From positions 1 to 35,427 of the IMG/VR virus record IMGVR_UViG_3300030406_002135: a stretch of DNA of 35,427 bases; one strand, written 5' to 3'. The position numbers were made by a program, and so were the translations under genes. Source of the DNA: a virus. The notes under the pieces were generated by a model. That model was not told where the DNA came from. It did not search any database and saw nothing but the letters and a program-made list of their open reading frames with translations. How positions within the stretch are numbered: position 1 is the first letter of the stretch; each line of letters begins with the position of its first letter. Shown in pieces: positions 1 to 35,427 of the stretch.

Positions 1-54
1 ATGTACTTTTCCTGTTTCAAAATCTAGTACTGTTATACACTTCATTGTTTCCAT
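1..54 (-). CDS. 5' end of an unknown leftward gene (partial)
   Basis: The reverse strand opens with ATG at 54-52 and stays open to the window edge for 18 codons (METMKCITVLDFETGKVH). A second in-frame ATG at 45-43 would give MKCITVLDF and is equally possible. The DFET string resembles the first motif of DnaQ-type exonucleases, but with so few residues this cannot be separated from a short conserved phage hypothetical protein. It follows the structured element at 95-174 in the leftward direction. Function unknown. Confidence 0.5.
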   Translation of the reverse strand, partial: METMKCITVLDFETGKVH

Positions 55-94
55 ATTTGCTTATGTTTAAATTTTCTTGTATATTTCTTTTTAT

Positions 95-174
95 TAACAA
101 ACACCGAGGAGCCTGGTGGTCTCACACCTTGCTCGAGATCTACTCGCCTTTTGACTCCTCGCTTATGTTTGTTA
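95..174 (-). ncRNA. Structured multi-stem RNA element (unclassified)
   Basis: A nested inverted repeat encloses a GC-rich core in AT-rich surroundings. 95-103 pairs perfectly with 166-174 (9 bp), then 105-111 pairs with 155-161 (CGAGGAG/CTCCTCG, 7 bp). Inside, 115-118 can pair with 125-128 (GGTG/CACC) and 134-137 with 143-146 (CGAG/CTCG). The predicted shape is a three-way junction of about 80 nt. It lies between the stop of the leftward gene at 182 and the start at 54, so it would be in the leftward transcript. No U-run follows on either strand, so it is not a simple intrinsic terminator. The conserved cores of hammerhead and twister ribozymes were not seen. Strand is inferred from gene direction. 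Confidence 0.45.
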
Positions 175-181
175 GTTAATT

Positions 182-520
182 TCATTTTAGTTGTTTATCT
201 AGCATTAGTTGCATCTCACCTAGTGTTTTACTTCTTTGAGTAAATACATTGTGCATTATATCTCTGTTCTTTGACTTAACACTCATGATTATCTTGATAT
301 AGTATTCACCACGTTGTCTTTCTAAGTGACCATAGTACATATCCATCCGAATAGATTCTATCACGTCATCAACCATAAACTCAACCGCTTTGAAATGCTC
401 GTTAGTTTCTTCGTATAATTTATTCTGTCTGTAGTCATTGTTTGTACTATTTGAAGGCGACTGGCCATAACTAAACCCACCTAGCAGAAGTGCTGCTACA
501 CATAATTTTGCTTTCTTCAT
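182..520 (-). CDS. Small exported protein with signal peptide, unknown function
   Basis: 112 residues. The N-terminus is a clear Sec signal peptide: MKKAK, a hydrophobic stretch (residues 5-15), then GGFSYGQS. The SYGQ end is typical of Bacteroidetes exported proteins and gives a likely cleavage near residue 19-20. There is no lipobox cysteine at the cleavage site. The mature part (about 92 residues) is charged and probably helical, with the Tyr-rich string YYGHLERQRGEYYIK near residues 62-76. It follows the 83-residue gene by 11 bp in the leftward operon and is followed by the structured element at 95-174. A periplasmic phage protein could act in superinfection exclusion or envelope modification, but nothing here proves it. 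Confidence 0.65.
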   Translation of the reverse strand: MKKAKLCVAALLLGGFSYGQSPSNSTNNDYRQNKLYEETNEHFKAVEFMVDDVIESIRMDMYYGHLERQRGEYYIKIIMSVKSKNRDIMHNVFTQRSKTLGEMQLMLDKQLK

Positions 521-531
521 ATTATTTAATT

Positions 532-783
532 TTAATCTAATCCATCTCTATTACCTGATACGATGCCAAGTTCTTTATCTAACTTAATCATTTCTTGTAT
601 TGCTTTGTGCATAGTGTCATCTGCTTTCTTACGCTCATCTGCTTTATCCCAGTAGTCTACTATAAACTTACTAGCATCACCTACTGTTTTCTCGTATACA
701 CATACATACTTACCATATCTATCCCACACTTCAACTTTAAAACCATAATCACATGGCGTTAGTTCGTAATTTCTTTTTGACAT
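532..783 (-). CDS. Hypothetical protein, leftward operon
   Basis: 83 residues, family not recognised. The first half has alternating hydrophobic and aromatic residues (YGFKVEVWDRYGKYVCVYEK) that look like a small beta-sheet. The second half is a charged helix (residues 45-75, rich in K, D, E). No membrane segment or catalytic motif is visible. It sits between the exported-protein gene and a 48-residue ORF 10 bp upstream, all in the same direction, so it is probably co-transcribed early. The start ATG at 783-781 has an A/T leader without a Shine-Dalgarno sequence, as elsewhere in the window. Confidence 0.6.
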   Translation of the reverse strand: MSKRNYELTPCDYGFKVEVWDRYGKYVCVYEKTVGDASKFIVDYWDKADERKKADDTMHKAIQEMIKLDKELGIVSGNRDGLD

Positions 784-793
784 ATTGTTTATT

Positions 794-940
794 TTATATT
801 ATTATCTTACCATTATCGTATTTAATTTGTAATAGTTTCTTATACGCTGTCATCATATTCTTATGTGAGAAGTATATTTGATTACTATCACTACATTGAA
901 CTATCCATAGTCCACTTACTTTTCTAATAACTATTCTCAT
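794..940 (-). CDS. Small hypothetical protein, 48 aa
   Basis: Reverse-strand ORF from ATG 940-938 to TAA 796-794 encoding MRIVIRKVSGLWIVQCSD and a lysine-rich second half ending KYDNGKIII. Its ATG overlaps the TGA of the upstream 55-residue ORF (ATGA), which supports real, coupled translation. Composition suggests a short beta-hairpin (IVIRKVSGLWIVQC) and a helix (HKNMMTAYKKLLQ). Degenerate copies of the DNA encoding its C-terminus occur at about 1560-1600 and 1700-1736 in the divergent intergenic region. Function unknown. Confidence 0.5.
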   Translation of the reverse strand: MRIVIRKVSGLWIVQCSDSNQIYFSHKNMMTAYKKLLQIKYDNGKIII

Positions 941-1104
941 TTCTTAGACTTTTTATAGAAGCTTTCACACATATTATCATTTAACTCAGGGTCACTTGAA
1001 GACACAGTTTTGATAGTGTATTTACCTTTTGTTATTGATTTCTCTAAAGCTTTTATTACTTTACTAGTAACATCTTTACCAGTTTTTTTACAAGTTACTT
1101 TCAT
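937..1104 (-). CDS. Small hypothetical protein, 55 aa
   Basis: Reverse-strand ORF from ATG 1104-1102 to TGA 939-937. The product is basic (MKVTCKKTGKDVTSKVIKAL at the start, FYKKSKK at the end) with one central beta-like segment (GKYTIKTVSSSDPELND). There are two cysteines (C5, C46) and no recognised motif. The stop overlaps the start of the next ORF by ATGA. The segment upstream of its start (1105-1293) has no convincing ORF and contains the tRNA-like element. Function unknown. Confidence 0.5.
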   Translation of the reverse strand: MKVTCKKTGKDVTSKVIKALEKSITKGKYTIKTVSSSDPELNDNMCESFYKKSKK

Positions 1105-1140
1105 AGTATTATATTTTAATAGTTAAACATTTATTTTATT

Positions 1141-1271
1141 TGAGGTAGTGTGAGAATCGAACTCACCTTGCACACCATGACCACCAACGACGTTCGCATT
1201 GTTTATAAGACGCTAAACGGTACTCAACTACGTCTCTGCCCACCACTCGCTAATCAGCACTTCACGAGCGG
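1141..1271 (-). ncRNA. tRNA-like structured element with T-arm
   Basis: On the reverse strand, 1166-1150 forms a perfect T-arm: 5-bp stem GTGAG/CTCAC around the canonical 7-nt loop TTCGATT. Directly flanking it, 1185-1180 (GGTGGT) pairs with 1149-1144 (ACTACC, one G-U), like an acceptor stem coaxial with the T-arm. Further 5', 1234-1231 and 1219-1216 (GACG/CGTT) enclose an 11-nt D-loop-like sequence, and CTTATAA near 1207 resembles an anticodon loop. 1271-1265 and 1249-1243 form another 7-bp hairpin. The parts do not assemble into one canonical cloverleaf: the spacing is too long and the anticodon stem is poor. It could be a degenerate tRNA, an attachment-site fragment of a host tRNA, or another phage RNA. 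It is GC-richer than its flanks and lies between two leftward ORFs. Confidence 0.4.
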
Positions 1272-1293
1272 TATTTATCGAGCAAATTTGTGA

Positions 1294-1515
1294 CTACTCG
1301 CAGATTTCTCTAGCCACTACTGGTACATTTCCAGTTGCTGTGTAAGACTTATACTTTGTCCAGCATGGTAAAGTTTCTAACTTTGACTTCATAACTTCAA
1401 ACACTTTGTCGTGATTGTAAGTAGCAGTTTTACCATTTGTGAAGTTTACTGTTATTACTGCATTTTTACCGATTAATGACTTTCTTAGTACAAATCTTTT
1501 AGAATTTAATTTCAT
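1294..1515 (-). CDS. Hypothetical protein, first gene of the leftward arm
   Basis: 73 residues, basic. The N-terminal half has a beta-hairpin-like pattern (KNAVITVNFTNGKTATY, residues 17-33), followed by a helix (HDKVFEVMKSKL) and a C-terminal segment with CWTKYKSYTATGNVPVVARE. No family recognised. As the first leftward gene after the divergent region it is a candidate early protein. Its leader is A/T-only (TTAATATTTAGTTATTTA type on the + strand), so no Shine-Dalgarno sequence supports the start. The coding pattern and position make it likely genuine. Confidence 0.55.
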   Translation of the reverse strand: MKLNSKRFVLRKSLIGKNAVITVNFTNGKTATYNHDKVFEVMKSKLETLPCWTKYKSYTATGNVPVVAREICE

Positions 1516-1559
1516 AATTTTAATTTTTATTAGTTAATATTTAGTTATTTATTTATTTT

Positions 1560-1600
1560 ATATTATTATCTTTTTTACTTCGTATTTACATTGTATAAAA
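1560..1600. repeat. Degenerate direct repeat, copy B
   Basis: The segment contains TATTATTATC, then a short A/T spacer, then TTCGTATTTA and TTGTA. The same order is found at about 798-835 (inside the end of the 48-aa ORF) and at 1700-1736. Copy B and the next copy share CTTCGTATTT, an optional AC, then ATTGT and TAAA. The copies are either remnants of a duplicated small gene or repeated regulatory sites in the divergent region. Confidence 0.4.
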
Positions 1601-1693
1601 GTATATACTTTGTTTACTTATTATTTTAGTTATGCATGTACTGCCCGCACTTTCCGCATTTCTAATTTTATATTTATTTTGTTTTGTTTTCAT
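1586..1693 (-). CDS. Possible 35-aa ORF or decayed gene remnant
   Basis: Reverse-strand ATG at 1693-1691 opens 35 codons (MKTKQNKYKIRNAESAGST...SIYFYTM). The end overlaps one copy of the repeat whose intact version encodes the C-terminus of the 48-aa protein at 794-940. In the +1-shifted frame the repeat would read IQCKYEVKKIII, close to IKYDNGKIII of the intact gene, suggesting a frameshifted remnant. There is little to show that it is translated. Confidence 0.2.
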   Translation of the reverse strand: MKTKQNKYKIRNAESAGSTCITKIISKQSIYFYTM

Positions 1694-1699
1694 TTACAT

Positions 1700-1736
1700 A
1701 ATTATTATCCAAATATCTTCGTATTTATTGTGTAAA
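1700..1736. repeat. Degenerate direct repeat, copy C
   Basis: AATTATTATCC followed by CTTCGTATTTATTGTG matches copy B at 1560-1600 after a two-base gap. The reverse-strand translation of the matching part reads KYEDIWIII, against KYDNGKIII in the intact 48-aa protein. It sits about 55 bp left of the G-rich island. Confidence 0.35.
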
Positions 1737-1790
1737 TATTTATATACAAAGTGAAAACGAGAAAACGTTGATAATAGGAGTAGCACGGAA

Positions 1791-1805
1791 GGCCCCGGGT
1801 GGGCC
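1791..1805 (+). other. GC-rich hairpin GGCCC/GGGCC
   Basis: 1791-1795 pairs with 1801-1805 around a 5-nt loop (CGGGT). A T-containing stretch (1811-1821, TTTGCGTTTTT) follows, so a weak intrinsic terminator or attenuator is conceivable, as is a DNA-level structure. It is one of very few GC-only stretches in the window and sits at the left edge of the G-rich island. Confidence 0.4.
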
Positions 1806-1824
1806 AAATATTTGCGTTTTTGCA

Positions 1825-1866
1825 GGGGTGGGCGCCGGTGGGGGAGTGGGGCAACACTACACCCCA
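1825..1866 (+). other. G-quadruplex-type motif plus flanking hairpin
   Basis: Four G-runs lie on the + strand: 1825-1828 (4 G), 1830-1832 (3 G), 1840-1844 (5 G) and 1848-1851 (4 G), with loops of 1, 7 and 3 nt. This fits the standard G3+N1-7 pattern. The last run, with its preceding T (1847-1851), can instead pair with CCCCA at 1862-1866 across a 10-nt loop, giving an alternative hairpin. The motif is about 150 bp upstream of the rightward operon and is exceptional in this A/T-rich genome. Quadruplex formation itself is inferred. Confidence 0.5.
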
Positions 1867-2000
1867 AAATTTATAATATGTTTTTTTGTGACATTAGCCT
1901 ATAAAGTATACCTAGTAACAGGCTTGTGTCACACTTCTTGTAAATATCCACTTTACTATGTAATATAATAAATTATAGTATCAACTAAAAATACGTACAA

Positions 2001-2408
2001 ATGGGATTTAAAATGAAAGGCTTTCCATATCCAGGTAAAAGTCCAATGAAAAACAAAGATCTTAAACAAGTAGCTAAAGAACTTAGAGGAGCAGTTAAAG
2101 CTCACGGTAAACAAGCTAGTCTTGTTGAGAAACATATTAAAGAAATGGAAGGCTCACCAATGAAACAAAAGAACGGTGGCAAGATAATTTACAAAGATGG
2201 TAAAAAATACTACAAAGCATCGGATGGAACATTACATACTGGACAAGTAAGTGATTACGAAGCTGAATTAGCTGAAGATAAAAAGATGTTAGAAAAAGAA
2301 AAAGCTAGATTAAAGAAAAAGAAAGAACAAAAAAAGAAGTTAAAGAAAGTTGATACTACTCAAATGAACTTGTTAAAGAAACCTAACAAATATACTAAAG
2401 CAAATTAA
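2001..2408 (+). CDS. Lysine-rich FKMKG-tagged protein 1
   Basis: 135 residues, strongly basic. It starts MGFKMKGFPYPGKSPMKNK. The M-x-F-K-M-K-G start recurs in the proteins starting at 4027 and 7948, and the S-P-M-K motif (residues 14-17 and 52-55) recurs in several neighbours. A small GKIIYKDGKKYYK segment (60-72) precedes a long charged coiled-coil-like helix (84-115). No enzymatic motif. A second in-frame ATG at codon 5, in the context TTTAAAATG, is an alternative start. First gene of the rightward operon. Composition and S/T-P-x-K motifs, known from histone H1-type tails to bind A/T-rich DNA, suggest a DNA-binding or internal head protein; this is inference. Confidence 0.7.
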   Translation: MGFKMKGFPYPGKSPMKNKDLKQVAKELRGAVKAHGKQASLVEKHIKEMEGSPMKQKNGGKIIYKDGKKYYKASDGTLHTGQVSDYEAELAEDKKMLEKEKARLKKKKEQKKKLKKVDTTQMNLLKKPNKYTKAN

Positions 2409-2412
2409 ACTA

Positions 2413-2955
2413 ATGGCTAAAAGAAGAAAAGATCAAAAAATACAATCATCTGATGGTATAACTAGAGTTAAACCTGTTAGAGATGTAGGTACTGATCCTA
2501 CCTCTGGTAAGAAAATACAAAACGTAACAGTAAAAAGAGCTGATGGCAGCACAACAACAACAAGATATGCTGATGGTGAACAGATAGGTCAGACATACAC
2601 ACCTAAAAAAATACGTAAAAAAAGAGTTAAAAAGCTAAAAGTTAACAGAAGAGTGCCTAGAAAACTAAAAACAGTGAAAGCACCTAACTATACAGCGCCT
2701 GAAGTTGCTTTAGATGACGATGCAAAAAAGGAAATAGCAAGACGAGATGAAGTAAAAAAGAAAAAAGAAGAGAGAGAAGCACGTATTGAAGCTAGAAAAA
2801 AGGATAAAGGCAAGAGAAGAGTACGTAGAATTAAGAGAAAAGTTGCTGATGCAGTAAAAACAACAACAAGAAAAGTAAAAAGAAAGTTAACTAGAGGTCC
2901 AAGAGCTAGAAAAGTTAGAAATTTAGTATCAGGAGGCACAAACATATTAAGATAA
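2413..2955 (+). CDS. Arg/Lys-rich putative DNA-binding protein
   Basis: 180 residues, extremely basic. The N-terminal third (residues 1-65) has a beta-like pattern with DG turns (RADGSTTTTRYADGEQIGQ). Residues 66-88 and 118-172 are Lys/Arg runs (KKIRKKRVKKLKVNRR; GKRRVRRIKRKVADAVK). A short acidic patch (LDDDAKKE) separates them. No FKMKG tag, but it lies between two tagged or motif-carrying genes, 4 bp after the first; its stop overlaps the next start (TAATG). The charge suggests nucleic-acid binding or DNA condensation. No homologous family recognised. Confidence 0.65.
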   Translation: MAKRRKDQKIQSSDGITRVKPVRDVGTDPTSGKKIQNVTVKRADGSTTTTRYADGEQIGQTYTPKKIRKKRVKKLKVNRRVPRKLKTVKAPNYTAPEVALDDDAKKEIARRDEVKKKKEEREARIEARKKDKGKRRVRRIKRKVADAVKTTTRKVKRKLTRGPRARKVRNLVSGGTNILR

Positions 2956-3998
2956 TGGCAAATATTACATCGACAACCATAAAAAAAGGTATAGAAAGCA
3001 ATGGCTACACTGCACAAAAGCTAGGTTTTGACAATAGAAGACCGTTTAACTTAGGTTTAAGCAGTCAAAAGTCAGAAAGTTCACCATTTAAAGCTACTGA
3101 AGGTAAATATTACTACAAAATTGGTGGTAAAAGCGTAACAAAAGCAGAATATAACGCTTATGAGAACCCAGTTGGTGATGGTCCAACAAAATCTACTAAC
3201 GATCCTGATCCTTCTGGACGTATAGCTAGGACACAAGCTGCTAGAGAAAAGCTACCTAGACCATCTACAGTATTAACTGAAGCTCAAATGAAAGTAAAAG
3301 ATCAAGGTACTAAAGTAAAAAAGAAGCCACCTTTTAAAGTAAAAGTAAAAGGAAAGAAACTTCCTAAAGGTTATACTGAAAAAGATAAAAAGTTTTTAGA
3401 AGAGCAACGTGAAGACGTAGTTAGACGTGAAGATCTTGATGAAAAAGGTAAAAAACTTTATGACAAAAGACAAGCTCAGATAAAAGCTAAGAAAAAAGCT
3501 AAAAAGTCTCCTATAAAGAATAAATTCTTAAATAGAATACAAAAGGGTTTAAGTGCTGCTGGTATGGTACCTGGTATTGGTAATGTTGCTGATATAGCTA
3601 ACACAGCTTTATCTGGAGGTAGAGCTGCTTATGCTAAATATAAGGGTGATACCAAAGGAGCAAAGAAACATTTAGCAAACATGGCTATAAACGCTACATC
3701 TGCTATACCTGGTTTAGGTTTGGCTGCAGGTGGTGCTAAGTTAGCAAAAGCAGGTGTTAAGGCAGCAAAGTCTAATAAAAGCTTAAAAGCTATAAAAGAA
3801 ATAAAAGGAGTTAAAGACCTAGCTTCTAAAACTGCTAAGAACGTAAAACAAGAAAGTGTTAAAAGAACTACTAAAATGGCAGCTAAAGAAGAGGTTGGTA
3901 ATAAAATAGATTCAAAACCTAAAAAGAAATTAGGTGATGGTAAAATTTACGCAGAAAAAAGAAAAGCAAATAAAATAGTTAGTAAAAATATAGCGTAA
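2955..3998 (+). CDS. Lysine-rich protein with hydrophobic Gly-rich (pretoxin TG-like) domain
   Basis: 347 residues. Residues 1-190 are basic and low in hydrophobics, with SSPFK (42-46), a KYYYKIGGK segment and a KKSPIKNK string (183-190). Residues 198-272 are different: a Gly/Ala-rich helical region with two PGxG turns (MVPGIGNVADI and AIPGLGLAAGG) about 45 residues apart and a GDTKGAKKH segment between. This resembles the pretoxin TG-type segment of polymorphic toxins, which lies next to toxin domains; no toxin domain is seen here. The C-terminal 75 residues are again Lys-rich. Starts on the last base of the preceding stop (TAATG). A membrane-active or ejected virion protein is possible but unproven. 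Confidence 0.65.
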   Translation: MANITSTTIKKGIESNGYTAQKLGFDNRRPFNLGLSSQKSESSPFKATEGKYYYKIGGKSVTKAEYNAYENPVGDGPTKSTNDPDPSGRIARTQAAREKLPRPSTVLTEAQMKVKDQGTKVKKKPPFKVKVKGKKLPKGYTEKDKKFLEEQREDVVRREDLDEKGKKLYDKRQAQIKAKKKAKKSPIKNKFLNRIQKGLSAAGMVPGIGNVADIANTALSGGRAAYAKYKGDTKGAKKHLANMAINATSAIPGLGLAAGGAKLAKAGVKAAKSNKSLKAIKEIKGVKDLASKTAKNVKQESVKRTTKMAAKEEVGNKIDSKPKKKLGDGKIYAEKRKANKIVSKNIA

Positions 3999-4026
3999 CA
4001 AGTAATAATAAATAAAAAGAAAAACT

Positions 4027-4374
4027 ATGGCGTTTAAAATGAAGGGTCCTTCTCTGTACCCAAACTATAGAGGTAAAAAAGAGAAAATGATAGTTATTAA
4101 TCATGAGGGTCCAGCTGGCGCTGCAGATGGTAGAGCGTCTTCATCACCATTTCAAAGAAAGACTGGTGCTAAAACTAAAGAGCAATTATTGAAAGAAGGT
4201 TTTACTCCACGTGATGCTGATCAAATGATTAAAGATGGCGCTGTTACAGGTGTTGTTGATAACAAGAAAAAGAAGAAAAAGAAGAAAAAGAAGAAAGACA
4301 TGCCTGTTAAACCAAAACCAGGTGACTATAAAAAATACAGCGATTTAGAAAAGTATGACGATGATCGTGGTTAA
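4027..4374 (+). CDS. Lysine-rich FKMKG-tagged protein 2 with poly-Lys tract
   Basis: 115 residues. It begins MAFKMKGPSLYPNYRGKK, carrying the shared tag, and has SSPFQRK at 39-45 (compare SSPFK in the upstream protein). Residues 46-75 form a small domain with GFTPRDADQMIKDGAV, which could be a helix-turn-helix-like or ribosomal-type basic helix. Residues 80-90 are eleven consecutive lysines, encoded by interleaved AAG and AAA codons. The tail is acidic/basic mixed (YSDLEKYDDDRG). Separate A/T-rich leader of 28 bp. Function unknown; a nucleic-acid-binding internal protein is the simplest guess. Confidence 0.65.
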   Translation: MAFKMKGPSLYPNYRGKKEKMIVINHEGPAGAADGRASSSPFQRKTGAKTKEQLLKEGFTPRDADQMIKDGAVTGVVDNKKKKKKKKKKKDMPVKPKPGDYKKYSDLEKYDDDRG

Positions 4375-4414
4375 AAATAATAAATATTAACAAAACAAAA
4401 CTAAAAACAATATT

Positions 4415-4969
4415 ATGCCAAACTTTAAAGGAAAAAGCGGCGGAGGCCCTTTTAAAATGAAAATGAAATCCTATGGACAGGGTAAAAACCCTATACAAAT
4501 GAGCCACGGTAAATCACCAGCTAAAGGTTTATTCGGTAAAATTGGTGGAGCTATAAAAGGAGCTATCACTGGTAAAGACGGTAAATTCGGTTTAGCTGAC
4601 GCTGGACGTTTAGCTCTTGGTCCTGTTGGATTAGCTATGGGTGCTGCTAGAGGTATGAAAATGACCGAAAAAGCATCTGGTAAATCAGCAATGAAAATGA
4701 AACATGGTAAATCACCAATGAAAGGATATAAATCTGCTGCACAAAGAAAAGCAGTACATGCTAGTAAAGCTGACGGTGGAGCTGGTAATCCTAATAAAAT
4801 GAAAGGTGATTTAAATAAAGACGGTAAAATGTCTGGATATGAAACAGCTAGACAGACTGCTATAGAGAAAAATATGAAAAAATCTCCTAGCAAGATGTAC
4901 GGTAAAAAAACTCCTGCTAAAATGTATGGAAAGAAAACACCTGCCAAAATGTACGGCAAAAAGAAATAG
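4415..4969 (+). CDS. Lysine-rich protein with EF-hand loop and S/T-P-x-K repeats
   Basis: 184 residues. It carries GPFKMKMK (11-18), KSPAK (33-37), KSPMK (99-103), KSPSK (156-160) and two KTPAK copies. Residues 37-80 are a Gly/Ala-rich helical stretch (LFGKIGGAIKGAITG; LGPVGLAMGAARG). Residues 132-143 (DLNKDGKMSGYE) match the 12-residue EF-hand calcium loop at all key positions (D1, N3, D5, G6, S9, E12). The C-terminus (157-183) is three near-identical 9-residue repeats of the type TPAKMYGKK. No enzyme motif. The mix suggests a structural, DNA-binding or calcium-responsive virion component; this is inferred from motifs only. Confidence 0.65.
   Translation: MPNFKGKSGGGPFKMKMKSYGQGKNPIQMSHGKSPAKGLFGKIGGAIKGAITGKDGKFGLADAGRLALGPVGLAMGAARGMKMTEKASGKSAMKMKHGKSPMKGYKSAAQRKAVHASKADGGAGNPNKMKGDLNKDGKMSGYETARQTAIEKNMKKSPSKMYGKKTPAKMYGKKTPAKMYGKKK
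4883..4963 (+). repeat. 27-bp coding tandem repeat, three copies
   Basis: Three consecutive 27-bp units at the 3' end of the gene encode SPSKMYGKK, TPAKMYGKK and TPAKMYGKK. The units differ at synonymous positions (GGT/GGA/GGC, AAG/AAA), so the peptide repeat is more conserved than the DNA. This fits either selection for the peptide or an old duplication. Confidence 0.7.
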
Positions 4970-5013
4970 GGAAAGACCCTATACCAATAAGTTTAACCTA
5001 AAATAAAACCAAA

Positions 5014-5310
5014 ATGACTTATTTATACTACAAGACCAGCACAATGACAGCTGGCAACCAAAAACCGAGTAAAGAAACTGTTGAGCAATGGAAACATTTA
5101 TCTACAAAAAGTAATTGGAGAATAACTCAATTGCCTAACGGGTTTTACCAAACAGAGTGTTTACAACTAAACCAAGATGATGTTTGGGTAGATGTAACAC
5201 GAAGAGAGACCATAGATGGTGCTGAAGCTGCCATTGACGGCAGCATCGAGCACTTCCAAAAGAAATTGGAAGCGGCAAGTGGTCCGAAAGTCGTAAAGAC
5301 TTTTAAATAG
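5014..5310 (+). CDS. Conserved-looking hypothetical protein upstream of groEL
   Basis: 98 residues, not unusually basic, unlike its left neighbours. The core (residues 33-80) looks like a compact alpha/beta fold: NWRITQLPNGFYQTECLQL, then DDVWVDVTRRETIDGAEAAIDGSIEHFQKKL. A second ATG at 5044 (MTAGNQKPSKE) could be the true start. Base composition is less A/T-rich than the flanks; a perfect GCTGCC/GGCAGC inverted repeat occurs inside at about 5227-5244. It precedes groEL by 32 bp of (ATTAA)n leader. No function can be assigned. Confidence 0.6.
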   Translation: MTYLYYKTSTMTAGNQKPSKETVEQWKHLSTKSNWRITQLPNGFYQTECLQLNQDDVWVDVTRRETIDGAEAAIDGSIEHFQKKLEAASGPKVVKTFK

Positions 5311-5320
5311 TAATAGTTGA

Positions 5321-5340
5321 ATTAAATTAAATTAAATTAA
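5321..5340 (+). repeat. (ATTAA)4 leader repeat before groEL
   Basis: Four exact ATTAA units end 2 bp before the groEL ATG. Similar A/T-only pentamer-like leaders precede the genes at 14716 and 21820. Bacteroidetes translation starts favour A-rich unstructured leaders in place of Shine-Dalgarno sequences, so this is probably a strong translation-initiation leader; a slippage-prone phase-variable tract is less likely. Confidence 0.5.
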
Positions 5341-5342
5341 AT

Positions 5343-6914
5343 ATGAATTACAATTTGCCTAGCGAAATTGTCAAAGATCTTAACTTTGGTAATGAAGCTA
5401 AAAATAAAATCAAGGCTGGTGTTGATAAACTAGCTGAAGCAGTAAAATCAACCTTAGGAGCATCTGGTAAATGCGTTATATTTGAAGACGCACGTGGAGT
5501 TCCGGTCATAACAAAAGACGGTGTAACCGTTGCGGAAAACGTAGTCTTATTTGACCCGGTTGAAAACATGGGTGCAACACTTATAAAAGAAGCTGCTAAA
5601 AATACAGTGAACGAAGCAGGTGACGGTACTACTACAGCTACTGTCCTTGCTCAATCACTTTTAAATAAGGTCTATGATTCTATAGATCAAAACACATCAA
5701 TAAGAGAAATAAAAGACGGAATAAATAAATGTCTTATAAAGATAAATAAATATCTAAATAAGTCTGCTGTCAAGATCGAAGGCGATATGCTGAAATCTGT
5801 TAGTTCAATAAGCTGTAATAATGATGAAGAACTAGGAAAGATTATAGCAGAGGCTTATGAAACTGTTGGAAAAGACGGTGTTGTGTTGATGGAGTCTTCA
5901 GAAACAAATGAAACTTATATAGATGTAGTTGATGGCGTTAAAATAGAATGTCCTCTTACCTCTACACATTTTGTTACTAATACTGAAAAACACAGATCTG
6001 AATTAGAAAACCCTTTAGTATTAATTGTATCTAGTGAAATTCCGAACATAAGAAGAATACAATCAGTATTAGAGTACGTTATTAAAAAAGGTAGGCCGTT
6101 ACTATTAGTAGCTCCAGTAGATCAACAAGTTAGAACAGCTTTAGCAATGAATAAAGTAAAAGGTAATATCAAAATAAATATAATTGATTTACCAGGCTTT
6201 GGTCCTACTAAAAAAGATGCTACTGAAGATTTAGCTATATTAACAGGCGCAACAGTAATAAACGAAGAACTTGGAGACGATTTAGATATTATAACAGAAC
6301 AATACCTTGGTGAGGCTGACTTTTCAGTAACTGATAGTAAAACCACTGTTATAAAGTTAACAGATGAAATTAACCCTGATATTGAAGAAAGAATAAAAGA
6401 AGTAAAAAAGAAAATTAAAAGCGAGAAAAACGGTTATATAAAGAAAAAGTTAGAAGAAAGACTAGCTATGTTATCTTGTTCTGTTGGTATTATAAAAGTA
6501 GGTGCTGATTCTAAAGTAGAATTAAAAGAAAAGAAAGATAGAGTAGAAGATGCTATATTTGCTACAAAAGCTGCTTTACAAGAAGGTATAGTGCCAGGTG
6601 GTGGTGTAGCCTTGTTAAACGCAGCAGAAAGAGTATCATCTAAAAGTAAAGGTGAAAAAATACTATTAGATGCTATTAGAGCGCCGTACAAAACAATATT
6701 AGATAATGCTGGTATTAATCAAGGTCAAGAACTAACAGAAGGTTACGGTATTAATGTTGTAACTAATAAAGAAGTTGATATGATTAGTGCTGGTATTGTA
6801 GATCCAGTACTTGTTACTAAGTCTGCGCTTAAAAACGCTGTTAGTGTAGTATCTACTATTATTTCTGCTGATTGTGTAATTTCAAATGTAAGAGCCGATG
6901 AAAGCAGTAAATGA
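5343..6914 (+). CDS. groEL: GroEL-type chaperonin (phage-encoded)
   Basis: 523 residues, a little shorter than bacterial GroEL (about 545). The ATP-binding signature GDGTTTATVLAQ is at 93-104, and the catalytic aspartates have counterparts: D59 in ITKDG, D94 in GDG and D403 in RVEDA. PGGGVALL is at 418-425. TLGASGK replaces the usual TLGPKG near residue 37. The apical domain spans roughly 198-375; around the expected Tyr-199/Tyr-203/Phe-204 sites it reads LTSTHF. The C-terminal Gly-Gly-Met tail is absent (ends RADESSK) and a few residues are missing before the VDPVLVTKSAL segment. It assembles as a double ring and folds proteins in the cytoplasm with GroES. The groES start overlaps its last 17 bp. 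Capsid or tail proteins are the probable clients. Confidence 0.95.
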   Translation: MNYNLPSEIVKDLNFGNEAKNKIKAGVDKLAEAVKSTLGASGKCVIFEDARGVPVITKDGVTVAENVVLFDPVENMGATLIKEAAKNTVNEAGDGTTTATVLAQSLLNKVYDSIDQNTSIREIKDGINKCLIKINKYLNKSAVKIEGDMLKSVSSISCNNDEELGKIIAEAYETVGKDGVVLMESSETNETYIDVVDGVKIECPLTSTHFVTNTEKHRSELENPLVLIVSSEIPNIRRIQSVLEYVIKKGRPLLLVAPVDQQVRTALAMNKVKGNIKINIIDLPGFGPTKKDATEDLAILTGATVINEELGDDLDIITEQYLGEADFSVTDSKTTVIKLTDEINPDIEERIKEVKKKIKSEKNGYIKKKLEERLAMLSCSVGIIKVGADSKVELKEKKDRVEDAIFATKAALQEGIVPGGGVALLNAAERVSSKSKGEKILLDAIRAPYKTILDNAGINQGQELTEGYGINVVTNKEVDMISAGIVDPVLVTKSALKNAVSVVSTIISADCVISNVRADESSK

Positions 6915-7155
6915 TTTTATACTAATAAAAAAAGAAAAGTTAGGTCCTAAAAAAGTAGGAGGTTTAATACTAACAGAAGAAGTTGATGAAGCTAATAGAT
7001 ATGTAAAAGCAATAATAATATCAGTTGGTAATTTAGTTGAAGGCTTGAAAGAAAACGATGTTATATATTACGACAGGGCTGGTGCAAAGAAAGTTGATTG
7101 CGATGGAACTGTAAATTATATAATAAAAGCTAGAGATGTTGTTCTAGTTCAATGA
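6898..7155 (+). CDS. groES: GroES-type co-chaperonin
   Basis: 85 residues against about 97 in E. coli. It starts MKAVNDFILIKKEK, as in GroES, and the mobile-loop anchor GGLIL (21-25) corresponds to GGIVL, which docks on GroEL. After VGN (43-45) the sequence jumps to VEGLKENDVIYY, so about nine residues that form the roof beta-hairpin in E. coli GroES are missing. The C-terminal strand KARDVVLVQ matches the ESDILAIVE end. It caps the GroEL ring. It overlaps groEL by 17 bp in another frame and its TGA overlaps the next ATG, so the three genes are translationally coupled. Confidence 0.9.
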   Translation: MKAVNDFILIKKEKLGPKKVGGLILTEEVDEANRYVKAIIISVGNLVEGLKENDVIYYDRAGAKKVDCDGTVNYIIKARDVVLVQ

Positions 7156-7592
7156 GAATAACAGCTCAACATCTAAGAGATATTAATCTTTTTAAATACT
7201 ACAGATTAGTAAGAAAATGGGCTTGTAAAACTTACAACATAACCGACGCTGATCTGGAGTTATTAATATACCTCGATTGTAAAGGAAGATTTACCCGACA
7301 AGACTTTATAAACGGAGTATACACAATGAGTTGGGATAAGAACAGATGGGAGAAACTTAGAAGAAATGATTGGATAGAAGTTTGGCGACATCGAAACCGA
7401 ACTACCATAAAATACTCAGTATTTAAAACTTCTTTTAAGTGCTCTCAACTCATTAGTAGAATATACAGGATATTATTAGGAGAAGAAGATTTACCTACTT
7501 CAGAAAGAAGTAAATTTTTTAATAACAAATCATATACAGATAAAGTTTATAATAAAGCTATTGATGATATGATAAAAGATAAAGATCGATAA
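7152..7592 (+). CDS. Winged-helix (MarR-like) DNA-binding protein, putative
   Basis: 146 residues. Residues 10-60 read as helices: LFKYYRLVRKWACKTYNITDADLELLIYL, then GRFTRQDF, the order found in MarR-type winged-helix proteins (dimer helix, then LTxxxLxLLxxL, then recognition helix). WEKLRRNDWIEVWRHRNRTTIKYSVF (66-91) would be the second helix and the wing. The C-terminal part (95-146) is helical and charged. It overlaps groES by ATGA and the next start by TAATG. It could regulate the late operon or bind DNA during packaging. Assignment rests on pattern, not on an alignment. Confidence 0.55.
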   Translation: MRITAQHLRDINLFKYYRLVRKWACKTYNITDADLELLIYLDCKGRFTRQDFINGVYTMSWDKNRWEKLRRNDWIEVWRHRNRTTIKYSVFKTSFKCSQLISRIYRILLGEEDLPTSERSKFFNNKSYTDKVYNKAIDDMIKDKDR

Positions 7593-7945
7593 TGGCATTT
7601 AAACTAGGAAAAGAAAAACGAGGTTTTAAAAATTCTAAAAACGTTATAATCAGGAAAAAACTTGATGAAGGTGTTTTAGGTGAAGCCAATAAAGATGGTA
7701 GTATATTTATTAGTAATAGTGTTAAAAAAGGTAGTCCATTAGAAAAAGAAGTTATAAAGCACGAGAAAAAACATGCTGATGACATGGCTGCTGGTAAATT
7801 AGATTATGGGGATAATTACGTTAGATATAACGGTAAAACATATCCTAGAAAAGATGGTAAAATAAAATACAATGGTAATTGGATGGAAGAAGGTTCTAAA
7901 TCATTTCCATGGGAAAAAGCCGCATATAAAAAACAAAAACAATAA
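7592..7945 (+). CDS. Putative HExxH zinc metallopeptidase-like protein, lysine-rich
   Basis: 117 residues. HEKKH at 57-61 sits in a helix (LEKEVIKHEKKHADDM), matching the zincin HExxH signature. PWEKAAY at 106-112 provides a plausible third ligand (E108), a spacing seen in small phage and bacterial HExxH proteins. The N-terminus MAFKLGKEKRGFKN resembles the M-x-F-K-M-K-G tag of its neighbours, and GSPLEK (47-52) recalls their SP motif. Middle segments are beta-like (YVRYNGKTYPRKDGKIKYNG). If active it could process virion proteins; no head-maturation protease is otherwise visible in the window. Catalysis is unproven. Confidence 0.55.
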   Translation: MAFKLGKEKRGFKNSKNVIIRKKLDEGVLGEANKDGSIFISNSVKKGSPLEKEVIKHEKKHADDMAAGKLDYGDNYVRYNGKTYPRKDGKIKYNGNWMEEGSKSFPWEKAAYKKQKQ

Positions 7946-7947
7946 TT

Positions 7948-8283
7948 ATGGGATATAAAATGAAGGGTATTAAAGACTTTGGTGAAGGTACACCATTGTT
8001 TAATAAAAAAGGTAAAAAAAAGACTATTGCTGGTGAAAACACAGATGTTTTAAAAAGAGATAGTAAAGGTAAAAGTTATACTCAAGCTATGGATGCTACA
8101 GTTAGTGGTATAACACCAAAAGATACTATATTTGTACCTGATTATAAAATACCTACAGTATACGGTTATGTAGAAGGTGGTGACTATGATCTTGAAGAAA
8201 CAGAAGGTAGCAAGAAAAGAAAAAAAGGCCAACCAAAGTCTTATACTATGAAAAATCAAAAACCTATAACAGATAGAGATTAA
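7948..8283 (+). CDS. Lysine-rich FKMKG-tagged protein 3
   Basis: 111 residues. It begins MGYKMKGIKDFGEGTPLFNK, carrying the shared tag with Tyr in place of Phe. The rest is hydrophilic: a basic stretch (KKGKKKT), a DTIFVPDYKIPTVYGYVEGGDY segment (residues 61-82) and a Lys-rich tail (SKKRKKGQPKSYTMKNQ). No enzyme motif or membrane segment. It sits 2 bp after the HExxH gene and 1 bp before the holin, so late expression is likely. Function unknown. Confidence 0.6.
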   Translation: MGYKMKGIKDFGEGTPLFNKKGKKKTIAGENTDVLKRDSKGKSYTQAMDATVSGITPKDTIFVPDYKIPTVYGYVEGGDYDLEETEGSKKRKKGQPKSYTMKNQKPITDRD

Positions 8284-8284
8284 T

Positions 8285-8671
8285 ATGTTAAGTAAAATAT
8301 TTTCAGCAGGTGCAGGTGAGTTAATTAAAAATGTTGGTGGTGTGATAGATAATCTACATACATCAAAAGAAGAAAAACTAGCTGCAGAACAAAAAATAAA
8401 AGACATGATAATGGGTTACGAAGCTGAGATGCAAAAGCAAGTAACTGAAAGATGGAAAATGGACATGCAGTCTGACTCATGGCTTAGTAAAAATATAAGA
8501 CCACTAGTTTTAGTATTTTTAGTTGTATCAACAGTATTATTAATATTTATTGATGCTGGTGCTATTAATTTTAAAGTAGAAAACAAGTGGACAGATTTAT
8601 TACAATTAGTATTAATAACCGTGATCGGTGCTTACTTCGGTGGTAGATCACTAGAAAAAGTAAAAAAATAA
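8285..8671 (+). CDS. Holin-like membrane protein
   Basis: 128 residues. An amphipathic/charged N-terminal half (residues 1-64, with a coiled-coil-like SKEEKLAAEQKIKDMIMGYEAEMQ region) is followed by DSWLSKNIRPL, a sequence typical of small phage holins of the three-TM/GTA-release type. Two membrane helices follow at about 72-90 and 103-119, then a basic end (GGRSLEKVKK). This size and architecture fit a holin that permeabilises the inner membrane at lysis. No endolysin was recognised beside it. The TAATATG junction before it and the TAATG junction after it indicate coupling. Confidence 0.65.
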   Translation: MLSKIFSAGAGELIKNVGGVIDNLHTSKEEKLAAEQKIKDMIMGYEAEMQKQVTERWKMDMQSDSWLSKNIRPLVLVFLVVSTVLLIFIDAGAINFKVENKWTDLLQLVLITVIGAYFGGRSLEKVKK

Positions 8672-9084
8672 TGGGTAGAAATACAGGAAATGACTTAATG
8701 TTTGGCCAACAAGGTTCAATATTTACAAATACTAATACACAGGTAAAAGCGCCTACAAATATGTTTATTTGCATGATACAGTTTTTGGCTGATACAACTT
8801 TTGATGAGTTATCACCTATAGCTCCTAAAAGTAATCAACTACCAACAACTGGTATATGTGTTGGTGATAATACAGGTGAAAAAGGTATGGGTACTGAAAC
8901 AGCTGGTAACGAAGCTGATTACATAGGTTCAGGTGGTCAAATAATAAACGCTGGTAGTGATTCAAATTTAACAAAGTTTCCAAAAGGCATGATTATATAT
9001 GGTGCTTGGGAAAGTTTTACTATAGATGCAGATGCTGATGGTGGTGTTATAGCATACTTAGATCATAAACATAGACAATACTAA
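8671..9084 (+). CDS. Putative small tail/virion structural protein
   Basis: 137 residues, neutral to acidic, with no membrane segment. Gly/Ser/Thr/Asn-rich, with a typical virion-protein pattern in the C-terminal half: KFPKGMIIYGAWESFTIDADADGGVIAYLDHK (101-132), a beta-strand pair followed by a conserved-looking YLDHK end. It starts on the last base of the holin stop (TAATG) and ends 2 bp before the vWA-like protein, so it belongs to the fibre cluster. Likely a small adaptor or tip protein; this is inferred from position and composition. Confidence 0.55.
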   Translation: MGRNTGNDLMFGQQGSIFTNTNTQVKAPTNMFICMIQFLADTTFDELSPIAPKSNQLPTTGICVGDNTGEKGMGTETAGNEADYIGSGGQIINAGSDSNLTKFPKGMIIYGAWESFTIDADADGGVIAYLDHKHRQY

Positions 9085-9086
9085 AA

Positions 9087-10388
9087 ATGGGCTTCACTAC
9101 AGGAATGATAAGTGGAGCCGAAGCAGGAACTCCACATTACTATATTGAAAGCGGAGGTAATCAATGGGATGCTCATACTTGGGTAAATTTTCATTTTGAT
9201 AGTAGTGGATCTATGAACGATATTATAACACCGTTAACAAACGCTATGACTGGCGCTTATTTTTCTAGTGGTAGTGCAGCTGGACAAGATGGTGTAAAGT
9301 CTACAGTGTCATTAAGAGCTGAGTTACAAGATTTATACGCTACTGGTGGTATTGAAGGTGCTCCTGATTATAACACTGACAACAGCACAAACGGTAAAAA
9401 CGCTTACAATGCTCACGTTAATCATAGAAATATAAACGATGAAAGATGGTTAACTTGGAGTGGTAGTCATTTTGTAGGTGGTAGTTCTCAAAGTTGGAAT
9501 AATTTAGGGAACAACAATACAGTAAATAATATTATACAAGTTTTTGTTATAAACGAAAGTAAAGGTGGTTATCCTAATAACCGTAGAGGTGGTGGTTATT
9601 ATTCTACACCTTGGGGAGAACCATTTACAGGTACTTTAACAAAAACAGTACAAGCTACAACTTCAAATAGCACAACTGTCGTTTTAGATACTATTACAGG
9701 TTTAGTTAAAGAAAGTGATAACAATGATGGCGTAGTTTCAGAGCCTTTTGCTGAGCACATGAAATTAACAGCTGTTAGTGCTGGTAGTTTATCTGGCACA
9801 CCAACTATAACTAATATATCTAGTAATACTGTAACATTAAGTAGTGCTCAAAGTTTTGCTGCAGGTACACAATTAACATTTTCTATGACTTCTTTTGGTT
9901 TTAATTCAACAAATGGAAGTTTTCACTATAGTAGTCCTGATGATCACTCTACTTATGCAACAGATATAGTTGGAGCAAGAAATACTTTAGGTTTAGGAAG
10001 TGGTATAAAAGATATATTAACAAACTCAGGACAAAAACCATCTATAACATATATAATAATAGATGCTGGTAGTGGAACTACAACTAGAGTTTCAGCTTTA
10101 AATAACGTTGGTAATGGGGTTGTAGGTAATGCGCATAATGGTCCTGGTGGATTAAACGCATCACAACGACACGTACAAGAAGGTGTAATAGAAGGTAAAT
10201 TAACTTTTCACGCTACAAGAACAGATGGTAATAATAGAAGTTTAAATGATTTTGCAAATATAACTTCTTGGAACGATAAATCAAATATGTTGCATTTAGT
10301 AGCATTAACAAACAAATCAAGCGAAACAAGTCAAGCTTACTGGAAAGACCAATTAAGAGCTGCGCTGCAATTAAACGTATCATTTTAA
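9087..10388 (+). CDS. Virion adhesin with vWA-like MIDAS motif
   Basis: 433 residues. TWVNFHFDSSGSMNDIITPL (31-50) is the first strand and helix of a von Willebrand A domain: D38, S40 and S42 match the D-x-S-x-S metal site. A later hydrophobic strand NIIQVFVINES (148-158) fits a vWA strand, but its acidic ligand is not clearly placed. Residues about 178-270 look like an inserted beta-sandwich (TVTLSSAQSFAAGTQLTFS). Residues 285-433 return to alpha/beta pattern (ITYIIIDAG; MLHLVALTN). vWA domains bind proteins or surfaces through a divalent metal, so a receptor-binding tail protein is likely. In the middle of the fibre cluster. Confidence 0.6.
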   Translation: MGFTTGMISGAEAGTPHYYIESGGNQWDAHTWVNFHFDSSGSMNDIITPLTNAMTGAYFSSGSAAGQDGVKSTVSLRAELQDLYATGGIEGAPDYNTDNSTNGKNAYNAHVNHRNINDERWLTWSGSHFVGGSSQSWNNLGNNNTVNNIIQVFVINESKGGYPNNRRGGGYYSTPWGEPFTGTLTKTVQATTSNSTTVVLDTITGLVKESDNNDGVVSEPFAEHMKLTAVSAGSLSGTPTITNISSNTVTLSSAQSFAAGTQLTFSMTSFGFNSTNGSFHYSSPDDHSTYATDIVGARNTLGLGSGIKDILTNSGQKPSITYIIIDAGSGTTTRVSALNNVGNGVVGNAHNGPGGLNASQRHVQEGVIEGKLTFHATRTDGNNRSLNDFANITSWNDKSNMLHLVALTNKSSETSQAYWKDQLRAALQLNVSF

Positions 10389-10389
10389 T

Positions 10390-11154
10390 ATGGCAAGAAT
10401 TAGTACATATACAATAGATTCTTTAGATCCTAACGATAAGCTTCATGGTACAGATCAAAATGGTGTAACGCGAAACTTTCAAATGGGTCCTAGTACCGGT
10501 GGTGGAAATACCACTGTTATTAATTACATTACAGAATGTAATCCTAGTGCTTTAGGTTGGCAATACCATAATTTAAATTATAATGGCAACGGAGCTCCGC
10601 AACCAGGATCTATAATAGGAAACAATAACAATGTTTCAACTGCTTTTTCTGCGTTGTCAACATTAAAAATAAGTAAGTTTCCTTTTGCTACAGCTTTAGC
10701 AAGTGGTAGTAATATGACTGCTGAAAATATATTAGCTGAATATGTAAGTCAAAGAGTAAAATTTCATGATGTTAGTAATCCTAATTATTATGGAATTTTT
10801 GATGTAAATGGAATATCAGTTAATAGCACGCACAGCGATTTTTTTGATGTAGCTGTTACACACGTGTCAAGTAATAGTAGTTGGAACTCTAACCCAAGTG
10901 GGGCTAACCCTGCTGTTCCAGCTGTTTATGTATTAGAAATATGGGTTGGACCAGATCAAGGTGATAAGCATTTTACACATACACAAGAAAACGCTTCATC
11001 AACTTGGACTGTAAATCATAATTTAGGAAAATTTCCTGCTGTTCAAGCTGTTGTAGGTAATACAATATTTATACCTGACGTTGAACATATTAATAATAAT
11101 CAGTTAAAAATATACCTCTCTTCGGATAACAGCGGTAAGGCGTATTGTAACTAA
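10390..11154 (+). CDS. Tail fibre protein
   Basis: 254 residues. The N-terminus MARISTYTIDSLDPNDKLHGTD with TRNF after it is a recognisable attachment segment of marine phage fibre proteins. The middle is Asn/Ser-rich (residues 36-90). The C-terminal 60 residues (TWTVNHNLGKFPAVQAVV ... SGKAYCN) form a small beta-domain common at fibre ends. Late structural protein, probably trimeric. Starts 1 bp after the previous stop (TAATATG). Confidence 0.65.
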   Translation: MARISTYTIDSLDPNDKLHGTDQNGVTRNFQMGPSTGGGNTTVINYITECNPSALGWQYHNLNYNGNGAPQPGSIIGNNNNVSTAFSALSTLKISKFPFATALASGSNMTAENILAEYVSQRVKFHDVSNPNYYGIFDVNGISVNSTHSDFFDVAVTHVSSNSSWNSNPSGANPAVPAVYVLEIWVGPDQGDKHFTHTQENASSTWTVNHNLGKFPAVQAVVGNTIFIPDVEHINNNQLKIYLSSDNSGKAYCN

Positions 11155-11178
11155 ATAATAATAAACACATAAAAAAAT

Positions 11179-12936
11179 ATGAAATTTTTAAATCATTTAG
11201 ACCTTGTAGAAAACGAAGCAAGAAGAATGAAACTTTACAGAGTTGGTTCAGGTAGTTATACGCCTAGTGTTTCCGCCGCGGGTAATGTAATATATGATAC
11301 TAGTGATAATATACCAAAATGGTGGGACGGTTCTAACTGGAGAGACTTTTCACACGGTACAAGTGGAGGTGTACTATACGATCTATTAGTAGCGCAAAAT
11401 AGTGGTAGCAATAATAACCCTATACTTAGATTAGATCCTTCTAGTGGTTCTAACGACGATATAACTATAACAGGTGGTTCTAATGTAACTGTAACAAGAA
11501 CTAGTGCTACAGGCATTACTATTGCAGCTACAGATACTAATACTAACCAACTAACAACATTTACTTTAAGAGGTACTACAAATACAAACCCTACAACAGT
11601 AAATCATAACGATACAATAACAATAGCAGCTGGAACTGGTATTACTACTACATCAACTTCAGATGGTGTTATTACTATTGCAAACACGGTAACTAACACA
11701 AATACTCAAAACGAATATTCTGTAAGTATACCATCATCAACTACAAAGCTTAGATTATCTGGTACTGGTGCAGCTGGTAACACAACAGATGATATTGAGT
11801 TTGTAGGTTCTGGCGCTACAACAGTTACCAGAACAAACGATAGCAAGTTTACTATTAGTTCAACAGATACTAATACTACTTACAGTATGATGACGTCATC
11901 TACTCTTGGTTTAGGTAAACTGTTTAGCAATACAACACAATCAGTAGCTGCTAACTCTGTTTCAGAAACTTCAAGTAGAACTTATGGTATTCAAAAGAAC
12001 TCATCTAACCAATTAGTTGTAAACGTACCTTGGACTGATACAACTATAGCTAACACTAACACTACGTATGACCTTTCATTAGCTAGTGTAAGTAGCAACG
12101 AAACTGTATTAACTTTAGATGCTTCTAGTGGTGATGATGATACTGTAAGTTTCAAAGGTACAACTAACGAAATTGCAATTACAACACCTGCTACTGGTGA
12201 TGCTGGTACAGTTCAAATAGGTTTACCAGATGACGTAACAATTGGTAATAACTTAACAGCTACTAATAATATAAGTGTTGGTAATGATTTAGCTGTAAGT
12301 GGAAATGCTGTAATAACTGGTGGTTTAACTGTTAACGGTACGCAAACAATTGTAAACTCAAACACCGTTGAAATTGGTGATAACATATTAGTGTTAAACA
12401 AAGATGAAACAGGTACACCATCTCAAAACGCTGGTATTGAAATTGAAAGAGGTACAGCAACTAATCAATCGTTATTATGGAATGAAAGTACAGATAAATG
12501 GTCTACTTATGATGGTTCTACTTATGTTCCAATAATACAAGATCTTTACAAAAACTTTGCTGCTCAAACTGGTGGTACTGCAACAGCAAACACTACAACT
12601 GATACTTTAACTTTAACTGGTGCTAATGGACTAGCAACATCTAGATCTGGCGATACAATAACGTTTACGTCTGCTGTAAATGTTACGGCATGTGGTATTA
12701 ACGCTAGTAATATGGGATCAAATACAACAGCTACTATAACACACGGTTTTGGTACAAAAGATGTTATTGTAGATTTATGGGAAGAAGGTGATACTACAAA
12801 CTCAAAAATTGAAGCTGACGTTGTTTGTGCTTCAGACACGGTTGCTATTACATTTTCAGCAACACCAACTAGTAATATTAGAGTAGTTATAATGGCAGCA
12901 CATGTTTTAGCTGATAACTCAATAGCATATTCATAA
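11179..12936 (+). CDS. Long tail fibre protein
   Basis: 585 residues, highly Thr/Asn/Ser/Gly-rich and low in charge, as in trimeric beta-helical fibres. N-terminus MKFLNHLDLVENEARRMKLY. A WWDGSNWRDF segment at about 48-57 and a later LLWNESTDKWSTYDGS segment (about 433-448) are typical of collar-like fibre parts. Repeated NTNTTY/TDTNTT strings occupy residues 110-300. Residues 345-400 contain LTVNGTQTIVNSNTVEIGDN, a widespread fibre motif. The C-terminal 85 residues form a beta-domain (ATITHGFGTKDVIVDLWEEG). It shares MKFLNxLxx with the next gene. Probable receptor-binding fibre. Confidence 0.75.
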   Translation: MKFLNHLDLVENEARRMKLYRVGSGSYTPSVSAAGNVIYDTSDNIPKWWDGSNWRDFSHGTSGGVLYDLLVAQNSGSNNNPILRLDPSSGSNDDITITGGSNVTVTRTSATGITIAATDTNTNQLTTFTLRGTTNTNPTTVNHNDTITIAAGTGITTTSTSDGVITIANTVTNTNTQNEYSVSIPSSTTKLRLSGTGAAGNTTDDIEFVGSGATTVTRTNDSKFTISSTDTNTTYSMMTSSTLGLGKLFSNTTQSVAANSVSETSSRTYGIQKNSSNQLVVNVPWTDTTIANTNTTYDLSLASVSSNETVLTLDASSGDDDTVSFKGTTNEIAITTPATGDAGTVQIGLPDDVTIGNNLTATNNISVGNDLAVSGNAVITGGLTVNGTQTIVNSNTVEIGDNILVLNKDETGTPSQNAGIEIERGTATNQSLLWNESTDKWSTYDGSTYVPIIQDLYKNFAAQTGGTATANTTTDTLTLTGANGLATSRSGDTITFTSAVNVTACGINASNMGSNTTATITHGFGTKDVIVDLWEEGDTTNSKIEADVVCASDTVAITFSATPTSNIRVVIMAAHVLADNSIAYS

Positions 12937-12956
12937 ACAATAGTAAAATTTAATAG

Positions 12957-13388
12957 ATGAAGTTTTTAAACGATTTAAATGTAAGTAGTGCAACAGATTC
13001 ATCTGAAGCTGAAGGTACCAGTGGGGCAATAAGAACCACTGGTGGCGCCAGCATTGCTAAAAAGTTGTACGTTGGCTCTACGATAACTGGTACTGCAGAT
13101 GTAATAGCATATTCTGATAAAAGATTAAAAGAAAATGTTAAAACATTAGACGGTAAAAAAGTATTAGAGATGAGAGGTGTTAGTTTTGATCGTGTAGATA
13201 CAGGTAAAGCTAGCTCTGGTGTTATAGCTCAAGAAATAGAAAAAGTTGCTCCAGAGTTAGTTATAGACGACGGTGAATTTAAAGGAGTTGCTTATGGTAA
13301 CTTAGTAGGTTATTTAATTGAAGCTATTAAAGATCAACAAAAACAAATTAATGAATTAAAATACATTTTACATGGCCGTCCCGAGTAG
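12957..13388 (+). CDS. Fibre stub with S74 intramolecular chaperone domain
   Basis: 143 residues. It starts MKFLNDLNVSS, like the preceding fibre. Residues 13-50 are a short fibre-like segment (AIRTTGGASIAKKLYVGSTI). From SDKRLKENV (53-61) the sequence matches the Peptidase S74 chaperone of endosialidase-type fibres: S53 and K58 are the expected dyad for self-cleavage before the serine, and SSGVIAQEIEKVAPELV and VGYLIEAIKDQQKQI follow. In other phages this domain trimerises the fibre and is then released. Here the fibre part is only about 52 residues, so it may act in trans on the neighbouring fibre or be a short fibre in its own right. The next gene overlaps its last 17 bp. Confidence 0.8.
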   Translation: MKFLNDLNVSSATDSSEAEGTSGAIRTTGGASIAKKLYVGSTITGTADVIAYSDKRLKENVKTLDGKKVLEMRGVSFDRVDTGKASSGVIAQEIEKVAPELVIDDGEFKGVAYGNLVGYLIEAIKDQQKQINELKYILHGRPE

Positions 13389-14427
13389 TGGTGCAATAAG
13401 TTTAGCTGGTATTAGAGCTGAATTAACTACTAATACTTACAATGCTAGCGCAACAACACAGTCAAGTTTAAAAGATTGTTCTGATGGTACTGTAGCAACT
13501 ATTAACACGGGTAACAATGCTAATGATAGACCTGATGGTAATCAGCCACATGCAATGTCTGAATTTTATTCTTATGACCACGATCTTAGCACGTTTAACG
13601 ATACAAAAGCTGTTTCAAAATCTATAACTACTGGTGAGGCTAACTTGATACAAATTGATTCTACTGGCAGTAGTTCAATATGGAATGTTACAGAAACTAC
13701 AGCACACACAATATCGTTTTGGGTTAAAGCTGGTTGGGCGTCTAACTTGAACACAAATATACACTTTTTTCACTCAAACCAAGAAAATAGTACTGGAACA
13801 AGAAACGAAATGCTTAGAATATATTATAGAGAAGATAACAATAGATTAGTTATAGAACGAGGTAATAACAATAATAACTACCACATGAATTTTTGGTTAT
13901 TTCATTCTAATACTGGTAATTACGCAACTGCTTATGCGGCTGCTGGTTTAGGTGCTAGTTATTGGTCTGCTACTAATAGAGGTAATACCGGTGATGATGA
14001 CTTTACAATGATAACTTTTACGATGAGTGGAACTAGTAGCGCATCTCCAACCCATTTAAAAGCATATTGGAATGGTAGTAGCTTAGGTACTGGTTTTTAT
14101 ACAAGTGGATTTACAAAAGGATCGCCTTCTATGGACGCTAGTGAGTCTAGAGAGGTTGCGATTGGTTCGAACACAGCTAATAATTTAAAATCTGGTAATA
14201 GTTCTGCAACTCTTTATAATGACTTAACTGTTTGGAATAAAGCGTTAACAGCAAGTGAGGTTTCAGAGCTTTACAATAATGGAACAAGATTAGATGCAAC
14301 TACACACAGCGCTGCTAGTAATTTAAAAGGATATTATACTTTTGAAGCTGGTAATGGTAATGATAGTAGTGGTGAATCATCTGGTAATTTCTCAGTAAAT
14401 GGAGATTCAGCAGTAACAACAATATAA
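13372..14427 (+). CDS. Tail fibre with LamG-like lectin domain
   Basis: 351 residues. The N-terminus MAVPSSGAISLAGIRAELTT, followed by MSEFYSYDHDLS (residues 62-73), is an attachment module seen in phage structural proteins. From about 88 to 340 the pattern is that of a concanavalin/LamG-type jelly roll: HTISFWVKAG early, FTMITFTMSG in the middle, LYNDLTVWNKALTASEVSEL (residues 282-301) and YNNG near the end. Such domains bind glycans or glycoproteins, so it is probably a receptor-binding or glycan-adhesion protein. It overlaps the S74 gene by 17 bp in another frame. Confidence 0.7.
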   Translation: MAVPSSGAISLAGIRAELTTNTYNASATTQSSLKDCSDGTVATINTGNNANDRPDGNQPHAMSEFYSYDHDLSTFNDTKAVSKSITTGEANLIQIDSTGSSSIWNVTETTAHTISFWVKAGWASNLNTNIHFFHSNQENSTGTRNEMLRIYYREDNNRLVIERGNNNNNYHMNFWLFHSNTGNYATAYAAAGLGASYWSATNRGNTGDDDFTMITFTMSGTSSASPTHLKAYWNGSSLGTGFYTSGFTKGSPSMDASESREVAIGSNTANNLKSGNSSATLYNDLTVWNKALTASEVSELYNNGTRLDATTHSAASNLKGYYTFEAGNGNDSSGESSGNFSVNGDSAVTTI

Positions 14428-14428
14428 A

Positions 14429-14689
14429 ATGAAATATTATATAGTAACAAGCGAAGTATTTAATACTTTAAACAAAGAAAATATACAATTTATGCTCAAA
14501 AGCATAGATAAAAGTAAAAACATAGTAGTTACAAGTGATACTATAGGTAGTACGCTTCATAGTTTTGCAAAAGCCTCGGAATTATCAAGTTACACATTTG
14601 ATAATCATAGTGATTGGGTTGGAGATGGAACTGGAGTAACAGTAGATGAAATAAGAAGCGTTCAATACGTTTCGGAATTAGACGATTAA
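14429..14689 (+). CDS. Small conserved-looking hypothetical protein
   Basis: 86 residues: an N-terminal MKYYIVTSEVFNTLNKENIQF segment, a beta-rich middle (KNIVVTSDTIGSTLHSF) and an acidic end (VTVDEIRSVQYVSELDD). It has neither signal peptide nor catalytic motif. It starts one base after the lectin fibre stop (TAAA-ATG) and ends the fibre cluster. It could be an accessory structural protein; function unknown. Confidence 0.5.
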   Translation: MKYYIVTSEVFNTLNKENIQFMLKSIDKSKNIVVTSDTIGSTLHSFAKASELSSYTFDNHSDWVGDGTGVTVDEIRSVQYVSELDD

Positions 14690-14715
14690 AATTAAATTAA
14701 CTTAAATTAAAAAAA
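14690..14715 (+). promoter_or_regulatory. A/T-only leader with ATTAA-type repeats
   Basis: Imperfect ATTAA repeats and a terminal A-run precede the ATG at 14716. This resembles the (ATTAA)4 leader of groEL at 5321-5340. No Shine-Dalgarno sequence is present. Probably an initiation leader; a promoter cannot be assigned. Confidence 0.35.
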
Positions 14716-15012
14716 ATGGCAAAAAGAAAAACACCTAAAAAAGATAAAATTGTAGACTTAAAACCAAAAGCTGATAAGCTTGAAAAAAAAGAGCTAGAAC
14801 AACTTCAACAGCTAGTTAGAAGCATAGACATGCTAAACATGGAGTTAGGTAGATTAGAAACTCACAAACACGCTAAATTACATGAATCAGCTGGTTTACA
14901 AGATTCACTAAAACTTATGCAAGGTAAACTTGAAGATAAGTACGGTAAAGTTGATGTAGATATTAGAACAGGCGAGCTTAAACAAATTGAAGATGGACAA
15001 GCTAATTCGTAA
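14716..15012 (+). CDS. Small coiled-coil protein
   Basis: 98 residues. A basic N-terminus (MAKRKTPKKDK) leads into a long helix of heptad character (residues 20-75: KLEKKELEQLQQLVRSIDML; MELGRLETHKHAKLHESAGL). The end GKVDVDIRTGELKQIEDGQ is a short beta segment. The size and arrangement are common for small accessory proteins beside phage packaging genes, but no specific role is known. It has a fresh A/T leader (14690-14715) with ATTAA-type repeats like that of groEL, so it may head a new translation or transcription unit. Confidence 0.55.
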   Translation: MAKRKTPKKDKIVDLKPKADKLEKKELEQLQQLVRSIDMLNMELGRLETHKHAKLHESAGLQDSLKLMQGKLEDKYGKVDVDIRTGELKQIEDGQANS

Positions 15013-15214
15013 AATATCTATAGGTAAAGATTATAAAAATGACGCCATGCACTATGCCGTTGGGCAAGAAGTGTATGGTGGTCATAAAATATGTGATATA
15101 TTAGAAGAAGAAGAAAAATTTTCTATATATATTAAAAAAGCAAATCAAGTTATACCTTGGAAAGATTTTAATAAAAACATGGCAATATCTGTCGAGTATA
15201 ACTTAGAATACTGA
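14993..15214 (+). CDS. Small conserved-looking hypothetical protein
   Basis: 73 residues from ATG 14993 (MDKLIRKISIGKDYKNDAMH). A TTG two codons earlier is a weaker alternative start. The sequence shows a compact beta-rich domain: HYAVGQEVYGGHKICDILEE, then KFSIYIKKANQVIPWKDFNK. No enzyme motif. It overlaps the coiled-coil gene by 20 bp and the following ATG by TGATG, so it is translationally coupled to both. Probable accessory packaging or virion protein; function unknown. Confidence 0.55.
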   Translation: MDKLIRKISIGKDYKNDAMHYAVGQEVYGGHKICDILEEEEKFSIYIKKANQVIPWKDFNKNMAISVEYNLEY

Positions 15215-15801
15215 TGAGAAGCGTATATGGTTTTGTTATAAAACCAATAGGAGAAAGATATAATAACACTAAAAAAGTTGGTGATAAAGAATTAATAGTT
15301 AACACTGAAGTTTTTAATCATCAATATGTAAATAGAAAAGCAAAAGTTATATCTACTCCAATTATTGGTAATACAGAAATAGAAGTAAATGACGATATTA
15401 TTGTTCATCACAATGTTTTTAGAAGATGGCACGATCAATACGGTAATGAAAGAAACAGTGGTAATTATTTTAATGAAGACACTTATATTGTTTATATAGA
15501 TCAAATATTTGCATATAAAAGACATTGGAGATGGAAACCATTAAAAGGATATAATTTTATACAACCACTAAAACAAACAAACCCTTTATATAACGAAAAA
15601 GAAAAGTTAAAAGGCATAGTTAAATATACTGATGGCTGTGTGAAAGAAGGTGATATTGTTGGTTTTTTACCAATAGACAAATATGAGTTTGTTATTGACG
15701 GTGAAAGAGTATATAGAGTTAAATCTAATTCAATTACAATTAAATATGAAAATAAAAGAAACGAAGAAGCTTATAATCCAAGCTGGGCACAGAGCAGTTG
15801 A
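15214..15801 (+). CDS. Two-domain GroES-like protein
   Basis: 195 residues. Domain 1 (about 1-102) follows GroES order: GFVIKPIGERYNN, a loop with KVGDKELIVNTEV (21-33), then KAKVISTPI and VNDDIIVHHNVF, and a closing YIVYIDQIFAYK. Domain 2 (about 110-178) repeats it: YNFIQPLK, LKGIVKYTD, KEGDIVGFLPIDKYEFVIDG, then ERVYRVKSNSITIKYE, close to GroES GDIVIF ... DGEEVLIM ... DILAI. Neither domain has a clear GGIVL anchor, so docking on GroEL is uncertain. The tail ends NPSWAQSS. It lies just upstream of the terminase genes. It could be a capsid-folding co-chaperonin or a virion protein that adopted the fold; the assignment is by pattern. Confidence 0.55.
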   Translation: MRSVYGFVIKPIGERYNNTKKVGDKELIVNTEVFNHQYVNRKAKVISTPIIGNTEIEVNDDIIVHHNVFRRWHDQYGNERNSGNYFNEDTYIVYIDQIFAYKRHWRWKPLKGYNFIQPLKQTNPLYNEKEKLKGIVKYTDGCVKEGDIVGFLPIDKYEFVIDGERVYRVKSNSITIKYENKRNEEAYNPSWAQSS

Positions 15802-16024
15802 AGAACTAATTAATGTTGCTAAAGAAAAGATTATAACAAACACTGAAGACGATGTTAGTGCTGATAGATTAAAAAATGCTGCTGCAACTAAAAAACTAGC
15901 TATATTTGACGCATTTGAAATACTTAACAGAATACAGGAAGAAGAAAACTTGCTTAAGGGCAAAACACCTGAAGAGACAGAGAAAAAAGTGTTTAAAGGA
16001 TTCGCAGAAAGTAGATCTAAGTAA
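15746..16024 (+). CDS. Putative terminase small subunit
   Basis: 92 residues from ATG 15746 (MKIKETKKLIIQAGHRAVEE). A longer reading from 15683 exists but would overlap the previous gene by 119 bp, against 56 bp for this start. The product is entirely helical, with a basic first half and an acidic middle (NTEDDVSADRLKNAAATKKL), then an EILNRIQEEENLL helix. Its size, helicity and position immediately before the large terminase (TAATG junction) fit a small terminase subunit, which recognises the packaging site. No helix-turn-helix can be claimed with certainty. Confidence 0.45.
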   Translation: MKIKETKKLIIQAGHRAVEELINVAKEKIITNTEDDVSADRLKNAAATKKLAIFDAFEILNRIQEEENLLKGKTPEETEKKVFKGFAESRSK

Positions 16025-18240
16025 TGTACGAGCAAAGTTTAGTTAAAGTTGTAGAACCTGTAAAGTTAACAACAATCACGAGAATGAATCGTGGTAAAAA
16101 ATGGAAATATGGATATAATAAAGAACATGATATTATCGTTATATCAAAAACTGGTAAAATTGGTGAAATCATTGAAGTGCAAAATTTACGAATCGCTTTA
16201 CCGAAAGTGCCAGCCAACGTGTACGTGCATGCCAAACGAAAATGGCAAAAGTTAGAATATTCTAAAGAATTAAATAAATTAAAAAATATATTTGACTGGC
16301 GTAATTACCCAGAAGAACAAAAAGATAAATGGTACGACTACATAGACGAAGAGTTTAAACGTAGAGATGAAGGTTTTTGGTTTATGAACAAAGATAAACC
16401 AACATATATAACAGGTACACACTATATGTATCTACAATGGAGCAAAATAGATGTAGGTGCACCAGATTTTAGAGAAGCTAATAGAATATTTTATATATTT
16501 TGGGAAGCTTGTAAAGCTGATAAAAGATGTTACGGTATGTGTTATCTTAAAAATAGACGGTCTGGTTTTTCGTTTATGTCATCAGCTGAAACAGTTAACT
16601 TAGCAACAATGTCTAGTGATAGTAGGTATGGTATACTTTCTAAAACAGGTGCTGATGCTAAAAAAATGTTTACAGATAAAGTTGTACCTATTAGTATTAA
16701 TTATCCATTTTTCTTTAAACCAATACAAGACGGTATGGATCGTCCAAAAACGGAATTAGCTTATAGAGTACCAGCTAGTAAGTTTACAAGAAAAAAAATA
16801 ACAGCTAACGAACAGTTAGAAGAGTTAGAAGGATTAGATACAACTATTGACTGGAAAAATACAGGTGATAATAGTTATGATGGTGAAAAACTAGCTTTAC
16901 TTGTACATGATGAAAGTGGTAAATGGGAAAGACCCGATAACATTTTAAATAACTGGAGAGTAACTAAAACATGTTTACGACTAGGTAGTAGAATTATAGG
17001 TAAATGTATGATGGGCTCGACTTCAAACGCATTAGATAAAGGTGGAGACAATTTTAAAAAACTATACAATAGCTCAGATGTCACACAGAGAAATAGAAAT
17101 GGTCAAACGAAGTCTGGTTTGTACTCTTTGTTTATCCCAATGGAATGGAACTATGAAGGATTTATTGACGAGTACGGACTTCCTGTTTTTAATACGCCTG
17201 ATAGCGACACATTCGCACCAGATGGAGAGTTAATAGATTATGGAATAATAGATCATTGGCAAAACGAAGCTGAAGGTTTAAAAAATGATCAAGATGCTTT
17301 AAACGAATTTTATAGACAGTTTCCAAGAACTGAAGAACATGCGTTTAGAGATGAAACAAAAAACAGTATATTTAACTTAGTAAAAATATACGAACAAATA
17401 GATTATAACGAAGATCTTGGTAATACACTAGGTATTACAAAAGGTAATTTTCAATGGGTTGGTGGTATTAAAGATACTCAAGTGATGTTTTATCCAAACC
17501 CTGAAGGTAGATTTTATGTTAGTTGGGTGCCTAAAATGGAATTACAAAACAAGATAATAGTTAAAAATGGTATACGTTATCCAGGTAACGAGCACATGGG
17601 TGCTTTTGGTTGTGATAGCTATGATATATCAGGTACTGTAGATGGTAGAGGTTCTAAAGGAGCTTTGCATGGTTTAACTAAGTTTAGTATGGAAGATTGT
17701 CCACCTGGTCAGTTTTTTTTAGAGTACATAGCTAGACCACAAACTGCAGATATATTTTTTGAAGATGTTTTGATGGCATTAGTTTTTTATGGTATGCCAT
17801 TACTTGCAGAAAATAACAAACCAAGATTATTGTACTATTTAAGACGTAGAGGTTACAGAGGTTTTAGCATGAACAGACCTGATAGAGTTTGGAATAAATT
17901 ATCTGTAGCTGAAAAAGAAATAGGTGGTATACCTAATACTAGTGAAGATATAAAACAAGCACACGCTGCAGCTATTGAGATGTATATACAAGAAAAGGTT
18001 GGTCAAGTTTCAGAGGCTGAATTTGGTAATATGTATTTTAATAGGACTTTAAATGATTGGTCAAAGTTTGACATAAATAGAAGAACAAAGTTTGACGCGG
18101 CTATTAGTTCTGGGTTAGCTATAATGGCTTGTAATAGACATTTATATAAACCAAACCCAAAGGTAGAAAGAACTCCTATTGATATAAGTATAGCGAGATA
18201 TAACAATAGAGGAATAAATTCAAAAATAATTAAAAGGTAA
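16024..18240 (+). CDS. terL: Terminase large subunit
   Basis: 738 residues. A degenerate Walker A (LKNRRSGFSF, 175-184) lies in the position seen in phage packaging ATPases. Walker B with the catalytic pair is LALLVHDE (290-297; D296, E297). GSTSNA (331-336) is the coupling motif. The C-terminal nuclease domain is indicated by HMGAFGCDSYDISGT (524-538; D531, D534) and by the acidic TADIFFEDVL (574-583). It translocates DNA into the prohead using ATP and cuts the concatemer. It overlaps the small-subunit candidate by one base (TAATG) and is followed 1 bp later by the portal gene (TAATATG). Confidence 0.88.
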   Translation: MYEQSLVKVVEPVKLTTITRMNRGKKWKYGYNKEHDIIVISKTGKIGEIIEVQNLRIALPKVPANVYVHAKRKWQKLEYSKELNKLKNIFDWRNYPEEQKDKWYDYIDEEFKRRDEGFWFMNKDKPTYITGTHYMYLQWSKIDVGAPDFREANRIFYIFWEACKADKRCYGMCYLKNRRSGFSFMSSAETVNLATMSSDSRYGILSKTGADAKKMFTDKVVPISINYPFFFKPIQDGMDRPKTELAYRVPASKFTRKKITANEQLEELEGLDTTIDWKNTGDNSYDGEKLALLVHDESGKWERPDNILNNWRVTKTCLRLGSRIIGKCMMGSTSNALDKGGDNFKKLYNSSDVTQRNRNGQTKSGLYSLFIPMEWNYEGFIDEYGLPVFNTPDSDTFAPDGELIDYGIIDHWQNEAEGLKNDQDALNEFYRQFPRTEEHAFRDETKNSIFNLVKIYEQIDYNEDLGNTLGITKGNFQWVGGIKDTQVMFYPNPEGRFYVSWVPKMELQNKIIVKNGIRYPGNEHMGAFGCDSYDISGTVDGRGSKGALHGLTKFSMEDCPPGQFFLEYIARPQTADIFFEDVLMALVFYGMPLLAENNKPRLLYYLRRRGYRGFSMNRPDRVWNKLSVAEKEIGGIPNTSEDIKQAHAAAIEMYIQEKVGQVSEAEFGNMYFNRTLNDWSKFDINRRTKFDAAISSGLAIMACNRHLYKPNPKVERTPIDISIARYNNRGINSKIIKR

Positions 18241-18241
18241 T

Positions 18242-20605
18242 ATGGCAGGATCTGTACATAAAAATTTTCCTTCTCAAGTCGTTAGTGATTTAGAAAAAAT
18301 GACTATTGATTATGGTATGAGAGTTGGTAAGGCTATAGAGCTAGAGTGGTTCGATGGTCCAGCTACTCATAGATATTCAACATCACAAAGAAAATATCAC
18401 AACTTAAGGTTATATGCTAGAGGAGAGCAATCAATACAAAAATATAAAGATGAATTATCAATAAATGGTGATTTGTCTTATCTTAATTTAGACTGGACAC
18501 CAGTACCTATTATACCTAAATTTGTAGATATAGTTGTAAATGGTATGGCTAATAGAGGTTATGATATAAAAGCTTTTTCTCAAGATCAGTTTGGTGTAGC
18601 AAAAAGAACTGAGTATATGGAAAGCATAATAGCTGATATGCAAACAAAAGAGTTTAACGATGCTGCTAAGCAACAGTTAAATATAGATATGTATCAAACA
18701 GATCCTAACGAACTACCAGACAATAAAGCTGAGTTAGAGTTGCACATGCAATTAAATTATAAACAAGCTGTTGAAATTGCTAATGAAGAAGCTATAAACA
18801 CATTAATGGACGGTTGTAAATACGATCTTATAAGAAGAAGATGTTTAGAAGATCTTACAGTTTGTGGTATTGCTGCTACAAAAACAACTTTTAATATGTC
18901 AGAAGGTGCTAAAGTAGAATATGTTGATCCAGCTAATTTAGTTTATTCTTATACTGACTCTCCTTATTTTGAAGACATATACTATGTTGGTGAGGTAAAA
19001 GATATACCTATTAATGAGCTTGCTAAAGAGTTTCCTCATCTTACAAATGAAGATTTAGAAGATATAACAAAATATCACTCTACTTATAATCATGGTAGAT
19101 ATGGTGATAAAGATAAAGATAATAACAAGGTAGCACTGTTATATTTTAATTATAAAACTTATATGAATAATACATATAAAGTTAAAAAATTATCTTCAGG
19201 TGCAGAAAAAGCTATACCAAAACCAGATACATTTAATCCACCATCAGAAAAACAAGGTGATTTTTATCGTTTACAAAAATCTACAGAGTGTTTGTTTGAA
19301 GGTGTAAAAGTTTTAGGTTCTTCAAAAATGTTAAAATGGCAGAAAGCTGATAACATGATGAGAACTAAAAGTGACTTTAATAAAGTTAAAATGAACTATG
19401 CTATTGTTGCACCTAAAATGTATAACGGAAGAATAGAGTCAATTGTAAGCAGAATAACTAGTTTTGCTGATATGATACAGTTAACTCATTTAAAACTACA
19501 GCAAGTATTATCTCGTATGGTACCAGATGGTGTTTATTTAGATATAGATGGTTTAGCTGAAGTTGATTTAGGTAATGGAACAAACTATAATGCTCAAGAA
19601 GCTTTAAATATGTTTTTCCAAACAGGTTCTGTAGTTGGTAGATCATTTACACAAGATGGTGATCAAAATCCTGGTAAAATACCTATACAAGAAATATCAA
19701 ACGGTCAAGGTGCTGGTAATAAATTAACTGCTCTTATAAATAATTATAATTATTATTTACAAATGATAAGAGATGTGACTGGTTTAAATGAAGCTAGAGA
19801 TGCTTCTACGCCAGACTCAAGGTCATTAGTTGGTATACAAAAACTTGCAGCTGCTAATTCAAATGTAGCAACAAGACATATATTAGACGCTAGTTTATTT
19901 TTAACTGTAGAAACTGCAGAACAATTATCACTTAGAATATCTGATATTATAGAATATTCACCAACAAAAGATGCTTTTATACAAGCTATTGGAGCTCATA
20001 ATGTAGCTACGTTAGATGAAATGAAAGAATTACATTTGTATGACTTTGGTATATTTATAGAAATGCAACCAGACGAAGAAGAAAAACAAGTTCTTGAAAA
20101 TAATATTCAAATGGCTTTACAACAAAAGCTAATAGATTTAGATGATGCCATAGACATTAGACAAGTTAAAAACCTTAAAATGGCTAATCAACTTATAAAG
20201 TTCAAGAAGAAAAAGAAAATGGAAAGAGATCAAGCTATGCAGCAACAAAATATAAAAGCGCAAGGCGAGTCTCAACAACAAGCAGCTGCTGCATCGGCAC
20301 AAGCAGAACAGCAAAAAGTACAAGCTCAACTTGAAGCTGAAATGCAAATGGAAGAAAAAAGAAATGGTATGAAAATACAATACATGCAGCAAGAGGCAGA
20401 GCTAAAAATGAAGTTAATGGAAAAAGAGTTTCAGCTTAATATGGAAATGAGAAAACTTGAAGCGGATAATGCTATGCAAAGAGAAGGTATGAAAGAAGAA
20501 GCTAAAACACAAAGAGAAAGAGAAAAAGCCACTCCTAACTTTGAGTCAAAAGGTATGGATTCAATGGAAGGTGGCATGGGAGTAGCTGGATTAACAAACA
20601 ACTAA
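18242..20605 (+). CDS. Portal protein
   Basis: 787 residues. Position directly after the large terminase, size and sequence pattern fit a podovirus-type portal: an N-terminal helical region with a YARGEQSIQKYKDEL segment, LDWTPVPIIPKFVDIVVNGM near residues 84-103, the middle wing/stem region, and RDVTGLNEARDASTPDSRSL (about 512-531), typical of portal crown/stem segments. From about 650 the C-terminus is a long Gln/Glu/Lys/Met-rich coiled coil (MEKEFQLNMEMRKLEAD) ending GGMGVAGLTNN. The dodecameric portal is the DNA entry ring, docking terminase and nucleating head assembly with the scaffold. Next gene is the scaffold-like protein. Confidence 0.85.
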   Translation: MAGSVHKNFPSQVVSDLEKMTIDYGMRVGKAIELEWFDGPATHRYSTSQRKYHNLRLYARGEQSIQKYKDELSINGDLSYLNLDWTPVPIIPKFVDIVVNGMANRGYDIKAFSQDQFGVAKRTEYMESIIADMQTKEFNDAAKQQLNIDMYQTDPNELPDNKAELELHMQLNYKQAVEIANEEAINTLMDGCKYDLIRRRCLEDLTVCGIAATKTTFNMSEGAKVEYVDPANLVYSYTDSPYFEDIYYVGEVKDIPINELAKEFPHLTNEDLEDITKYHSTYNHGRYGDKDKDNNKVALLYFNYKTYMNNTYKVKKLSSGAEKAIPKPDTFNPPSEKQGDFYRLQKSTECLFEGVKVLGSSKMLKWQKADNMMRTKSDFNKVKMNYAIVAPKMYNGRIESIVSRITSFADMIQLTHLKLQQVLSRMVPDGVYLDIDGLAEVDLGNGTNYNAQEALNMFFQTGSVVGRSFTQDGDQNPGKIPIQEISNGQGAGNKLTALINNYNYYLQMIRDVTGLNEARDASTPDSRSLVGIQKLAAANSNVATRHILDASLFLTVETAEQLSLRISDIIEYSPTKDAFIQAIGAHNVATLDEMKELHLYDFGIFIEMQPDEEEKQVLENNIQMALQQKLIDLDDAIDIRQVKNLKMANQLIKFKKKKKMERDQAMQQQNIKAQGESQQQAAAASAQAEQQKVQAQLEAEMQMEEKRNGMKIQYMQQEAELKMKLMEKEFQLNMEMRKLEADNAMQREGMKEEAKTQREREKATPNFESKGMDSMEGGMGVAGLTNN

Positions 20606-20625
20606 TTATTTAATATTATTTTATC

Positions 20626-21795
20626 ATGGAAGAAAACAAAGAAGTAGTTGAAGAAACTACACAACAACCTGTGGAAGAAACCACTGAACAAAAACAAGAA
20701 GAATCACATATATCTTTTAACGAAGAAGGTGATATAAAAGTAGATTTAAACAAGTTTAACGAATTAAACCAAAATCAAGATGCCGTTTCAGAGTCACAAA
20801 CAGAGGAGGTTCCTGTACGCAACGAATCCGAAGCTAGCGAAGGAGTTCAGCAAGAAAACGTCGAAGCAACAAATGAAGAACCTACCGGAGAGCAAGAGCA
20901 AGCCGTTCAAAATGAAGAACCAGAAGCTGTTGAAAATGCTCAAGAAGAACAGGTAGAAGAAGAATACGTTGACTTACCAGAAAATATTCAAAAGTTAATG
21001 GACTTTATGGAAGAAACTGGTGGTGATCTACAAGATTATGTAAGACTAAATACAGATGTTAAAGATTTAGATGACTCTGAAGTTTTACATGATTATTACA
21101 AAAGAACAAAACCTCATTTGAATAATGAAGAAATTAATTTTCTACTAGAAGATAGATTTTCATACGATGAAGAAGAAGACGATCAAAAAGAGGTAAAAAG
21201 AAAAAAACTAGCCTTAAAAGAGCAAGTTGCTGAGGCAAGGTCCTACTTAGACGGGCAAAAGTCTAAATACTATGAAGACATCAAAGCTGGTTCAAAGCTC
21301 ACGAGTGAGCAACAGAAAGCAATTGAGTTCTTTAATAGATACAATCAAGATGAAGAGCAGAACATGAAAATTGTAAAGCATCAACAGGAAACTTTTTACG
21401 ATAAAACAAACCAAGTTTTTAATAAAGATTTTAAAGGGTTTGAATTTAACGTTGGCGACCAAAAAATGACTTATAATATTCAGAATGTTGACGATGTGAA
21501 AAACACGCAAATAGATATAAATAATTTCGTAGGAAAGTTTCTTCACGAAGGTTTAATGTCAGATGCTGCGGGTTACCACAAAGGATTATTCACTGCTATG
21601 AATCCTGATGCAATAGCAAAACATTTCTATGAACAAGGCAAATCAGATGCTATAAAGCAATCTGTTGCCGATTCCAAGAACATTAACACGTCTAGAGAAT
21701 CTCATAAAGTTTATGAAGGTGAAGGAGGCATAAAAATTAGGGTTTTAGGTGATGATTCAAATGATATGAAGCTACGTATTAAAAAACGAAACTAA
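20626..21795 (+). CDS. Scaffold-like head assembly protein
   Basis: 389 residues. Residues 1-125 are extremely acidic and Gln-rich (MEENKEVVEETTQQPVEETT; QEEQVEEEYVDL). The middle contains ENIQKLMDFMEETGGDLQDY and a charged coiled coil (about 180-260). The C-terminus is basic (IKIRVLGDDSNDMKLRIKKRN), and a basic helical or extended tail is how many scaffolds contact the capsid. The position between portal and major capsid protein strongly supports scaffold. Its DNA is less A/T-rich in the first 400 bp. No protease motif is visible. Confidence 0.75.
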   Translation: MEENKEVVEETTQQPVEETTEQKQEESHISFNEEGDIKVDLNKFNELNQNQDAVSESQTEEVPVRNESEASEGVQQENVEATNEEPTGEQEQAVQNEEPEAVENAQEEQVEEEYVDLPENIQKLMDFMEETGGDLQDYVRLNTDVKDLDDSEVLHDYYKRTKPHLNNEEINFLLEDRFSYDEEEDDQKEVKRKKLALKEQVAEARSYLDGQKSKYYEDIKAGSKLTSEQQKAIEFFNRYNQDEEQNMKIVKHQQETFYDKTNQVFNKDFKGFEFNVGDQKMTYNIQNVDDVKNTQIDINNFVGKFLHEGLMSDAAGYHKGLFTAMNPDAIAKHFYEQGKSDAIKQSVADSKNINTSRESHKVYEGEGGIKIRVLGDDSNDMKLRIKKRN

Positions 21796-21819
21796 TTATT
21801 AATTTAAAAATTATTTAAA

Positions 21820-23292
21820 ATGGCATTAGCACAAACCGTTCCCGCAGCAGGTTATACTCCTGCTCCGATGAAACAATTGCTTGCAACTAACTATATTGAC
21901 TTTACCGCTGGAGGTACTGGTCAAACAAATGGTTGGGCGCAACAATACCTACCAGATCTTATGGAGAAAGAAGCTGAGGTTTTTGGAAACAGAACTATCT
22001 CAGGTTTCTTATCGCAAGTAGGAGCTGAAGAATCTATGACTTCAGACCAAGTAATTTGGTCAGAGCAAGGTAGATTACATTTAGCATACAAAACTGTTAC
22101 TGGAGCAAATGATTCAGGTGAATTAAAACTGACTTTCGATGGTAACACAACTGATGCTGATGGAAATGCAGTACCAAACACAGGTAAAGACCACGGTATA
22201 CGTCCTGGTGATATGTTACTTGTGTCTGACGCAAACGTAACTGTAAATGTATTTGTACAAAGCGTAAACGCTACTGCAGGTACTATACAATGTGAAAGAT
22301 ATGATGGTAACGCTGATGGTGCTGCTGGATTATCTGGAGCATTAACTGTCCTAGTTTATGGATCTGAATATGTTAAAGGATCTATAGGTAGAGCTGGAGC
22401 TAACAAGCCACAGCACTTATCTAGAACTAACAAGCCAATCATTTTAAAAGATAAATATGAAGTATCAGGTTCTGATGCATCTGCTATCGGTTGGGTTGAA
22501 ATTTCTGGTGAAGAAGGACAAAATGGTTACCTATGGTACTTAAAAGCTTCTGGTGACACTAAAGCACGTTTCTCTGATTACTTAGAAATGGCAATGATGG
22601 AATCTGTAACTGCAGGTGCTAACATGGCTGCTTCTACTGTAACTAATGCAACTGGTGCAATTGGTGGAACTGAAGGTTTATTTGAAGCACTTTCAACAAG
22701 AGGTAACATATCTAACGCTTTAGATGGAGCAACTGCAACAGATGCTTTAGCTGAGTTTGATGACATATTAAAAGAGCTTGACGCTAACGGCGCGATCGAA
22801 GAAAATATGTTATTTGTAAACAGAGATGTTGCTCTTTCTATAGATGATATGTTAGCTGCTCAAAACTCTTACGGTACTAACGGTACATCTTTTGGTGTAT
22901 TTAACAATGCTGAAGACATGGCGTTAAACTTAGGTTTTTCAGGATTTAGAAGAGGTTCTTATGACTTCTACAAGTCTGACTTTAAATACCTAAACGATGC
23001 TGGTACAAGAGGTTTGATAAACGCAACTGACGGTACTAACAAGATTACTGGTGTATTAGTTCCTGCTGGTGTATCTTCTGTGTATGACCAATCTTTAGGT
23101 AGAAACTTAAAGAGACCATTCTTACACGTAAGATTCAGAGCTTCTAATATGGAAAGCAGAAAGTACAAAACTTGGACTACTGGTTCAGTTGGTGCTACTA
23201 CTTCTGATTTAGATGCGATGGAAATGCACTTCTTATCTGAAAGATGTTTAGTTGTTCAAGGTGCAAATAACTTTGTATTATTGAAAGGATAA
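21820..23292 (+). CDS. Major capsid protein
   Basis: 490 residues, in the canonical place after the scaffold and followed by a strong terminator. The sequence has the character of an HK97-fold capsid protein: GWAQQYLPDLMEKEAEVFGN (residues 40-59) in the N-terminal arm, a long helix region around 245-275 (FSDYLEMAMMESVTAGANMA), LFVNRDVALSIDDMLAAQ (about 328-345) and a C-terminal LDAMEMHFLSERCLVVQGAN. An insertion-like beta segment (about 100-190) could be an extra domain. The A/T leader TTTAAAATGG precedes the start. Main shell protein and likely client of the phage GroEL/GroES. Confidence 0.85.
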   Translation: MALAQTVPAAGYTPAPMKQLLATNYIDFTAGGTGQTNGWAQQYLPDLMEKEAEVFGNRTISGFLSQVGAEESMTSDQVIWSEQGRLHLAYKTVTGANDSGELKLTFDGNTTDADGNAVPNTGKDHGIRPGDMLLVSDANVTVNVFVQSVNATAGTIQCERYDGNADGAAGLSGALTVLVYGSEYVKGSIGRAGANKPQHLSRTNKPIILKDKYEVSGSDASAIGWVEISGEEGQNGYLWYLKASGDTKARFSDYLEMAMMESVTAGANMAASTVTNATGAIGGTEGLFEALSTRGNISNALDGATATDALAEFDDILKELDANGAIEENMLFVNRDVALSIDDMLAAQNSYGTNGTSFGVFNNAEDMALNLGFSGFRRGSYDFYKSDFKYLNDAGTRGLINATDGTNKITGVLVPAGVSSVYDQSLGRNLKRPFLHVRFRASNMESRKYKTWTTGSVGATTSDLDAMEMHFLSERCLVVQGANNFVLLKG

Positions 23293-23304
23293 ACATTATT
23301 TTTT

Positions 23305-23345
23305 AAAAGAACCGGGGCTTCGGCCTCGGTACTTTTATTTTTTTT
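23305..23345 (+). terminator. Intrinsic terminator after the capsid gene
   Basis: 23311-23318 pairs with 23323-23330 (8 bp, one G-U) around a UUCG tetraloop closed by C-G. 23305-23309 pairs with 23332-23336 (AAAAG/CTTTT) below an A-A mismatch. A run of T follows (23338-23345). This is a textbook rho-independent terminator 13 bp after the capsid stop; partial readthrough would set the ratio of capsid to downstream gene products. Confidence 0.9.
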
Positions 23346-23368
23346 AACTTATTAAATTATATTATATC

Positions 23369-24193
23369 ATGGCAAAAAAACAAAAAGAAGAGGTAGAGGT
23401 ACCTGTTGTTGAAACACCAATTGTTGAAACACCAAAACCTAAAAGAGTTGAACCAACAAATCCTGTAATTGATGGATGGGAAATTAAAGACAGGACGTAT
23501 AGATTAATGGACGGTAGTCGACCGTTAACATACACTTTTAAAAATAGAGGTATATACTATTTTGATGAAGAAAAAGGTTTTGAAAGAGAAATTATGTATA
23601 CTAGAAACCAAAACACTGTTTTTGTTGATGAGTTTAAAGGTGATGTTAGACCTGGTAGAATAGTTTTTAGAAATGGAATTTTATTTGTTCCAAAAAATCA
23701 AAGAACACTACAAATGATGTTGTCTATATATCACCCTTGGGCTGAAAAAGCTTGGTTTGAAGTTAAACCTAGAGAAAAAGCAAAATCAGAATTAGAAACT
23801 TTAGATTTAGAGTTAGACGCAATGATAGCTGCAAGAGAAATGGATATTGATATGGCTGAAGCTATAATGCGTGTTGAGGTTGGTTCTAGCGTATCTAAGA
23901 TGAGTTCTAAGGAGCTTAAAAGAGATTTACTTGTATTTGCTAAGAATAAGCCTGCATTATTTTTAGACTTAATGAAAGATGATGGTATACATCTTAGAAA
24001 TATAGGTATAAAAGCAACTGAAATGGGAATATTAAAACTGTCTGATGATAACAGAGTATTTACTTGGGCATCAACAGATAGAAGATTATTAAAAGTTCCT
24101 TTTGAAGAGCATCCATATTCAGCTTTATCACAATGGTTTAAAACTGATGAAGGTATGGAAGTTTTAACTTCTATTGAAAAACAATTAAAGTAA
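23369..24193 (+). CDS. Phage structural protein, unknown precise role
   Basis: 274 residues. A basic/acidic low-complexity start with a repeated PVVETPIVETPKP string (12-24) is followed by a folded region: DGWEIKDRTYRLMDGSRPLTY, then IYYFDEEKGFEREIMYTRNQ, VFVDEF and RIVFRNGILFVPKNQRTLQM. The second half is helical (SELETLDLELDAMIAAREMD; SSKELKRDLLVFAKNKPALF) and ends HPYSALSQWFKTDEGMEVLT. Its position between capsid and neck genes, and its own flanking hairpins (23305-23345, 24201-24235), suggest a separately dosed head or neck protein such as a decoration or completion protein. No diagnostic motif. Confidence 0.65.
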   Translation: MAKKQKEEVEVPVVETPIVETPKPKRVEPTNPVIDGWEIKDRTYRLMDGSRPLTYTFKNRGIYYFDEEKGFEREIMYTRNQNTVFVDEFKGDVRPGRIVFRNGILFVPKNQRTLQMMLSIYHPWAEKAWFEVKPREKAKSELETLDLELDAMIAAREMDIDMAEAIMRVEVGSSVSKMSSKELKRDLLVFAKNKPALFLDLMKDDGIHLRNIGIKATEMGILKLSDDNRVFTWASTDRRLLKVPFEEHPYSALSQWFKTDEGMEVLTSIEKQLK

Positions 24194-24200
24194 ACAAAAC

Positions 24201-24235
24201 AGTATACAATCACCCTTCGGGGTGGTTGTTATACT
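24201..24235 (+). terminator. UUCG hairpin between structural and neck genes
   Basis: 24201-24215 pairs with 24220-24235 with one bulge (24230) and G-U at 24210/24225, capped by a UUCG tetraloop closed by C-G. It is a long stable hairpin 8 bp after the stop. No U-run follows on the + strand (TATAAATAAA), so it may terminate weakly, block 3' exonucleases or mark an RNA processing site. Its loop and place resemble the terminator 900 bp upstream. Confidence 0.65.
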
Positions 24236-24252
24236 TATAAATAAAAAAATAT

Positions 24253-25059
24253 ATGGCGCATAATACAAGTATAAGTATAGATACAGTTTATCAAAGAGTT
24301 TTAGCTTTAGCTAATAAGGAGCAAAGAGGCTATATCACGCCACAAGAATTTAACTTGCATGCTAATCAAGCGCAGTTAGATATATTTGAGCAATACTTTT
24401 ATGATTTAGCTGCTAAGGTAAACTTAAATAAAAGAGATGAAGCTCAACAGTCACCAGGTTCTAATAATCCATTAGAGCCAGACTTTGGTGACACAGTAAA
24501 TATAATAAGAGAAAAATTATCAATATATCAAGGCACTGATGTTGCTCTAACATACAATGCCACTAACGGTGCATTTTTCATGCCCGCACTTTCACACACT
24601 ATTTATAGAACTGGTAGAATGTATTACTCTGGAACAGGTGGTTCTAGAATACCATTAAAACGTATAGAGTATTATAGCTTACCAATGTTGCAAGAACTTT
24701 ATGTTGCCAAACAAAATTCTAGATGGCACAGTGTAGATCCTGCAGAATATTACTATACAGAAAATACAGATGGTAGTTTTTCTTTATATAGAGAAGATAC
24801 TGGTCAAACACCATTAACTACTGGCTTAAACATAGAAGTTATATCTGGTCCACCAGCACCTGTTAACTGGGGTTATGTTGTTGTAAATGAAAAAGCATTA
24901 TATGACTCTAGTACATCAACTGATTTTAATTTACATAGATCAGAAGAGACAAACTTAGTTATAAAAATATTAGAGCTTGCTGGTATAACAATAAACAAAC
25001 CAGGTTTAGTACAATTAGCTGGACAAGAAGAAGCTCAAAACGACGCACAAACAAAATAA
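24253..25059 (+). CDS. Putative head-tail neck/adaptor protein
   Basis: 268 residues. The N-terminal helix region SIDTVYQRVLALANKEQRGY, TPQEFNLHANQAQLDIFEQY (about 27-46), is the kind of helical start seen in phage adaptor proteins. The middle is beta-rich (IYRTGRMYYSG, RIPLKRIEYYSLPMLQELYV). The C-terminus returns to helix (SEETNLVIKILELAGITINK) and ends in a flexible Gln/Glu/Asp tail. The pairing with the next gene, upstream of the nozzle, suggests the two form the neck between portal and tail. The exact equivalent (gp4- or gp11-type) cannot be decided from sequence. Confidence 0.55.
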   Translation: MAHNTSISIDTVYQRVLALANKEQRGYITPQEFNLHANQAQLDIFEQYFYDLAAKVNLNKRDEAQQSPGSNNPLEPDFGDTVNIIREKLSIYQGTDVALTYNATNGAFFMPALSHTIYRTGRMYYSGTGGSRIPLKRIEYYSLPMLQELYVAKQNSRWHSVDPAEYYYTENTDGSFSLYREDTGQTPLTTGLNIEVISGPPAPVNWGYVVVNEKALYDSSTSTDFNLHRSEETNLVIKILELAGITINKPGLVQLAGQEEAQNDAQTK

Positions 25060-25065
25060 TAAAAC

Positions 25066-26037
25066 ATGCCAAGTAACTTAATAACATTAACACACGAACA
25101 ATATTATCAAGGTAAAGATAATACTCAATTATCAGGAGATGATAAGCAGTATGGTAATTATCAGTTTATGAGAGTAGATGATATAATAAACGATATACTT
25201 GCTACTTATGGTGGTCCTGGTATGATGCTTGAAGGTATAAGAAAAAGACATATTACATACCACGCTTATAGAGCAACTCAAGAATTAAGCTTTGATACTT
25301 TTAGATCTGTAAAATCTATGGAGATAGAGATACCACCATCTTTAGTTATGGCTTTGCCACATGACTTTGTAGGTTATGTAAAAGTTACTTATAAAGATGA
25401 TTTTGGTACTGAGTATACTTTATTTCCAGCTATTATAACTAGCAACCCAACAGCTTATAATCAAGATAGTGATTACTTTTTACAGTTTGATAACACAGGT
25501 CAGTCTACACACCCTAGTGATTCTAATACTTGGTTTGATTATCATGGTAATACACCAAACACAACACCACAAAGATCTACTAACTTGTATGATGATAGTG
25601 ATAACTTTGAGTTCGATAATGGTAGAATATTTGGTGCAGAGCCTAGACACATGAATCAAAACGGTTCTTTTTATATAGATTATTTGAAAGGAAGAATACA
25701 TTTTAGTAGTAATATTACTGGAAAAACTGTAACCTTAAAGTATATTAGCGATGGTGTTGCATACTTACAATCAGGTGTAGAAACTGGTGATCCTTGGGCA
25801 AATGAATTAAATACTACACAAGATTTTATAGTTCATAAGTTTGCACAAGAAGCTTTAATAAAACATGTATTATATGCTTGCATGCAATCAAAAACACCTA
25901 CAGATCATAATATGGTTGCTTTATTAAAGAAAGAAAGATTTGCAGAGACTAGAAAAGCAAAAATAAGATTATCAAATATTAAAATTGAAGAGATTACTCA
26001 GATAATGAGAGGTAAGTCTAAATGGATAAAACACTAA
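25066..26037 (+). CDS. Putative neck/tail tube adaptor protein
   Basis: 323 residues. The N-terminal part has YQFMRVDDIINDILATYG and RHITYHAYRATQELSFDTFR, helices followed by a beta-layer MEIEIPPSLVMALPHDFVGY VKVTYKD (the ALPHDFVGYVKV string is typical of phage tail adaptor proteins). A Asn/Asp/Ser-rich insert follows (145-200), then YIDYLKGRIHFSSNITGKTV, and a helical C-terminus (DFIVHKFAQEALIKHVLYAC) rich in Lys. It sits 6 bp after the neck gene and 9 bp before the nozzle. Role inferred from position and pattern. Confidence 0.55.
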   Translation: MPSNLITLTHEQYYQGKDNTQLSGDDKQYGNYQFMRVDDIINDILATYGGPGMMLEGIRKRHITYHAYRATQELSFDTFRSVKSMEIEIPPSLVMALPHDFVGYVKVTYKDDFGTEYTLFPAIITSNPTAYNQDSDYFLQFDNTGQSTHPSDSNTWFDYHGNTPNTTPQRSTNLYDDSDNFEFDNGRIFGAEPRHMNQNGSFYIDYLKGRIHFSSNITGKTVTLKYISDGVAYLQSGVETGDPWANELNTTQDFIVHKFAQEALIKHVLYACMQSKTPTDHNMVALLKKERFAETRKAKIRLSNIKIEEITQIMRGKSKWIKH

Positions 26038-26046
26038 AACTAAATA

Positions 26047-29000
26047 ATGGCTGAATTAAAAAGGAATTTTTCTGGCGGTAAAATGAACAAGGACATGGAC
26101 GAAAGAGTCCTAGAACCTGGTCAATATCGTGATGCTAGAAACGTACAACTAGCAACATCTGATGGTTCTAATGTTGGATCACTGCAAACTTTATTAGGTA
26201 ACACTAAAGTTTCAGGCGCTAACACTGTAAACGATGATTACTCTTCTTGTGTTGGAGTTTTACCTGTTCCTGAAAAAGATTTAATATATTATTTTATCGC
26301 TGGTGGTGGTACAAAAAACTTTGTACCATTAAAAAAAGTAGATTATATAATAGAATACGATGTAAATACAAAAACAACTAAGTATGTCTTTGTAGATTTA
26401 TACTCTGTTACACACACTATAGCTGCTGATCAAGCTGGTGGTTTGTTTTTTGATATTACAACAAGTGCTAATCATAATGATTTAGGTATTAGACCTGGTA
26501 TGATATTAAGCGGTACTTTAAATGATCCAAACGGATCTGGAGTAAACGCTGTTGGTCAATCTTTAAATTTTGGTGTTGAGGTTACAAACATACAGTTTTC
26601 AGGTATGACAGGTAATCAAAGAACATATAGAATATATCATAGTGGTAGTAGTGGATTACTTGCTTATGGTAATCCTTTTTACGCTACTGCTGGTGATGTT
26701 GTAACATTTACAGCTCCTAGGGTTTTAGAGTTTCAACACCACAGAATGATTACAGCTATAAACCATTTAGATGGTATGATATTTTGGACTGATAATTATA
26801 ACGAGCCTAAAAAAATACATATAGAAAGATCTAAGTTAGGTACTTGTGGTACTTTACCTTTAGGTGGACATATAGATGGAAACTTGTGGACAGCACAAGC
26901 AGCAAACGTAAACAATGTACCACAACCTATATCTCAAAACAACAATTCTTTTCACACTAGGTTGTTAAGAAAAAGAGAAAAGGTAGCAAATGCTTTTGAA
27001 GTTTGTTTGGATAGAGAAGAAAGTCAACCTATATTTGTTGAAAAAGCTGATATTACTGTTTTAAAAAGAGCTCCTTTATCACCTTTAGATGTTGAGATGT
27101 CAACAACTGAAAGTTATAGAACAGATGGCACAACAGAAAATACAATTTTTTCTACATCTGTAGGTTCAGGAAATACTATGATAGACTTGGGTGATGGTAG
27201 TGGTGTTAACGCAGAGCACTTAGAAGTTGGAGATCAAATAGATTTTGATGTTTTAACGCCTGTAGATTATAGAGTTGGAGATACAATAATGTTAACTAGT
27301 AACTTAAATTTAGCACCAGATAATTTTCCTTTAGATCAAGTTGAAGCTAGAATAACAATAATTACTAGTCCTGTAGTGGTTATTCAGGGTAATGCTACAC
27401 CTTCAACAGGTACTTTTACAGCAACTATACAATCAATAGATATTGATGCACCAACTTTACCTGCTCAATTTTTAACTAGGTTAGAACAGCCAAAACCTAT
27501 GTTTGAATATAAATTTCCTAGATTTTCATATAGATATAAGTATACAGATGGTGAATATTCTACTTTTGCACCGTTTTCTGAAATAGCTTTTTTACCTGGT
27601 GATTTTGATTATTTACCTAAAAAAGGTTATAACCTAGGTATGACAAATAGAGTTAGGCATATAAGATTAAAAAACTATTTTAATGAGTTTGATTTAGTAC
27701 CAGATGACATTTGTGAAGTAGATTTACTATATAAAGAAACGCAATCAAAAACAGTTTATTCTGTAAAAACAATAAAAAGAGGTGATGATGGTTGGCCAGA
27801 TATGAAAGCTGATCCTTCAGCTAGAGGTTGTTTTGATCTTGATACAGAATTAATACACGCCACAATACCGTCTAATCAATTATTAAGGCCTTATGATAAT
27901 GTTCCTAAATGTGCCAAAGCTCAAGAGATAACAGCTAATAGATTAGTTTATGGTAACTATAAACAAAACTATACAATATCTAAAAGTTTACAACTTAATG
28001 TTCAACATGCTGCATACAAAATAACTGATAGTGGTATAACTGATTATGAGATACCTTTACAGTCTTTAAAGTCTATGAGAACATACCAACTTGGTGTTGT
28101 TTGGTTAGATGGTCTTGGTAGAGAAACACCTGTCATGGTTCCAGAAACAGGTGGCTCGATAACAGTAGATAAAAAAGACGCTGATAAACAAAATAGAATA
28201 AAAGTTAAAATATTAGAAAAATCAAACGGAGGTTTTGACCCACCTCCTTGGGCTAGATATTTAAAATATTATATTAAAGAAACTTCTAATGAATATTACA
28301 ACATGGCTATGGATCGTTTTTACGATGCTGAAGATGGTAATGTTTGGATTAGTTTTCCATCGGCTGAAAGAAATAAAGTAGATGAAAGTAGTTATTTAAT
28401 ATTAAAGAAACAACATAATAGTAACACACCTGTTAAAGAAACAGCAAGATATAAAGTTATAGCTATAAGTAATGAGGCTCCTTTATTTATTAAAAGAGAA
28501 AGAAACTCTTTTGGTATGCAAACTGTAGAGTTTGAATCAGCTGGAACGCCAGAGCCAGATAGAACTTTTGTTATAATAGATTTAACTGACTTTAATCAAT
28601 TTTTTAGATCTTTTACAGAACCTGTAATAAAAGACAATGTACAGGTGAGATTTGGTGGTATTAGTGGTGCTCAAGCTTTTACTAGTGATGTTTACGAAGT
28701 TAACGGTATAAATGTTTCAACTACTGGTGGCACTGTTAGACTTATTCTTGACAGACCATTAGGTGATGATGTTCAAGAAATATCTCAGTTGAGCAGAACT
28801 ACTCAAATGAGACTAGAATTATTTGAAAATAAATTTGAAAATAAACCAGAGTTTGATGGTAGATTTTTTGTTAAAATATTAAAAGACTTAACGTTACAAG
28901 AAGAGTTATTATCAGGTTTTTCATTAAATTTAAGATACAGAGTTGTAGATACTTTTAACCTTGGTTATATAAATGCTTATAAAGGTAGAGGTAAAACTTG

Positions 29001-32000
29001 GTATAGACAGTGGAGAGATTATCATGATGGCCCAGGTCCAAACGGTCATCAAACAGTAGAGTCTAGGTGGGTAATAGACGATCAAGACTCTGGTCCAGAT
29101 GGAACTGAGAATACAATACAAACAAGAAACCTTAATAAAGGTGGTATTTATAACGCTATAGATCGTTTACCAAATATGAATCCTTTGTTTGGACAAAGCC
29201 CAATGGATTCTGGTGGTAATACTGGTAATGGTTATATAGACTTATCTTATATTAATTTTGTTAAAGACGATCCAAGAAGCCAAAACACTAGATACTCAGC
29301 TGTTTGGGATAGAATAAGAATGCCTGGTTGTCATTTTAGATTTAAACAAGATCCAGCTCAAGTTGTATTTAGAGTTGAAGGTGTACAAGGTAGGTTGTGG
29401 GAAAATTATCAAAGTGGTGATTTTTGTAGACTTTGGAAAAACACTAGATATTCTGATTCAACAAACTCATGGTCTAGCGAAAATGGTAGAACTGGTACTT
29501 TAATTGGATCAAGTGGAGATGCTGCTTGGAACTATGAAGATGATGAAGATCTTTTATCTGCTAACAGATGGAGCGCAAGAATTAAAGTTGACAAAATGTT
29601 TGGTGGTGGTAGTAATCATGTTTTTGACTCTAGCAGACATGCTCCTATGCAAATAGCAGATCCAAATAACGTTTCGCCTGGCAACCCTAATGGTATGAGA
29701 ATGATTCAAGATGGAGAAAGATATGATGGTGCTATTGTTGGCGGTACTTTTACTATAGTAGATAGAGCTGGTAACTCTCATACAAACACTTACCCTGTAG
29801 GATATAATCATAACTGGTACCCTATAACTAGTGATACTGGTGCACAATTAAACACAGCAAACCAACTTGAAGCTGCTACTGTTTTTAATAACAACGGAAA
29901 TAGTGAGTTTAGTGCGCAAAGTTGGGGTGCTAGCCCAATACTTTTTCACGGAAATACTAATACTGGTAATTACTCTAGTTTCTTTTCAAACCCAGACCCA
30001 GACAATAATCCTGCAGATGGAACTGGTGGTAAGCCAGATTTTAAAGCTCCTACTAGTGTAGGATTAGGAGGTTATAGCCGTAGAAATGATCACACATGTA
30101 TAGTTGAATTTTTAGAGCCTGAAATTGTTACTGAATCTGAAGATGGTCCTAATGCTTTTTCAAGTACAAACCCTGCTATATGGGAAACAGAGCCTAAAGA
30201 AGATATTGGTCTTGATATTTATTACGAAGCTTCTGGTGCTATACCTATAAATCCAGATCATACAGAAGATGAGTTATTAATACCTATTGGCTCTACCTTT
30301 AAACATAATGGAACTACACATACTGTAACAGCTATTGAGCCTTATGACCCAGCTCGTGTTGGTGTATCTAAAATAACAATAACACCTGCGTTGACAGCTG
30401 TTTTCCCACATTATCATTATGCTTATTTTGAAAGATATGATAATTCTAAAATATGTTTAATGTCAAACTTTCCTAGTGGCACACCTGCTGCAATTGGTAC
30501 AACCGTAATGCACTTTATAACAGGTGATAATTCAACAGATCTTGGTAGTTTTATAAGTAGAGCTGATGCAGCACCACACCATAATCCAACTGTTTTAGGT
30601 TGGTTTAACTGCTACTCTTTTGGTAATGGTGTTGAATCAGATAGAATACGTGATGATTTTAATGCAAAAAGAATAGATAATGGTGTAAAAGCTTCTACAA
30701 CTTTAGACGAGCCTTATGCTGAAGAGCATAGAAAAAATGGATTTATATGGTCTGGTATATATAACTCTACAAGTGGTGTTAATAATCTTAATCAATTTAT
30801 ACAAGCAGAGCCAATAACTAAAGATCTAAATCCTGACCACGGTAGTATACAAAAAATGGTAACTAGAGATACTAATACTCTAGCTTTTTGTGAAGATAAA
30901 GTTTTAAAAATACTAACAAATAAAGACGCTTTATTTAATGCTGATGGTAATTCTAACGTAACGTCTACTAACAATGTTTTAGGCCAAGCTGTTCCACTTC
31001 CTGGTGAATATGGCATATCTACATATCCAGAGTCTTTAACATCAGACCCAGATGGTTTTTATTGGGCAGATGTTCAAAGAGGTAATGTATTAACATTAAG
31101 AGGAGATCAAATAGTTTCTATATCTGACATGGGTATGAAAGATTATTTTAATGATAATTTAAGAGACTTAGCTTCTGTAATAGGTAGTTATGATGAAAAG
31201 AAAAAAGAATATAATATATCTTTAAAAAAGAAAAGCGACGCTTCTCAGTTTAGGTTTACCGGTACAACTTTGTCATTTAGTCAATTAACAAGTGGTTGGG
31301 TTAGTTTTAAAGATTATTTACCAGAAGCTGGTTTAAGTATAAACAACGAGTATTACACGTTTAGACATGGTAGTTTATGGCAGCATCACACAAATGAAAC
31401 AAGAAATAATTTTTACGGAACTCAATATACTTCTGACGTTACATTAATATTTAACGATGCACCTGGTTCTGTTAAGAGTTTTGGTAGTATAAATTATGAA
31501 GGTACTGCGGCTGCTGTAACAACTTTTACTACAGAAAGCGTTACTAACGCTGCTGGTACAACAGCTAATTATACCGATGGTCAATATTATACATTATTTG
31601 CTAAAACAGGTTGGTATATTGAAGATATAACTACAAATTTACAAGATACAGGTTTGTTGGAGTTTAAAAACAAAGAAGGTAAATACTTCAGTACAATAAG
31701 AGGTAAAACAACAGAATTATCTAACTTAGATGAAAGAGAGTTTTCTGTACAAGGATTAGGCTTTATTGATTCAATTGGTACATCTGGTCAACCACCTGGC
31801 GTAACTTATAAAATATATATTCAAGGTACACATTCAAATGATGGTGGTAACGGTCCAGCGTCTTCAAACCACAGCTCTTGGGATTCAACACCAGACGATC
31901 CTAATTGGAGAGTTTTATTTAAGCAACCATTAAACGGTGTTGCAGGAGCTACAATTGCTGCTGGTTCTAGAGAAAGTTATATAACAAACGAACAAAGTTT

Positions 32001-33822
32001 TAATGGTAGTCAATGGGTTGCTGGTTATAGTGGTCTTAATTTAAGCGCTCAAGATTTTAGTGTTCCAGGAGGTGTAGCTTCAACATCTGGAACTGGTAAC
32101 GCTACTATATATAAGTATACAAAACCTAATAGTGGTAGTTGGAACGCTGATCCTGGTATAACGGAAGTTCAATTTTCAAATGTAAATATCGATGCTAATT
32201 TTAATGAGACGCCTGGTATACCTGGTGATCCGGCAAATAGAGTTAAAATAGAAACTTTCTACTCAAGCTTTTCTATGCCTTCAGGTAATCAAGTTTTAAA
32301 GCATGATGTTGATTTTAATGGTCAGTCGCCACCAACAGGAGGTAGGTTAAGAGATGTTTGTGTGAGAGTTAGTTATGATGAAATACCTTCAGGTTCAGTT
32401 AGTGGTAATGATAGAGTTACTATAGCTTATACAGATCTATCTGATTTTACTGAAACAGCTGATGCTAGTTATTTACCAGATCCTATAACAACTATAAAAC
32501 ATACTGGTACAGTTACAGAAGGACAAACAACTATGGTTGCCAAGTATACTATAACAGCTGATAGTGATTACTATTTAACAAATATGGGTGGAGGACAAGC
32601 TAGTGGTGTTGATGCAGCATTTTTCCCTCATTTAGCTAGTCAACCTTGGGCTGGTGCATATAGTTTTAATTATATAAATACTTATCACACTAGTTCTGGT
32701 AACACTTCTAAAATAGCGTCTACTATAGTAGAAATATTTTATACACCACCTACAGGTCCTGGTTGGGAAGCTGGTGATCCAGACTCTAGTGAAGGAGGAG
32801 GTTTCTGTTCTTTCTTGCATGAAATTCGTTTAAACTATTTAGCAAGATCTTTGGCAACTATAACAACACAACCTAAAGCTCAAAGTATAACAGCTAATCC
32901 TACAAATGTATCTGTTGGTAATAATCTTGAACTAACTATAAATTCTACAGCTGCAGGTAACATAGGTATAGTTGTTGTAAAACCTCAAGAAGGTAACGAT
33001 AAATTTGTTACACTTTCTGGAGCTACTAACAATGAAGTTAGATATGTTTGGAGTAGTTCATGGGCAGATGCTGAAACACCTGTGGTAAACACTATAACTT
33101 TAGAAAATGGCACAACGTCTGTAGATGTTAATTTAGACGCTAACGCTTCTTCAACGGCAGCTACTTACAATGTTTATGGTGTTGATTTAGGTGGTGATAA
33201 TTTAGACTTAAGTTCTAATTTCCCTACAGTATCTAGTCCTTTAGTTGTTACTTCTCAAGCTAATGTTTCAACTAATATAACAGCTACACTACTAACTAAC
33301 ATGGCTAATGAAACTGGTTTCACTAATATTGTAACATCCGCCTTTACAGGTCAACCTAACTCTACGGCTGAAATAATAAAGCCTATAGATATGAGGTTTA
33401 AAACAACGTCAGGTTCTTTTACAGTAACAAAACAGCCAGAAGATATAGATGTTATTGGTGGTGATATAAATTTAGCTTTAGTTAATGACGCGGCTAACGG
33501 AAATTCAACAATTACAGTTCCAGCTAATGGAGTAGATGGACTTTCTACAGGTATGACTGTTACTGGTCCTAACGTACAAAGTGGAACAACTATAACTAAT
33601 ATAAACAACACAGTTGTAACCTTAAGCAAAACTTTAACGGCAGACACACCACAAGGAGAGGTGTTTTCTTTTGGTAATGGATTTACATATTCAGCTAAAC
33701 TAACAGCAACTAAAGAATCTGAAACACAAGTAACTTTAAAAGGAAAAATAACTTGTAAAGGTTTTGGCGCTACAGGTGGTAATATAACAATAAAAACTGG
33801 TAACTTTTTAACAATATCTTAA
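26047..33822 (+). CDS. Giant tail nozzle/stabilisation protein (gp10/gp12-type) with extra domains
   Basis: 2591 residues, several times the size of known nozzle proteins (P22 gp10 472, T7 gp12 794). The N-terminus LKRNFSGGKMNKDMDERVLE PGQYRDARNVQ is the recognisable start of this family. Residues about 460-640 (YKFPRFSYRYKYTDGEYSTF) and 1600-1770 (MVTRDTNTLAFCEDKVLKIL; YGISTYPESLTSDPDGFYWA; SFKDYLPEAGLSINNEYYTF) carry further typical nozzle/propeller segments. From about 2270 the C-terminus is Ig-like and beta-rich (AQSITANPTNVSVGNNLELT), and the final 250 residues are low-complexity beta. In between (about 1130-1590) are long insertions without recognised family. It should form the tail tube/nozzle ring, with added surface domains possibly for host contact. 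Confidence 0.75.
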   Translation: MAELKRNFSGGKMNKDMDERVLEPGQYRDARNVQLATSDGSNVGSLQTLLGNTKVSGANTVNDDYSSCVGVLPVPEKDLIYYFIAGGGTKNFVPLKKVDYIIEYDVNTKTTKYVFVDLYSVTHTIAADQAGGLFFDITTSANHNDLGIRPGMILSGTLNDPNGSGVNAVGQSLNFGVEVTNIQFSGMTGNQRTYRIYHSGSSGLLAYGNPFYATAGDVVTFTAPRVLEFQHHRMITAINHLDGMIFWTDNYNEPKKIHIERSKLGTCGTLPLGGHIDGNLWTAQAANVNNVPQPISQNNNSFHTRLLRKREKVANAFEVCLDREESQPIFVEKADITVLKRAPLSPLDVEMSTTESYRTDGTTENTIFSTSVGSGNTMIDLGDGSGVNAEHLEVGDQIDFDVLTPVDYRVGDTIMLTSNLNLAPDNFPLDQVEARITIITSPVVVIQGNATPSTGTFTATIQSIDIDAPTLPAQFLTRLEQPKPMFEYKFPRFSYRYKYTDGEYSTFAPFSEIAFLPGDFDYLPKKGYNLGMTNRVRHIRLKNYFNEFDLVPDDICEVDLLYKETQSKTVYSVKTIKRGDDGWPDMKADPSARGCFDLDTELIHATIPSNQLLRPYDNVPKCAKAQEITANRLVYGNYKQNYTISKSLQLNVQHAAYKITDSGITDYEIPLQSLKSMRTYQLGVVWLDGLGRETPVMVPETGGSITVDKKDADKQNRIKVKILEKSNGGFDPPPWARYLKYYIKETSNEYYNMAMDRFYDAEDGNVWISFPSAERNKVDESSYLILKKQHNSNTPVKETARYKVIAISNEAPLFIKRERNSFGMQTVEFESAGTPEPDRTFVIIDLTDFNQFFRSFTEPVIKDNVQVRFGGISGAQAFTSDVYEVNGINVSTTGGTVRLILDRPLGDDVQEISQLSRTTQMRLELFENKFENKPEFDGRFFVKILKDLTLQEELLSGFSLNLRYRVVDTFNLGYINAYKGRGKTWYRQWRDYHDGPGPNGHQTVESRWVIDDQDSGPDGTENTIQTRNLNKGGIYNAIDRLPNMNPLFGQSPMDSGGNTGNGYIDLSYINFVKDDPRSQNTRYSAVWDRIRMPGCHFRFKQDPAQVVFRVEGVQGRLWENYQSGDFCRLWKNTRYSDSTNSWSSENGRTGTLIGSSGDAAWNYEDDEDLLSANRWSARIKVDKMFGGGSNHVFDSSRHAPMQIADPNNVSPGNPNGMRMIQDGERYDGAIVGGTFTIVDRAGNSHTNTYPVGYNHNWYPITSDTGAQLNTANQLEAATVFNNNGNSEFSAQSWGASPILFHGNTNTGNYSSFFSNPDPDNNPADGTGGKPDFKAPTSVGLGGYSRRNDHTCIVEFLEPEIVTESEDGPNAFSSTNPAIWETEPKEDIGLDIYYEASGAIPINPDHTEDELLIPIGSTFKHNGTTHTVTAIEPYDPARVGVSKITITPALTAVFPHYHYAYFERYDNSKICLMSNFPSGTPAAIGTTVMHFITGDNSTDLGSFISRADAAPHHNPTVLGWFNCYSFGNGVESDRIRDDFNAKRIDNGVKASTTLDEPYAEEHRKNGFIWSGIYNSTSGVNNLNQFIQAEPITKDLNPDHGSIQKMVTRDTNTLAFCEDKVLKILTNKDALFNADGNSNVTSTNNVLGQAVPLPGEYGISTYPESLTSDPDGFYWADVQRGNVLTLRGDQIVSISDMGMKDYFNDNLRDLASVIGSYDEKKKEYNISLKKKSDASQFRFTGTTLSFSQLTSGWVSFKDYLPEAGLSINNEYYTFRHGSLWQHHTNETRNNFYGTQYTSDVTLIFNDAPGSVKSFGSINYEGTAAAVTTFTTESVTNAAGTTANYTDGQYYTLFAKTGWYIEDITTNLQDTGLLEFKNKEGKYFSTIRGKTTELSNLDEREFSVQGLGFIDSIGTSGQPPGVTYKIYIQGTHSNDGGNGPASSNHSSWDSTPDDPNWRVLFKQPLNGVAGATIAAGSRESYITNEQSFNGSQWVAGYSGLNLSAQDFSVPGGVASTSGTGNATIYKYTKPNSGSWNADPGITEVQFSNVNIDANFNETPGIPGDPANRVKIETFYSSFSMPSGNQVLKHDVDFNGQSPPTGGRLRDVCVRVSYDEIPSGSVSGNDRVTIAYTDLSDFTETADASYLPDPITTIKHTGTVTEGQTTMVAKYTITADSDYYLTNMGGGQASGVDAAFFPHLASQPWAGAYSFNYINTYHTSSGNTSKIASTIVEIFYTPPTGPGWEAGDPDSSEGGGFCSFLHEIRLNYLARSLATITTQPKAQSITANPTNVSVGNNLELTINSTAAGNIGIVVVKPQEGNDKFVTLSGATNNEVRYVWSSSWADAETPVVNTITLENGTTSVDVNLDANASSTAATYNVYGVDLGGDNLDLSSNFPTVSSPLVVTSQANVSTNITATLLTNMANETGFTNIVTSAFTGQPNSTAEIIKPIDMRFKTTSGSFTVTKQPEDIDVIGGDINLALVNDAANGNSTITVPANGVDGLSTGMTVTGPNVQSGTTITNINNTVVTLSKTLTADTPQGEVFSFGNGFTYSAKLTATKESETQVTLKGKITCKGFGATGGNITIKTGNFLTIS

Positions 33823-33823
33823 T

Positions 33824-34168
33824 ATGGTAGTAAATATAATATTTGCAAATGCTTTAAACGTATCATGTCAAATTGGTGATACAGCTTACTATGCGCCAAC
33901 TACATCTTCTGGTGGTTTTAATATAAACTCATCTAGTGTTGTTGAAATAGGTATTATAACTGCAATACCAAACAATCAACAAATAACAATAGGTAATAGT
34001 TTAGTAGCAAGTGTTCCAAGCTCATCGTTTATTTTATTTAGCAAAGACAACAAAGCTAACTTGAGTAGTATATTAGGTTATTTTGCAGAAGTTAAGATGA
34101 TAAACAACTCTACAACTGAAGCTGAACTGTTTAGTGTTGGTGTGGATATGTTTGAAAGTAGTAAATAA
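33824..34168 (+). CDS. Small structural protein
   Basis: 114 residues. Beta-rich: VNIIFANALNVSCQIGDTAY Y, a Ser/Asn turn-rich stretch, VEIGIITAIPNNQQITIGNS, then SFILFSKDNKANLSSILGYF and AEVKMINNSTTEAELFSVGV. It has neither signal peptide nor membrane segment. It starts 1 bp after the nozzle stop (TAATATG) and is probably a virion protein stoichiometrically linked to the tail. Family not named. Confidence 0.55.
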   Translation: MVVNIIFANALNVSCQIGDTAYYAPTTSSGGFNINSSSVVEIGIITAIPNNQQITIGNSLVASVPSSSFILFSKDNKANLSSILGYFAEVKMINNSTTEAELFSVGVDMFESSK

Positions 34169-34209
34169 CGCAAAAAAAGTGTGATTATTTAACTATAATT
34201 AAATATAAT

Positions 34210-34662
34210 ATGAATAAAGATATTAAATTATCTACTCGAAAGAAAATCTTAGATTTTCAATCGATGTTAGTTAATAATGCTGATGAGGTAAATATAGTTA
34301 CTCATCAAGACTCTACACACTTTCCTTTAAAACATACATTTGCAGATGGTATATATGTAAGGCAAATGTCAATGAAACAAGGCTCTGTAGTTGTTGGAGC
34401 TATACACAAACATCTACATGTTTGGTTTCTATTAACCGGTCATATATCTGTTGCAACAGAAGACGGTTTAGAAGAGTATATAGCACCATGTTATGTTGTT
34501 GCTAAACCAGGAACTAAAAGAGTTATATATGCGCATGTTCCAAGTATATTTGTTAACGTGCATAAAAATCCTACAAATATAGAAGATATACAACAATTAG
34601 AAAAAGATATTGTTGCAAAAGATATAAATGAATATGAAGAATACATTAATAAAAATAAATAA
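34210..34662 (+). CDS. Cupin-fold protein
   Basis: 150 residues. The single-cupin core lies at about 45-118: FADGIYVRQMSMKQGSVVVG, then HKHLHVWFLLTGHISV with H66, H68, H70 as likely metal ligands, then a PG turn (AKPGTKRVIYAHVPSIFVNV, 98-117) with H118 as a possible fourth ligand. Cupins can be enzymes, regulators or sugar-modifying proteins; similar small cupins occur in tailed phages with unknown role. Leader A/T-only, 41 bp after the previous stop. No catalytic acid is obvious. Confidence 0.65.
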   Translation: MNKDIKLSTRKKILDFQSMLVNNADEVNIVTHQDSTHFPLKHTFADGIYVRQMSMKQGSVVVGAIHKHLHVWFLLTGHISVATEDGLEEYIAPCYVVAKPGTKRVIYAHVPSIFVNVHKNPTNIEDIQQLEKDIVAKDINEYEEYINKNK

Positions 34663-34665
34663 GAT

Positions 34666-35334
34666 ATGAGTTTTTTAATAGCAGGCGCAGTTGTTGGGGT
34701 TGGAGCTGGTGTAGCTAAAGCTATATCTGGTGCTAAACAAAAGAAAAGAGCTAGAGCTGAAGAAGCTAAAGCTAAAGCTGAAATGGAAAGACAAAAAAGT
34801 GCTTTTGCTAGTTTAGACACTAGCAATCCTTATGCAAACATGGAAAATACTATGGAGGACTTAACTGTTAATCAGGCAGAAGCAGACTTCATGAGACAAC
34901 AACAACAAGAAAATCAAGCGAACATAATGCAACAAATGAAAGGTGCTGCAGGTGGATCTGGTGTAGCTGCGTTAGCACAAACATTAGCTAATCAAGGTTC
35001 TATGGATGCTCAAAAAGCTGCTATATCTATTGGTAAACAAGAACAGTCTAATCAAATGGCTGAAAGACAAATGGCGGCTAATTTACAAAGTCAAGAAAGA
35101 CAAGGTGAAATTATGTCACGTGATATGGAAAGAAATAAAGTATCAACATTGTTGGGTATGGCACAGTCTGAAACAGCTGCTGCTGGTCAAAAAGTTGCGG
35201 CTGCAGATCAGAAAATGTGGTCAGGTATTACTGGTGCAGCTGGTTCGTTAACATCTGGTTTAGGTGCTATGAATAAAGCTGGTATGTTCGGAGTAACTCC
35301 TGCACCAACAACACCAACAGAGAAAGAAGAATAA
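34666..35334 (+). CDS. Putative internal virion (DNA ejection) protein
   Basis: 222 residues. A hydrophobic Gly/Ala/Val N-terminus (MSFLIAGAVVGVGAGVAKAI) is followed by a basic helix (KQKKRARAEEAKAKAEMERQK), then Gln/Ala/Met-rich helices (QQQQENQANIMQQMKGAA; AERQMAANLQSQERQGEIMS) and a Gly/Ala-rich end (WSGITGAAGSLTSGLGAMNK). This pattern resembles podovirus ejection proteins (T7 gp14, P22 gp7/gp20 type), which leave the head with the DNA and help it cross the envelope. A further gene begins immediately after (TAATATG). No enzyme motif. Confidence 0.6.
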   Translation: MSFLIAGAVVGVGAGVAKAISGAKQKKRARAEEAKAKAEMERQKSAFASLDTSNPYANMENTMEDLTVNQAEADFMRQQQQENQANIMQQMKGAAGGSGVAALAQTLANQGSMDAQKAAISIGKQEQSNQMAERQMAANLQSQERQGEIMSRDMERNKVSTLLGMAQSETAAAGQKVAAADQKMWSGITGAAGSLTSGLGAMNKAGMFGVTPAPTTPTEKEE

Positions 35335-35335
35335 T

Positions 35336-35427
35336 ATGAAAAAAACACCATTAAAACAAGCGGATCAAACATTAGTACAAGGGGCTTATAACGCTGCTAT
35401 AGCTGGTACACCAACGGATGGACAAGA
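35336..35427 (+). CDS. 5' end of next late gene (partial)
   Basis: ATG at 35336 opens 30 codons to the window edge, beginning MKKTPLKQADQTLVQGAYNA A. It follows the ejection-type protein by one base. The Gln/Ala/Thr-rich start is compatible with a second internal virion protein, but too little is visible to assign it. It does not carry the FKMKG tag. Confidence 0.6.
   Translation, partial: MKKTPLKQADQTLVQGAYNAAIAGTPTDGQ

Follow-up and report, generated by a model that had tools for sequence, protein, structure and literature searches.

The groEL-groES locus and its neighbors

The window, the whole 35.4-kb stretch of an IMG/VR virus record from an uncultured virus, carries on its plus strand a groEL (Cpn60) gene at positions 5343..6914 (523 amino acids, 56 kDa), followed by a groES (Cpn10) gene at 6898..7155 (85 amino acids, 9.4 kDa). 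The GroEL product matched the Pfam family Cpn60_TCP1 (PF00118; E = 2.9e-55 over 30-515) and the PHROG family 'chaperonin groEL' (E = 3.1e-138), is 40% identical to E. coli GroEL, and gave an AlphaFold model of moderate confidence (mean pLDDT 77.6) that aligned with GroEL 1mnf over 504 residues (Z = 37.8). GroES was likewise recognized by Pfam (Cpn10, PF00166; E = 7.4e-9) and PHROG ('co-chaperonin GroES', E = 2.1e-10), and its AlphaFold model resembled Cpn10 1wnr (Z = 10.7), GroES 1aon (10.4), and gp31 1g31 (9.1).

As proposed in the original prediction, groES starts 17 bp inside groEL in a different frame, an overlap that was read directly from the sequence (6898..6914, plus strand) and that is kept in relatives. 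Specifically, groEL was followed by an overlapping groES in all 80 of the closest IMG/VR relatives (the best 80 of at least 569), with overlaps of 14 bp at 64 loci, 17 bp at 13, 1 bp at 2, and 4 bp at 1; a chance overlap is thereby ruled out. Overlaps of 1 to 17 bp are common between other adjacent genes in the window. The overlap per se is ordinary, and its constancy across relatives is not. The earlier inference that the tight overlap keeps stoichiometry is thus unsupported, as the stoichiometry of the GroEL and GroES rings would be set by assembly.

Immediately downstream is a 146-amino-acid open reading frame (ORF) of unassigned function (7152..7592, plus strand) that matches PHROG 17028 (unknown function; E = 2.7e-6), and a homologue adjoins the pair of phage elemo (E = 9e-12). 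Its ATGA overlap with groES, as noted in the original prediction, is present in the window and is not general among relatives: the ORF occurs in 76 of the 80 relatives, usually not directly adjacent to groES, with a 4-bp overlap in 10 of the 76 and an 8- or 17-bp overlap in 5, while nearly all others start hundreds of bases on. Upstream, a 98-amino-acid ORF, also of unassigned function and with no Pfam match (5014..5310, plus strand), is conserved just 5' of groEL, being found on the same strand in 73 of the 75 IMG/VR relatives with room for it, at a median gap of about 35 bp. This ORF was considered as a shared third component and rejected, as no homologue lies beside GroEL in the loci of other phages.

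The pair is thus flanked in the window by these two ORFs, a holin-like gene (next in 54 of 76 relatives), and appendage-type genes. The terL (16024), portal (18242), and probable major capsid (21820) genes lie 9 to 15 kb downstream, which is at odds with the earlier description of the pair as beside capsid-type genes. The suggestion of a very large tail protein was reasonable, as a 2591-amino-acid ORF contains crAssphage muzzle-protein domains (E = 1.9e-14). The probable major capsid protein (21820..23292, plus strand; 490 amino acids, 52 kDa), a candidate client of the chaperonin, is so designated because of its assignment to PHROG 13704 (virion structural protein), its synteny, and its likeness to phi38:1 gp093 (34% identity, E = 3e-91), which we take, from a renumbering of genes, to be the 'putative major capsid protein gp067' of PMC13288928. 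A sequence search of the capsid candidate against solved structures returned no match.

An ORF at 15214-15801, just upstream of terL, was evaluated as a second GroES-like gene, being homologous to elemo gp30, which is annotated 'co-chaperonin GroES' (E = 2.5e-22). It was rejected for want of a convincing Cpn10 match: among 26 members of its family, one matched Cpn10 at E = 0.02, and a profile comparison with the GroES family gave a probability of 1.2%.

Distribution and descent of the phage pair

Relatives of the window GroEL were found in at least 569 IMG/VR stretches. The 80 relatives used throughout were selected for their likeness to the window, and one branch may be over-represented among them. 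A GroEL-independent sample was assembled from ten contigs picked by their terminase, each with no less than 6 kb of sequence ahead of terL. Nine of these carried groEL, and none was found in the 10 kb upstream of terL in the tenth, which is not a sure absence because the distance between groEL and terL varies from about 2 to 16 kb among these contigs. Among named phages, both genes were present in ctfjg026, elemo, Panino, phi38:1, Calle, DAC19, immuto, and Va1. A Pfam profile search detected Cpn10 in 8 of 9 named phage records, the exception being phi14:2, which has groEL without a Cpn10 match; in two of the records, Va1 among them, Cpn10 is a remote gene rather than a neighbor of groEL. A tblastn search of the named phages with the window GroES alone gave no match at E<=0.1, and a consensus of the majority-type GroES, typed from the alignment, matched ctfjg026 and gave weak partial matches.

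A complete pair had been expected to be uncommon in phages. Both genes are present in all 80 of the nearest contigs and in at least 8 named phage records, and that expectation does not hold. Overall, groEL and groES belong to the usual (core) gene set of a large, uncultured marine podovirus-like lineage whose nearest named relatives are ctfjg026, Elemovirus, Panino, and Callevirus; the window terminase shares 62% identity with its counterpart in ctfjg026 (MW202828) and 45% with the one in Elemovirus. From these relatives, the hosts are presumed to be Bacteroidota-type bacteria. GroEL in genomes of marine Flavobacteriaceae phages (PMC5332604), both genes in Panino (PMC11590407), and the presence of both GroEL and GroES in some phages (PMC7185714) have been reported, and Marine et al. 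2017, as far as accessible via PMC9611531, described chaperonin genes in viral metagenomes and linked gene order to GroEL phylogeny. That phages carry such pairs, and that their gene order is linked to GroEL phylogeny, has therefore been published before; what looks new is the residue-level anatomy of the chaperonin.

In a 36-row tree, the window GroEL and its relatives formed one clade with 100/100 support, and this clade together with five other Bacteroidota-phage GroELs fell outside all sampled cellular sequences (100/99), a placement also seen in a quick larger tree. Because branches are long, the exact order of those five (ctfjg026, elemo, Panino, phi38:1, and phi14:2) is unsure. Two other phage GroELs have different placements: that of DAC19 nests in Bacteroidales and that of Va1 groups with gammaproteobacteria, and on this tree they are separate captures. 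Gene order also distinguishes the lineages. Wherever a partner gene was detected at a bacterial locus (76 loci), groES comes first; in ctfjg026, elemo, Panino, and the window lineage, groEL does. Across the 80 phage pairs, GroEL and GroES distances were correlated (Mantel r = 0.68, with 0 of 999 permutations as high), consistent with joint inheritance of the two genes.

These data bear directly on the idea that the genes are a recent capture from a host and have no phage-specific role. The nearest cellular GroELs are those of Bacteroidota, the presumed hosts, and joining all these phages to Bacteroidota as a whole was not rejected (p-AU 0.178), so an old Bacteroidota origin is possible on the sequence evidence. 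Against a recent event, GroEL identity is 69-78% within the phage clade and at most 43% to any bacterial GroEL, gene order is reversed relative to bacteria, and a union of the fully supported clade with Flavobacteriaceae GroEL was rejected (p-AU 0.0004). The phylogeny that the original prediction had named as pointing to such a capture, both genes inside one host lineage with no other phage copies, was not what we recovered, as phage copies are abundant. We conclude from the trees, the AU test, and the identities that the separation from host GroEL is ancient and that recent host capture can be rejected as very improbable.

Residue-level anatomy of GroEL and GroES

Residue positions in GroEL are given in E. 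coli numbering. The ATP-site residues T30, G32, K51, D52, D87-T91, D398, G414, G415, and D495 are invariant in the window and in all 80 relatives. In its full-length Cpn60 fold and sequence and its residues for ATP binding and hydrolysis, the protein agrees with the group I chaperonins. Sites of intra-ring contact are conserved above the average in phages. The D83-K327 charge pair is reversed to K/R-D/E in 60 of 80 relatives, a pattern suggestive of selection to maintain this contact. The GGM tail is absent from all phage GroELs compared.

The staggered 1:2 contacts that join the two heptameric rings of a typical group I chaperonin present a different picture, with the residues that make them lost or unconserved. 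The region of E. coli helix Q (~461-470) is mostly deleted, leaving a remnant at 6714..6737 (plus strand); 78 or more of the 80 relatives lack E434 and residues 465-470, and the GroEL model predicts no helix between residues 456 and 488. Positions R452, E461, S463, and V464, which are the sites changed in the single-ring mutant SR1 (PMC9138447), are nearly fixed in 79 bacterial relatives and have no consensus in phages, where K105, A108, and A109 are also unconserved. Taken together, the eight inter-ring sites (105, 108, 109, 434, 452, 461, 463, and 464) have a mean entropy of 2.75 in phages versus 0.73 in bacteria. Apart from the deleted E434, each of the sites ranks among the most variable 4% (7 of 8), and in 20,000 random draws of sites no set reached the same variability. 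In bacteria, the variability of these sites is average. The result was repeated in substance with two other alignments. Human mitochondrial Hsp60 has neither the K105-D435 nor the R452-E461 pair and occurs mostly as single rings (PMC5575113). Since the ring-ring contacts are lost or unconserved, we infer that the phage GroEL is somewhat more likely to be a single ring than a double one.

The main alternative is an ordinary, fast-evolving double-ring GroEL/GroES whose interface has moved to other residues and whose role is to raise chaperone dosage during infection. The fold and length are otherwise GroEL-like (the model with Z = 37.8 noted above), phage genes evolve fast, and the chaperonin of phage EL makes a double ring through a different interface; loss of the E. 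coli-type contacts is in itself compatible with a double ring held by new ones. Change in the phage protein is not uniform, however: at the ATP and intra-ring sites, conservation equals or exceeds that in bacteria, and the ring-ring sites, the cage acids, and the GroES roof have shifted in a fixed direction in 79 to 80 of the 80 relatives. Moreover, had a new interface become fixed, conserved residues would be expected in the patch, and it is among the most variable parts of the protein. We therefore regard this alternative as unlikely, and favor the single ring.

The cage wall is altered at two patches. In the first (6114..6122, plus strand), corresponding to the E252/D253/E255 region of E. 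coli GroEL, the acidic cluster is lost: E252-E255 is replaced by P-x-D in the window, and D253 is deleted in all 80 relatives. In the second (6432..6446, plus strand), D359, D361, and E363 have become G364, I366, and K368 of the window protein. These six E. coli residues, which we take from GroEL mutagenesis to line the cage, carry a net charge of -6 in 76 of 79 bacterial GroELs and of 0 or +1 in 79 of 80 phage proteins. The phage subunit as a whole is the more acidic (median net charge -23 versus -14 in bacteria), so the loss of cage acids is local. On the substrate-binding face, F204 and L237 are kept, and the changes Y199L, Y203H, L234Q, L259K, and V264M are found, the window itself having R at 259. 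In E. coli GroEL, several such apical changes (L234Q, L259K) would be expected to lower the affinity for substrate as well as for GroES, which counts against the mechanism proposed below.

GroES has the Cpn10 beta-barrel and a mobile loop with a hydrophobic tripeptide, the features of a GroES/Cpn10 protein. The mobile-loop segment (6931..7008, plus strand) comprises 26 residues and keeps GGLIL; this length is shared by most phage relatives, compared with 24 residues in E. coli and most bacterial relatives. In light of the intact loop and the invariant ATP site, the proposal of a complete, phage-owned GroEL/GroES pair is upheld. SR1-like single rings trap GroES unless its affinity is tuned (PMC5575113), and the hydrophobic loop retained in GGLIL is a counterpoint to a single ring in this respect.

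The roof hairpin of GroES is lost. The corresponding segment, NLVEGLKE (7030..7053, plus strand), has 8 residues in the window and in 79 of 80 relatives (9 in the remaining one), versus 10-18 in 76 bacterial GroES sequences and 17 in E. coli. Absence of the roof loop is the mark of a gp31-type co-chaperonin, and the 8-residue segment is shorter still than that of gp31 (10 residues). The groES gene is always paired with groEL (80 of 80) and co-varies with it, and the phage GroEL very probably partners the phage GroES and not that of the host.

Proposed function and comparison with known systems

Directed changes at these sites, alongside an untouched ATP engine and intra-ring contacts, argue for a rebuilt machine and not a decaying copy or a recent capture. 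Our preferred reading, which we consider probable, is of a phage-dedicated and likely single-ring chaperonin with an open-roofed lid that folds virion proteins. Unfolded phage proteins would bind the altered apical face, and ATP and the phage GroES would then close a cage whose wall is without the usual acidic cluster. Since GroES lacks roof loops, the dome would have a hole and an over-long chain could stick out of it, as has been suggested for T4 gp31. With the ring-ring contacts lost, the ring would probably work alone, release being achieved by a tuned affinity for GroES and not by a second ring.

On balance, we favor virion proteins as the clients, for example the 52-kDa capsid protein or the large tail proteins. 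The missing roof loop of GroES, a change shared with T4 gp31, lends weight to the original idea of a folding machine for large virion proteins, with the clients themselves being predicted. The capsid candidate has a net charge of -19, a 45-kDa protein encoded at 20626-21795 of -44, and the 2591-amino-acid protein of -86; a cage wall stripped of its acidic cluster might be well matched to acidic clients of this kind. With respect to size, and as a counterpoint, the 52-kDa capsid candidate fits an ordinary cage.

Alternatively, the pair could act mainly on host or defense functions (proteostasis, moonlighting, or a virion-carried role) and not on virion folding. In phi38:1, a distant relative with the pair, phage GroEL was detected in infected cells, and its peptides in free virions (PMC13288928), and the pair in the window adjoins a holin-like gene and not the head genes. 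GroEL in virion preparations may be contamination, however; the roofless lid has its parallel in T4 gp31, which is known to act in capsid folding; and the lineage with which the pair is associated has very large tail proteins of the muzzle type (2591 amino acids). We consider a primary role in host functions improbable relative to the folding of virion proteins.

More tentatively, and with rather less confidence than in the dedicated machine itself, the lineage may represent a viral chaperonin class of its own, in which a single heptameric ring is obligate, the paired co-chaperonin has no roof, and the cage wall has lost its negative charge. Such a class would be convergent with EL in its ring and with T4 gp31 in its lid, and would serve acidic, oversized virion proteins. 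It has long been debated for GroEL if a second ring, a roof that closes, and a negatively charged wall are required. One abundant lineage appears to drop all three while keeping the ATP engine and the lid, and thus offers variants for testing each feature. The changes also speak to why some phages bring a whole folding machine, as they hint at clients for which the chaperonin of the host is a poor folding aid.

The closest known systems include the virioplankton group I chaperonins of Marine et al. 2017, which in the portions of that work accessible to us are likewise divergent phage GroELs, common in the sea and with an adjacent GroES. The window almost certainly belongs to this set, and those portions contain no anatomy of ring contacts, cage charge, or roof loop. 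The phi38:1-type phages (Callevirus; Group 2 marine Flavobacteriaceae phages of Nishimura et al. 2017, PMC5332604) share related virion genes and a phage GroEL with the window, and phi38:1 also has a Cpn10 gene. They differ in the order cpn10 - ORF - groEL, without overlap, and their GroEL is about 38% identical to that of the window. Phages elemo, ctfjg026, and Panino share the groEL to groES order, with GroELs 36-39% identical to that of the window; the genes overlap by 1 bp in elemo and 44 bp in ctfjg026, and the GroES roof segment has 8, 8, and 11 residues, respectively. In contrast to the window lineage, elemo and ctfjg026 keep residues 465-468.

T4 gp31 resembles the window GroES in its GroES fold, its lost roof loop (10 residues), and its longer mobile loop (PMC6318259). 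It serves the 56-kDa capsid protein of T4; loss of the roof loops widens the cage lid and is proposed to let a large client partly stick out (PMC6318259). Unlike the window phage, which brings its own GroEL, T4 relies on that of the host, and the two co-chaperonin sequences align poorly. The chaperonins of phages EL, OBP, and AR9 are also GroEL-like, and single-ring states are known for them. They are only ~22-25% identical to GroEL and have no co-chaperonin, whereas the window GroEL is 40% identical to the E. coli protein, and groES follows and overlaps groEL in 80 of 80 relatives. In EL, helix Q is replaced and the rings separate and have their own 1:1 interface, while in the window the helix-Q residues are deleted. 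Human mitochondrial Hsp60/Hsp10 and SR1 share with the window the loss of the K105-D435 and R452-E461 ring contacts and changes at the SR1 positions; the phage GroEL additionally lacks helix-Q residues, the cage acids, and the GGM tail. Mitochondrial Hsp60 is counted as a group I chaperonin despite its single rings.

Database records among the GroEL matches

Although listed as an 'Acinetobacter phage', one record (L091, CAKLQH020000021) was found to carry its GroEL gene flanked by pckG, dgkA, and glpQ, and this neighborhood is plainly that of a bacterial chromosome. Bacterial chromosomes listed as phage in this way inflate counts of phage GroEL. The nearest GroELs were mostly from Bacteroidota and included two genome-collection MAGs labeled Rokubacteria (L095) and Streptomyces griseus (L123), whose contigs may be misbinned.

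Lysine-rich and other ORFs of the window

Small, highly lysine-rich ORFs were located at 2001-2408, 4027-4374, 4415-4969, and 7948-8283, as well as at 7592-7945. They share a start resembling M-x-(F/Y)-K-M-K-G, and also have repeats in common, for example SPMK. Conservation of these ORFs across relatives was low, except for the 117-aa ORF at 7592.

A much larger ORF (26047-33822) encodes a protein of 2591 aa, the second half of which contains a crAssphage muzzle domain and a muzzle C-terminal domain. A Peptidase_S74 (endosialidase chaperone) domain is encoded as its own ORF (12957-13388), directly 3' of the gene for a 585-aa appendage-type protein. Near its start, a 433-aa protein (9087-10388) carries DSSGSM, a motif of the DxSxS type seen in von Willebrand A metal sites; a Pfam search of this protein returned no match.

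Comparison with elemo phages

Directly 5' of terL lies a conserved ORF (15214-15801) that was kept in at least 67 of the loci chosen by terminase relatedness. Its homologue in the phage elemo, gp30, is annotated 'co-chaperonin GroES', a label that profiles do not back. In elemo phages (locus L085, 11318-12010), the groEL/groES pair is itself found on the opposite strand, where it adjoins a gene homologous to the 146-aa ORF at 7152-7592 of the window (E=9e-12). The pair has thus retained its neighborhood across an inversion.
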